From positions 1 through 64,000 of the forward strand of contig VCJN01000458.1 in NCBI GenBank assembly GCA_006384855.1: 64,000 nucleotides of DNA, written 5' to 3'. Under the pieces are notes generated by a model, which saw only the letters and a list, made by a program, of their open reading frames with translations, was not told where the DNA came from and searched no databases. The stretch is from Tetraselmis striata (taxonomy: Eukaryota > Chlorophyta > Chlorodendrophyceae > Chlorodendrales > Chlorodendraceae). A program made the position numbers and the translations under genes. Below, one piece after another: positions 1-64,000 of the stretch (position 1 is its first letter; each line of letters begins with the position of its first letter).

Positions 1-630
1 GAAGACAGGCGGGCTGAGTCAAACGAGGGACTTCTCCCCCGATCCCCGCACAGGGTGTTTTCTCGCGGCAATGGCAGCCGCACTCTGGCCACGCACAGGA
101 TGCTGGGCGACAACATGCAGATGCTCAGCGCCAAGGCGAGCCCCCCCCCCCCCCCCCCCCCCCACCACCCCACCCCCTTCTTCCCCGCTCCGTGCTGGCG
201 CTCTGTCTCCTGCCTACCTTTACGCTTGCCTATCCGCTCGCCTACGTGCTGGTCTGGCTGTGTCATTGCGTGCTGGATGTTGGCTTGGCCGGGCCTGCCC
301 CAAGCCAACTCCCGCCCCGTCGCTGCTGCCTCCGCCCCCCAGCGCAAGGAGTGAGCGGCTGGGTCGCCAATGTGGTTCGGCGCCAGCACGCTGGCTTACA
401 TCGTCTGGTATTCTCGAACAAACAATCAACTGGGTGGCTCGGAGGACTCGGTGGGCATAGGATGCGAGGACATCTATCCATGCGTACTTTGGTACACAGC
501 GCGCGTGGTGATGCGTCATGCGACAGGGCCGGGCCCCAACCACTACACAGCGGTATAGCAGCTTAATTACCAAGTGTTGCTTTGACAACACGGCAAGGAG
601 GCCAAGGGCGGCGCATGTAGCCAGACATTT
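1..630 (+). pseudogene. Damaged duplicate of the UDP-sugar pyrophosphorylase-like exon segment
   Basis: This stretch aligns, with many substitutions, to 19,950-20,770. It keeps an exon-like block ending at 135 that encodes a MLGDN-QMLS-type peptide (ATG at 100), followed by the same GC-type donor (AAG then GCGAGC) seen in the other copy. The second exon of the other copy (20,245-20,404, with the HLF..WP motif) is absent here: sequence runs straight from the intron into the region equivalent to 20,470. The intron carries a 23-base C-run (141-163), longer than the run in its partner. With the second exon gone it is unlikely to make the protein segment. The segment may continue left of the window. 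Confidence 0.6.
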
Positions 631-2286
631 TGATTTTCTCTGAGCCAGAATGTATTTTTCTTTCTTTCTTTCAGCGCTTACTCTCCCAGTGCTGGTTATG
701 TTCAACAGCATAGCAGCGCGCCTGTGAGAGTGGAGGACCGTTGCGGCAGGAGATTGGTATGTGCCCGGGCAGCACTCAGGCGACGGAGGGGGCACTGGGC
801 GCTTGTAGCGAAGGACAAACAAGGACGTTTCGCCATCGACAAGGTGCGCCCTCTTTGAGAGGCTGATGAGTCAGGGAGCCAGGATACAAAGCGAGTCATT
901 TAGCAGATAGACATGCGAGCGTTGCGTACTACCGGTGATTGATTTATTACGCCAATGAGCATCCACCGCCCTGCCCCGCGCCACCATCAGCATGCAACAA
1001 GGGGGTTGAAATGCTTGGGGAGGGTGGATTGCGGAGGGGTTTGTTTGTTTTTTTTTTTTTTGGGGGGGGGGGGGGGGAGGAGTAGACAACTGTATGGCAC
1101 AGCGGCGTGGTTAGGGGTGTAGTTTTTTCGGCGCGCTGGATGAGTTATTTTTGCAGTTTATTTGGAGGTTGGCGACACGCTGCAGCTTGCAGGTCAGCAC
1201 CTGTCTATGGGCGCAATCTGCCCCGGGATGCGCTATCAGGATAGACGCCGTCCGCAGGGTCTGGGATGGTTGTTGTGCTGGTGCTGCCATGATGCTCTCA
1301 CTGCCGGTTTCAACTTGATGGTACTTTTTCCCACCAGACAGGTCAGGTCTGCATTGGTTCTGCCTGTACAATGTCACACGTCCAGCACCTAGAGCCAGCA
1401 ATCGGTATAAGCGGAGCCTGATGTATCACCTCTCCTGTAAGTAATCATGTCGGCTAGCTCCTTGCCAAGACAAGCCCTCCTGAGTGCTTGGCTACTATAT
1501 GTATGCTGGTCACCCATGCTTGTGACCCGCAGTGTTGCCCTGCCAGGTTTTTTTGGCAGGTGGTGAACCCCCCCCCCCCCCCCCCCCTCCCCCCCCCCAA
1601 AAACAGGCTGCTCCACATCCGCACAGAATACAGCACTGTGAGCGCAAAGGTTTAGCGTAGTGCGCTCCAAATAAAATGAGCATGTGAGCAGATATATTTG
1701 GTCCACCTGGAACCTACGTGAGTGCACGTCCAGATTGATAACTGATCTCGTGCGCCAGAATTTCGTCGACCGACGGATTTACCTCGACAACTTCCTGAAA
1801 AGATCATATTACACTGTCGCACCCACTCCGCCGCAAAGGTGTCCATCTCGGACGAGTAGTTATAGTAGCTGTAGTCGCACTATCGCAGCTGGTGGCCTGC
1901 CCTGGCGCGCCATTGCTTATATTTATGGAGTTTTATTCTTTGCCGATCAATATGCTAGCATGGACTCTGTTGCGCACGATTTGGTTTTTTGTGGGGGGGG
2001 GGGGGGGGGGGGAGTTTTAATTGAGTGTTTGGACGTTCGTATCGCAAATGAGGGACTGGAGAGGGAAGAAGGGGGGGGCCTGGGGGGGGGGGGGGGGTGT
2101 GAGAGTGGTCGCATCGTTTGATTCCAGTGCCAACGCAGGTGCAATGGGAGTGACAAGCTGGGATGCGCGACTGGTTGGTCGAGTTGACTACATGATGATA
2201 TTAGCGCACTGCTATGGTGGGATGACATACTAATATGGCATTGTGCCCCATGCATGATTTGCATTATACCAACAGCAGTGTCAAGG
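631..2286. other. Intergenic, no gene recognised; homopolymer runs
   Basis: No convincing coding sequence on either strand. It contains a T-run followed by a G-run (about 1,045-1,078), C-runs at 1,569-1,610 and two long G-runs near 1,992-2,013 and 2,074-2,096. Short open frames here are mostly products of these homopolymers. Confidence 0.6.
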
Positions 2287-3396
2287 TTGGGGATGCTCAG
2301 GTGTCATCCATGACGGTGTCAAGTGTACCCTATCAAACAAGCCTGTTCCGCTAGTGATGTACCACCGTGTTCTGCAAAGCACGTGGGACAACACCGGATA
2401 TGCACATATTTTAAAGAAAAGAACACTCTTGAAAGAACAGATACAAAGCACTTAGAGGCACTCTTAAAGTGCACTTACAAGGAGTTCTTTGTAGAAATTG
2501 GGGTGGAGGGAATGTGTTCTTAGCTTTGTGACGATTCCAGAGTTATTTCGTCTGATATTGAGCTAGAAAAGACATGGCACGTCTCGCACAGTGTGTCTAC
2601 AATATGTGCGACTAAACTCGTATAAGAGTTGCAGTATCTTATGACTGCATGCGTCTGTACCATTTCTTACATAACATACTTATTGTGGTGATAGTTACGA
2701 TGGTGGAGATAGTGAGGGTGATAATTACCACCGATGTAGCACACGCCTTATCTGGCAGTAGACACAAGAGTGCTGGCTGCAGAGGTTGGCATCAATATTT
2801 GCATTGATGGGTGTCATTGTTACAGGTTTTTCATCGCCGTTATCGACACATTAAAGTATTTCGAGATTCTGGTCAGCAATTTACTTGTTGCCTAACTCCC
2901 ATTTTCTCTTTAATATAAATGTTGCAGTTATGTAACAAACTGTGTTGCCGATAACATGGCGTTAGAATTACTGATTTTGACGTAATATATGTATAATGTT
3001 ATTGTTATTTTGTCTACGCAGTGTTAAAATAATAACAGCCTGCATATCATACTTCTATTCCATTTTCAGGCACTTGTCAGTAGGGTTGATCCATATGCAC
3101 CAGGGTGCTGGATGTCACAAATTTGTCGAACAAAGACATATGAGGTAGATTGTGAGCTAATGCTGATATTACATTATTCAAACGTACAATGAATGACGTA
3201 CAATTCGTGTCTTTATATGTTTTGTGCTTATATTTATGTACTCGTCATTTCAAGGTTATGTAACAGGCGAAACTATGGCAGTCTAAATTCTTGCAGCATT
3301 AGCAGCTCAATGGGCATCAACAGCCTGGGCGTTGTTACTCGTCGCCGCATGCTTCGGCATAGACTGCTTCAGCTCTCCCTCTTGTCTGTCTGTCTG
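2287..3396. repeat. Tandem duplication, copy A (1,110-bp unit)
   Basis: Copy A of a head-to-tail duplication; matching landmarks lie 1,110 bp apart (for example GGGGATGC-CAGGTGTCATCC at about 2,289 and 3,399, and AACTATGGCAGTC at about 3,271 and 4,381). Its right end carries only the last 25 or so codons of the small heat-shock protein gene on the minus strand (stop near 3,307), with several substitutions relative to the intact gene. The copies differ by scattered substitutions and small indels, so the duplication is not very recent. Confidence 0.85.
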
Positions 3397-4494
3397 TTGG
3401 GGATGCCCAGGTGTCATCCATGACGGTGTCAAGTACCTTGTCAAACAAGCATGTTCCGCTAATGATGCACCAACATGTGCTGCAAAGCGCGTGGGACAAC
3501 ATTGGATGTGCAAACATAGTAAAAATAAAGCGCTATTAAAAAAACATTTACAGAGCACTTAAAGAATACTATTCGGAGAATGGTTTTTGCACATTGGGGT
3601 GCCGGAAATGTGTTCTTAGCTTTGTGATGATTCCAGTTATTTCGTCTGATGTCACATTTTTGTAAAGTCTGTCTACAAAGTGCGACTACTCGTATAAGAG
3701 TTGCCGTATCTTATGACTGCATGCGTCTGTACCATTTCACACATAATACTTATTGTGGTGATGGATATGATGGTGGTGATAGTGATGGTGATGGTGATAA
3801 TCACCGCCAATGTACCACACGCCTTAACTGGCAGTGGACACAAGAGTGCTGGCTGCAGAGGTTGGCGTCATTATTTGCATTGATGGGTATAACTGTTACA
3901 GGTTTTTCATGTCGTAATCGACACATTGTAGTATTTCGAGATTTTGGTCAGCAATTTACTTATTGCCTATCTCCCATTTTCTCTTTAATTTATATTCTCT
4001 TTAATAGTTATGTTGCGATTCTGAAACATACTGTGTTGCCTATAACATGGCGTTAAAATTACTGGTTTAGACAAAGTGTATATATACTGTTATTGTTATT
4101 TTGCATACACATCGTTAAATTAGTAACAGCCTGCATATCGTACTTACATTCCATTTTCAGGCACTGGTCAGCAGGGTTTACCCAGATGCACGAGGGTGTG
4201 TTGCGTGTCACAACTTTGTCGAACATAAAGTCAGCCTTGTAGGTAATCGTACGAGGTAGATTGTGAGCTGATGCTGATATTACATTGGTCAAACGTACAA
4301 TCAATGACGTACAATTCATGTCTTGCTATGTTCTGTAGTTATATTTTATGTACTCGTCATTTCAAGGTTCTGTAAGGCGGAACTATGGCAGTCTAAATTC
4401 TTGCAGCATAAGCAGCTCAATAGGCATCAACAGCCTGGGCGGTATTACTCGTCGCCGCATGCTTCGGCATAGACAGCTTCAGCTCTCCCTCTTG
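3397..4494. repeat. Tandem duplication, copy B
   Basis: Copy B covers the 3' flank and the last part of the small heat-shock protein gene on the minus strand. Similarity to copy A stops at about 4,494, inside the coding sequence, so the duplication breakpoint lies within the gene and copy B holds the original join. Confidence 0.85.
4280..4284 (-). terminator. Likely TGTAA polyadenylation motif of the sHSP gene
   Basis: TGTAA on the minus strand, 137 nt past the stop codon. TGTAA is the usual green-algal polyadenylation signal; its use here is inferred from position only. Confidence 0.4.
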
Positions 4495-4797
4495 GGTCAT
4501 CTTCGCAGTGATGTTCGACTCGTCGACGACGGATGGCAGAGGTACAGCACGCTGGTATGGGATCTGCTTCTGCGCATCTGCATGCTCCGCTGTCTGCTCC
4601 GCGACAACGGTTTGCTCCCCGACGATGGTGAGGATGCGGTCTTGAGTTAGACCGAGCTTGAGGTTGGAAATGGGGTTATCCTTCATGTCGCTGGAAATCT
4701 CCACAGTTTTCTCTGTGTCTTCCACCTTGAACTCGGGGGCAGCCACCGGCGGGCTGACTTCCACGTTGAAGACAGCGGGTATACTGGAAGCGGCCAT
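4417..4797 (-). CDS. Small heat-shock protein (Hsp20/alpha-crystallin domain)
   Basis: A 126-residue intronless protein. Residues about 21-112 fit an alpha-crystallin domain: FKVEDTEKTVEISSDM, then DRILTIVGEQ, then VPLPSVVDESNITAKM, ending in GELKLSMPK, the equivalent of the G-x-L motif of the last core strand. Small heat-shock proteins are ATP-independent chaperones that hold unfolding proteins as oligomers, usually in the cytosol. The ATG at 4,797 is chosen because the domain starts shortly after it; the open frame extends upstream to 4,899 but the extra residues look like leader sequence. The N-terminal arm is short for the family and the tail after the core is 14 residues, Ala/Ser/Thr-rich. 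A TATA-like box lies about 150 bp upstream. I found no clear heat-shock element array. The last 25 codons are duplicated at about 3,307-3,385. Confidence 0.8.
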   Translation of the reverse strand: MAASSIPAVFNVEVSPPVAAPEFKVEDTEKTVEISSDMKDNPISNLKLGLTQDRILTIVGEQTVVAEQTAEHADAQKQIPYQRAVPLPSVVDESNITAKMTQEGELKLSMPKHAATSNTAQAVDAY

Positions 4798-4943
4798 TTT
4801 ATGTTGGCAGTGGGAGAGGAGGTCAAAACCGGAAACGGAGTGTAATCGGAGTGTTAGCGGGAGTGTAAACGATATGCTTATTCGGAAAGTCAAAGGCAAT
4901 ATGATGATAGGTGACGACTGTTGTGGACACTAGGAAACGGGCG

Positions 4944-4952
4944 GATTATATA
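4944..4952 (-). promoter_or_regulatory. Possible TATA box for the sHSP gene
   Basis: TATATAATC on the minus strand, about 147 bp before the chosen ATG. This would put a start site near 4,915-4,925 and give a 5' leader of about 120 nt. Positional inference only. Confidence 0.35.
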
Positions 4953-4959
4953 GCCTGTG

Positions 4960-5439
4960 CCTTGTCTCGCCATGGGCCGTCTTTCCTGTGTGAAGGGTGT
5001 GCTTCGGTCGATGCTCCGCCCGGGGGAGAAGAGGCTCGCCGTCATTCTGCCGGCCCTCATATCGATATGTTCGCCGTAATTTCGCTGTCGCGTCTGACGA
5101 GTGTACAGCGACTACTACCACTACTCTGACTACGCGCCTGCGCGTAAGTACATACTACCACCAGTACTACATAGTAGTTGTCTAATTTATCCCATACATG
5201 AAACCTATGATGAAGATGCCAGTACGTTATTACATTTGATCACCGAGAAATGTCAGCAGCATGCCAGCCATCCCGCTTGCTGCGCGCCCTACTTGCGCGC
5301 GCGTCGCGGCTCGTATCGTCGCGCGTACGGGTACCCGTACCGGTGCTTGTGTCCAAATACAGGTGTGGTAGTTTTTTTCGCCCCCGGGGACCGGACTTGC
5401 ACCAGTGAAACCCTTGCATCTACGACGCTGGGGGTAGTC
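4960..5439. other. Intergenic, no gene recognised
   Basis: Open frames are present on both strands but none has recognisable domains. A GC-rich stretch near 5,280-5,350 has short CGCG-rich direct repeats. Confidence 0.5.
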
Positions 5440-5515
5440 GCTAGCTTTTATTGATAGCCGGGCTCTACCATCAAAAGCGCAGAGGATCCGTGGATGACAT
5501 ACTGCTGAGAGTATC
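5440..5515. repeat. Flanking repeat shared with 11,660-11,735
   Basis: About 60-70 bp that aligns to 11,660-11,735: both contain TTGATAGCCG-GCTCTA, then CAAAAGC, GAGGATCC, TGGATGACA and end near GAGAG. In both places a 5'-truncated LINE copy follows. It may be a target repeat or part of another dispersed element. Confidence 0.6.
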
Positions 5516-5538
5516 GTACATAAGGAGAATATCTCCAC

Positions 5539-5692
5539 ACTTCCTGGTTCCATTGGCTCGTCCTTGGTTCTTGGCTCCTTGGCCTCCTGCTTGACCCTTG
5601 GTGTTCCAGGCTTATATCTCTTTTGTTGGCAACCTTTCACAATTGCTTTTTAGTTCTGCTTTTAGGGCGCATATGTTAAAAGCAGTTATGTC
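5539..5692 (+). mobile_element. LINE 3'-end fragment (copy 1)
   Basis: Aligns to the 3' untranslated tails of the LINE copies ending near 12,820 and 49,589. Shared landmarks are GGTTCCATTGGC, GTTCTTGGCTCC, GGCAACCTTTCACAATTGCTTTTAGTTCTG and a purine/T-rich end near TGATGT. Only the tail remains, so it is a strongly 5'-truncated insertion. The sequence GAGAGTATCGTAC-TAAGGAGAATATCTCC occurs just before it and again near 5,755-5,790 after it, so it sits inside a small local repeat. Confidence 0.7.
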
Positions 5693-5835
5693 AGAAATAC
5701 CTCCTTACATTCCATCCTATATATCGTGAGAGCATCATCCTATATCATATCGCGAGAGTATCGTACGTAAGGAGAATATCTCCTCACATTCCATTCCTTT
5801 TAGCGTGAGGATATCTCCTCACATTCCATCCCCCT
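5690..5835. repeat. Short imperfect tandem repeat around GGAGAATATCTCC
   Basis: Several diverged units carry the palindrome-like GGAGAATATCTCC / GAGGATATCTCCTCAC followed by ACATTCCAT. Related sequence occurs at 5,508-5,540 and at about 12,828-12,880, next to the other truncated LINE copy. Confidence 0.55.
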
Positions 5836-5862
5836 TAAAGGTAGGTGTAGCGGTTTGCACTA

Positions 5863-6560
5863 CTAGTTGGCGAAGGAGTCACTAGTGCCTCGGGGACTTT
5901 TGCATTGCACGCAATGGCACGAGCTCCAGTGCTCCTCGCCCTCGTCACGGTAGCAATGGCAGCACCTCGACTGCTTGCTGCGGCCGTTCGCATATCGCCC
6001 GTGGTTGCCAGGGGCGTGCTGGCCGTTGGTGTCCAGGTAGCGCTTGGGCGCGATGGCGAGCGAGGCGGTGGCCGGCAGGACGGGATGGCGCCAGGTCTCC
6101 CTCCAGCCATGGCTGGCTGCCTTGCGACTCGGCAGACATGTCAATGTTGTCGGCAAGCAGGGCTCGGTGGCTGGGATCGATAGAGGCTGGGGAAGAGTTC
6201 GCAAGGATGGACGGGATCTCGGTGGGGGTGTCGGTGTCGGAAACGACACTGCTATAACACGACTGCCACCCAGCGCACTCGCACTCGCATCAGCAGCAGC
6301 GGCAAGGCGGGGCGGCACGAAAGGGCCGACGGCAATCACTTGACCTCGTGGCGCAGAGGCAGCCGAGGGGGGGGGGGGGGTGCGACCAGCAGTAGCTTGC
6401 TCGCGGCGGAGTGTCAGGTCGGGCTCTTGGACATCGGCCGGGGCGTCGTCCCAGCGGACCATCCATTTGCCATCACCGACGGACTCGGTAACGTTGCCGA
6501 ACAGCCGAGCATGTTGGTACCGACGCTGGTCGCCACTCAGGGGTTAACATGTGGTCTCGG
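5863..6560 (-). pseudogene. Possible piggyBac-like transposase remnant with internal deletion
   Basis: One open frame (ATG at 6,462, open further upstream) begins with a GDGKWMVRWDD-type segment resembling the KOW/Tudor-like N-terminal motif found in some algal piggyBac-type transposases. It ends in a Cys/His-rich tail, SRCCHCYRDEGEEHWSSCHC followed by VQC, resembling the zinc-binding C-terminus of such proteins. Between them is Pro/Ala-rich low-complexity sequence and no DDD catalytic core. My reading is a non-autonomous or decayed derivative that lost its middle. The family assignment rests on two short motifs and is weak; a cellular zinc-binding protein is the alternative. Confidence 0.3.
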
Positions 6561-6599
6561 CAGGCTGATACACGAGCGCCTTTGGTGACGGAGGTCCTC

Positions 6600-9500
6600 A
6601 TACCGTCGGGTGGGTGGCTGGACAGGTGGATGAGCGAGTTTGAATATTTTTAAAAGTTTGGAAACGACAAAACGGTGTTGACCACTTTTTGGCGGCCGGT
6701 ATGCTTTATGTATCCCGGGGGATATTTAGACAGGCCCTTTGGGCCCCCCGTAGGCCGTTGAAATAGTCTAACTATGTTTTGCAAGATCCCATTTGGGCCT
6801 TGCAAACTTGTGTGATATGTACTACAAATGTTAGATATATCTAACAAATATCCCCGAGGCACCAGGCTCCCGCGCGACTTCGTAATTGCATTGTGATACC
6901 CTGTATTTATCATACATGCAACCTTGCCAGTAGTATGACACTCGTATGTAGTCATTCCGTGACATACTACTCGTAATAAACTGCATGAGGTGCATATCAC
7001 TCATCATCACGACGCATCATCCAACGCGGACTATTTCCCGACAATCTCGCTGCGCTCTGGCCTAATCCGCGATAGCGCGCGCGCGGCACACCTAGTGAGC
7101 GGGCGCGCGGCAGTGGGCGGCGAGGCGCGCGGCAGTGGGCGGGCGGAATAAACTATTTACATCCGGTTTTGACCGGGACCGCCTCGGCGGCCGGCCTGCT
7201 GCTCGCGGGTGGCGGCAGCGGATACGGCGGCCCGGCGGCCCGGCGGCCCGCCCGCGACCCGAGCGCCCCACCGCCCGCCCTGGCCCCGGCACCACCCCGG
7301 CCCTCGAGCCGCCGGCTTGGCTGGCTGCTTGGCCTTCTTGGCCGGGGCCTCCGGGCTATTGCCCTCGTCGACGTCAACTGTCGACGTCGGGGGTCTGACA
7401 CAGCAACTGCGAAAGCCAGTATGCGTGTTGATTGCTTGGCGCGGCGGTTGTGGCAGTGTAATCGAACAAGTGGGAAAACAAACGCGACTCACATGCGGCT
7501 TCCCAATGCGACGTCACCTCGCAGACCTCGAGCTAGCCTAAGGCATCTGAGTGTCGCGTGGCCAACATTCGTCAAAGACGGCGCTGGCTTCACTGCCTTG
7601 TCCTCAAGTGCACGAGCAACATCAAAAGTAATGCAGTACGTGGCGGTAAACGCCTGTGAAATTCTAATCCTCTACGCAGTCAAGTCACCTACCCGCCGAC
7701 TCACTGTACCTTTCAGGGTGGACTCCAGCCCCCGGCTCGTGGGAGTATGGCATGGACCGTCGACGGAGGCGTTCTGAACGCCAGTGCCCATGTCAGATCC
7801 CATGAGGGGGGGGGGGGGGGGCGCCTTATGGTATACTGGGTTCAAGATCTTGGCACGCGTCGCGTCGGGTACAAACGAGGTAAAATACTACGAGACGACA
7901 CCCTCATCGGACACTTGGCAACCATGATAGAGAGTGCTAGGGGACGAGCAGCTACCGTAGTGTCTGGCGAGTGTGCGTCAGGTAGGCGCAACCGCCTCCT
8001 AAAATATATCCGCGCGAGTCGTCTTAATATCATACTCATTATGTAAATATATATAAATAATATATTATATAATGTTCCATTATAATATGCATTTTATATG
8101 TATTACCATATTGTAATGTTTTTATATATATTTAATATAATAATATATTACTATATAGCATATTATAGCAATATAGTATATAACTGTAAAATTATACAGC
8201 GCAGATTACCGCAGCAGTATTGTAGTGCGAGTACCCGGCTTGCTGCGTATCCATAGCGTAATATCCGCATAATTGTGTTCAGCCCTGAACCATATCCCGC
8301 ATGGCGACCGTACGTATTTAGCGTGTAAATGAGAACACATGTGTCCTCATTTGACATATACGTGCTCCAGGGTCGTGCTCCGCTCGTAACTACCCCTTAA
8401 CGAGGAAGGCTCCCGTAATGAGCTTGTAATTCGACGGTACGCGTCTGCACAAGCCCAAACAGTAATGAGACAAGCGACCGACTATCCCAATACGACGGGG
8501 CTGCCAAACGGCTTGTAGTGCCGCGCAAGAGTCCGGTTGGCACCAAGGCACAAGGCGACTACTCCGGAGCCACATGCAACGCTAGCAGACAGTCTCACAT
8601 ATCAAGAATCACGCATGCTATTTCGTACCAGAAGGGAAATAGAAGGTGTGTCCCGCTGCTGTGCCATTCACATGCATGTATGCAATAATATATGTATATC
8701 ACAGCATGGTCTGATATGATGTTTATCTTTAATGTCATATGATTCGCACAGCCCGGGAGCCATACAAGACTGCCATACATGTGTGGCTTGCAAAGGAAAC
8801 CGTCAAGGAGCATGATATGAGCAGATGCATGCAGATCGGAATCGAGGAGTCAGAGGATAGGCTGTCCGCAGAGGTCACTGTTTTTTAATTCAGCGACCAA
8901 GAGAAGGCTTGAGCATGTCCCGGTGGCAGAGTTGCCCGGCGACTTTGTCATCAGACTACAGGTCTTGGCATATGCCACTATGATCTACAAGAAGGGGGGG
9001 GGGGGTGAAGATCACCGTGGTCGTTATCAAGGCTATCATAGAGCGCATGAATGCACATGGGAAAGGGATGGATGGCTGGTCCATCAATTGCCCCAATATT
9101 TGCAATAAAGTTTGCTTGTATGAAGGTGCGATAAATGAATGTAATGCAGTTTGTGGCTTGAAGTTTTGTGGGCATCACTTCAACATCACTTACAATTGCT
9201 TTCCTGCTGCTATTTATGTTTGGCATGCGTGAAGGTGGTGACAGCTACACGGACTTTAGTGCCAAGGAGGGAGGCGTGATCTAGCAAGTCTGAAAGCTGC
9301 ACATGGATGGCATTCAACTGCGCGGCAAGCTGTTCTCCGTGCTGTTGCGGCTTGGATCCGGGAGCAGCCTGCATCAGCAACTATCACTACCAGGGGGTGT
9401 AGCACAGTCACATCGCAGTCAAGGATGCAGTGAGGCGTCGCTGCAACAAGCACAAGAAGGACGACAGAGTAGGAGGTGGATCGTGACGGGGCAGGCCGAC

Positions 9501-10150
9501 ACGCATCACATTCACGCCAAGGCCGTGCTGGGGGTCGGGCTGGCACAGATTTGGCAACAAAGCATAGGGCGCACCGGCGTAAGCAACCAGACAGCTAGAT
9601 CTTTAGTCAATACAAGTTTGCAGCACATCCATGTCATTCAAACATGATCCCATACCATATTGCCCGATGCATAGTGCCGCACACAGTATTGCAGCGATGC
9701 AGTCCCAGAGACCGAGCGATCATAGATAAAGCAATTTGATTACACGCGCCAGTCCAGTCATGTGCCGCGGCACAAGCCAGGTCTACAAAACGGTCAAAAA
9801 CTAGTTAACCGTCAATGTCTCTCAAATTCCTGATCCTTTGCTGCACATGGTGCAGGAAATGGTTATCTATCGCATTTGCGCATGTTGGTGTTTCACGCCA
9901 GCGTGGCATGTCGTCCACACCAGGGTAAGCAGTCGGAAGCTCTATCTTTGCACCTCGTTCTTCAGGCAGACAGACAACACTGAGCATAACGATGACTTTC
10001 TGCCTAACTCACATCGCAACATGCTCACCCACACAACCCAGTCGCCGCTCAACAATGATTAACTTCGTTGGCATGTCAGGGATACCCGTAGGGAAGCATT
10101 TCATATTCCACCAAGCCGGTAGCTTGACCTCCCCCCCATCACCTTTGGAA
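6600..10150. other. Long region without a recognised gene
   Basis: No frame shows recognisable domains or a consistent exon pattern. 7,080-7,340 is extremely GC-rich (GGCGGCCCGGCGG-type sequence), which explains the long overlapping frames there. 8,040-8,190 is by contrast almost pure A/T. G-runs occur at 7,806-7,820 and 8,995-9,005. Confidence 0.5.
8040..8190. repeat. AT-rich island
   Basis: About 150 bp of ATATATAATA-type sequence inside an otherwise roughly balanced or GC-rich region. No ORF or element end was recognised. Confidence 0.7.
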
Positions 10151-10157
10151 CTGGCAC

Positions 10158-10552
10158 ATGTCCTCTACGGCTGAAATATCTTCAGTCCAGAAGGCAGGGC
10201 GCCTATTATCTGGGATCTTCCGTGTAGGGAAGTGCTTCCAGCGGGAGTCCTCTACGAAGGTCTGGTGGAAGGAGTAGAGCATGGGCGCCGTCCAGCGCGT
10301 CACTCCCAACGCCCTCGACGCCCTCAGCTTCCGGTGAATCGCGTAGGCAAGCTCCGCTCAGCACGCCCGCTCGTCGCTCAGGACGGTCCGGACACTTAAG
10401 GGGGTGTCGCATGCCGTGCATCGGCCGTGCACGGGGGGTAGGTCGTTGAGTCGCTCCGCCGCGTAGCGCACGCATCGCCAAGAACCAGACATGATGCATA
10501 TGCACATAGCAACATATATGCACACACCACATGTCACACAGGGGGTCGGCAC
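10158..10552 (-). pseudogene. Coding-like fragment of unknown family
   Basis: Minus-strand frame with balanced, structured composition: GRCTACDTPLSVRTVLSDER, an internal stop, then AELAYAIHRKLRASRALGVT and FVEDSRWKHFPTRKIPD. The sequence reads through cleanly apart from that stop, and a CxxC pair is visible. I do not recognise the family. It lies among transposon debris, so a mobile-element protein fragment is the likeliest origin. Confidence 0.25.
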
Positions 10553-10559
10553 ATATTCT

Positions 10560-11490
10560 GACCGGCAGAAACTTTGATATGGTTATATACTGCCGGATTA
10601 TGAAGTTTGACTAGGGCGGGTGCCGGATCTAGTCTTGGGATCACTGTGACAGCGAGGGGAGCAGGGTCGCGGTTTGGCAGAAAATCGAGTGCGCACTGTG
10701 ACTCGCCCGCGCTCACGTGACAAGCTTTGGCCGTGCTCCGCCTGCCCGCCTTGATGATGGCGAAAACCACCGTGGCGGCAGGCTTTAGTGTCCTCGAGGC
10801 GTTGTGCCGGACCTCGAGTGACCGAACCGTGTATGGTCGCCCCCCGACAGGCGGTCGTGGAATGGGTGGTGATGGCCAACTGATTGTTCCGGGCGCGTAG
10901 CGTAAGCATACAGTTATGCGGGCCGCGGCGAGGGCTACTAATGTGGCGATACCGGTACCCTACAATTAGCCGTGGGCATGCGTTTAGCCCTCCTTCCCCT
11001 CAGAAATACGGCGCTTGGAGTTGCGACGCCCCATGGCACACTAGTACTCGGCGCCGGCCGCTCACAACGTGTGGGGGTGGGTAGGAGGTAGTCACTGACG
11101 CTCACGATGCTGCGATGCATATGGTTACCTGCCCGCCCGCAATGGTAAAGTGTCCGCGGGACTTGCAGCAATTCAGCCGGCGGTTTGAGGCCGTTGGCCG
11201 TTGCGTCGCCACGGAGCGTGTGACACGTTAAAGTACAGTGTGGCGAAACTGCCACACGATTACGGGTTGCCGCGCTCGGCGCGATGTGGATACAATGTAC
11301 TGTGAGGATGGCTCATGCTACTGGTAGGAATTACCGAACGCGGGCAGCTGGGCACTCTAGTGCGACTACCGAGCCTAGCAAAAAAGTGCCGATTACACGG
11401 TAGATACGGCGATTACAATCCCATTCCGTGGAAAATCACGATTACGGGTTATTACAATGTAATTACGAGACATGATGGGAGCCTAGTGGT
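10560..11490. other. Intergenic, no gene recognised
   Basis: Short open frames only, with no domain signal. Nothing distinctive before the hairpin at 11,494. Confidence 0.5.
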
Positions 11491-11493
11491 GAT

Positions 11494-11542
11494 ATGACAC
11501 TGTTAGTTGGCCACATCGAACCAAAGCAACTAACAGTGTCAT
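11494..11542. repeat. 16-bp perfect hairpin with 17-nt loop
   Basis: ATGACACTGTTAGTTG at 11,494-11,509 is the exact reverse complement of CAACTAACAGTGTCAT at 11,527-11,542. The arms extend with a small bulge (GATATGACA / TGTCATATG). A related direct repeat, GTGACATTGTTTGTCGACCA, follows near 11,570. It could be a foldback transposon end or a small hairpin RNA. Confidence 0.8.
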
Positions 11543-11659
11543 GTCATATGATGTCCGGTGATCGTGATGTGACATTGTTTGTCGACCATATCATATCGTC
11601 TGTAATGTGTGGCACCCGCGAACCGACCCACGCCGGGAATCCATGGACTCTGCGCTTTA

Positions 11660-11738
11660 CTGCAAGGAGGTAGCCTTTGATAGCCGCGCTCTATTTGATT
11701 CAAAAGCTCGGAGGATCCATGGATGACACACTTCGAGA
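11660..11738. repeat. Flanking repeat shared with 5,440-5,515
   Basis: Aligns to 5,440-5,515 (GATAGCCGCGCTCTA, CAAAAGCTC, GGAGGATCCATGGATGACA). It ends exactly where the second truncated LINE copy begins. Confidence 0.6.
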
Positions 11739-12830
11739 GCCGGCGGCAAACCGTCCGGCGTTATGGCGGCTCCTATCCTCTCCGCCAGCGAGCCATGCCC
11801 TTGTGCTTTTTGCTCCTTCTCGGTACAAGGCATGCTGGCCCGTTTTGAGGCTGTTGGCGTGGAGTTCACTCCTTCGGCTTGGGCGGTCGCATACGCTGAT
11901 CACATGGCACGTTGCTCTGGGGGCGACTCCAATCACGCCGCATGCGAGTGGGCGGCACATGGCCATTCCGACATTTGCTACGACGTTAAGTACGCCCTAG
12001 GCGTGGGTGTCCAGATCCTCACGGACCCGTCGGACGGTGCTTGTTTCTCTTCCGAAGGGCAGCGACGGCCGGCCGGCCGATGTTGGGCTTTTTGGGTGTG
12101 ATGATATTCGCGAGAACTTTGTTGCTATCGATACCACCATTGCCCCTATCTTCGGCGTATCAAGCTCGGATCCAACGACTGCATTGCGGGCCGCAGAGCG
12201 CCACAAAATCCAGATGTATGACGTGGGTGTCCGTAACGCCGCGGGCATGCTTCGCTTTGTACCTTTCGCGGTCTCCGAGTTCGGCTCGCTGGCCCATCAC
12301 ACTGAGGCTTTTTGGTGGAGCTCGCGAAAGCTAGCCACACGCACAATGGCCATAATATGGGCGAGCTCGTGTCTGCGTGGTGCCGCCGTTTCTCCTTGCT
12401 CATCAACATGGCGCGTGCAGACAACGTTGTTGGCGGGGTTGCGGCACGTGATGGTGCTCCTGCGCCCGCGTCGCGTCGCTCGTCAGCATGTGTTGTTGCT
12501 ATGACCCGGGTCATCGGTTGCAAGCGCACTCCCCGCGGCTGATGGCCCACCCCTAGGCGGTGGTTCTCATTGCTTTTCTGTTTCCCTTTTGATTTTTTCT
12601 GGTCGTTCCTTGGCTTTCCGTGTTTCCTTGGACCCTTTGGTTCCTTGGCAACTTGGTGACTTCTTGGTTCCATTGGCCCTTCCTTATTTGTTCTTGGCTC
12701 CCTGTCCTTTTGCTTCACCCTTGGTCACATGCTTATATATCGCCTTTGCTGGCAACCTTTCACAATTGCTTTTAGTTCTGCTTTTAATTCGCATTTGTTA
12801 AAGCACTGATGTAAGAAAAGAGCACACTGC
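11739..12830 (+). mobile_element. LINE, 5'-truncated copy 2 (endonuclease-like domain plus 3' UTR)
   Basis: Aligns closely to 48,510-49,580 of the long LINE copy. It keeps the C-terminal segment beginning at the Cys-rich CAFCSFSVQG motif, the ARCSGGDSNHA motif, the ILTDPSD region and the DTTIAPI segment of the putative endonuclease domain, then the 3' UTR ending near TGATGTAAG. The frame shifts several times (for example between about 12,030 and 12,120, and again near 12,310), so it cannot encode a full domain. It lacks the internal 72-bp duplication seen in the long copy. The flanks match those of copy 1. Confidence 0.75.
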
Positions 12831-13417
12831 GAGTGTATCGTATGTATGGTCGCTATACATCGTGATATTATCTCCTCACTGTGAATTACAAAATGTAATA
12901 AGGCAGTAACACAATAAATCCGCCGCTAAAAGTAGCGCAGTGCGTACTGGGAGATCAACACAAGCCGCTGCTTAAAAGAGGCCCGCATCCCGGTATTCGT
13001 TCAGTAGTGGGTGTCCCCTCATCATCGTAGTCAGGCTCGATTTTTTTCTCGGGCGCGATGAATAAACGCGTACGGGTACCTGGTATGGGTATTGTAGGGA
13101 TATATTTCCTTATCTACTACACGCGTCAAATATAGTATTGAATGGGTCGGTCTCAATCCGTGCGCAGGCTTCACGCCACGTGTCGCCAAACTGATTGCCG
13201 CCCTGTGAGCATATATCCTCATCTTCCCTCGAGCTAGCCGCCCCTAGTAGTGGCACGATGTTTGCGATGGCGTGTGGTGGGCAGATACGCATTTACATCT
13301 AGCATTGTTGAAATGCTTCATCTTGCCACATGCAAATATGCGTTACATCGCATGTATGCAGTGTACATCTGGGGTTATCTAGGGTATTTCTATGCCCTAA
13401 TCCGAAAACGAGCGGGG
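12831..13417. other. Intergenic, with a dispersed-repeat end
   Basis: No gene seen. 12,952-12,991 (AGATCAACACAAGCCGCT, then GGCCCGCATCCCG) recurs at 32,511-32,550. CGATATTATCTCC-type sequence related to the 5,690 repeat is present near 12,868. Confidence 0.5.
12952..12991. repeat. Dispersed repeat, copy 1
   Basis: AGATCAACACAAGCCGCT followed by a short variable part and GGCCCGCATCCCG; recurs at 32,511-32,550. The flanking 20-30 bp on the left are also loosely similar (AAATCC-CCGCT). Probably the end of an uncharacterised element. Confidence 0.6.
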
Positions 13418-16400
13418 CCACTTTCTGCCTTTGCGCCAGCTTGACAGCTTTCGCGACGACATCGCCTCTTCGGAGGGGTGCAAGGTGTAGCTACTCGCGA
13501 GTGTACGGTATTGACGGACACACCCACTCCCTACACCTCCCAACTAGAATGGCGGGTGGTAAGAATAACCTGTGCGGTTACTCGAACGACTAACACACAG
13601 AGAAATCCTCCAACAAGACGCGGTAGCCGATGGAGCAAACGACGGCGGAGGCTACGCTTACGATTATGCAAGCGCTGTAACTGCAATTCGACAACCTATC
13701 CACCCGGCGCTAGAAATACAAGAGGAGATAAACCAACAGCGTGCCAATACCGCGACCAACGACGGCGAGGACGAGGGCGGTGGTAACGACCCGGCGGTGG
13801 ACGACGCCCGGGCAGCAGCCGCGACGACGGCGATGTCTACGGCGAATTCATCGACTCCCTTGATTGGCTAGACGACCTACCCCACGCCTACCACGACGTC
13901 CTCCCACCTTTGGGTGTGCAATGACGCCCCAACCTCTTAAAGCCTGCCCGGCGCGACGGGGCGGACCTCTACTTCACGGAGGCGAACAAGACGGAATCCC
14001 GGGACGAGTACCGATACTTTTGGTATTGTGGCCTTTTCCACACAGGCGCGGAGCAACAACGGCTATGGCATCGACGAGGGCGCCCAACGCCACCATCCGC
14101 ACCACGAAGGACGCCCTCGACTTACTTGAAACCGCGCTTCGCACGTTTGCGGCAGTGAGCGACGAGCACGAGGCCCGGGTCACCTACCTACGCCGCTTCA
14201 AGGCCAAGAAGGCACACACCGGCGAAGATGAAGTCGACGGGTGCCTCATCATTTACTCCCGCGCCTTCGACCGCGCCGAGCATGAGCGCTCCGCCAACGT
14301 CGTCGACGGCCTCCTTGCCTTTGTCGAAGCTAAGCGCCGCGAGGTAGGTCGGCCTTACCGCTGCAGCCAAGGCACCGGGCGCGGCAAAAGTTGAAGAAAA
14401 AATGAGCGGGAGGAGGATTCCGGCACCGCCGCCTCGCGGAAGATCAACGGCAAGACGGCGCACGAGAAGCGGGAGCGCCGTGAGGCGGAGACCAAGAACA
14501 AGAATGACAAGGGCGATAAGGGCCTGGGCAACGGTAACAAATGACGTGTGGCGCGCCGTGCCGACGGCTGAAGCCCCGGCTCCGACTATATGCGACACTG
14601 CACGTCGGAGATGGCGGCGATGGCGAGACATCGGCGCGAGCGCGCAAGTGCATACTTAAGTTGGATCCGGGAGGGCATACGAGTACCTTCCCGCAACGGC
14701 CGGCCGCCCTCAAGATTCAACCAAGACGTCTCCTTTCAGGACGCCTAGCCCAACTCAAATTCCTCTACTCCGAGCTACACCGCTTCACGACTGCCGGCGC
14801 GTGGGAGCGGTAGATGTGCGCGTGGTGGGTCTCGCAGGCCTTCTTCGTACCAAAGCCCGGCGACAACTAGTGGCGGTTCGTCATCGATCTACGCGTGCTC
14901 AACACCTATTGCGCTCGGAAGCGCCTCCGGATGGAGACGCTCATGGGTGTGCGCCATCTAACCAACAAAGGGGTCTACATGTTCTCCTTCGACCTTCATG
15001 AGGACGGCTTCTGCGCCGTGGGCATCGCTCCCTCCGACCGAGACTACTTCACGGTGAACTGTACCGGCTCCGCGGGCTACCGATGGGGTGGTCGCTGAGC
15101 TCTTACTTCTTCGTTAGCTTCACCATGACGTTCGTGCAGCACCTACACTCCCCGGCTACGCTTGCTACGCGGCTGGCAATAATACCGTGCCCGGCTCGCG
15201 CCGCTGGCTCCGGAAAGGGCGATGGCGGGGCGCACGCGTCTTACCGTCCGACTTCATTGGACCCGGAGGCGCTGGAGCTCCGCTTGCGCGTCGCAGAATG
15301 GCTAGACGCAGGTTGGGGCTGCAACGCAACCCCACGAAAGGGCTGATGTGGGAGGCCGTTCAATACGTGAAGCACATGCGTGTGGACATCGACACGGCTA
15401 TTGGGGTTTTATGCACATGAGGCCAAGCTTGCCAAGTTGTCGCGGCATGCCAAGAAAATGCTGCAGCGGGCCGCCCGCAAGGCGCGATGGGTGCTCGTCC
15501 GAGCGTTGTTGTCCCTGGCGGGCCGAGCACAATACACCCGTACCTGCTGGCAATTCCGGCGTCCCGCTTCTTCTTGCGCGAGCTCCACGACGTTGTGGGC
15601 TCCAGGTGGGGCGGCCACGTCCGGATGATGCCGCAGCTTCGTCAGGACATGCAGTGGTGAACACATGTCCGCTCATGCCAACGGAAAGCCCATCCACCGC
15701 CCCGTCGAGACCGCCTACATCCACTGCGACATCTCGGACTACGGGCGGGGGGCGGTGCTGAACGGCCACCTCGAGGCGCGATGCTTTTGGGGGCCGGAGG
15801 ATGAGCGGCGGCAGAACATCATCGGCAAGGAGCTCAAGGCCGTCCCGCTGACGATGTAATCTTTCTTGCCGCAACTCGCCGGTCGCCGCGTGCTGTTGCA
15901 CGAGGACAACTAGGCGTTTAGCAGCGTCCTCGCCGGGCTCACCTCCCGGTTCCCGGAGATGATGGCGGAGCTGCGCCGGCTGTGGTACATGCTGGATAGC
16001 AGCGGCATTCACGTCAGGGCGCGCTACATCCGGTCGGCCGACAACGTGTGGGCGGACTGCATGAGCCGGCGCATGCACAACGACGACTCGCAGTTGGACC
16101 CCGTGCTCTTCGCGGAGCTCGAGACCGAGTGGGGCAAGATATCCATTCCGGCGACCGCTTCGCGTCGGCCCTAAACGTAGTGCTACCCCGCTGCAACGCG
16201 ACGTGGCTGGCCCCGGGTTGCGAGGTGGTGGACTCCCTTCACCTGTCCGATGTGAGCTATCTACGGCAACGTGCCATGGGCGCTCCTGCCAAACAAGGTG
16301 CAAATAAGGCTGCGGCAAAGCGGAGCCGCCCCCGCCGTCGTGGCGCCCCGGTGGGAGGGCAAGGTGTGACACAAGGCACTCACCGTGATGGCCCTCGCCG

Positions 16401-17460
16401 AGCGGGTGGTGCCGCCACTTCTCGAGCTTTTCATGCCGGGGCGCAAGGTAGGACGCGGTATGCTCGGGGCGCCGCGTTGAGCCGTAAGCATCTTCCGGGT
16501 GCCATTCCGGCATGGCTGTATTTGCGCCATGGCGCCGTGAATGAGCGCTACCATGAAGCCTTTTCCCGTACGAGGCCTGCCCGTGGTGGTTTCCGCGCGC
16601 GGGGCGCGCGCCTAGGAGTAGAACAACTGTCTAGACATTGAGCCCGGTGGCACCAATCCATGGGCGGACACTTTGCGCCCGTACATGCGTACATTGTTGG
16701 GTACCGATGGGCTTGGCGAAACGGCGATGGATTTGTTTACCCCGGCTTGGGCCAAGGACACCGGCGAGACGTACGGCAGCGCGATCAAGCCTTTCTTCCG
16801 GTTTTGCAAGGAGCACGGTGTACCCACCATGGATGCCATTGTGTCTACCATCGCGCAGTACATCGCATGGCAGGGATTGCGAGGCACGGTGAGTCCTGGC
16901 CCAGAGCATGCAACCCTACCGTTCTGCCATCATCGGTTTCTACCATGATCACGGCGTGGAGCCTGTGGCCCGGGGCGACCTCATCGCCAAGATGAGGAAG
17001 GGCCTGGCGGCATCGCCGGTGGAGAAGGAGCCACCCGGGGTCCGCACCTATGCGCCCGCCAACCGCCTAATGGTCTAGGCACTGGAGTTGGCGGAGCAAT
17101 GGCGCGAGGAGTTGGGCAGCTCGTGGGAGCAAAATCAACATCCTCGTATCGTATAGTTCCGCGCGGTGATCGCGGTGCCCGACATGTACGCGTTCTACGC
17201 GCGCGGCAAGGTAGGTGTGCACTGCGCTACGGGCAATTTCGTCGTTAAACCGGACGGCTTTCTTTTCCTGTACCATCCTACACGCATCCCACCCTCCGCC
17301 TCCTGGGCGGGCCCGACGACCGTCCTCGGCCCTCGGAATCGCGGGCCCTTCCTCCGCCTCCACCCCCGGCTGGGGATGGGGGCGGGGATCGTGCACGGGT
17401 GGCGCCTTGGTTGCCTTGGCCCCGCCCGTGCTGCCACTGCCGCGGAGGAGCAGTGTGAGC

Positions 17461-18127
17461 TGGACACCGGCGTCTTACGTCGTTGCTGGTCCGGTCAAGT
17501 CCCTGTTCGCTGTTCTTTGAGCACCCTCTCCCTTCCTGTCCTGTCGGCGCCTCCACATTACATTCGGCCTAGTGCCGCTATTGGAGTGGCCCGGGATGTT
17601 GTGCTGGGAAGGGAGTTCTACGTTCGGCGGAAGGGGACGCGACCGAGCTGGCGGCGGATCTGGCGCTGGGCGGAACAACGTGCGCTGGACACCGGCGTCT
17701 TACGTCGTTGCTGGTCCGGTCAAGTCCCTGTTCGTTGTTCTTTGAGCACCCTCTCCCTTCCTGTCCTGTCGGCGCCTCCACATTACATTCGGCCTAGTGC
17801 CGCTATTGGAGTGGCCCGGGATGTTGTGCTGGGAAGGGAGTTCCACGTTCGGCGGAAGGGGACGCGACCGAGCTGGCGGCGGATCTGGCGCTGGGCGGAA
17901 CAACGCGCGCTGGGCACCGGCGTCTTACGTCGTTGCTGGCCCGGTCGGCTCTGCATTCCCTACTCGTTGAGCACTTTCTCCCTTCCTGTCCTGTCGGCGC
18001 CTCCACATTACATTCGGCCTGGTGCCGCTATTGGAGTGGCCCGGGATGTTGTGCTGGGGAAGGCGTTCTACGTTTGGCGGAAAAGGACGCGACCGAGCTG
18101 GCGGCGCATCTGGCGTTGGGTGGCCTG
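17461..18127. repeat. 225-bp tandem repeat, three units
   Basis: Units start at 17,461, 17,686 and 17,911, marked by TGGACACCGGCGTCTTACGT or a close variant. Units 1 and 2 are nearly identical; unit 3 is more diverged and incomplete. A further partial unit lies at about 18,211-18,290. The unit is 75 codons long, so a frame stays open across all units, but I infer this to be a consequence of the period and not proof of a protein. It lies inside the DIRS-type fossil. Confidence 0.9.
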
Positions 18128-18371
18128 CGTCTGTTGCACGCCCGTGGCGCTCCGTTCTGGGTTGGACCCCCCCACTTCCGCTCCTTGCTGCGAGACCTCA
18201 ACTTCGAAGCTCCTTTCCTGTCGGCGCCTTCACATTACATTCGGCCTAGTGCCGCTATTGGAGTGGCCCGGGATTGTGTGTTGGGGAGAGCGTCCCCACT
18301 GCGTGGAGCGGCGGCTGCTGGCTGGTGGCGATGCCTGGTCGGAGGCTACCATGGCGGTTCCTGCCTCTGTT

Positions 18372-18425
18372 GGCCCGTAGCTGGATTTCCTTCTGGATTT
18401 CCTTCTGGATTTCTGTGTGGATTTC
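18372..18425. repeat. 12-bp tandem repeat CTGGATTTCCTT
   Basis: Three to four units of CTGGATTTCCTT, the last ones diverged, just after the partial 225-bp unit. Confidence 0.8.
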
Positions 18426-19192
18426 TTGAATGTTGCGTCTAGCTCATGTAATCACATCATCCTACACGCAAGGACAAGCGTGCGTGGCGTGGAGCGCGAC
18501 AATAAGTTATTTTACCGCATTCCGGCACAAGCGCAGCCCCGGATCGCGCCCTTCCTGAAATATCTTGATGCTGCACGCACGCGCCGGATACAGTGGTGGG
18601 CGAGGGCCGAGGGCTGCCGACGGCTCGATGGGCGATCACCCACAACGAGCCGACGGCTAAGTGGACGCCAGACACCGTCGCCGCTTGGCTGCAGCGCGTG
18701 GCACGGCATTTGCTGGGGGAGCAACCGCTTGACGGCTTCCTGTGAGCATCGCACTCGCTGCACAAAGGGTGCCGCTACTGCATCATACGCCGTCGGCGTA
18801 GTGCTTCAGAAGATCAAGCACTTCTACGGCTGGGCTCTGTTGTCAAGCGTCGTGCTGATGGACTGCTACATCGACGCGACAGCTGTGCCATGCGCTGCTT
18901 TTTGGCAGCTCTTCGGGGTGGGGGCAATACTCCACGGCGGCCTGCTCGCCCATGGGCGGCAGCCTGATGGCAAATGCGGCCCCTTTCTGCTTAAATGGTC
19001 ATATTGGTAATATAGAGTTTTGAATTCCACCAGGCAAACGGCCGCTTCGTATTCCGCTACCAACGCCGCTATGTCTAGGCAATGCCCATGACGAGCGGCG
19101 CACGCAGCAACCTCAGTCAACCCTGCTATATGACGCACCGGAGCAGCGACGGGAGTCCACCTTCTGCCTTTGCGCCATCCTGACAGCTTGCG

Positions 19193-19949
19193 TTGCCCGC
19201 GCCCCCCCCCCCCCCCCCCCCAACCCCTCTTTTTCTCATTCCGGATGGGATGGACCGTGGGCCTGTTTTCCTACCAAAATGTAAGCGAGTAACATCTTTG
19301 GCAAAACCCGACCCAACCCGCCCCAACCCGCCCAAATCCGCCCCATCGTAAACCCGCGACTCACATGCTCGGAATTCTAAAAAAGGTGACCAACCCCGTC
19401 GTCACAGCAAGGCTGCCGCGCCATCGAACCCCGCCAGCGCGCCGCCTGTGATGATGGGGTTGGTCACACGGGTCGGAAAGATCCTGTCGTCGCGGTGCTC
19501 GGTTCGCCTTCGTCGCTTTCAGATCAGCACAACGCTGCCGACAACCGCCACAACAGTGCCTGGTGAGTCACCTGGGCGGATCTGCAGCTTCAGCGCTCCT
19601 GCAGGGAAGATACCATTCGCGGAGTCACCGCTGTTGTGGGCCGCGGGGCGACGATGGCGGGTGGAAACCGGCGTGGCGTCGCTCTCGGCAGCGCGGCGGG
19701 GGTTGTGGCGGGCGCGCTACTCGGCCGGTGAACGCCCCGCCTGGCCCGCCCTCCCTCTTGCTCTCTGGCCAGAAAGGCCGCTACCGTGCTGGCTGGCGTG
19801 GCCCATCGGCGCAACAGTGGGCTTGATGTGGGAGTCGGGGCTGCGAGTCCGGGAGTTCAGGGGGATGGTGGGGGGGGGGGGGGGATGTGCGCGGCAGAGG
19901 CGGAGGCGGAGGGTGCCGGATGGCCGCGGAGCCGGCTGCGGACTAACGA
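19193..19949. other. Intergenic, possible first exon with targeting-like leader
   Basis: A C-run lies at 19,202-19,220. From the ATG at 19,448 an open frame of 38 codons rich in Arg, Ser and Thr (start MMMGLVTRVGKILSSRCSVR) runs into a good donor, CTG then GTGAGT, at 19,563. It looks like a mitochondrial or plastid targeting leader. Its phase (1) does not match the frame of the next exon-like block at 20,013, so I cannot link it to a gene. The rest shows no coding sequence. Confidence 0.3.
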
Positions 19950-20012
19950 CGCCGGGGAGGACAGGTAGACTGAGCCACGACGGGGGTGACTTCTCCCCCG
20001 ATCCCCGTACAG

Positions 20013-20404
20013 GGTGTTTTCCCGCGGCGGTGGCAGCCGCACCGCGGTGAGGGCCACCCACAAGATGCTGGGCGACAACCTGCAGATGCTCAGCACCAAG
20101 GCGAGCCCCCCTGCCTACATGCACGCCTGCCTGCCCGTCCGCCTGCGTGCTGGCCTGGCTGTGTCATTGCGTGCTGGATGATGGCTTGGCTGAGTCTGCC
20201 CCAAGCCAACTCCTGCTCCGTCGCTGTCCCCCCCCCCCCCCCAGGAGCGCAAGCTGGTGGACTCCCTGGCGGCCACCGGCTACGGACACCTCTTCCGCAG
20301 CTGGCCGCGTGCCGGCACGCGCGACAATGCCAAGCGCGCGCTGCTGGTGGCCGCCGCGGGCGGCATGGACGAGCTGGCGGCGGGGCTGGAGGCGCAGCGC
20401 CTCG
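20013..20404 (+). pseudogene. UDP-sugar pyrophosphorylase-like N-terminal exons (two exons)
   Basis: Exon one (20,013-20,100; ATG at 20,065) ends STK and is followed by a GC-type donor (GCGAGC). Exon two (20,245-20,404) follows a C-tract and CAG. The product reads MLGDNLQMLSTK, ERKLVDSLAATG, then GHLFRSWPRAGTRDNAKRAL. NL-LLS, HLF-xx-WP and the G-x-x-D-x-x-K spacing match the start of plant UDP-sugar pyrophosphorylase, which makes UDP-sugars from sugar-1-phosphates. No catalytic part (the Gly-rich nucleotide-binding loop) follows; oligopeptidase B comes next. Exon two ends in phase 1 (CTC G, then GTGAGA) and the first certain oligopeptidase exon starts in the matching phase, so splicing together is possible. 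It is either a gene fragment or the 5' end of a chimeric transcript. Confidence 0.45.
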
Positions 20405-20770
20405 GTGAGACCCCCCGCTGCGTGCTCCGAGCCGCCTCTTTCACGCCGCCGCGCCGGCGCCTGAGTGCTCGTGCTCGCCAGTGCAAGGAGTGAGCGACTG
20501 GGTTGCCAATGTGGTACGGCGCCAGCGAGGCGACCGGTTCATTCTCTGGTATTCTCGAACAAACAATCAACTGGGTGGCTCGGAGGGCTCGCTGGGCGCA
20601 GCATAGGAGGACGTCGTCTATCCATGCTACTTCGCTACACATCGCGCGTGGTGATGCGTCATGCGATGGGGTTCATGCAGCGCCAGGCCCCAACCACTAC
20701 ATTACCTCAATTACCAAGTGGCTCCTTGGCAACAGGGGGAGGGGGCTAAGGGCAGCGCATGTAGCTGGGC
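20405..20770. repeat. Right part of the segment duplicated at 1-630
   Basis: Non-coding sequence matching 350-630: CAAGGAGTGAGCG, GGTATTCTCGAACAAACAATC, GCGCGTGGTGATGCGTCATGCGA and the tail near GCGCATGTAGC. Similarity ends near 20,770. Confidence 0.8.
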
Positions 20771-20954
20771 GCTGCCTTGTACCTCACCCGTGCCAGCGTC
20801 GATGGATTGCAGCGGCGGTGGGATAGTTGTATCGCTACCGATGAGGCCCAGTTGCCGTGTCCACAGCCGACACTCACGTGATGGATGCTGAGCCATGATC
20901 ATGGCGGGCAGCGCCCTCTGAGCCCCCCTCCCTCCCCCCCTCCGCCTTATGCAG

Positions 20955-23900
20955 AGGTGCTGCAGCCGCCTCAGCCAGAGAAGCGGCCGCACCAGCTCAA
21001 GGTGCCTCATGCCCCCCCCCCCCCCCCCTCTCTTTCCGTGCCTGCCCAATATTAAATGGCACGGCGTGCTGTTCGGCGCCGCTCCCCCTTCCGTTATCGC
21101 CCCCCATGGGGGGAGGGAGGGAAAGAGAGGGGGAGAGGGGGTATTGAGCGGGGCGATGCGCGGTGGGTGTGTCGGCAGCACGTGGCGACGGGCGAGGTGC
21201 GCGAGGACCCGTACTACTGGTTCCGCGACGGCGAGCGCAAGGACCCCGACGTCATCGCGCACCTCAATGCGGAGACCGCGTACTGCAAGGCGGCGCTCGC
21301 GGACACAGAGGCGCTGCAGGAGGAGCTGTGAGCCCCCCCCCCCCCCCCTTTACCAGACTCCAGTGACTCTCAGCATGAAAACACGCATGAGGGGGGGGGG
21401 GGGGGTGCAGTTGTGATGGAGGCATTGTTCAAACATGCGGAGGGCTTGTGACCCGGCGCTGCCGGCGTGCCCTCCGACCCTGCCGGCGCCGCCGCCCGCA
21501 GGTACAAGGAGATGCGCGGCCGCATCCAGGAGGACGACGAGAGTGTGCCGGTGCGCGACGGCGGCTACTACTACTACACGCGCACCATCCAAAACACACA
21601 GTACCGGGTGCGCCCCCGCCCCCCACGGCCAGTCACCTGTGCATGCATGTGGATGGGCGCAGCATGTAGCTGCCTGGCTGCCGTCTTCCTGGGTCGGTGC
21701 ACCTGCATGGATGCTGCGCCAGGGGGAAGCAGCAGGGAGGTAGCTGCGCCATGGTCATCCCGCCGCGGATCCCGCTGGGGCGAGTGCGGTGCCCGGGTGT
21801 AGGCGCCCACCTAGGCCGAGGCCCAGGTTGGTCCGCTGTCAGGCTGAGTGACGGCGCGGCGCGCAGGTGCACTGCCGCCGGGCGGTGCCGGACCCGTCTC
21901 GCCCGCCCGCCATCGGGGACAAGCTGGACACGGAGCAGGTGCGCCGCGCCGGTGGGGTGGTGCCACGCAGGAGGAGGCGCCTGGGGTGGGGGTCACGGGG
22001 GGGAGACGGGGAGCGCGTGGGCGGGTGGCAGGGCTGACCCGCTGTCGGCGCGGGCTGGTGTGTGGCTGCGCAGAAGGAGGAGATCCTGCTGGATGAGAAC
22101 AAGGAGGCATCGGGGCACAGCTTTTACATGGTCGGCGCTTTTGAGGTGCCCCCCCCCCCCCCCCCCCAACTCCCCCCCTCTCCCCTCCCTCCCCACCTCG
22201 TAACACCCCCCCCCCCCCCCACACACACACACACACTGACTCACTGACTAACAGCGCACCACTTTCCGCTATTGTGCCGCCCTATCAGCCGCCAAATGCT
22301 AGACGCGCCTTTAAGTGGTATCATGACCTCATGCCAATGACATATACCCTAGTTAGGGTATATCTGGCTTAACCCCCGTAGCGCCGGCTGCCCAGCGGTG
22401 ACCTTTGTATCCGGCGCCCTCTTGTAAGCCCTACAAAAGGCAGGGTCCGGGGCTAGGTTGTTGCACTAGGTTGCCCCCCCCCCCCCCCCCCCTCTCCCCC
22501 ACCTCTCTCCCCCTCCAAAACACACACACACAGCCACACAGCCAAACAGCCACACAGTCCTGCTGTTGCGACAGAGCTGGCGTGACGTCCCTGACCGGCA
22601 CGGCTGCCTTGCCCTGCGCGACAGGTGTCGCCCGACCACAAGCTGCTCTGCTACGCGGTGGACACGCAGGTGCGGAGGTGCCCCGAGCGGCTCATCCCAG
22701 CCGTATCCATCGCGGCATGCAAGCAGGCGGAGTCTGCAGTAGTCCACTCGAATGAGAATTTACGATATGGAACTTTTGAGACATCTGACTGCACCAAACT
22801 GCTGCGTTGCGATGGGATCGCGATGGACCTCGCCTTGTGTCTATGCTATGACCACGTACCCGGACGATGTCTTTCATCACATGCGCTGCTGTGAAGAGGC
22901 CATGCAGTCATCGCAACATCGTATATGCGAACCTGCCGGGACGGGGATGGTTTGAAGGGAGGGGGGGGGGAGGGGGGCAGATTGTGCCGCTTTGCCAAAT
23001 TAGGACCGCTCTGCCGTGGCTGACCACATATTGCGCTGATGGGCTCCGATGACAGGGCGGCGAGAAGTTCACGCTGTACGTGAAGAACCTGCAGAGCGGG
23101 AAGCAGCTGCTGGCAAAGCCCATCCCCGACACGGCGGGCGACGCGGTGTGGGCCAACGACAACAAGACGCTCTTCTACGTGACCAAGGACAAGCTGGACC
23201 GCCCCTACAAGGCAACCAGTCCCCCTCCGGCCCCCCTTCGCTGTGTTTTCCCACCCCGCTGATACATGGAGCACCGCCGCTGGACAGAGCGACGGCATGT
23301 ATTGACCCGTCATGGTCGGGAGTGTACTCTGCCCGATTCTCCTTTGCGCGTTGTCCGCCTTAAGGTTCGGCCACTCCAGCTGGGCGCTGGCCGCCGTGCG
23401 ACGATGGCTGAGGGATTGATGTGCGCAGGTGTGGCGGCACACCGTGGGGAGCACGCCCGGGAGCGATGAGCTGGTGTTCCATGAGGAGGTGCGGACGCCG
23501 CTCGCCGTGTAGCTACACATCCCTTGTGCCCCCCCTCCCCCCCCCCCCCCCCCCCCCTCCGGTGCCCCCCCCCCCCCCCACCGACGTGCCCCCCCCCTCC
23601 GTCCCACACCACAACGCCAAGACACCGTGCCCCGATATCTCGTATTTGTCTTCAATATCGCATTTCTACCCGCCTCGAATCACCATTTGCCAGTTGTGCA
23701 AGTACATACATCGAACTCTGTATGACATCAGCGTCAAGTGGACCTGCGGCCTATCACACGATGTGGAATTGTCTTAAGATCGTAACATTGACGCAACTTG
23801 CCCGGATATGTGCTGCCACATGCGTGCACTCTTCCAACACTCCCAAATCAATCCGCCGCACTCTGGACGATGCCATAACATAACGCACGTAACGCTACTG

Positions 23901-26900
23901 CACAAATAATGTTGCTAATATTTATCGATTACGGGTAGGTAGTGCCATCCTCGTGGTGCCGGTGTATGTGATTTGCTGTGAGGTCGTGTATGATGGGTTC
24001 AGGTACGAGGACCCTAATAACCTGCCTTGTTACCCCAATACCTTGTTACGAGAACGACCCGCCAAGGCTTTAAAATATGGACATGAAGATTGTACAGTTG
24101 CAACCGACTTTATATCTAGCCATCTATACCTAGTGTCAAATATGCTGCACGCACCTTCCTAGTATGTATACCTTCCTAGTCTATACCTTCCTTGTATATA
24201 GACGGGAGAGATCCCCATCGTAGATAGGGAGCAGATTGTACCTGTATCAAAGCGAAGTTGTGTAGCAATACTATCGGCCGGGGCGAATAGGAGAGGTACC
24301 TGGTAATGGTGATGGTGATTATGGGCCAAGCAGGTGCGCCCTGCCTTCGGTGTGGGCGCGCAGTAAAGAATGCCTTCTGCCAATAAACTGACGTGTAGTA
24401 AAGTATAGTAACCCGGAACCAGAGCCCGACCGCAGTGTATCCAGATGGTCACCTAGGCACGTGCAATCCTCCGCAGTCCCCATCCTCGCACCACCCTAGG
24501 TCAGGCCTAGCCCATTTGATCATTGCGCCATTCGCACCCCGGATGGCCAATGCGCACCCGTGGGGTGCCCCGGAGCTCGTGATTGCGGGTATTGATGGGC
24601 CAGGGTTCGAACCAGGATCTCTCAATCACTACGAGCACGGACTCAGGCTCGACATCTCAACCAATTCACAAACGGAATCACCGGCCAGCAACTCCCCCCC
24701 CCCCCCCCCCCTCCTCCCCCCACCTCCCCCTTGCCACGTCATGCTGTTGCGCTGCTGACCCTTTGGGTGCGGGCTGCGCAGGACGAGGCGTTCTATGTGG
24801 GCGTGAACCGCTCCCGCAGCGAAGACTACATCTTTATCGGCAGCGGCAGCGCCGTCACCAGCGAGGTCCTCTTCCTCAACGCCAACCGCCCCAACGGCAC
24901 CTTCAAGGTCACCCCCCCCCCCCCCCCCCCCCCGTTCCTCCCCCCGTTACCCCTCAAAAGTTCATTGTCTGACATTGTCATCGTGACTCCACATCATTCT
25001 GGGCAACCGGGCCAAACCAGCGCGTTCTGATGTTCACTTCACCATAAAAGGGATAGCATCCACCGATTTTGCCCCCCCCCCCCCCCCCCCTCCGCCAAGT
25101 CCATGTCTGGCTTGCTCATAGCACACATTCACGCGGTATCCAGCTCATGCGATTCTTCCTGACTCATCGTAGCAGTGGCCTTCGGGCTGTCTTGGGCAGT
25201 AAGCTGTGGCGCCCTGATCTATTCCCTAGATTTCCTGCTCAATATACAGGGACACTGATGTTATGTCATGTCCATTCGCATAACTTTTTATTTGGCTAGG
25301 CCAGTCTGGCGGATGCCCTTGCCATCTGGGCAATGCTCATCTAGACCGCCTGCGGATGTCGTCGGTTCCAGAATCAGCAGTTGATCTCATTGGGGTATCT
25401 ATACCAGGGCTGTACCAGCCCTGTCATTTGGGGTGGAGCTCCCCGGAAACCAGTGGCAATCGGCACTCGGTAGCCTTTCCTGGCGATGCAACATCCTGCG
25501 CTGGCTAGTAGGGTAGCTGCTTGCATGTATTGACATTGTGCGTGTTTGTTGTGGATGTGAATCTGGATCCGGGTGGCAGTAGTAGTAGTAGCAGTAAAGT
25601 TCGATCGGTTGTTGGCATTCGCAGGCGGTGCTGCCTCGCGTGAACGATGTGGAGTACTCGGTCACGCACCGCGGCGCGCACTTCTACATCACGCTGCGCG
25701 ACAAAGACCGCCCCAACAGCGAGCTGCTGGTGTCGCCGGTGGAGGAGCCGGCCGCCACCGCCGTCCTGATGCCCCACCGCCAGGAGGTCAAGGTAGAGCC
25801 CCCCCCCCCCCCCCCCCCCCCTCTTTCCCCGAGAAATGCCGTTGCTGAGACGTCAAATCATGTGTCGGTGGCATCTATCAAAGTGTGTCTTTCATCAGGC
25901 AACCCGCTGAAGTTGCGCCACCCCTTCTTTGGCACCCTGACATCGGGTGTCGCTGGATGATGCTAATGATGGTGGCTGTTGTGAATGCCTTAATCCGATG
26001 GGCGTTGCACCAGCATTGCCTTCTGTGATGCCATCGGGCGTCTTTTGCCGGACCAACCGCTCACTTCGAAACCATCTGCCATTCCCTGTTTCCGTCGCTG
26101 TTATGGTGCATGGATTGCGGAATCACCGCCCGTCATCTCTACGGAGTCACGATATTGTAAATAGCTGTATTAGGGGCGCTGTGCTATTGAGCCAAAAGGC
26201 AGCGGCACCACGCAATGTGAGAGGGTGGCGGCATTCAACTACACCGCATGGGAACCCGCCGTGATTGCGCATCACTGCCTGACGTGATATAATGCATCCT
26301 CATGGTCGCTCACTTGTCCATGGCGGCGCTCGGCATGTTCCAGATCGAGGGGGTCTCCCTGTGCAAGGACTACATCACCATGTTTGAGCGGAAGAAGGGG
26401 CTGCAGGTAAAACTGGTCCAGAATAGCCCCCCCCCCCCCCCCCTTTGGAAATTGCATTGTCATTTCAGGGCGATCGACCCCCCCCCCCCCCCCCCCTTCC
26501 CCCCCCCCCGGGAGAGCCTGAGTCGAGACTGTGCGGGGCTGTGCTGTACTATGCCTCCAGGTGGCCACTGTGTACGGGCTCCCTGCCGACGGGTCGGTTC
26601 CCAAGCGCGAGCAGCTGGCACCGTGGGACGGTCGCGAGGTGGCGATGGACCAGCCCGCCTACGAGCTGTCCTCTGGAGCGCAGGTGCGCGCGCCGCGCTG
26701 CCTGGCGCGCATGGACTCGCGCCCCCTTCAGCGCAGACGGCGTCTGTTTCTGCGACTTCTACACATCGAATACCCGTGGCGTTGAGTCATGTTTCCTATT
26801 CTCGACATCTAGACCATGCAACTACTCTTCCGACACGTGGTCCTCGTGCAACCTTATCTACACGTCGGTCGGCTGTCTGTGGATACCGGTATATCGACTC

Positions 26901-29900
26901 ATTGCCGTAGCGCGAGGTAGAGTTCGAATCACAAGCATCACTCGATCCCGGGAAGCATTGGGCGAGAAGGATCGTTTTCCATTGTATCGGAATCTGCGAC
27001 GTCTACACATGTAGTACCTGTAGCGACTAACCCCGAATAATGTTTCATATTCTCGACATCTACACTATTACAGTATTTCTCTTCCGAAACGTGGCCCTCA
27101 TGCAACCTTTTATACACACACGTCGCAGTCGCCCGTATGTGGAGATCGGTCTTTCGACACATTACCGCACCGCGAGGTAGATTTCGAATGACAAACATCA
27201 TTCGATCTCGGCAAGCATCGGGCGGGGAGAATGGTTTCATTACCCGTATGTCGGAAATTTGACAGTCACTTTGGCAGGCCAGTCCGGCCGATGCTGCCGT
27301 CAACCGATATATTCACTACTCGTATCGCGGATGTATTCATTACCCGCATCGGGAATATCTGGCGAGTCGGTGGTATGTGCGTCGTCGACAAGCGCTTCTG
27401 GACGATGTCTTCTTTCAGGTGGGCGTAGGCTGCGCTTTTCAGTTCTTAGTGCTCCCACGGATCGCAGCATCGACTTGCGAGAGTCGAGCTGTCTGGGCAC
27501 CGTCTGCGACCCTGCCAGCTGATGCGGACGCTGTAATGTTCTGACTTCGCAGGGCGACTTCGACAGCAAGGTCCTCCGTCTGGTGTTCTCCTCGCTGGCG
27601 ACGCCCACCAGTGTGATGGACGTCGACATGGTCAGTATGGAGCGGCAGGTGAAGAAGGTGCAGCCGGTGCTCGGTGGCTTCGACCAGAACAAGTACAAGA
27701 CCTTGCGGCTGTGGGCGGTGGCCGAGGACCAGACTAAGGTGAACCCCCCCCCCCTCCCCCTTCGTCTACCTCCCTCCTTCATTCGCCGCATTGCGTTCGC
27801 AGTAGCTTCTGCTGTGGGCGCAGCAACTAGCCCAGCATCGGAGGGGGAGAAATACCCCATCGGAAGCAAGCTGCCGACAGAGTGATATGGAGCGGCGGCG
27901 TAGCTTGTTTGCCGCTCTGCGCGGCAGCGTTTAGGCTGATGCGATACACGATCGTCGACGCTTTCGTCTCGCGCCGTCGACCGCCAGCCACATCGCTGCA
28001 TCCCGTGCGGACGGGCGACGACTACGACGGCTCGTCGACCGCTGTTCCCGGGGCGGCGACTTACGGCTGATGCTCGATCGAAGTCGTGTCCACCCACGTA
28101 ATTTCATGTCCAGTTTTGGACCTGCTTGCGCGCTCGACGACCGTTTCGAGCAGCGGCAGCCCTTTTAGTCTTTTCCTTATAATCTAGTTTAATCTGCAGG
28201 TTAAAAAGAAACTGTAAACTCCTTTGGCACACCGAGTACATCCCATTTTCGTCTGGGACAGAGTGATGTCGGAATGAGCTCTGCCATTCAAAGCTGGCGG
28301 TGGCGTACCCGTGCTGGTGTAGCTGACGCATGCATGCACCGCGCTGGATGCAACGCTCAGGTGCCCATCAGCCTGGTGTACCGCGAGGACCTGGTAAAGC
28401 TGGACGGCAGCGACCCCATGCTGCTCGACTGCTACGGCTCCTACGAGGTCTGCAACGACCCCTACTTCTCCTCCACCCGCCTCACGCTCATCGACCGTGG
28501 CTTCGTCTTCGCGGTGGCGCACGTGCGCGGCGGCGGCGAGATGGGCCGCCACTGGTGGGGCGAACCTCCCCTCAAATAATACAATATTCAGAACCCCGGG
28601 AAAGACAGAAAGAATAGCGCAATAGCTATATTATAAGTACATCAAATATAGTGTATATTACTGAGACCGACCCAATTCCGCATATTACATTTAATTCAGA
28701 TAAAAATATATATTCCTTTCATATTGCTATATATGCAATATTACAATGAAGTGATTTGAAGTATCACTATCTGATAACGTGACATAATACCTTGAACTCA
28801 TCAAAGGGCACAAGTGGTAATAGATTGCCGCTTGAGGCGCCCACTCGCCGCTGCGCGCCCAGGTACGAGGACGGCAAGTTCCTCCACAAGAAGCACACCT
28901 TCACGGACCTCATCTCCTGCGCGGAACACCTCGTGCGCGAGAAGTACACCTCGCCCGCCAGGCTGTGCATCGAGGGGCGCTCCGCGGGCGGGCTGACGAT
29001 GGGTGGGTCCCCCCGCGCCGCCCTCTGCGGCACAGGAGGCCATCTTGGGCCTGGCATGGCAGCCCTGTGTCCCATCACTGCCTCTCCAGCGCCACTCCTG
29101 TGCCTGTGCGCTGCGACATCCCAGGCCCGCCACACTCATGCTCCCCTCAATAGCCTTTGTTCATTAATACCCTTTAAGTAGAGAGCTTCGGCAGGAAGTA
29201 CCAACTGACGCAAATTAGCGCCTAAAAAAATGCATCGCCCTGTTTTGAAGATGGAACTGGAGTATATATGATGAAAAGGAGGCGAATATATATGATGTCA
29301 ATTAAGGGCAAGATGAACGAGGCTCTGACTTGTCCTTGAGATTGAGCTAATCAGTGATACAAAGTCAAATTTCCGCCACTATGGTTTTAGTGAGTTCAAA
29401 ATGGATAAACATCTAAGATTGGTAGAAGGAGCTTGTGTATCCATACGTGTATGTGTAAAGATGTTCTAAAAAATGCGGTGAAGATTAGCCAACTACCTCC
29501 GCTCTGAGGATGGGCCGGCCAGCTGGCGCCGGAGCACTGTCCCTCCGTCGTCTGAACCACGCCCCCCCCCCCCCCCCCCCTTCCCGGGCCCTGCAGGCGC
29601 GGTCCTCAACATGCGCCCGGACCTGTTCAAGGCGGCGATCATGGGCGTGCCGTTCGTGGACGTGCTGACCACCATGCTGGACGAGACCATCCCGCTCACG
29701 GCAATAGACCCCCCCCTACGTTCCCCAGTGAAACAAATACATACATGTGTGCGAGTGTGTGTGTGTGGGGGGGGGGGGGGGGGGGGATGTCATTCGTAAG
29801 TAGCCAGGAGCATTCCGCAATTGGGTATCACTGCCACCCAACTGGGGACTTCAAGCAGGCAGCTACAGTCACACGCAGATATGTCTGCCGTATGTACATA

Positions 29901-31848
29901 GTAGTAGTCATAACAATCAAGCATTGGTAGCAATATACGTGCAGATGACGGCGTATCTTTGTCTACTTATTGTGGGAAGAGGGGCGCCCGGCGCAGTGTC
30001 AGCAATGTCCCTCCATTGCGTCTGCGGGCCGGCCACTGCCCGCGTGATTGCGGGACGGTACTCTGCCACGCCGGCGAGGCGCACGGCTGACGCGCCGCGA
30101 TGCTCGCCGCGCAGGTGATTGAGTTTGAGGAGTGGGGCAACCCGGCGGAGGCGGAGTACTACCACTACATGAAGAGCTACTCGCCCGTGGACAACATCCA
30201 GGCGGCGGCGTACCCCAACATCCTCATCACCGCCGGCCTGCACGACCCCCGCGTGGGTCAGTCCCCCCCCCCCCCCCCCCCCCCAACCGTCCCAATAAGT
30301 GAGAATCTATAGTTGTATGGCGGATAGAGATTGAGGATTGATTTCATGCAATCCTTAGGTCGTGTGTGAGCGGGCCGAATCAAGATACTGCCATGCCGTA
30401 CGGTAGTCAAATGGCATAACGCCAAACGGTATGCATTGCCAGCGCTACAGCCGCTAGTTGCGATATATATAGTCGCCTTACGGTATATCCACTAACCCAG
30501 TTACCATGGTCATATGTACCGGACACCTACGGCATTATCATTGCGAAGACGCATACCCCCAGATCGTTGTCTGATTGATTCTGTAAGTTCACCACATTAG
30601 CATTGACATTAACATATTTATTATACATTACATTCGCCAGCGACTCCGAATCAGTATCGTGGATTCGGCAGGACGAATTACGAACAGATGTCGAAGCATC
30701 TCTAGAATCTTCAGGTGGGGGATTTGTAGGTCCTGGTACGTGACGGAACGTTTGCTGATGTGGCACTTCAAGAATTAAAAACAAAAAAAAGGGGAGGCCG
30801 ACCCCCCCCCCCCCCCCCCCCACACACCTCCGGGCAAAGCTGAGGCAAAGGGCTTTTGGTTTTAGGGTTTTAGCCCACCATGCCATCATGCGGACGAGTG
30901 AAGCGCCTGGGGTTATTGAGCAACAGCAGCCCGGAAGGGTTTCGGCGTAGGACTTGGGGCTTCTACATTAACCCCAGACTCTCTGCTCCAAACCCTGAAC
31001 GCCCTACCACGAAACGCCTTTTACCCCCTCTTTCGCGCGTGGTGCGTCCAGGCTACTGGGAGCCCGCCAAGTTCTGCGCGCTGCTGCGCGAGCAGAAGAC
31101 CGACGACAACTTGTTGCTGTTCAAGTGCGACATGGGCGCCGGCCACTTCTCGCAGTCGGGCCGCTTTGACAGGTGCGGGCCGGGGCCGGGGCAGCCGCCC
31201 TCCCCCCTCCCCCCTCCCCCCCCCCCCCCCCCCCCCCACACTCGCCTTCCACTCCCACCCCCACCCCTGCGCGGGCCTTCATGGTGCCGACGCGGTGACG
31301 AGAGAACTGCGCCCCCGAAGCTGCCCCGACTGCCCAAGCTTGGAATGTCGACATTGGGCGGCCATACAATAAATAGCCCCATGGGTCGATGCGAGTATGC
31401 AACCCGCACTTTGGGGGCTTCTGAGTAGCGGCCAAGTTGTTATTGCCGCGAATGGGTGGGCGCACCTAGCAAGTGGGGGTGGTATTGGGAGTGTCGGTAC
31501 CTGGGTACCCAGGTTAAGCTCCATGTGTAGGGACACCCTGGACCTGCGACCCACGAAAAAAACCCTAAAAACCCGACCCTAGCACACGCCCCCATCATCA
31601 CGCAGGGCCTAAGAGCTCCCGGTGCCCATTCCTCGAGCATATGGTACCAAGCGCAGGAGTCGTGCCATGTTGGGGCGGGTACCTGCGTGGATAGGCGGGC
31701 GCCTGCCTGCCCCGGCGGAGTGGCTGACTGATTGACTGACTGACTGGCCGCCCGGTTGGGTGGATGGAGCAGGCTGAAGGAGGTGGCGCTGGAGCACGCC
31801 TTCCTGCTGAAGTGCCTGGGCATGCTGCAGACGCCGGCGGCCAAGTAG
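20955..31848 (+). CDS. Oligopeptidase B (S9A prolyl-oligopeptidase family)
   Basis: Serine peptidase cutting short peptides after Arg/Lys. Exons: 20955-21001, 21179-21327, 21502-21607, 21867-21938, 22074-22145, 22625-22669, 23056-23211, 23429-23488, 24782-24907, 25625-25792, 26344-26406, 26561-26683, 27553-27738, 28361-28554, 28863-29002, 29597-29700, 30115-30256, 31052-31172, 31773-31848. All phases agree, giving about 715 residues, normal for the family. The beta-propeller comes first ([20 protein letters not shown]) and the hydrolase after about residue 450. Catalytic Ser562 lies in GRSAGG, Asp647 in LHDPRVGYWEP, His682 in [10 protein letters not shown]; the spacings of 85 and 35 are those I recall for known oligopeptidases B. 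EFEEWGNP, linked to basic-residue specificity, is present. The start is unsettled: an in-frame ATG at 20,885, or splicing from an upstream exon (a pyrimidine tract precedes 20,955). Introns 7 and 16 use GC donors. No targeting signal is certain. Confidence 0.92.
24603..24663 (-). repeat. tRNA-like A-box/B-box pair (SINE head or pseudo-tRNA) in intron 8
   Basis: On the minus strand TGGTTGAGATG (24,653-24,663) fits the A box and GGTTCGAACCC (24,603-24,613) fits the B box, about 47-50 nt apart as in tRNA promoters. The T-arm nearly folds (one mismatch), but the flanks do not form a 7-bp acceptor stem, so a functional tRNA is unlikely. A tRNA-derived SINE or dead tRNA is the better reading. Confidence 0.4.
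26785..27262. repeat. Diverged tandem duplication of about 230-250 bp inside intron 12
   Basis: Two units, about 26,785-27,010 and 27,036-27,262. Shared landmarks in order are TATTCTCGACATCTA, CTCTTCCGA-ACGTGG, CATGCAACCTT or variant, CGACNCATTRCCG, GCGAGGTAGA-TTCGAAT, GCAAGCATYGGGCG. Divergence is considerable, with several indels. Confidence 0.75.
30857..30876. repeat. Interstitial TTTTAGGG-type motif
   Basis: GGTTTTAGGGTTTTAG within intron 17 of the oligopeptidase gene. Matches the Chlamydomonas-type telomere unit TTTTAGGG. Related motifs lie at 31,556-31,581 and 36,497-36,820. Confidence 0.6.
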
Positions 31849-32510
31849 TGCCCACCCGCAGGGAGGGCGCCGTCCGGGAGGCGGGGGGTCATCCGGCTGA
31901 AGGGGGTTCCGTATTTTGGCGGTGGGTGCGATTGCTTAAACACTTCGCAGATACACAACCGATGGCGGACAGCTTTTGCAGCGACTCTGACCGGCCGGTC
32001 GGGCGGTTTCAATGCGATTCAGATTCCGTCCGCTTGCCTGCGGGCCCAGTGGAACGAGCAAACCCACATGAGGGCACAGTGTCCAGGCGCCACCCCACCA
32101 TATGCCGGCGGAACCGGCCTAGCCTGTGGCTTGAGCCGCGCAAGCCGATGCACACCACCCCCTGTATTCCACATATGGAATTCCGATTCAGTTCAGGCTT
32201 TAGTTAGTTGTTAGAAGAATGGGCATGTGGGATGCACGATGTCGACCGCGGAGTATTCACATTAATGCCCGGTGTATTACACTATTGAGGGGTAAGGATT
32301 TATCTGTTAGCGGTAAGGATTCAATCCTTACTCCTACTTTCATTGGTTTCAGGAGCAATAGGTCACTTGTTCAAACCCCTTATCACCCGGAATTCGGATT
32401 ATTAGTCGCATGGGCGTCCGCTATATGGATAAGATGGGATGGCGTGTTACCTGTACTCGTGTGAATTAAAGAATCGCCAGAAACAAATCCACCGCTTCTT
32501 ACAGTACGGA
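31849..32510. other. 3' flank of oligopeptidase B, no gene recognised
   Basis: No clear TGTAA signal was found close to the stop codon. A short repeated motif, GGTAAGGATT-ATC, occurs near 32,290-32,330. Open frames lack domain signal. Confidence 0.5.
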
Positions 32511-32550
32511 TAGATCAACACAAGCCGCTTACGAGCGGCCCGCATCCCGC
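32511..32550. repeat. Dispersed repeat, copy 2
   Basis: AGATCAACACAAGCCGCT, a short variable part and GGCCCGCATCCCG, matching 12,952-12,991. Confidence 0.6.
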
Positions 32551-33420
32551 ACGCGGCGGGATGGATGAGTGACGCGCACCTGATTCAGAGTCCGGGCCAC
32601 GCGTGCACGTGTCTGCGAGGGTGATGAATGCACTGACGCGTTGTGCAGCTTCGGCAACGGGATGGCGGACGAATCTGCGCCGTCTGATGAGGCAGCGAGC
32701 ACGCTCTCGAGCAGCCACCGAGCTTGTTTCCGAGGAAATCTCTTGCGAATAAGGCCTCCTGGTGAGCCCGGGTGGTGCACCGAGTGCCCCGCGATGAGAG
32801 GGCGCCCCGTTCCGCGGCCAAGCATGTGACACCTCGCACCGTGCGGCGCACCCCCTTGCTCACCTCGCCCAATGCGCCGAAGGCCATGCCCGTATACTCC
32901 GGCACGTCCACGATGTCTCGAAATGGACCCCGTTTGCCCCGACGGCTCCGTGTTGTGCCACGCCGCATCCCGCACTGTCAATAACCCCCGTTGTATATCG
33001 TCCAACAGGGAGCGCACTAGGCACGTGAGTTCATCCCTGGATACATCGTTGCCGTGAGGCACTGCCTACTGGAACAAGTCATCCACCTCCCGGCGAACAG
33101 TGATGCCCAGGTCGTGAACACGGTAATCATGGAAGGCGTCTGCGATAGCGTCGTGTTCTACACGCCAGTGAGCGTCTCTAGGTGCCGGTAGGTTCATGAG
33201 CGAGTCGCCATCGAGGTCGACAGTGACGAGGTTGTACTATGTCGAGGGCGTAATGATCTGGCTCCCAAGCAACCACCGAGGCCAGGCATGGGCTAGGCAG
33301 CGAGAAGTGCTCGGCATCAACCTCCCGCAGCTCATGCGGAGTCATGTCCGTCCGCGCAATAATGGGGTTGGCCACCGTCTACATGCCCGACGCCGCGTCG
33401 AGTTTGCGAGCAATAAGATC
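32529..33420 (-). pseudogene. Degenerate coding-like region of unknown family
   Basis: Several minus-strand frames give structured, helix-rich peptides in succession, for example ARTDMTPHELREVDAEHF, then DELTCLVRSLLDDIQRGLLT, then FRDIVDVPEYTGMAFGALGE in another frame. Switching of frame between good segments and internal stops suggest a decayed protein gene, most likely of a mobile element, since its downstream end touches the repeat at 32,511-32,550. I recognise no family or catalytic motif. Confidence 0.25.
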
Positions 33421-35717
33421 CGTTCTCTACATGTGACACGGAGATTGCCCACCTCATTATATGAAGCCGAGAGTTGTTTATCTGGTCCAAGAATGCTGTC
33501 AGCTCCATCTGCGAGCCTGGCGCAGCCTCCGCCTCCCGCTCCACCACGCGGGCATCCGCATTGCCGTGGTTGCCACTCATACCGATACATACTCGGCTGC
33601 CCGGGTTCGATACTCTTATGGCGCGATATATTGGTACTCTGCTGCGATACACCGCGCGCGTGTACCGGATATACGACTACCTATACATCCATGATACAAG
33701 TTGCTGATGGTAGGATTGGTAGCGCCACAATGTTATGTTTTACATACATACGTAAATTGTAGTAGCTCGGCTGCCCCGATAATCCTTCAATATGACATGC
33801 ACACTGTTCGGATATTCTTATTGTGTAACGCCTTCAGAAGTATCGGTCTATTACATACGGGAATAGTACACCCCTCCACATAAGTCCGGGTTTTGCATTT
33901 TCGATCGCAAAGCGCATGCATGGGCGAGGATAACGCCGGCTGCATGTGCATACATGCTAACTACAGTGGGAATAGTTCGGGCGAACGCCTATTGTGCGCT
34001 TTATACCCACCCGCGCGACAACACGACCATTTGTGGGCGCCCTTTCAAAAACGCGAAATCAGTGCATGGTGCGTTGGCGCCAGAAAGTTGTGGGTTGCGC
34101 CAACCGTCCAAACCTATGGAAATAGCGGCACTCGTCGCACCAAACTCGGTGGATACGGCCCTTGGCATAAGTTGCACACACCGTGCGTGTAGGCCACTGA
34201 AAGCATGTCGCTATAGGCACGACGTGACACCCCAACGACAAGTTGGCCACTGTGGGGAGCAGTTTCGGGGTGAAAATGCTGCTGTTTCTGTGGCGAACGC
34301 ACGTAGGAGAGGCGCTCGATGGCCCCCTTGGTGTAGGGCAATGCTCTACTATGGGGGCGTGTGGTGGAATGCCAGTTGCACCGTTTCGTGGGCAGGGTGG
34401 CGCGGTAGAGGCGTGGATTGTGATTCATATGAAATTCCTTGGAAAATGCTGTGGAAAATGGCATTTTGGCTGGAAGATGTGTGTATCGCTAGGAGGTGGC
34501 ACATGCCAAGTGTTGGTGGTCCGTGGTCATCCACATACATAACTCTCTCGCGCAACTGAGTATGGGGCTTAGACATGCACTTGGCGCAAAGCCACGAGCC
34601 CGATATGGGTGGGCACATGAGGCAGTGAGGGGCAACTTGGATGAACATCTTTGGGGATTTTTTTTCGGGGACCAAAAATTTTTATTTTTGATTATGGAAG
34701 ACTGTTTTCGACGCAAATTTGAACGAGGAATCGCGTGGTATTTTTAAAAAGTTTTTCTGAGCAAACCCTCAGAAGTTATAGCGTTTTAAAGCCAAGGGGG
34801 TGTTGCTGCGCGTGGCCGACACTGATGCCATGCCAGTATCGCAACGCGACATGCACTGGCCGCCGCCCACACGGCTGCACCCCAACCAAATGCACCCGAG
34901 CCCCTCGCCAATGTGTTTCCTCACGCGTTCATGGCCATCCCGCCGTTTGGTTGTCTATTCACGCGCGTCGGCGTGTGCGTGATACCGACCCCGGTTTTGG
35001 TGCAGTTGCAGGCGACGCCCATCCACGCACCAAGTGCAGCGTGATTCCCTAGTCAACGGTCTTTAAGCCTCGGTCTGAGCCACTCGTCATGCAGGTTTTA
35101 TAAAACTATAAAATTCCAGATTCTATAAAACTATAAAATTCCTCTAAGATTCCAGGGTTTCATCTCATATGCCCTACGTTCAGGTACCCTAGACTTCTGA
35201 AGTCTTGAGACTGCCGAAAAGGGACCCCAAACTTATGTGTAGGGGTGTAGATGGCGGGAGGGGGTCACCTGTGCCCAACCCGTTCACCCTCCAACTCCCC
35301 TCCCCCCCTTCCCCGCATAAACACCGTTCATCCGGCAACTGCGGCGTATTCAAGCCATGGTTGCAAAGGCTTAGGTAGGGTGGTTGCGCGACCGCGTGAC
35401 CGCCACGAGGCTCTTTGGCTCAATTCGACTCACCGAACTTGACGGTATATGCCACACTGGCGCTGTGAGCCACACCTTTCCTCTCACGTGCCCAGGTGCA
35501 CCTTTGATTTCCCCCGTGGTGCTGCGCCCATCAAGGGGACGCCTATTCTGTGTCCTTGATGTTGGGGATCCCCGTCGGTATCGGGCTTACGTAAGCCAAA
35601 CATGATCGGAGGTTAGGTTCTGTGGCTGCCTTGACGGAGCGCCTTGCAGTACCGCCCCAAACAATCAGGTTTGAAAGGAACCCGTATTGGAGCTGATCTT
35701 GGAGCTGAAAAGGAGGA
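33421..35717. other. Long region without a recognised gene
   Basis: No domain-bearing frame on either strand. An AT-rich patch lies at 34,660-34,790. A 24-bp unit ending in CTATAAAACTATAAAATTCC is present twice at about 35,096-35,143. Confidence 0.5.
35096..35143. repeat. Two-unit tandem repeat with CTATAAAACTATAAAATTCC
   Basis: Two adjacent near-identical units of about 24 bp. CTATAAAACTATAAAATTCC is the core of the second, with one difference in the first. Confidence 0.7.
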
Positions 35718-36040
35718 CATGCATCGGGCCCAACCGGCGATATGGGGGTTCATCCTCTCGGGCCGTGAGACAGCTGGCATGGGCACGCCCAGGATTAAAA
35801 TTGTCCCAAATTTCCGGTTGCGTTCTGGTAGAGTTCCGGTTGCTTTACGAGCCCCCAGCGCCATCATTGCAGAGCTGAGATTGCGAGGTGGCCATGCTGC
35901 AGCGCGTGCGTTGTGTCACCTCCAGAGGGTACCACCGTCCCGGGTTGCGGCGTGTGTGAAAATTCGTATAAAGTTTCTTCCCGTCCAGCTTCCGGCCCGA
36001 CCTCAGGAACCCGCGTAGGGTCGGCTGGGCCCGCTGCATG
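35718..36040. repeat. Inverted repeat of about 48 bp with a 227-bp spacer
   Basis: The left arm (35,718-35,765) and the reverse complement of the right arm (35,993-36,040) share CATGCA-CGGGCCCA-CCG, GGGTTC and TCGGGCCG with some mismatches. Both arms read into similar peptides (HRAQPAIWGFILSGR and QRAQPTLRGFLRSGR), so an inverted duplication of one sequence or a foldback element fits. Confidence 0.6.
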
Positions 36041-39000
36041 TCGCTGTCAAAAAATACGCGTCGCTACTCATGTACACTACAACAGCCACAGGTTGTCGCG
36101 CCAAGGCACTGCTGTGGTGCAGGGCCGCCGCTGCCGCCCGATCGTTCGCTATATGTGTAGGATACTACCGTGCGCAGTGTAGTACAATGCAGTACAGTGC
36201 GCCCACACCAAACTTCAGAGGGGCTGCAACAGTTTGGGATGGTCGCAAGGGCATGAAACAAACCCGGGTGCGTTCCTCTTGGGGAGGCACGTTTCCGCAT
36301 CGGGAAAGGCGTGGCGCGGGCTCATGAGTCGGCGGTGCTGGAGGCCGCCGGCATCTTGGGCAGCACCGGAAGCAGGTAGTTTCCAAAGGGGGAGTCGAAC
36401 GCTGCGCAAAGCGGCGGCGACGGCAGCGCAGCGGTCAGCGCCTGGAGCGATAGCCGTACTCTACCTGCTATGGATGAGGGGCTCTCGCTGTACCCGAAAT
36501 TAGGGTTTTGTGTTAGGGTTTTACCCCTATGCGGTGCCAGCCTGCCCTTTGCCCACTGTATGCGTCTAAATATCGCCCGCCTGGCCGCCGGACGGCTCCT
36601 GCACGTGAGGTTCTCTCCTAATTGTATCTCCCTCTCTCTCAATGCAGCGGTCGGGCCGGCGGGGCAGCAAGGGGGGGGGGGGGGGGGGGGGGGGGATTTC
36701 AAAGAGGCTTTGGCCAATAGTCGCAGGAGAGCAAGACCCAGGGCGTAGCCCACCCCCGGAGCAACTCGGCGAGATCGGGTTTAGGGTTTATGATTAAGGG
36801 TTATAAACCCTAAAAACCAAAGGACTATACAATCCGCCCGTTGCCCGTCAATTCATCCCCATTTCAAAGTCAATGCCCAGGCAGACAGTGCGGGGCAGCG
36901 CGCACCTAGGTAGTAGGCGGTGGCCTTCTCCGCCTGCGCCAGCGCCGCCTTCTTCCCCTGCGCCGCCCACACCCAGCACGCCCGCCGTCAGCCCCTGCCG
37001 CAGCCCCGCCCATGCACTTCATGCCCGGCAGCCGCACACCCCACCCCCCCCCACCCCCTGGCTTCGCCTTTCTCCCCCCCGGCCTGCCGGTGGAGCGCGC
37101 CGCACCTTCTGGATCTCCGCCTTGTGGCGCTCCGATATCTCCCACTTGTCCTTCCCCTGCCAGCCCGCAGGCCCCCATCAGGTCATGGGCTTCCCAGCAC
37201 CTGGCAGGGGCACAGACCCCCCTCCCTCCCGCCCCTCGTGGCGCACTTGTTGTAAACAGAGGAATGGGAGAGCAGGGGGGGGGGGGGGGGAGGGGGCCAC
37301 CTGCTGCTGCGCAGCCGCCTTTGCTTGCTCCGTCTTCACCACCACCGGACCGGTGCGCCTGCCATCATCGAGGGACACACGCGTGCATGCCGTCACGGCG
37401 TCACGCGGGTGCGCAAGCAACCCACCCAAAGGGGAAGGTGGGGGGGAGGGGGGGCTCACCTGGGCTGGGTAACGGGGCCGCCGACGCCGCTGGGCCGCAG
37501 CGCCTCCTCTTTCGCGCGCTTTATCCGGGCTGCGTCACTGCGGGCGGCATCACGCAGTCCGTTGGTCTCTCGAGGGCAGAGCGCGAACCGTGGTGGGAGT
37601 CGCCCAGAGCAGGAGCAGGATGGCACGTGTGCGCAGCAACCAAGCAAGCGAGAGAAGGGGTAGGAGAGACCTCACATGGAGCTGAGGGCGGTGCTAGGGC
37701 ATCACTGCCTCCCACGCTTAGTGTGACACAGCTGATTCCTTGAACAACCCAAAAATACTCGACAAACAATTCGCCGACCGGAGTTGTGGCACTGCGAGGC
37801 GGTCATTTGGCTTGATGGCCCGCGCGAAGGCGGAGCTGTCGCCTACAAATGCCGACGGGGCGAGCTGTAGCGGCTATTGACTGGATTGCTGCCTCGTGGA
37901 TACGCTGCAGTTTTTTCGCTGTTACCTATCCTGTCCCGGGGGCGAAAAAAAAAGGGGAACCGGTCGACCCCCACCCCTCCCTCCCTCCTCCACCCCAACC
38001 ACCCCACCCCACCCTCGGCGCATTGGGCTGAGGACTCGGAGGTACCTGGCGCCCGGCGGCTCGTCCCGCTTGCGCTTGCCAGGTTCGTCTGCCATGGCGC
38101 GCCCTCACCTAGCCGCCCTCCGCGCCACGACGACAGCGCCTGCCCGAGGCGCGTGCCGGGTGGGCGCGGTATGGCGTGAGGGGTGGAGGGTCGGTAGAGG
38201 GCGCAACCGGCCGGCGCAGAGTGATGGTGGAGTGGAGGAGATGGCCGGGGTAGCCAGATAATCCTGTCCGCAGCTGCTGTCGGAAGAATATCCGGGCGCT
38301 GCGCCAAATCCGGCGGGCTGCAGGGGAGCAGTGACAGTGCCGACGAGGGCTATCAGCAGCGTGGAGGGAGGGGGCTGTTTGGGGATGCGGGAGCCGAGTG
38401 AAGTGGTGTGCCCTCAGCCCCGCAGCAGGTCATGGCGCAGCCTCGTTACAAAACTTATCGGTGGTTCGATATGAGGGCTAGGATGACGACAGGCTGCTTG
38501 CGGACCCACGGCGGTGTCCCCCCCGCCGTACCAGTAGTGCTCTAATTCTGGGGAACTGCCTTTTTTGTAATTCACACCAGTAGTGCTGTAGCGACTACCT
38601 GTAGGTTGAGGAGCTGCGATTCTGCACGATTGCGCGGCGCGGCGGCGGCGTGGCATGTAAAATACTTCGAATAATCTTACATCATGATCGATATAATATA
38701 CGGACTTAATAGGATTTTACATGTCGTCATATTTTATTGGATCGGATTTCATTTACTTTATATTGGTACTACTCGGACTGTTGCACATGCCCTCTATTAA
38801 TATATTTATTTGCCAAGCTCCCGGGTAATAGGATGTTGTGGGTACGCAAACACAGAGTACATGGTAAAACATACCGATGCCCCCTTGCGCATGTGCGCGT
38901 GCGCACCTTACAGGTAACAGCGCGACCACACGGCCAACCTGTTGATTGGATGAGTGACAGATGCAGCCAAGCTACGGTTGAGCACTTGCATGAGCGGGTC

Positions 39001-39360
39001 GCATGATCGCGCATTCCCTTCACGGAGCACCAGGAGCATGTGATAACTAGTGATGCTCGTGTTTGTTGTATGCAAATTGAAAGAAAGTAGGCGCTACTTT
39101 GTTCTGTTTTTCTTTGTTAGACGATGGCAGCGCAGATGGCCAGATCTGACGTACATGCATGCCCGCCCCCCTCCCTGGGCCTGTCTCATCCCAACTCGTC
39201 TACATTCTGTGCCCTGCAGTACCACATGCACATAACGAGCATCCCAGAGCTGCTGGCTGCGCTTCAGGTGCGCTTGATCCTGCAGCTGTTTTGCTCACAG
39301 CAGCACTACCACAGCATAGCCATGCAATGCAATGCACTCTACCGTAGGTACTGGCACATT
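36041..39360. other. Long region without a recognised gene
   Basis: Contains TTTAGGG-like motifs (36,497-36,526 and 36,777-36,820), G-runs at about 36,670-36,694 and 37,276-37,290, and GC-rich sequence at 36,870-38,260 where long frames arise from composition. One exon-like block (39,219-39,268) is flanked by good splice-site sequences, but no partner exons were found. Confidence 0.45.
36497..36820. repeat. Interstitial telomere-like motifs
   Basis: AATTAGGGTTTTGTGTTAGG near 36,499 and GGGTTTAGGGTTTATGATTA, then CCCTAAAAACC, near 36,778-36,820. These are degenerate TTTAGGG/TTTTAGGG units in both orientations. Confidence 0.55.
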
Positions 39361-39365
39361 TTACA
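39361..39365 (-). terminator. Likely TGTAA polyadenylation motif of the EF-hand gene
   Basis: TGTAA on the minus strand, about 150 nt after the stop codon at 39,516. Confidence 0.45.
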
Positions 39366-39515
39366 ATCGGCAATCCCAAGGTGTATGTAAGGGACCAATA
39401 TATTCCCAGACTGAGGCTACACGGTCGGCACACAATGTGCATGGTCAGTTAAGACTTTGCTATCCTTACGCTAGCATCTTTGAGCAAGTTATGCAAACCT
39501 TGAGTGTTGCTGCTT

Positions 39516-40262
39516 TCACATCAATGACACCAGGCGTGTCACCAGCTCCATGTAGTCGATGTACCCGTCATTGTTGACGTCAGCTTCTTCGAGCAGCTTC
39601 TTGGCAACATCTTCCTCCATCGGCGCGGCCCCAGTTTTGGTTAGCAGCTTCAGCAGGACGTCCGAGGACACCTTGCCGGTGCCATCCTTGTCCAACGCCG
39701 AAAAAGCGGCCACGAGCCCCTCCTGCGATGCCGACGTGTTGGCTGGTGGCTCCATCATATGCTTGCTCATCATCTTGAGAAACTCCGTCCACTCAATCTT
39801 CCCGTCCTTGTTATAATCTCCCTCCTCAAACATGGTCTGCAGCTCCTCCTGAGTGGCGGTGTACCCCTGGGACAGCAGGCACTTCTCCACCTCCTCAACC
39901 GTGATGCTGCCATCCCCGTTGCGATCGTACAGGTTGAACTTTTCCTCCAACGACTCCAGGAGTGATTCACTGATGGTATGGTACAGCTCCTCGTCCGGCG
40001 TAGGCTCCTCCACGCCCCACTTCTTGCACATCTCCGTAAGGAAGTCGCGCCAGACGACACGCTCCTTCCCCGCAAACAGCGCGTCCATGGTGCCCTGCGG
40101 GAGGCGGTACTCGCCGTTGTCCATCAGCGTGAGCATCTCCTTGCGGCTGATGGACCCGTCGCAGTTCAGGTCCAGCCTGACGAAAGAGTCGCGCAGCTTC
40201 CCAATCATCTTCCTCCTCCGCTGTTCTGCTTGCTTCTGTCCGCCGAAACCACCGCGTGCCAT
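39516..40262 (-). CDS. Six-EF-hand calcium-binding protein (calmodulin-like superfamily)
   Basis: A 248-residue intronless protein. Canonical calcium loops are visible at residues 31-42 (DLNCDGSISRKE), 113-124 (DRNGDGSITVEE), 149-160 (DYNKDGKIEWTE) and 228-239 (DVNNDGYIDYME), each with Asp at positions 1 and 3 or 5, Gly at 6 and Glu at 12. The loop at 191-202 (DKDGTGKVSSDV) lacks the Glu at 12 and probably binds weakly; a degenerate unit around 60-77 pairs with the first loop. Six units in three pairs is a calbindin-like count, not calmodulin's four. The N-terminus is basic (QKQAEQRRRKM) and might contact membrane or target. The ATG at 40,262 is used because upstream in-frame codons have no ATG. 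Likely a cytosolic calcium sensor or buffer; the target is unknown. It lies head-to-head with the methyltransferase gene, 1.5 kb away. Confidence 0.88.
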   Translation of the reverse strand: MARGGFGGQKQAEQRRRKMIGKLRDSFVRLDLNCDGSISRKEMLTLMDNGEYRLPQGTMDALFAGKERVVWRDFLTEMCKKWGVEEPTPDEELYHTISESLLESLEEKFNLYDRNGDGSITVEEVEKCLLSQGYTATQEELQTMFEEGDYNKDGKIEWTEFLKMMSKHMMEPPANTSASQEGLVAAFSALDKDGTGKVSSDVLLKLLTKTGAAPMEEDVAKKLLEEADVNNDGYIDYMELVTRLVSLM

Positions 40263-41743
40263 CTCGTCTGTCGCCGATCGCCGACTGCTCTGAAAAAAAC
40301 TACTCGCGCGCGGGCAAGAGGCGTTCACGCCGGTTGCTGCACGGACGTTCCCGGGCGCCTTCTTTTGCTGTTACGCAAAGGCACAGGCGAAAGCACTGGC
40401 CGCAGCACCGCAGACGGATGGCCGCGTTGGACTGTGTCGGCCCGCAGGTTTCAGTACGTACAGACTGGGCGTGGGTAGGGTTGTGAACGGAAGTATGCTT
40501 ACGGCGTTATGGGGTCGGTGTGGGTGTGAGCAGCGGCATGTCGCTGTATCCGCGCCGCGCGCCTGCGCGGTGCCCTGTACAGGCTGTAATGCTTAGCATC
40601 ACCATAATTTATCGGTACTGGTGGTAATCCTTACCAGAAAGACGGCAAGTACGGCTACCACAGCACCCGAGTACTCGTACCAAGGATTCCCCCTGCGCGG
40701 CTGCGCGCGTCCTGGCAACGTCGCACGTGCGATGCAGCAAATGTTAATTACATCAGGGCTTTCCCAACCGCGCACTACAAACATGCAGCAAATGTTAGTC
40801 GCGATTACGGACACCCTGTAACCAAAAAGATAAAATTACGGACACAACAGTCCTTTTTAACATTCCAAGCAGGGTCTCGCGGGTTTGCGACTGTAGAAGT
40901 ACGACTACTAGACGAATTATTGACGTTTCATAACGAACTATCCGTTTAGTGAACCAAATCCCGAACTCAAGAATCCGGCCATGTCGCGCCATCGGCCCGT
41001 CATTTGAGGGTGCCTTCCCGAGAAAGTGTCACTTCGCGGAGTCGGCACCTCCATGCAGCAGAGCAATCGCTTTCAGTTCCGGGATTGTCAGCGTTAGTTA
41101 GTGTTTCGGTGAGTCTTCGTTATTCCACCCGCCGCTGTGCGGTACCTGCAGCGTAAAAACGACAACCCCAAGTACATTATTCCATCACCTTAAACATTGC
41201 TCGAATTCTAAATAGGATTGCTATGGAAGTCTCCGCGTACGTATGTAGCAACAACCGGCGAAAAACTCGTCAGCATAAATATTGGACTACACGACACATT
41301 GCGCGTACATATCGTCCTATATTTTAAAATTAATTAAGTCGTTTTGCGCCGCCAGTCGGCCAGCCCGCCGTCAAGCAGTGACGGAGGGGCCGTCGTCGAG
41401 GGTGTCGAGCGAAGCGCCGCCACCTTGCTCAAGGCACGGGCCTCCCGGCCGGCCGGCAGCGCACAGCAGTTAGCGACTACCTTATCGGTACCAAGAGCTG
41501 CACCATCGTGAATACAGCGCTGTTTGGCACTGCTGCCCCTGAATCTGCCCGCCTTTGCGTCGGTGCCGCATCCAGCCTCGCCAGCCCCCCGAGCACACAC
41601 CTCCGATCAGCTGTCGTCAACGCGCCCCGATAGGAAGCAGCATCGAGCTCACCCCCGACTGCTCTGGCCGGCGAGCTGTCGCACCCGTTCATCCACACGA
41701 GGGTGCAGGCGGGTGCTTCACATTCGAGTGGCTGCGCGGAGGG
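40263..41743. other. Divergent intergenic region between EF-hand and methyltransferase genes
   Basis: Holds the 5' flanks of both genes. No TATA box stood out. Short repeats of ATGCAGCAAATGTTA occur near 40,731-40,800 (two copies). No coding sequence seen. Confidence 0.5.
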
Positions 41744-43273
41744 ATGGCTGCTTCACTCGAGCAGCAGGACCCCCCCAGCAGTCCCGGGGCAGCGCACCGA
41801 GCGGGGCCGGAGGAGGCCAACTCCCAGGGCAGCGCGGACAGCAGCGCTTATGTATTCCAGCTATGGGCCAGCACCGGCGGATTAGCGGGCAACCAAGATG
41901 AGATATGCGCCGGGGATGACGTCTTTGTGAGCTTGCGGTCTGATAAAGACACTGGGAAGGCGAAAGTGCTTGAGGTGATTGACGACCCAAAGCACAGGTA
42001 CCACGGGAGAATGAAGGTACCGCCCCCAGAACACCCCGCCCCCTGGAGTCTGCGGTGATGTCAGGAGGGCTGCACGCGCGCAGCCGCCACCCCCTGGCTT
42101 ACAGATGTGACTGGTCCTGTCCCCACCAGGTGCTGTACTATGATGGCTCAGGCCACTACCATGTGCGGCCAACAAAGATGACAAAGGTGCGGGTCGCCTC
42201 TGGTTTGCTCTCATCACTGCGTGGCCACATGCCCCCCGCGGCGACACATACCCTAATTATCTCAGCAGCCGGCGGTGGCATGCAGATTCACTATGGTGGG
42301 CAAAAGAAGGTTCTCATCGTGCCAGAGACATCTGACTTCCGGATCATGGCGAGGTGGGCGGTTGCCCCCCCCCCCCCCCCCCCCCCGTCTCCACCTCTCC
42401 ACCTCTCCGCACTGGCAGTGTTGGCGTGGCGCCACTGCGTGCAGCTGAGTGTCTGCGCTCAAGGGGTGTGGAGGTGTTCTGTACGCACGCGTGATGGCGC
42501 GGCATGTCATTCAGGGCAAGGAACCCCCGCTGCCCCGCCGCAGGACCCAAATCGAGGCGGACGACCGCGTGATCGACATCGGCAGCTCGTACGGGGTGTG
42601 CACCAACATCCTGGCGCAGTACTGCCGGAACAATGTGCTTGGCATCGACATCGCCCTGGATATGGTGACGGCCGCGCGGGAGCGCTATCCCGAGCAGGAG
42701 TTCGTCCAGTTTGATGCGCTGGAGGAGCGGCAGCGGCTGGTCCAGGCGTGCGCGGGGGCGGACAAGGTTTTCCTTGACTTGGGCGGGAACAGGCCGATGG
42801 AGTCCATCGTCGCGCTGCTGCCCGTCCTCCTGAGCGCGGTCGGCCCTGCGCTGGTGGTGGTAAAGAACAGGGAGCTGGCAAAGTACGCGCTGAAGCACAT
42901 CCAGAACTGGGCGGGGGATGCGGCCAGCGCGGGCGTTATCGTCAGGCACGAGGAGTGGTGGCGGAACATGGAGCTGCACTGCGAGCAGCTGCGCTCCCAG
43001 CGGGGGGCGAAGAAGCCGTCCCCGTACCAGCTGGCGGAGTACAGCGGGGTGGCGCCGGTGCGCTTCTTCAAGTACCCGCTCCACTACAAGCACCGCGAGA
43101 CGGCGGCGGGGGTGCGGATCTGCAGGTACTACAACTACGGGGTCTGCCCGGATCCGGCATCCTGCAGCTACGACCACGGCCACTGCCATCACTGCGGGGA
43201 AGCGGGCCACATAGCGAAGAACTGCCTGGCCGGCATCCCCCGCCCACCCCCGCCCACGGCGGCGGCTCGGTAG
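41744..43273 (+). CDS. SAM-dependent methyltransferase with CCCH and CCHC zinc fingers
   Basis: Exons 41744-42016, 42130-42186, 42286-42353 and 42544-43273 join in phase to 375 residues. The first 130 residues have no family I recognise (YVFQLWASTGG, GDDVFVSLRSDKDTGKAKVL, VLYYDGSGHYHVRPTKMTK). Motif I of a class I methyltransferase is VIDIGSSYG (142-150), followed by VLGIDIALDMV with the acidic residue expected to hold the SAM ribose, and VFLDLGGNRP later. The C-terminus has a CCCH finger (Cys326, Cys334, Cys340, His344; spacing 7-5-3) directly followed by a zinc knuckle (Cys347, Cys350, His355, Cys360). CCCH and CCHC fingers usually bind RNA, so an RNA substrate is my inference. The ATG at 41,744 is the first in frame before the conserved part; upstream in-frame codons lack ATG. 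Intron 3 starts with a long C-tract. Confidence 0.85.
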
Positions 43274-45398
43274 ACGGGGGTGGTCTTTCAATTTTAAACT
43301 GGCCGGAATCGCCTGTCCATAGAGTGGGTTCTCCTGCCGGTAACTCTGTACGCTGAGAGGTTTCCCCGACCGGTTTCGGTCCTCCTGCCTTCCTACCATG
43401 ACTATCCTGTCAAGCTGGCTGCTCAGCAGCAAGAACGGCACTCAACTGCGGACGAAACAGATATTTCCATTATCAATAAAGATATTCTTTACCCGAAACC
43501 AGCCCAGGCACCCTGAACTCAACGCCTGCGGGTGGGACAGCTGCCATCAGCACCGCGTGGAATCCCTGGTATCCAGCCGTATTGCATGCCTGTGCTTGTT
43601 TGTCGATGCACCTGCCTGCTCTGGACAACCACCCCACATAGCGCTACACCCCTCCACAAAAGTCATAGCCCCCTTTCTCGTCCGCGCTTGCGAATAGCAG
43701 GGCAGCTGAATCTAGGGTTTGTGACCTGAAAACCTGGAAGGTTGCACATTATGCTCAGCCTTTGTCACCATAGGGTGTAAGCAAGCCCTTTGGCCCTAAC
43801 AAGTGCCCTACAGGACTGGCACTTGCGCCACACTGAGCGTTTCCAGTGTACCCCCACAACAACGGGGGTTGGTGCCCCGCACGCCCCGCCGCGCATGCAT
43901 CGACCATTGCATGGTGGGATGGCCATGGGTGGGCGAGGAAACGTGCCAGCAAAGAGGCTAGGAGATTTTTGGGTGGGGTGGGGCCATAGTGGCGTGCGCC
44001 CGTGCACGATGTGGCATGGTACCATCGCCATAGATTGCAGAGCTGCCTTGTGGTGCAGCTCTCAAACTCGCGGTATCGCTGAGTGCGTTGCGAGGAAACG
44101 TCGGAAAATTTTCACATAAATGCCAATGAAATCAACGCGAGCATGGCTACAACTTATCCACCTCTGGCATGCGGTCGTCTGAGAGGATTTAGGCAGTTTT
44201 CGATCTTTTAGAAATAAGAGGTCGAAATATGACGTCTGTGTCAGGGTGTGGTCGACTCACACATATTGGCGTGAAACTTTACGCTAAGTGGATCTCAAAA
44301 CCTGATACACGATGGCGGGACAGTTTGTTGCATGTACTCATGCACGGACTTGGCACATGCCCCCCTTGAGCGATACCCACGGCCGCCATGCCGCCCCCCC
44401 CCCCTTTCACAGCATTATTTCCACCAGCATCGACGCATCAAGGTGCACGCGATTGCCGTCCCACTGGGCTCACTGGCTCATGCGGCCAGGCACTACTATA
44501 GACCCTGGGTAACATGCATGCACGCGCGCACGGTCTCAGTGTAGCCGCGCATGGGCATGTGGATCGAACTCGCAAACCCCATAATTATGTGGAGGGTGTA
44601 GTTATGTCATGACAAAACAAACCACCCCACGTCCCATTTCTGCACAATCCTGGTTTTGACCCCCACCCCCCCCCCACCCCCCCCCCCCACTCCCCGCCCC
44701 GAGATGATGGCTTTATTATTTTTAATCACCCCCCCCCCCCCCCCCGCTCCTCCGTGCGCGCGCGCGATAAGGTACTTACCAATATCGCCGACCGGTGTGG
44801 GGTGGTTCATGTCCGCAGCAAATGTTGCTGTCTCAATCGCACTTATCTAACCGGTACCACTCGCCATTGCTCAAAGGCACTGAACAAGTGGATATATGCC
44901 CCCGCGACGAGTAATTTAAGACATGGGACGACGGAAAAGAATTGTGAATGTAACCTCCCCCCCCCCCCCCCCCCCCGGGCAGGGAGTCAAAGAACGTATA
45001 TAAACTTATTATATTAGATCATCGCGGATTTCAACAAAATATTACACCCTTGCACGAAAGTCTGGGTTTCGCGCGTCCAACTTGCCTATACGTCGCATCA
45101 TCGACGAGGCCGAATGCGCATGCCTCGAGACGACCAAGCACCGTTTGTCACATGCATGCTACTGAGGGTATGCCACCTTCGGGCAAAAAAGCTTTGAAGG
45201 CGCGTCATGCTCAACCGGTCATCGCCGCAATCGTTGCCGAGCGCTTTTTCAATTTCGCGAACTAAACATTAGTGTGTGGCGATATGGTGCTGCAAAACCA
45301 CATGTTAAGCTATCCGTGCGCATCAACAGCAATGCGAAATACCTGCCACCGTAATATTGACATCACGTCATCACCCTTTGCACGGTACTTCGCATGGT
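43274..45398. other. Intergenic, no gene recognised
   Basis: No domain-bearing frame. C-runs at about 44,395-44,404, 44,666-44,687, 44,729-44,745 and 44,958-44,976. The left target-site duplication of the LINE lies at the right edge. Confidence 0.5.
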
Positions 45399-45411
45399 AT
45401 TCACCATGCGG
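45399..45411. repeat. Left target-site duplication of the LINE
   Basis: ATTCACCATGCGG, repeated exactly at 49,590-49,602 on the far side of the element. Confidence 0.85.
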
Positions 45412-45483
45412 TAAATCGGCACCACCCATATCACACCACCCATAAAAGAGGCGGGCCGACCAGCCCACCGACCGGCCGCCGGC

Positions 45484-46128
45484 ATGTCACATGGTGCTGG
45501 GCCGAGCCAGCCTGCGACCCTCCACTGCGTCGGGTGTGCTCAACCCTATCCACGCGTAAATGACTTGCCGGCCCACATGACCTCCTCGCCGGCATGTCTA
45601 GCCGCCCGGCCGGCCGACGGATGTCCAGTTCGTGACGCAGATCGGCATTTGATGTCGGCGTGCCAGCGCTGCGGCCTGTGGTTCCACGCTTCCGGCCTTG
45701 GTCGGCACCTGCGTTCTTGTGCGGCGGGCGCGGCCGAGCCGGCTTCCGTCCTTCTCCCTCGCTCCGGGGGTGGGCTACATGCTGCGGCGGGTTTGGGCGA
45801 GATGCCCCCGGCTGCTCGCTGGTGTTTCGATCGTGGTGCCCGCGGCGGCGCCTCGCAACTTGATTTCTTTGAGTCGACCCTCCTGTCCTTCCGGTCTGCT
45901 ACTTGCGCTAATGGATGCCCTAAGTCCATGGTTGCCCTGGTCAAACCCCACCATGACGCCGCCCTTACCTACGCTCTCTCGTTCAAGGGCCGCGCGAGCC
46001 AATCTGAGGCTGCCCATGCTGCGTGGGGTGCCTACCTCTTGTTCTTCAGGTTGATATTGCGGCCCATAGCTGACTCTTCGCCAGGGTCTTTACCCCCCAA
46101 CCCGGTGGCGGACTACCGTGACAACTAA
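45484..46128 (+). pseudogene. LINE ORF, N-terminal zinc-finger part
   Basis: From the first ATG of the element. Two finger-like units are visible: HCVGCAQPYPRVNDLPAH with a following Cys (about residues 14-39), and CQRCGLWFHASGLGRHLRSC (about 60-79), both C-x2-C-x11/12-H-x-C. In RLE-type LINEs such fingers bind target DNA. A Cys/Ala-rich region follows, then KPHHDAALTYALSFKGR. The frame is lost at about 46,120, where the coding sequence continues in the next frame. Confidence 0.75.
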
Positions 46129-47247
46129 CCGTCTGTCGCATTGGGAGCGTGGTGACCTAGACACGTTGTTCGCCCTCGCGCGTACGCATGCATCTGTTCG
46201 GGCTACTCCTCATGATTACGTGGCTCCGACGTCGGCCATTTGTGGGGACCCACCGCCGGTTACCAAACGCCAAGCTGCTCGGGCCTCGGCTTTGGCCGCG
46301 GTGGGCGAGTACAGCCGCGCAGCTGCCGCCCTTCACTCAGTCCCGCTCGCGCCCACTGGCCCGCGGCTTCACGAAGAGCTCCTCCGCTTGCATCCCCAGA
46401 CCCCAGACCATGTTCCTTGCGCGCTCCCGGATCCGTTCTCGTTGGACCGCCTCACTTTCCCTGGAGCTTCGGTGGACGTTTGCGAGGTGTTGTCCAGCAG
46501 CCCCAATGGTTCTGCCCCATTCCTCGATGGCATCCGCTTTGAGGCTCTCCGTGCCCTCTGCTCGCGCTCCCACCTCCGTGGCATAGCCGAGGCCATCGCG
46601 AATGCCATCTGGTCCCTGCTGGCGTCGCCCATTTCCTTTCCTCTGCTACCTTGGTTCCCCTAGATAAGCTCACGCCGGCGGAGCGCAATGCGTTGGAACT
46701 AAGTGCCGGAGACATGAAGGGGTCCATTCGGCCCATTGGCATTGGCAGCGTGCTTGTCCGGTTCGCTATGCGCGTCCTCTTGCGCGCTCATGGCGAGCCC
46801 ATCGCCCAATGGCTTGCCGCCCGCGGCCAATTCGGTTTTGGCGTTAAGGGTGGAGTGGAACTAGTTCAATTCCTTGTGCGATCTCTCCTAGACTCGGATC
46901 CATCCCTCGTCTTGGTGCAGCTTGACGCCGAAAACGCGTTCAATTCCTTCTACCGCTCCGAAATGTTCCGCACACTGCTCGAGGACCGTGTTTGGCAGCC
47001 TCTATTGCGTTCGGCGACAATGCTTTATGGTCAAGAGTCCAATATGTACGTTTTCGACGGCTCCCAACCCGGTCCTTCTCTCCGGATTCCAAGCCGTCGA
47101 GGGACCCGCCAGGGTTGCGTCCTCGGCCTCATCATGTTCGCCGCCGTCGCTGCCCGAGTGTATGCTCGCATCGGCGCGGCTGCCCCCAGTCACTCAGTGT
47201 TGGCGGCTTTCTCAGACGACGTCAACCTTGTCGGCACTGGCGAATGA
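46118..47247 (+). pseudogene. LINE ORF, reverse transcriptase part
   Basis: Continues the LINE ORF first in one frame (46,118-46,663), then in another (46,651-47,247). Diagnostic RT motifs: IRPIGIGSVLVR, FGFGVKGGVELVQF, VQLDAENAFNSF (motif A with the first catalytic Asp), RRGTRQGCVLG (motif B) and FSDDVNLVG (motif C, where the FSDD Asp pair is catalytic). The downstream thumb region reads VSSSGIKVLGAPVG in a further frame near 47,400. The active-site residues are intact although the frame is not. Confidence 0.82.
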
Positions 47248-47639
47248 TGGACTTGCGCTTGCTACATGGGTGGCCCCGTCCGCTTTTGCCGCCGTTGGGT
47301 GAAGCGCCACCATTCGCAAACGATAGGCGTATTGTCAGCTTGGCTCTTCGTCCCCGTTCGGCGCCCTTCCTTGTGGGCATTTGTTGCATGGTGTTGCAGT
47401 CTCCTCATCCGGAATCAAGGTGCTTGGTGCCCCTGTAGGCTCGGCCATTTTCGCCAATTGTTGGCGAAAACGGAAAACGGAAAACGGAACTGTTGGACAA
47501 AACGGTCGAAAGATTTCGCCAATTCGGCTCCCGGCTTATCGGTTTGGCAGACCACTTCCACTCCCACACTGCTACTCGTTTGCGGCCGTCGTTTTGGCCA
47601 CCATCTCCGCTCCACGCCTCGGGGCTTGGGTCGATCCGA

Positions 47640-49371
47640 GGAGTATGGCGACACTATTACGTCTTTCCTCGAAGATGCCGACGCCGCCGCATTTTCAACG
47701 CTTGCCGGCATATGGGGATTTAGCCCCGACCTCTTGGATACGCCCTCCATGCGCACGCAGCTGTCCCTCCCGGTCCAATTTGGGGGCCTCGGCATCGGCG
47801 ATAATGTGGCTATAGCAGATGCCTCCCACATCGGCGCTGCCGCCCTCGTGGTTGGCCAAGCTGTGACTTTCCTCCGTGCTCAACACGCCACCCTGAGCGA
47901 CGCCGGGGCGTTTTTTTCCGACCCGTCCGGCGTATCCAACCCTCATAGCCTCTACCTTGTTGGGGTGTCCTCGATCCACCAGGCTTTGGCCACCCGAACG
48001 TTGGAGCTCGATGCCGGCGCCACCGCGTCGGCGCCGATGTGGGCTGTCGAGCTTCGCGCCGCTCATACCCGTGTCGTTGACGAGTGTGGAGACGCGGTGC
48101 TCGAAGATCTAGCGGGGCCGTTGGCCTCTGCCCTAAAGTTGCTCCCCTCCAAGCGCTCCCACGTTGCCCGTTCCGGCTGCTCGGCCGCCGGGGCTGAGCC
48201 GGCGTTTGCAATGCGCTCGGCGGCCGACCTCCAAGCTATCCCGCATTACTCGGACTTCCCCTTGCACTCCATGCAGGAAGTACATGAAACCCTGAGCCAC
48301 CGCATTCACACGGTCCGTTTCGCAAAGCTTGCAGCGCGTATGCCTACAAGCGGCCCTGACATCAACCGCTTCCGAGGCCGCCTCTTACGCGCTGCGACGG
48401 CGTTCCTGGTGACTGATTCTCCAAGTGAGGGTCGCCTTGGTGAAGTCCGTGAGCGTTCCCCTTAGTACTACGATTCCATGTTCCGTGTTGCCGCTTGCCA
48501 CCCATTTGGCCTTCCGGCGGCTCCTGTCCTCTCCCTTGGCGAGCCATGCTCTTGTGCTTCTTGCTCCTTCTCGGTACAAGGTATGCTTGCCCGTTTTGAG
48601 GATGCTGGCGTGGAGTTCACTCCTTCAACTTGGGCGGTCGCATACGCTGATCACGTGGCACGTTGCTCTGGGGGCGACTCCAATCACGCCGCACACGAGT
48701 GGGCGGCACATGGCCTTTCCGACATTTGCCACGACGTGAAGTCCGCGCTGGGCGTGGGTGTCCAGATCCTCACGGACCCGTCGGTGCTTGTTTCTCTCCC
48801 GAAGGGCAGCGACGGGCGGCATGCCGATGTTGGTCTTTTTGGGTATGGCGGTATCCGCGGAAACACGGTTGCTGTCGATACCACCATTGCCCCTATCCTC
48901 GGCGTATCAACATCGGATCCAACGACTGCTTTGCGGGCTGCAGAGCGCCACAAAATCCAGAAGTATAACGAGGGTGTCCGAAACGCTGCCGGCATGCTTC
49001 GCTTTGTTCCTTTCGCCGTTTCCGAGTTTGGCTCGCTGGCCCCGCACGCCGAGGCTTTCTTGGTGGAGCTCGCGAAAGCTAGCCACGCACACACTAGCCA
49101 AAAAATCGGCCAGCTCTTGTGTGCGTGGCGCCGCCGTTTCTCCTTGCTCATCAACATGGCACATGCAGACAACGTTCTTGGCGGGGTCGCGGCCGCGTGG
49201 CGCCGCCGTTTCTCCTTGCTCATCAACATGGCACATGCAGACAACGTTCTTGGCGGGGTCGCGGCCGCGCGTCCGGCACGTGATGGTGCTCATGCGCCTG
49301 CGTCGCGTCGCTCGTCGGCATGTGTTGCTATGACCCGGGTTATTGGCTGCAAGCGTCCTCGCCGCGCCTGA
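47640..49371 (+). pseudogene. LINE ORF, C-terminal part with putative restriction-like endonuclease
   Basis: One frame with a single stop near 48,463. It contains LPVQFGGLGIGD, then after the stop a Cys/His cluster (CSCASCSFSVQG, ARCSGGDSNHAAHEWAAH), then ADVGLFGYGGIRGNTVAVDT and, further on, ERHKIQKY. The D-x(n)-D-T-x(n)-K pattern in this place suggests the PD-(D/E)XK nuclease that nicks target DNA in RLE-type LINEs; I could not verify this by alignment. A 72-bp tandem duplication (AWRRRFSLLINMAHADNVLG twice) lies near the end. Confidence 0.65.
49125..49268. repeat. 72-bp in-frame tandem duplication in the LINE
   Basis: Two practically identical 72-bp units (49,125-49,196 and 49,197-49,268), each encoding 24 residues. 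The truncated copy at 12,370-12,450 has one unit, so the duplication is particular to this copy or its source. Confidence 0.9.
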
Positions 49372-49589
49372 TAGCCTACCCCGGGGCGGGGGTTCCTTTA
49401 GTTCCTGGCAGCTAAGTGACTTCGTGGTTCCCTTGGCTCCTTCTTGGTTCTTGGCTCCCTGTCTTGTCCTGCTGCTGCTCGACCTTGGTTTCAGGCTTAT
49501 GTCTCTCTTTTGCTGGCAACCTTTCATAGTTGCTGTTAGTTCTGTTTGTAGTGCGCTTTTGTGAAAGCCCTGATGTAATTTATGCAAAC

Positions 49590-49602
49590 ATTCACCATGC
49601 GG
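49590..49602. repeat. Right target-site duplication of the LINE
   Basis: ATTCACCATGCGG, exact match to 45,399-45,411. Confidence 0.85.
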
Positions 49603-52510
49603 AAGGTAGGTCATTGGACGCATGCCGTCAAGGGTTGTGGACTCTCCCTAGGCCTATATTCCCCGTGCCCATGTACGCGCTCATAAATCACGGGCTAATC
49701 ACGGGCTAATAATGTCAATTGTGATTGTAATCCTTGCGCATGCGTATGGATGAGAGACGACTTCTCGCGCCCTCTTGGCCGCGGGATGGAGCTCATCTAT
49801 CATGGCGTTCTGCTGCATATGCTCACTTGTTGCACGCTATGGTGAGCCGAACGACATCGCGTGAATGGCGTGCACGGCAATGCCTGAATTGTCGGTGAGC
49901 ACCAAAACATACAACAAATAACACATGGCGCATGTATGCATTGCATAAAATGACGAGCGTGTACCACGTATGGGTAGTATGTATGCGCACGTACATACTT
50001 CTCACTGTCGCCATAATTCTCACTGTCGCCACACCACCGAGTACCGGTGAACGAGTAATAAGACGACGTGCGTGGGGTAACGTTCTATATAGCTCATGCT
50101 CGTGGCCATGCACATCCTCGGAAATCGGAAAATCAACGGTTTCGTATGACGACGATTTTTTGTAAAAGTGTTTCACGGCCAAATTCGCCCATGAAAGCTC
50201 ACCTCAACCTCTGCCCGCCCAAATCGCTCGAAAAAGATAGATTTTTCGGCAAGTGGTCGCTTCTTGCAACGTAGCTATCACGTTTAGACCGAGTCTCGAG
50301 AGGTTGTGTCCACGGAACCTTGCAACACTAGAGATATTCCGTTGTTGGCACGATACATATCGTCGCATCGTGTACATAGTACATGAATACATGATTGCAC
50401 CACGCCCCTTTCACGTACATGGATACATGATTGCACCACGCCCCACGTCGCCGATTCACCATATCCCCTTACTACCGATGAGACAATCTCCATCGTCTGG
50501 GGACACAAGACACATGTTGTGGTGTGCAGTGGTGGTGCGGAGACGAGCGACGGCAATGTTTCTTCAGAATAACATACAAGTTGCCACCACCCACTGCTAC
50601 AAATATTATTGGCATCGTCGGCACTACTGGCCGTGTGGCCAGGCCGACCTCTAGCATCAGCACGTCCGCTGCAAAGTGCGTCACCGTGGAGTCGGAGTCA
50701 AACACAAGGCAACATGTCCTTCAGCCTTGTTGCTGTACGACAATGCACACATAATACATGCCCATCGTTGTCAATACATCATGTATTTGACAAGACAGGG
50801 CAGACATGATTATATATAATATACACAGCAAGCGCCGAGGTAATGAATGATGAGATAGTGAGATACGGATATTCGTGCTCGTGTCACGCGCGCATTCGCA
50901 CGAGTACCCGTTGTACCCGTAGAATGATACACCACCAGAGAGTACTAAGGTACCCGTAACGTATTATGCTAAACGTAGTGTAAGACATATTAAACAAAAT
51001 CATGCCTGTCACACTACACATCTCCCTTCTTGCGCGCATTGACAACATGGCGCAAGTAGTAGTAGTTGGTTGTTAGCAAGTTGTTAGTAGTTGGAATCCT
51101 AGCCGGACATTTATTTAACCGCATGCTGCATCAACTCATCTTACTCAGCAAATTGAATCCACATCGGCGTATCCATAAAACTCGGCAAAGCGACGGCCCG
51201 TTTTACATCAAACATACTGATGACGACGCCACACAGGTGCAATCGTATGATCTTTAAAGTGCACCAAACATTGTAATTGAGATCCTTCGCATCAAGTGAC
51301 GAGGACTCGCGTGCCAACTTCGATAGCGGATATTTTCTCAATTTCAAATTTTCGACTGTCAGGGTTATCCCCGGAATCTGTGACAATTGCCACAATCGGT
51401 CGAATAGATAGTTACAATCGGACAAGGCCGCAAACTACTCATGAAAAAACATGATGCAACTGCAGTCCCGGAAATAGATGTAACCTACAATTGCCATTTT
51501 TCAATAATCGAAAAAGGACACAACTGTTCATCCATAAATTTGTGGCCTCTTGGCCGGTGATTTTCAACAAGCGAGTTACGATACTCACCTTATCTCTGAC
51601 ATTGAAAACGGAAACAACCCTCTGAAGTTTTTCCGCAGGACGACAAGTCGATTCATCCGTAAGCGGGCGTTCATATATCGTGAGAGGCAAGTCGTACGGG
51701 GTACGACAACTACCCGCTGACCACATTATCGCCCCGGTCAACATTACGGTAGGAAATCCGTACGAGAGGACTCGTACCAGGAATGCAGGTTTTCCGATAG
51801 GAGAAATCTCTTACTATAACAGTTTTACAAGAACTCGGCTGTACTTGACACACAGTACCTCCACTGCCGCCCTAGCAGCTAGCATTCCCACGATGCCATC
51901 ACTGCACCACTCAGCCCACAAACGCGCAAGAGCGGCAGAACACCGGCACCCGTATCGTGTACAGCCGCAGATTCGACTACCACGGACATGCCCGAATGCC
52001 ACAGATTTGTCTATTCCCCGTTTACCGTCGCCGCTCGGGTGCTTGGGCATCGCGCACCTCGTGCCTCCGCTCGCAGCGCCGGTCAGCATACCACGGAGGA
52101 TGAACGTCGCAAACCTGACCGGCGCGGCGGGTGTAGCCGTATAGGCGACCGAACGCCCGAGCGGTGACGGAATATATAGGTGCAATGTACTGAAACCACG
52201 GTGTTATACTTTTCGAAGTTGTGAATTGCATGCCCATGACAGTGAGCCCCCGAGTGTTAGAGCGCGTGCTAGTTCACTACACAGTGCGCACTCTCTGCAG
52301 TTTGGGCATAGGCCATGGACGGTTAGCCACCGCTTCAGTTGCATTGGCCACAAGGACACACTTCAAACTTTCCCCCGCCTACCGGTACCGGTACATAGCG
52401 ACGCTCGCATGATGAGCACCGGACGATAGAATCACCGGTATTGTACAAAACCCCCCGTCGTGAATTGCGATCACGACTCGTGATCGCAAACAACCACATG
52501 GCTAAAGTAC
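49603..52510. other. Long region without a recognised gene
   Basis: No domain-bearing frame. A 25-bp unit, ACATGATTGCACCACGCCCC, is present twice near 50,388-50,441. AT-rich in places. Nothing else distinctive. Confidence 0.5.
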
Positions 52511-52670
52511 AGTGTGCCCGGACACGATCCGTAGTCACCGGCGGTCACAAGCTCCTCCACTGAGTTTGCCACTAGCCGCACGTAGCCAGTCCCCCCCCCC
52601 CCCCCCCCGCCGCGCGCGCATCCGATCATGCCACACGGACACGGACAACTCCGTGCCCTCAGCAAAGGAC

Positions 52671-53326
52671 ATGGACGAGAAGGGGGATGTGCTGTCACAG
52701 GACGAGTTGGGGCCGCACGACGCGAACGACGATATCCATCTAGACCCGGCGCGGAACACTCCCACCGGCGGCGCGGACAACCCGCCCGCCGCCTCGCAAC
52801 CCACAGCTCACACGCTCGATTGTGCGGCCGCTGGCCGCAGCAACCCCGACCCCTTGCCTTCTAACAAAGTCATGGCGAACGAAGAGGACAAACTTCAGGC
52901 CGGCAAGGCAGCAGCAGTCCCGCAGGACTCGGCAGTCCGACCCAGCACGCCGGTTGATCCGGCCTCCCTCACCCCCGCCGGTCCGTACGGACGCATGCAC
53001 TGGCAAAAGGGCCCCCGTCCGCCGCCGCATCACAAATCGCATAGCCCACATGCCTCGGCAAATGCAAAGTCAAAACCACAAGCCCACACCCAATCGCCAG
53101 AGCTGCCCAACGGGCGTTGGCTGCGGCGTCGACTTACGATCCCGGGTCCACCGGTGCTAGTGACGACGGCGTTGCGGCAGCGACGGCCAAATTTCCAACC
53201 GCCCACACGGCAACATTCCGATCCGGCGACGCCCCACTACAGGTGCACGGGCCAGCGGACCCCAAGGGGTCCTCTGGCCGGCCGGCTATAGCCAAACCAC
53301 CCCGCGCAAATTCGACGGCCGCTTGA
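52671..53326 (+). pseudogene. Unrecognised low-complexity ORF region
   Basis: From an ATG at 52,671 an open frame encodes a hydrophilic, Pro/Ala/Asp-rich, probably disordered protein (MDEKGDVLSQDELGPHDAND at the start), ending at 53,291; a second frame continues in similar composition to 53,326. No known domain. It could be the disordered first ORF of a mobile element, a fragment of a host gene, or a chance frame in GC-rich sequence. A C-run precedes it at 52,590-52,608. Confidence 0.25.
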
Positions 53327-53329
53327 CTT

Positions 53330-56015
53330 TCCGTTGCTGCCGGCAGCGCCGCTTTTGTGCAACTCGCCGCAAGCGGCTCTCTCTCCCCACCAACCCACAG
53401 TCCCACGCGGTGATGTCACGTCTACGGTGGACGCGCTACGCACGGACGCCAAAGGCAAAGTGTACGCTCACCCCGCTCTGCTCCCACGCCGCAATCTCCC
53501 CAAGGGGCCGAGGTCCCCTATGGCCCCTCATGGCCGTCGTGGCATCATGCGGCCCCTCCCCCACAGGGGGGCTTCCACCACGCAAACCGCCTACCAACCT
53601 TTCCGCGTAGGGGCCCGCTAGGCGCAGCCCAATAGCATAATATGGGAGCGCATTGATGGCCAGCCCTACCACATACCCTGGACGATGCCCTAGCAAGTGG
53701 CCTTATGTACCCACTCATTGTACCCCTGCGCAGTACGGGCTGAAGCCCGGCTCTACCAAGGGTGCATTGAATGCTGACGGCAGCCGTTGGTGGGCTGGTT
53801 TTGGAGCAAGCCTTAATTGCAGTATTGGCCGTTTTGCGGGAACTGCTCACTTACTTGCATGCCGATGGCGGGGAGAGCGCGCCTTTGTGAGTGTGCTTTA
53901 CGATGGTAGAGCTAACTCTTGGCATGCAGCCATACACATAGAACGCATAAACGTGCGATATACAAATAGTGCCCTCGTGACATTGGGTTATCAAATTTAT
54001 TACTGACCATGGACAATGACACGCACACGTATGGCTTTTACGAGAGCACACCAAACGCCACTAAGGGCTGTCCCCACGCATGATGTCATGTTCGCGTATG
54101 ACGCATTGAAGGGCGCGGCCGGAAACGAAGGTGAGGGCTCATAATGGGTCAATCTACAATTGATGCTTGACAAGGGGGGCAAGACTTTCGTGGGCAGGTG
54201 TAATTGAAGTCATCCCGTACGTAATATGTGTACGTGTGCGTTGGAGTATAATCCTTAGCACATAAATGATATATCGTTGTATGTGTATATATTGCCGATA
54301 ACTGGAACACTCTTGAATGGGAACGCGAGCACATCATGCCAGGGTATTTGAGTTATGAACGCGGGTGCAGCGAAGTAAATATGATGAATGTGAAGAATGA
54401 TGAAAGTCGCGGTTAGCAAACGCGACCAACACATACATCAGCAGTATTTTACATTAATATTACCAATACAGAAAACATTACCACGCAAGTGAACGGACGT
54501 GTGCCGGAGAGATCTGGATTTGAAAAGTTCATATATTTGAAAAACTCGAATACGAGGAATGTTAGCGCGGGTAACTCGACATCGCAGGGATCTGAATTGA
54601 AGTAATCCTGATACTGATCATCGCATACGCGGTTGAATCAGACGCACTTTTGCCGTGCTCTTGCATCCAAGTACGTAGAATGACGCACCTTATCCTCGTC
54701 AGCCATCTCATGGTGTGGCATGTGGCATTCTCACCGCATATTGAGTCCTGCTATTACGAGTATACAGGCTGGCGCGACCGCGCGGTGACTTTGTGTACTA
54801 GTGGCGGCGCACGTGTTCATTTCATCCGTAATACAAGTAATCTTCAAGCATTTCTGGGAATTTAGTATCATAAAATTGAATAATGCTTATCTGGACGGTT
54901 ATCGAATGACTCATATATGGTACGTTCGTAATAATTTCAAATATGCGGGATTCTATCGGGATGGGGTCGGATCATCCAAAGGTGATGATTCGATTATGGT
55001 CCAGTTGGGTAATTTTCAGCATTTTGCAATTCTACGGATTTACATGAATTATAGGGGTTTCATATTCTCATAATCGGATTATGCCAACGTGTTTTTCAAA
55101 AGTCTGGTACCTGCTGACTCAAATATGGTACGTCCATGTCATTTCGAAATCCAACGAACACTCTTATCCGATGTGGTCGGATGCTCCAAGACCTTCCAGA
55201 ACATCGCGCCGCGCCTTGCAGCACGTGGCCGGAGAGTGGGAGGCTGCAGACATGCAGGTGCAGCTCTGGATTTAGTAGATAACGCCAATTCCTGTCGCTC
55301 GATACCTTCTGGTACGTATATGGCCGCCATTCCCGCGCCCAACGACGATGATTACCCGCTGATTGATGTGTCCGTGGCAAGCAACAGTCCGAAGAGAGCC
55401 GGGCAGACAGGTGCGCCATATCGCACTGCCGCAGCCACGACCGGCTCCGAGGCCGCGAGGAGTGCCAGCTGCTGCTACATGGTCGGCTTGTGCATGGTCG
55501 GCGAAGGTGACTGAGCCGCTGCACCCACTGGCAGCTGCGGGTCGGGCTTGCGGCTGCCTCCGCTGACAGGTTCCTAGCTGTGCTGCGCTGAATTTTTCCG
55601 ACACACGCCAGTTCAGCTCGTCGGGTTGGGCTCGGGGCGGGCAGACAACGCACGGCTCGGCGAAGCGAAAGAGCACACCCCTCCCATTCACCCCCCTTCA
55701 TCCATTACAGCGGTACCCCTCACCTGTAGGGGAGAACAACCTGCGGGGATGGTTACTCGAGCCAGTAAATGCCGGCGTCGCGTTGGCGGCCTGGTGGCGT
55801 GCCCTTCGAGGTCTCGAGGTACGCGTTCCGGTCGCGCGCGCTGTGGCTGTTCGATACACGACGTTCGGCATATCGACCAGTGGACTCCCAAGAAAACAAT
55901 GTGGGCGGGCGGGGCGGTGGTTGTTAAACGCGGCACAGCGAAAATCTAACGATAACAACGGCCGTCTTCATTTCTATGCGGCCACGGCTTTCGTGTTTGC
56001 AAGGAGCCGTTATCG
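53330..56015. other. Long region without a recognised gene
   Basis: Short frames without domains. 54,180-55,080 is markedly AT-rich. The end of this region should hold the promoter of the WD40-RRM gene, but no clear core promoter element was identified. Confidence 0.5.
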
Positions 56016-56219
56016 ATGCCGGGGGCGGGGGAGGCGGCGAGGGTCGCCTGTATTTGGCGTTTGTTAGGGCCGGAGGGCATTTCCTTTCTTATTGGCTGGT
56101 CCGAGAGTTCTGATCGCGCCACCCCACTACTGTTGTTATCAGGCCCGCCGCATGTATTTGCCGAGGCACACATCGAAAGGTCTCTGCGAGCCGTCGAGGG
56201 GAAAGTGATCGATATGACA

Positions 56220-59200
56220 ATGGTAGGAACCAAGAACAACTCTGCCTCCGAAGGCGGCGAGCTGTCGGAGGTGTGGTCTTTCCACGCCGGCTCGGCACTC
56301 AGCTGCACAGCTGCTTCACCCGACGGCGCCTTCATTGCCTTGGGCACCGAGACTGGCGTGATCCTCGCCACCGTCGGCATTCCGGAGAAGGAGGGATCAC
56401 TCACCCCGCAGCTTCTCGCCCACTATCCTGGCGAGCCCACGTCGGCCCTCGCGTTCGCCCCACCCCGCGGCAAGAACGAGCCAAGCGGCCTGCTGGTGGC
56501 TGGCACCAAAGCCGGCAGTATTCGCTTATTGAGCGTGGAACCAAGCTTCAAGGAGCTCAAGGTGTCCGCTGCCCCCATCTTCTTGCTTTCAAGTGTTGTA
56601 CATGCTGCCCCTCCCCCCCCACCCCCCAACTCCCCACGCCTTGGGCCCGGGACGGGTTGGCTTCTCGTCGAAAACGGCGGCAGCTTGTTTTTCACGCTTC
56701 GACGGACGGCGGCTAACAGTTGCGTTTTCGTGTCGAGCTGAAATAGCCTCTAACTCTGCGCCTTTCGACCCCCTCGCCGTACGCGCCAGACGCTCAGCCT
56801 CGTTGACGAGCTTGGCGAAGACCCCGCTGGAGATAAGGCTGTGCGTCACGTCGTGAGCAATCCGGTTGGCGAACTGTTTGCCGCGATGATTGGCAGGTAT
56901 GCTGCGTGACGACTGTGCTGGGAAGCCTGTGATACGCGTTTGGTGCAACATATGTGCCGCCCTCCACCCTGCTTTCTCGCGTTCTGTGCTTTTCTGAAAT
57001 AGTTTCGAAGGTACTTCCAGTCTCACAGTATATGTGATTATTATGCTTGTGCAACCAGCTCTCTGCCAGTAGAGAGCTGCCAGTAGAGAATAAGCGTACG
57101 AAGTACACAAAGTTTCTGCTTGTATAGAGCCTTGAACCTTGCAGAACGCCTTTTGACTGTCCTGGGTGCTTCAGATGCATGCTTATCTTCACCTGCAAGT
57201 GCGAAGTCATCAGCCGGGTGGAGCTGGACGTCGGCGACTGCCACGCGCCAATCTGGCTCCCCTGTGGCACTCTTCTCTGCGCCGCCGGCGAGAGCATTTA
57301 CTCCTGGGCGACCGTACTTGTTTCTCACGATCCTCGTAAGCCAACGACAATGTGTGCCAAGGAGGTGGTGCCATCAAGGAACGGGGCCAAGATTACCGCT
57401 TGCGGTGTGTCCGAGCTCCGCCTGGCCATCGGCTATGACGATGGCACAATCAAGATATTCTTTGGGACTCCGGAAGTTGGTCTGAACTGCAGCAGGATCA
57501 TACATCTCAGCGACGCTGGACTTGACAAGGTAAATCATCTCACCACTCTCTACGATGCCTGCACTGTCATGCCCAACGCTGGCATTTGATTGATAAGACG
57601 TGCTGAACTCGTAACAGCTGTGCACAAACTGTTGCAGCATGGCCGATCAAGCAACCTTATCTAACTTCCATTTGCTGCCCTCCACAGGTGTCAAACATCG
57701 TCTTTGACATGTCAAGTGACCGTCTCTACCTCTGCGCGTTCAGCGAGACCATGATGGCCATCTGGTGCGCACACACAGATTGTACACTGGCGTATCTCGG
57801 CCTCGCAGTCCTGCGGCATCAGCCATACCAGTAGCCCCTTGTGTTTGACTTCTGCTGTTATGCAAATCTGTTGCAGGGATCTCACCCAGCATGGCGCCGA
57901 GCGCCCCTTCCTGCCTGTGGCGGTGTTCGACTGCCATGAGCGCATCACCAAGGTGGCCCTGAACAAGCACGCAGCCATGGTGGTGAGAGGCTCCATTTCC
58001 CATCGTGCCGCAATTAGGTCTCTGTTGCAGTGATTTTCTGTTCTTTATTGCCATTATTTCATTGCGATTGTGCGGACTGGCCAACGGTATTTTAGACATT
58101 GAGCGCCTGTAACACTGATCTGGATGACAATCGTTGTTATTTGATGCTTTCATGCCACGTGCAAAGTGGCTCAGGGAGACGTTGCCCATGCCGCAGGTGG
58201 CCGCAACAGCGTCGGGGAATCTACTTCTCTTCAAGGCTGACAACAAGTCAAGGACTCCGGCACTTGGCCCCTGCCGCAACGCAGGGGACAAGCTCACCGT
58301 GGACTTCATTGAATGGCACCCCACTGGCTTGATCTTCACCGCGTCGAAGGACGGTCAGCTGTGCTTCTGGAAGATCCCCAATGGCCCGATCCAGGAGGCG
58401 ATCAGCGCTGAACACCTCAGCTGCTCCATGATGAGCCTACTGGTGAGTGGGCAGGCCACCTGAACCCGCTGGCTGTTGTTTCTACACCGAGTTTTCCCAC
58501 CGCATAGCGCTGAACACATTTGTTTTGTTCTCCTCTGCAGTCAATCTCGCCGGATGGCGCTCATGACAAGAACGGCGTCAACGGAAATGGCAAGATTAAC
58601 GGCAACGGGCATATGCCAAGGGGCAGAAATGGCACTACTGGGAATGGCAATGGAAATGGACGTAATCTCCCCAGGCCCCAAGCTGAGCAGGTGCTTTCTA
58701 TTTGCGTGCTTTGCTTCCTCCCCGTACGAGGACGAGCTTGTCGCCCTACTTCATGCTTTCTTGAGACTGGGCCCGAAAGTGGCTGAATGGCTTGTCTGTG
58801 TGACCTGTTTGCAGGCGGCAATCACAGAGACGCCCAACATTGGGGCCTCAACCCCCGTGACCCCTCAAGCCCTCCCTGTCCGCCCTGTCCGTGTGGACCC
58901 CGCCAGCGGCAGCACCGTATCGCCTGCGCCCTTGTCTGACTCGGACCAGGGGTCCCATGGCCCGCCTTCTGCCACGAGCGCACCCGGTGAGACCGAAGAG
59001 TGCAAGACCCCCAGACCCGTCCCGGCTGCCCAGCCACCCCAAGACAGGCATTCTGAGGCCCCGGTCGGCGAGTCTGCACTTTCCTCATCCAAGTCCTCCA
59101 AGACCCCCCACTTTGGCGTTGCCAGTCATGGCCATGGAGCCCCAATGTGGCCCCGTCCCCACATTGGCAGCAGTCCTCCAGACCGGCCGCCTCCTCCCAC

Positions 59201-60244
59201 AGCTATGGCAGCGGCCGCTGCCGGCATGCCCTACTTGCCCGGCGGCTGGTATGTGCCTCCCGGCGCTCCGCCCTCTCCGCAGATAGGCGCAGTAATGCCA
59301 GGCGGCATCCCAAGCAACGGGCAAATGATGCCCCAGATGATGCCACAACAGCCGTGGCAGCAACTCTACCAACAGCAGATGGCACAGCAGCTCTGGCAGC
59401 AGCAGCAGCAGCAGCAGTACATGCAGTACTACTACAACCAGCCCCCTACCACCAGCATGTACCCCGCCATGCAGATGCAGCCACCTTCCATGATGCCAAT
59501 GCCTGGTGGCATGGTACCTGGCATGGATATGCATGAGATGCACATGGACAACCTCCGGGTCAGTGCGCTCTGCCCTTCACCAGCCCCCAGGCCTATCATA
59601 ATCTTCTATGCCCTATGGTCATAAAGGCTGATATGTGCCGCCGCCGGTCATGCTCACAGGTGGACACCGCTCAGCGCGACCATCACCCATACGTGAACGT
59701 GCTTACTCTGTATGTTGGCAATCTGGCAGCTCGTGTGGACGAGCCAGTGCTGATGGGAGCATTCAACCACATCGGCCCGATCACCAACATCCAGGCAAGC
59801 AGATACATGCCCCCCTCCCAGTCTCTTTCCTGCGCCCTACATGAAAGGCCATGCCATATCGCAAAGACGGCGCTGACAAATACTGCCTTACTATGCCACA
59901 GGTGATACGCGACAAGGTCACCGGAATGTCCAGGGGCTTTGCATTCATCACCTTCGAGCATCCCCAGTATGCTCAGCTCGCCATGTACTACATGCACGGC
60001 GTCGTTATGCAAGGCAATTTTGAAGGCCGCACCCTGCGTGTTGCTCCGTCCAACAGGTACCTTCACACCGCCAATGACTTAAGGTGTTGATGAATCATAT
60101 CGCGGCAGCCTGTTTACACTCACGGCCCACCATGCTGTGCCATCTGCTGCTTTTCAAGCTCCTGCGGCCCTTGATACTCACATGACACATCCCGCCCGCC
60201 GGCGCAGGAACCTGCAAATGGGGAGCAGCAGCTGGGCCAACTAG
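56220..60244 (+). CDS. WD40-like repeat protein with C-terminal RRM
   Basis: Exons 56220-56561, 57200-57529, 57688-57764, 57877-57982, 58197-58442, 58541-58690, 58815-59558, 59660-59794, 59902-60056 and 60208-60244 join in phase to 773 residues. The ATG at 56,220 has good context (ACAATGG); an in-frame ATG at 56,016 would add 68 residues. Residues 1-367 contain WD40-like blades (ALSCTAASPDGAFIALGTET, LRLAIGYDDGTIKIF, WHPTGLIFTASKDGQLCFW). A Gly/Asn-rich then Pro/Ser-rich and Gln/Met-rich linker follows. The last 110 residues are an RNA recognition motif with RNP2 LYVGNL (682-687) and RNP1 RGFAFITF (721-728). Likely an RNA-binding scaffold; pathway unknown. Intron 8 uses a GC donor (CAG, GCAAGC). 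Intron 1's donor (GTGTCC) is weak, making that junction the least certain. Confidence 0.85.
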
Positions 60245-60523
60245 AGCACTGGCTGTGGAGCACGCCGCCGTTATTTGTGCCATCCACAACCCACCACGTG
60301 AGCGACCCCAGAAGAAGATCATAACCAAAAAATGAACCGTATTCCTCCCTGTCCGAAGAATTGATGACCTATGCGCGGCTCTAAAGGCAGGAACGTGTAC
60401 GTCGAATGGCAGTACAGGTGTAGGCACGCCTCAGGCAACCCATCCAGTACCAGTAGTGTGCAAATAGAGCCCATGTTTTTGGTGGGAGTATGGAATGGGC
60501 ACACAGGGGCGCGCTTATTACCC

Positions 60524-60528
60524 TTACA
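60524..60528 (-). terminator. Likely TGTAA signal of the R-SNARE gene
   Basis: TGTAA on the minus strand, about 365 nt past the stop codon at 60,891. Confidence 0.35.
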
Positions 60529-60644
60529 TGCATAGTGCTGGATCGTCAGATTCAGCTGGGCCGACTGGCGCACCCGAAGCCACGCCGGCGGTGCTCACAG
60601 CTTACCAAGCTCCGTGCTGAGCACTACCGCAACGGGCGCTGGAA

Positions 60645-60649
60645 TGTAA
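60645..60649 (+). terminator. Likely TGTAA signal of the WD40-RRM gene
   Basis: TGTAA, 400 nt past the stop codon. If used, the 3' UTR would run into that of the convergent R-SNARE gene. Confidence 0.4.
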
Positions 60650-60890
60650 ATAAACCGATTCAGCGCCGGTTGCCACCGTCCAGTGGTTGCTTGCCTTAGC
60701 GCCCCTCAGAAACCGCTGTCAATTCTGATTACCCTGCTGACTACCTTGGCATCCCCCCCCCCCCCACCCCCCCGGGGATCTTTCTCTCTTTCTTCGCCAT
60801 GCTTATGGGATTGCTCTGAGTCCAGGGCGTTGTCATTGTCTGCAATATGTAATCAACGTTGAAATCCTGGTTTATCACTGTCACACTAAG

Positions 60891-62126
60891 CTAGCCTATG
60901 CCTGGGGCAGCCGCCGCGGGTGCTGGAGCTGGCGCAGGAGCGGCGGCGGCAGGCGCCGCGGCGCTTTGTGCACTGGACGACGCCAAGCAGTTCCCGCCGT
61001 TGAAGCAAATCATGAGGAAGAGCCCGACGACCACCGACGCGGCAATTCCGAAGAACATCAGTTTGGTTCGAAAGTTGTGCCACCACATCTTCTTCTTGAG
61101 GTCCCTACCCACGCGATGAAAACGATCGGCCTGTGACCACAGGCACACTTCATCATCAGCATGGCGAAGTTTCAGCATGCGCCGTCGTATTCTGCAAACA
61201 TGACCCGCGTGAAATGCTAAATGCTTTCATAAATACCAGCCGGAAGTAGCGGTAGCAGGCCTGCCGCACCTGACTCTTCATGGTTTTAGTCTTGTCAACC
61301 AGGTGGTCGATCCGGTCGCCCCGGTCCAGGACTTTGTCGATGTTGTCTACCATGACAGAGCGCACATCATCCACCTGATGCGTCGCAGCGGCCCAGTTTA
61401 TGACCTGCTGCTTAGCTGTCCCCGTCAAGCACCTTGTACGCCACATGCGCAAGCCACACTTACCTTCCGCTGCACGAGGGCCACCTTGTTAAACTCCTCT
61501 GGGTGGCACAGAACATACTCCATGTTTGCTTTCAGCCGTGGCCTGTATACGGAGGCAAACAACGCGTCGTTACACGTACAAATGGGTCAGACACGTACAC
61601 CTCAGTGCGACGCCTCTGCTGTGCGCTCATGCCATCATAGCCACCATCATGATGCCTGTCAGTGGCCATACCCAAATATCTTGTCCATGCTATGGGCCAT
61701 CGCGTTCTCCGCCTTCTCCTGGTACTTTGTCATAAATTCTTGCCGTATTCTTTCCAAGTACGCGTACGGCAGGCTGCGGCCCAGCGAGTCCTCCGCCACA
61801 ACGCAATACACTGCGATGGTTGGAAGACCAAATGCCGGTTAGCGGTAGCCTCACATAGTCTCAGAAGTGTGAGCACAGCGACGACACCACCTGAACCCGG
61901 GACAACGCAAAGGGGCAGCTGGCTCCGTACCAAAGCCTTGATCTACGAGGTAATTGAAAGTGTGTCTATCCGCCGTGAAGGTTAGCTTCTGCTGCGGGTC
62001 GCCGGGCTGAGAGGGTGGACACTTGTTGAGGCACTGAATGGCGACCGTACTGAAGTTGCCGCTGTACGACGTCTCCTGCGCAAGCACCGTCGTTCCTTTC
62101 GCCACCATGCTGTATATGAATGCCAT
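60891..62126 (-). CDS. VAMP7-like longin R-SNARE
   Basis: Five exons on the minus strand, 62126-61931, 61810-61672, 61542-61464, 61374-61270 and 61130-60891, joining in phase to 252 residues. R-SNAREs sit on vesicles and pair with three Q-SNARE helices to fuse membranes. The longin domain covers about residues 1-112 (MAFIYSMVAKGTTVLAQET, VVAEDSLGRSLPYAYLERI). The SNARE helix is about 133-190, with the zero-layer Arg156 in VLDRGDRIDHLVDKT, followed by the usual KKKMWW and one transmembrane segment (about 197-216). The pattern is that of plant VAMP72-type proteins of the secretory/endosomal route. Unusual: after the membrane segment there is a luminal tail of about 36 residues that is almost only Ala, Pro and Ser (residues 222-252), where most VAMPs end within a few residues. 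Confidence 0.9.
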
Positions 62127-64000
62127 GGCAACGCAGCCGCGCGCCCGTGCTGTCGTCAGCCGCGCGACCTGCTCGCCGGGTTGAGTCGCACTGTCGGGAC
62201 GGCCGGCGAACCGCCAGCGGCAGCTGTCTCTCGCGGCCGATGAGGAGATCCCCTCCTCGCCGTGCCGCTCAGCGAGCACAAGCTTCCGACTCCACGTCGC
62301 ACGTCAGGGCTCGTCCACGGCTCGAGACCGTCTGTGATTCCTGCTCTCGGTTCGTTGTATGAGCAGGGTACGGCTTTCCCGCTGACGAGCTGTGTTTCGC
62401 GTCAGGTTTAGGTGCGCCAACGCCCCACTTCCGCACCGGTGCACTCGCCGGCCGCACCTACCCCACCCCCGCAAAGGCTCACAGGCACGCTAGGGAGCCG
62501 CTGCAAGCGAACACCATCCCCAACCCTGCAGCTCTCGCCTCTGCAGTAAAGCGCCTCGGGTGCGAGGGGCGAATACTGGCGTTTCGATCGGCCTGGCCAA
62601 CGGTGTACCCCGCCTTTTAAGCAGCAGAGTAGAGGCTGGCCCTGCTTGTTATTGTCGGTGGTGTGTATACCCGAGACGGGTTTCGCTGTCTTCACACCCT
62701 CCGAGCGCTGATGACTCGTCGCAGATCCGATTGCCAAGCAAGACAGAACAAATCATGCAGGTTGGGAGAATGAGCCGCTAGGCTAGCTTCCAAGGCCTGG
62801 AGGTTGAGGCGGCGCTCAACAGCGATCGAGTCTGCCGCCTACGCCGTGCACTCCGCGCTCTGCTCACGCCGCATGCGCTCCGCCTAAAGCTGCAACATCT
62901 GCTGCTGAACTTCTGTACTACGGGTACAGCAAGTACAGGACGGTATAGTCGGAGCGACCAAAACTGTGGGTGACGAACCTGAAGGTCTTAATTGGCGACA
63001 CGCTAAGGATATAGGTATCCTTAGTTAGGCGCTACTACTACGGGTTTATCGTCGTCCCTGCGCTAGATACGGGTGCATGCCGTATACAAACGCTCATACT
63101 ATGGCGAGTACACGGAGCAGAAATAAAGGAGAGACAAAGGATAATACCGACCGCAGATGCGCTGTCAGTTTCCAAGCGCATTCCCTGCTGAAACAGCGAA
63201 ATAAAACCGTTCGGAGTTCGCTGGGCAGAATGCTCGATAATAAGATACTGTTACTGATTATAAGCAGCATCAGAGCGGCGGCATAATGAACCTGTCTATC
63301 TTTCCAGTAGTAGAATACGGACCGTGGTAGGTACAGGTAGCAACGGAAATGAGTACGGACTTCTGGGATGAACCCCGAACTAAAAGGAGCCTAATTTCGC
63401 CGGGCGGATAGGAGTCGCTACCCGTCAGGATTACCCATATCCCTGAATGAGTTCCGTGTGTAAGAGCAGAGCGACACGAAACCCTCGTCAGTTAGCACTG
63501 AGCGAGAGAGCGGGTTTCAGCGCCGCGCGCCGAGAATAGTAGCGACTTTGTAAATATAAAAAAAATTAGACGGCAGCTACCCGTTACGGACGGCTACCGG
63601 CTACCCGACAGATTACCCCACGTCTACCGGCTACTGTAGACGGCTACCTGTTACGCGGTAGTCGCGTTACCCCCCCCCCCCCCCCCCCCCCCCCCCTCTT
63701 GAGAATGGCGGAGATGATTGATCCGGGTACCATTTATCAGTGTTTTTCTACAGATTCTGCCAGCCCGAGCGTCATGTATGGCTGAGCAATATCGACTATC
63801 TGGAAGCACGTAACAACGGTGCTTATCAGGACTAATTTCTAGACAAATAATGTTTCATGGGCTATTCAATTGGACAAACGTTGTGGCTAATGTTATATAT
63901 GCCATCTAGTGAGTGCCGCCCGTCACCATTGTTGTACTGATGCACATGGCGTTGCGGTGTATTACTGCTGTCCGCCCAAGTGCCCAATAAATACATGTAT
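62127..64000. other. 5' flank of the R-SNARE gene and region without a recognised gene
   Basis: The first few hundred bases should hold the R-SNARE promoter; no clear TATA box. 63,570-63,670 consists of degenerate units of ACGGCTACCGGCTACC type, followed by a 27-base C-run at 63,670-63,696. No coding sequence recognised. Confidence 0.5.
63670..63696. repeat. 27-base C homopolymer
   Basis: Uninterrupted C-run following degenerate GGCTACC repeats; among the longest of the many homopolymers in the window. Confidence 0.9.

Follow-up and report, generated by a model that had tools for sequence, protein, structure and literature searches.

In this analysis of a 64,000-nucleotide stretch of Tetraselmis striata DNA (positions 1 to 64,000 of contig VCJN01000458.1, here called the window), we have found that long C-tracts on the sense strand crowd just inside the 5' splice sites of introns. 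The pattern is far beyond chance inside the window; most of its signal comes from one gene, that for oligopeptidase B (OPB). The data support the conclusion that both the sense-C strand and the donor-side position are non-random, and this, together with the same arrangement in an oppositely transcribed gene, that for SOSS complex subunit C (SOSS-C), points to splicing or to the nascent RNA.

The introns analyzed (n = 40) belong to five genes: OPB (18), a methyltransferase (3), SOSS-C (5), WD40-RRM (10), and R-SNARE (4). When joined, OPB exons 2 to 19 encode 700 amino acids with no internal stop, and the product matches oligopeptidase B chains of known structure (2xe4_A, E 2.5e-172). SOSS-C, a minus-strand gene (38095-36342) missed by the preliminary, sequence-only description of this DNA, was identified by a PF15925 match (E 1.7e-7) above the curated cut-off. 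The models were built with GT-AG and GC-AG ends in mind; 37 of the 40 introns are GT-AG, 3 are GC-AG, and none has ends of the euglenozoan noncanonical type. Two introns called pyrophosphorylase-like, a name taken from the preliminary description, were kept out of the tests on the 40 introns, since copy A has no settled acceptor, and they are counted in a single total below. An Rfam scan gave no matches at the gathering threshold, and hence neither an snRNA nor an rRNA, and protein scans of viral contigs (two) gave no confirmed relative. A search for a donor followed by C12 found no stretches in the viral contigs and 12 in prokaryote genome contigs.

Position and strand of the C-tracts

In OPB, a run of at least eight Cs starts no more than 20 nt from the donor in 9 of the 18 introns, against 1.33 expected under a rotation null in which none of 5,000 rotations reached 9. 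For each threshold between 4 and 8, C-runs crowd the donor in these introns, with no such crowding of G-runs. The OPB introns previously described as carrying donor-side C-runs (1, 2, 5, 8, 9, 10, 11, 13, 17, and 18) do so, as C11 to C23 starting 3 to 48 nt after the donor G, and the shorter forms described for introns 3, 7, 15, and 16 were found as C5 to C8 (Table 1). Long tracts occur in intron interiors too; there is no second hot spot toward the acceptor (1 intron against 4.0 expected).

Table 1. Genes and homopolymer runs in the window. Runs are named as read on the sense strand; positions are relative to the donor.
Feature	Coordinates	Strand	Content	Position
OPB gene	20955..31848	+	19 exons (2-19 solid), 18 introns	
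OPB intron 1	21002-21178	+	C17 21012..21028	+11
OPB intron 2	21328-21501	+	C16 21333..21348; G15 21391-21405	+6; G15 at offset 63
OPB intron 5	22146-22624	+	C19 22149..22167; also C15 at 22206, C19 at 22474	+4
OPB intron 6		+	G10	offset 291
OPB intron 8	23489-24781	+	C21 23537..23557; also C15 at 23565, C9 at 23589, C18 at 24694	+49
OPB intron 9	24908-25624	+	C22 24912..24933; also C19 at 25072	+5
OPB intron 10	25793-26343	+	C23 25799..25821	+7
OPB intron 11	26407-26560	+	C17 26427..26443; also C19 at 26478, C11 at 26499	+21
OPB intron 13	27739-28360	+	C11 27744..27754	+6
OPB intron 15	29003-29596	+	C19 29562..29580	acceptor side
OPB intron 16 (GC donor)	29701-30114	+	C8 29709..29716; G20 29767-29786	+9; G20 at offset 66
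OPB intron 17	30257-31051	+	C22 30263..30284; also C20 at 30802	+7
OPB intron 18	31173-31772	+	C22 31216..31237	+44
SOSS-C gene	36342..38095	-	6 exons, 122 aa, 5 introns	
SOSS-C intron 2	37459-37359	-	C7-T-C7 37440..37454	from +6
SOSS-C intron 3	37300-37157	-	C5-T-C16; C16 37275..37290 (plus-strand G16)	from +5
SOSS-C intron 4		-	G9	offset 53
SOSS-C intron 5	36905-36402	-	C25 36671..36695	interior, offset 210
Methyltransferase intron 3	42354-42543	+	C22 42365..42386	+12
Pyrophosphorylase-like copy A	GC donor at 136	+	GCGAG, then C23 141..163	
Pyrophosphorylase-like copy B	donor 20101	+	C6 20106..20111; C15 20228-20242	C15 adjoining acceptor

The comparison of strands and of donor enrichment proposed in the preliminary description, run within the window on the 40 introns, gave 25 sense-C and 4 sense-G runs of at least 8 nt (P 1e-4), alongside the OPB enrichment reported above. 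With the two pyrophosphorylase-like introns included, the total is 27 C to 4 G; outside the supported genes, it is 11 C to 8 G. The assertion that the runs are never G holds beside the donor, since no G-run of at least 8 nt lies within 50 nt of it in any of the 40 introns of the five genes, and fails farther in, where OPB has sense runs of G15, G10, and G20 and SOSS-C has a G9.

Donor crowding of C-runs, and not of G-runs, was also detected in the other 22 introns, from four genes, at thresholds 4 to 7 (P 0.004, 0.007, 0.030, and 0.025); within 20 nt of the donor, runs of at least five Cs occur in 6 of these introns (2.18 expected; P 0.007) and runs of at least eight in 2 (0.50 expected; P 0.08). 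The tract reported in methyltransferase intron 3 is present as a C22. C-tracts stand at two of the five SOSS-C donors and appear as G on the plus strand; therefore, tract orientation follows transcription. Taken alone, the 14 introns of WD40-RRM and R-SNARE reached significance at none of the thresholds (P 0.085 for at least four Cs). The four R-SNARE introns lack tracts, as had been stated, and the case of WD40-RRM intron 1 is weak, with a C5 at offset 10 and a C8 only beyond 50. A long tract lies near the donor in none of these 14 introns versus 9 of 18 in OPB (P 0.0018), so the tract is not required for splicing. The tract ascribed to the GC donor of the pyrophosphorylase-like introns was found in copy A only: these paralogous donors differ, with C23 in copy A and C6 in copy B, whose C15 is on the acceptor side. 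The C23 is accompanied by about 45 nt of pyrimidine-rich sequence that is absent from copy B, which suggests more than simple slippage.

The C-rich zone, run lengths, and donor sequence

With long runs masked, the C fraction in the OPB, methyltransferase, and SOSS-C introns was 0.48 at +7 to +26, 0.36 at +27 to +46, and 0.22 at +47 to +66; the corresponding G fractions were 0.25, 0.24, and 0.34. The C excess tapered off by about 45 nt from the donor and there was no drop in G within the zone, so C has been gained at the expense of A and T. After masking, the per-intron skew of C over G at +7 to +40 (introns of at least 100 nt) was positive in 16 of 18 OPB introns (P 0.002), in 4 of 7 methyltransferase and SOSS-C introns (P 0.28; 1 of 8 was too short), and in 9 of 11 WD40-RRM and R-SNARE introns (P 0.06; 3 of 14 were too short). 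Short C seeds are also in excess: in the 7 OPB introns whose first 68 nt hold no long C-run, there were 9 C-runs of 4 to 7 nt against 1.5 expected, and in all 13 such introns of OPB, methyltransferase, and SOSS-C there were 16 against 5.35, with G-runs in introns of this kind at expectation.

The lengths of the 37 C-runs of at least 8 nt are bimodal, with 11 measuring 8 to 13 and 25 measuring 15 to 23. Runs of at least 12 nt number 28 C and 11 G; base-to-base statistics would give about 0.02 and 0.008. Bimodal lengths are what homopolymers grown by slippage would show, and slippage therefore probably sets the length. The preliminary description had linked the tracts to splicing or cotranscriptional structure rather than to random slippage; the link draws support from their non-random position and strand and from the orientation in SOSS-C, and the exclusion of slippage is not supported.

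Within OPB, the +5 base is G in 2 of 9 donors that have a near tract versus 8 of 9 of the others (P 0.015), a difference that was spotted while the donors were being read. The counts were 4 of 12 versus 20 of 28 for all 40 introns (P 0.037) and 2 of 3 versus 12 of 19 outside OPB (P 1.0); when the three introns whose C-run covers +5 were omitted, P was 0.23 overall and 0.035 for OPB alone. Total U1 match did not differ significantly between donors with and without a tract (P 0.11).

Explanations for the pattern

We postulate, with slightly less than even confidence, that the donor-side C-rich zone would help splicing and that its homopolymers would have grown by slippage. The zone itself, which in this window spans the first 40 nt or so past the donor and is strongest in the OPB gene, may be an enhancer-like site for a putative poly-C-binding protein. 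Short C seeds would cross a length threshold and then be lengthened to 16 to 23 nt by replication slippage, and this growth would be tolerated because a longer tract may be harmless to splicing or may even help it. It can also be envisioned, although we think it unlikely, that the tract is a polypyrimidine-tract equivalent on the donor side, that is, a poly-C signal with a dedicated poly-C-binding factor, a length kept up by slippage, a fast-evolving splicing strength tunable by length, and, given the loss of the +5 G in OPB, a relaxed need for a good U1 match.

It is quite possible, though doubtful, that the tracts have no role in splicing: G/C homopolymers would arise by slippage, sense-G runs would be purged because they trouble transcription or folding, and position would follow from an intron start that is C-rich for another reason. 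The bimodal lengths and the counts outside the supported genes fit this account, as does the orientation bias shared by Caenorhabditis elegans tracts (84 versus 47), for which the authors of that study suggest transcription trouble (PMC2211496). However, position within C. elegans introns was unbiased, whereas the bias toward the donor is strong here; short C-runs of 4 to 7 nt are donor-biased and G-runs are not; and the zone shows no G depletion. Furthermore, it is the template-strand quadruplex that can impede the polymerase, according to a review (PMC10030826), and sense C places the Gs on that strand, which argues against purging of sense G on that ground.

An effect of RNA or DNA structure on splicing or transcription, whether through pairing of the C-tract with G-rich parts of the intron or through an i-motif opposite a quadruplex, appears improbable. 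OPB introns 2 and 16 do have G15 and G20 runs near their C16 and C8, and when the first 60 nt were paired with the last 80 nt in 20 introns 150 nt or longer, with the ends of the others as the comparison, own ends paired better on average (-36.5 versus -32.8 kcal/mol; nominal P 0.0055, or 0.008 without OPB introns 1 and 2). A handful of introns, all shorter than 260 nt (OPB 1, 3, and 7 and methyltransferase 3), carry that mean; the own end was the better partner in 10 of the 20 and, among the 10 that have a near tract, in only 4, and a simpler test looked like no effect (mean rank of own partner, 0.41). The result is mixed and is not tied to the C-tract. Moreover, the last 80 nt are alike in G content with and without a tract (0.330 and 0.312), and of the 9 near-tract introns in OPB, 2 have a G-run of at least 8 nt. 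As for the R-loops raised in the preliminary description, transcripts rich in C have the orientation that disfavors them.

The tracts are very unlikely to be the ends of mobile introns (introner-like elements) that inserted recently. The tract adjoins the donor and copy A has an extra C/pyrimidine block relative to copy B, as such an origin might produce, but no sequence is common to any two of the 40 introns (E 0.01, low-complexity filtering). The sole matches in that comparison were internal ones, inside OPB introns 12 and 18. Assembled homopolymers are often inexact in length; nevertheless, a sequencing or assembly artifact, such as poly-G read ends, cannot track the gene strand, and the runs sit, on both strands, in introns of gene models that are open and spliced, so that we find this origin scarcely credible.

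Comparison with known systems

The pattern is reminiscent of the poly-G/poly-C tracts of Caenorhabditis, which are 18 to 32 bp long, heavily over-represented, mostly intronic or intergenic, and more commonly C on the coding strand (PMC2211496). The long G/C runs of the window are likewise far above chance, with a sense-C bias in genes. Unlike the window, where the ratio is 25 to 4 in 40 introns and the tracts are set against the donor (9 of 18 OPB introns versus 1.33), Caenorhabditis, with a genome of 36% G+C, has a bias of about 2:1 and no position preference within introns. A FANCJ/DOG-1 helicase protects the Caenorhabditis tracts.

C-rich intronic enhancers, namely, those of human SMN2 intron 7 and of chicken beta-tropomyosin with hnRNP K, are sense C-runs inside the donor, as here. 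In SMN2, Cs inserted after position 10 raised exon inclusion with C number; poly-C at P15 suppressed the exon, for which the authors blame a silencer formed with neighboring bases (PMC8789036). Sense C-richness within tens of nucleotides of the donor, as in an enhancer of this kind, was found in the window, not significantly in WD40-RRM and R-SNARE. Association with weak donors, another trait of such enhancers, gave a mixed picture: the +5 G differed within OPB and over all 40 introns, it did not outside OPB, and the U1 match showed no significant difference. The animal enhancers, in the sources available, involve single introns and short runs; here, the runs measure 16 to 23 nt and occur in many introns of one gene and in some introns of others, with a putative function. 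Euglena gracilis introns have a C-rich polypyrimidine tract in which C replaces T, with GT/GC-AG ends, similar to the window, but that tract is at the 3' splice site, whereas ours is at the 5' splice site (PMC11170887). Strand asymmetry around splice sites, with base skew tied to introns and the transcribed strand, is described elsewhere; human and mouse introns are said to favor G over C, in contrast to C over G on the donor side here (PMC10030826).

Thus, a sense-C bias and short C-rich enhancers on the 5' side are each known elsewhere, and long donor-set C-tracts look like a new form of these. Among the open-licence titles and abstract openings listed, none concerned long C homopolymers abutting 5' splice sites in many introns, which is weak evidence of absence. 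If the pattern holds genome-wide, it would separate two causes that are usually confused, since slippage may set tract length while location and strand are set by something linked to the 5' splice site. Tracts of naturally graded length would then be available to test the effect of poly-C on the choice of 5' splice site, and the pattern would serve as a warning that homopolymer variation in T. striata can be splicing variation.

Donor-proximal C-runs in the oligopeptidase B gene and beyond

The 18 introns of the oligopeptidase B gene (OPB) were inferred from reading frame and homology; exons 2 to 19, when joined, encode 700 amino acids with no internal stops, the product matches solved oligopeptidase B chains (best E value, 2.5e-172), and 94% of codon third positions are G or C. 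The C-runs that the preliminary description had reported in ten introns were confirmed (11 to 23 C, starting 3 to 48 nt past the donor), as were the shorter forms in four others (5 to 8 C). Base-to-base statistics predicted approximately 0.02 C-runs and 0.008 G-runs of at least 12 nt in the window, which contains 28 and 11, respectively. C-runs reaching 8 nt or more number 37: 11 of them are 8 to 13 nt long, 25 are 15 to 23 nt, and one is 27 nt.

Position was assessed by rotating the interior of each intron 5,000 times and counting introns with a C-run of at least 8 nt starting no more than 20 nt from the donor (a near tract). Near tracts were present in 9/18 OPB introns (1.33 expected) and in 11/40 introns from one window and five genes (1.88 expected), with the bulk of the signal coming from OPB alone; no rotation reached either count. 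The 22 introns outside OPB, tested separately, gave 8 with runs of at least 4 C (3.27 expected; P = 0.004), 6 with at least 5 (2.18; P = 0.007), and 2 with at least 8 (0.50; P = 0.08), and none with a G-run of at least 4 (1.94 expected). The 14 WD40-RRM and R-SNARE introns alone had 3 with at least 4 C (1.16 expected; P = 0.085) and none with at least 8, in keeping with the earlier remark that the R-SNARE gene lacks tracts. Since near tracts occur in half of the OPB introns but in 0/14 of these (P = 0.0018), the tract is unnecessary for splicing in general.

The wider feature seems to be a C-rich zone rather than a homopolymer. Among introns whose first 68 nt contain no long C-run, runs of 4 to 7 C near the donor numbered 16 in 13 OPB, methyltransferase, and SOSS complex subunit C (SOSS-C) introns (5.35 expected) and 4 in 13 WD40-RRM and R-SNARE introns (1.77 expected; P = 0.06); G-runs in these introns showed no crowding by the donor. 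With long runs masked in the first three genes, the C share was 48, 36, and 22% at +7 to +26, +27 to +46, and +47 to +66, and the G share was 25, 24, and 34%. C exceeded G at +7 to +40 in 16/18 OPB introns (P = 0.002), 4/7 methyltransferase and SOSS-C introns (P = 0.28), and 9/11 WD40-RRM and R-SNARE introns (P = 0.06); taken alone, this base-composition test was nonsignificant outside OPB.

Strand of the runs and a duplicated GC donor

Features of the window
Feature	Position	Strand	Description
Duplicated pyrophosphorylase-like segment	1-620 and 19958-20780	+	both copies (A and B) with GC donor
Oligopeptidase B gene	20955-31848	+	18 introns placed by reading frame
OPB intron 12 duplication	26749-27237		internal, direct, ~245 nt, 75.5% identity
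SOSS complex subunit C gene	38095-36342	-	six exons, 122 aa, Pfam PF15925 (E = 1.7e-7, above curated cutoff); missed in the preliminary description
SOSS-C intron 2 start		sense	GTGAG-C7-T-C7
SOSS-C intron 3 start		sense	GTGG-C5-T-C16
Cluster of five C-runs (10-20)	44394-44976	+	stretch without a supported gene
Reverse transcriptase domain, PF00078	46543-47244	+	long open frames continue to 49371; likely retroelement
EF-hand protein open frame	39516-40370	-	apparently intronless
HSP20-family protein open frame	4417-4929	-	apparently intronless

The SOSS-C gene came to light when the minus strand was read next to two G-runs of the plus strand; its donor tracts appear as G on the plus strand but as C in the transcript. 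The preliminary description held that the donor-side run is always C and never G. This stands within 50 nt of the donor, where 0/40 introns have a G-run of at least 8 nt, but SOSS-C intron 4 is a counterexample to a C-only rule, with a sense G9 at offset 53. Sense runs of at least 8 nt in the 40 introns comprise 25 C and 4 G (P = 1e-4), or 27 and 4 once both pyrophosphorylase-like introns are included. Of the window's 50 such runs, 19 fall outside these gene models, 11 C versus 8 G on the plus strand (P = 0.65). OPB introns 2 (21328-21501) and 16 (29701-30114) carry sense G-runs of 15 and 20 nt, respectively, 63 to 66 nt from the donor and facing the C-run, a possible long hairpin.

The two copies of the pyrophosphorylase-like exon, whose name comes from the preliminary description and whose fragment had no Pfam match, share the donor AAG-GCGAG. 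The tract reported there holds for copy A, where C23 precedes approximately 45 nt of pyrimidine-rich sequence, but copy B has only C6 before the shared intron. On the acceptor side, copy B has C15 and copy A a broken C-rich stretch at the same place; an exon-bearing stretch of copy B is missing from copy A. Between close copies, tracts can differ while the seed persists. GC donors also occur in 3/40 introns of the five gene models, a share that, with both pyrophosphorylase-like introns, seems high.

Donor strength and intron-end pairing

In OPB, G at +5 was found in 2/9 near-tract introns versus 8/9 others (P = 0.015), and in 2/7 versus 8/9 once introns whose C-run covers +5 were removed (P = 0.035). 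No such difference was seen outside OPB (2/3 versus 12/19). For all genes the counts were 4/12 versus 20/28 (P = 0.037; P = 0.23 without three introns whose C-run covers +5). Total match to U1, whose end we assume to be universal, went in the same direction but was nonsignificant (P = 0.11). The shortage of +5 G at near-tract donors is a lead from one gene.

Over 20 introns, mean pairing of the first 60 nt was stronger with the final 80 nt of the same intron than with the final 80 nt of other introns (-36.5 versus -32.8 kcal/mol; P = 0.0055); however, this advantage is due to a few short introns, the own end pairing better in only 10/20 introns and 4/10 near-tract introns. End pairing is not read as the purpose of the C-tract.

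Origin of the tracts

Slippage would account for tract length, and the strand bias could arise if G causes problems in the RNA or on the non-template strand, as suggested for Caenorhabditis elegans. In the excerpted account of that genome, intragenic tracts have C on the coding strand in 84 cases versus 47 and show no positional bias within introns (PMC2211496), unlike the donor-placed tracts seen here. Donor position is explained by neither slippage nor problems with G. A model in which the tracts have no function has a real but lesser chance of being correct. The preliminary description preferred a link with splicing or structure to slippage; its case is supported for position and strand but not against slippage, which probably sets the length. 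In the excerpted human data, PCBP1/2 act mostly through C-rich tracts upstream of the 3' splice site (644/686 motif exons; PMC4797308), so that the mammalian precedent for the donor side is, on that account, the thinner one. We tentatively favor, at somewhat short of even chances, a two-part model in which a helper zone beside the donor would be combined with homopolymers grown by slippage.
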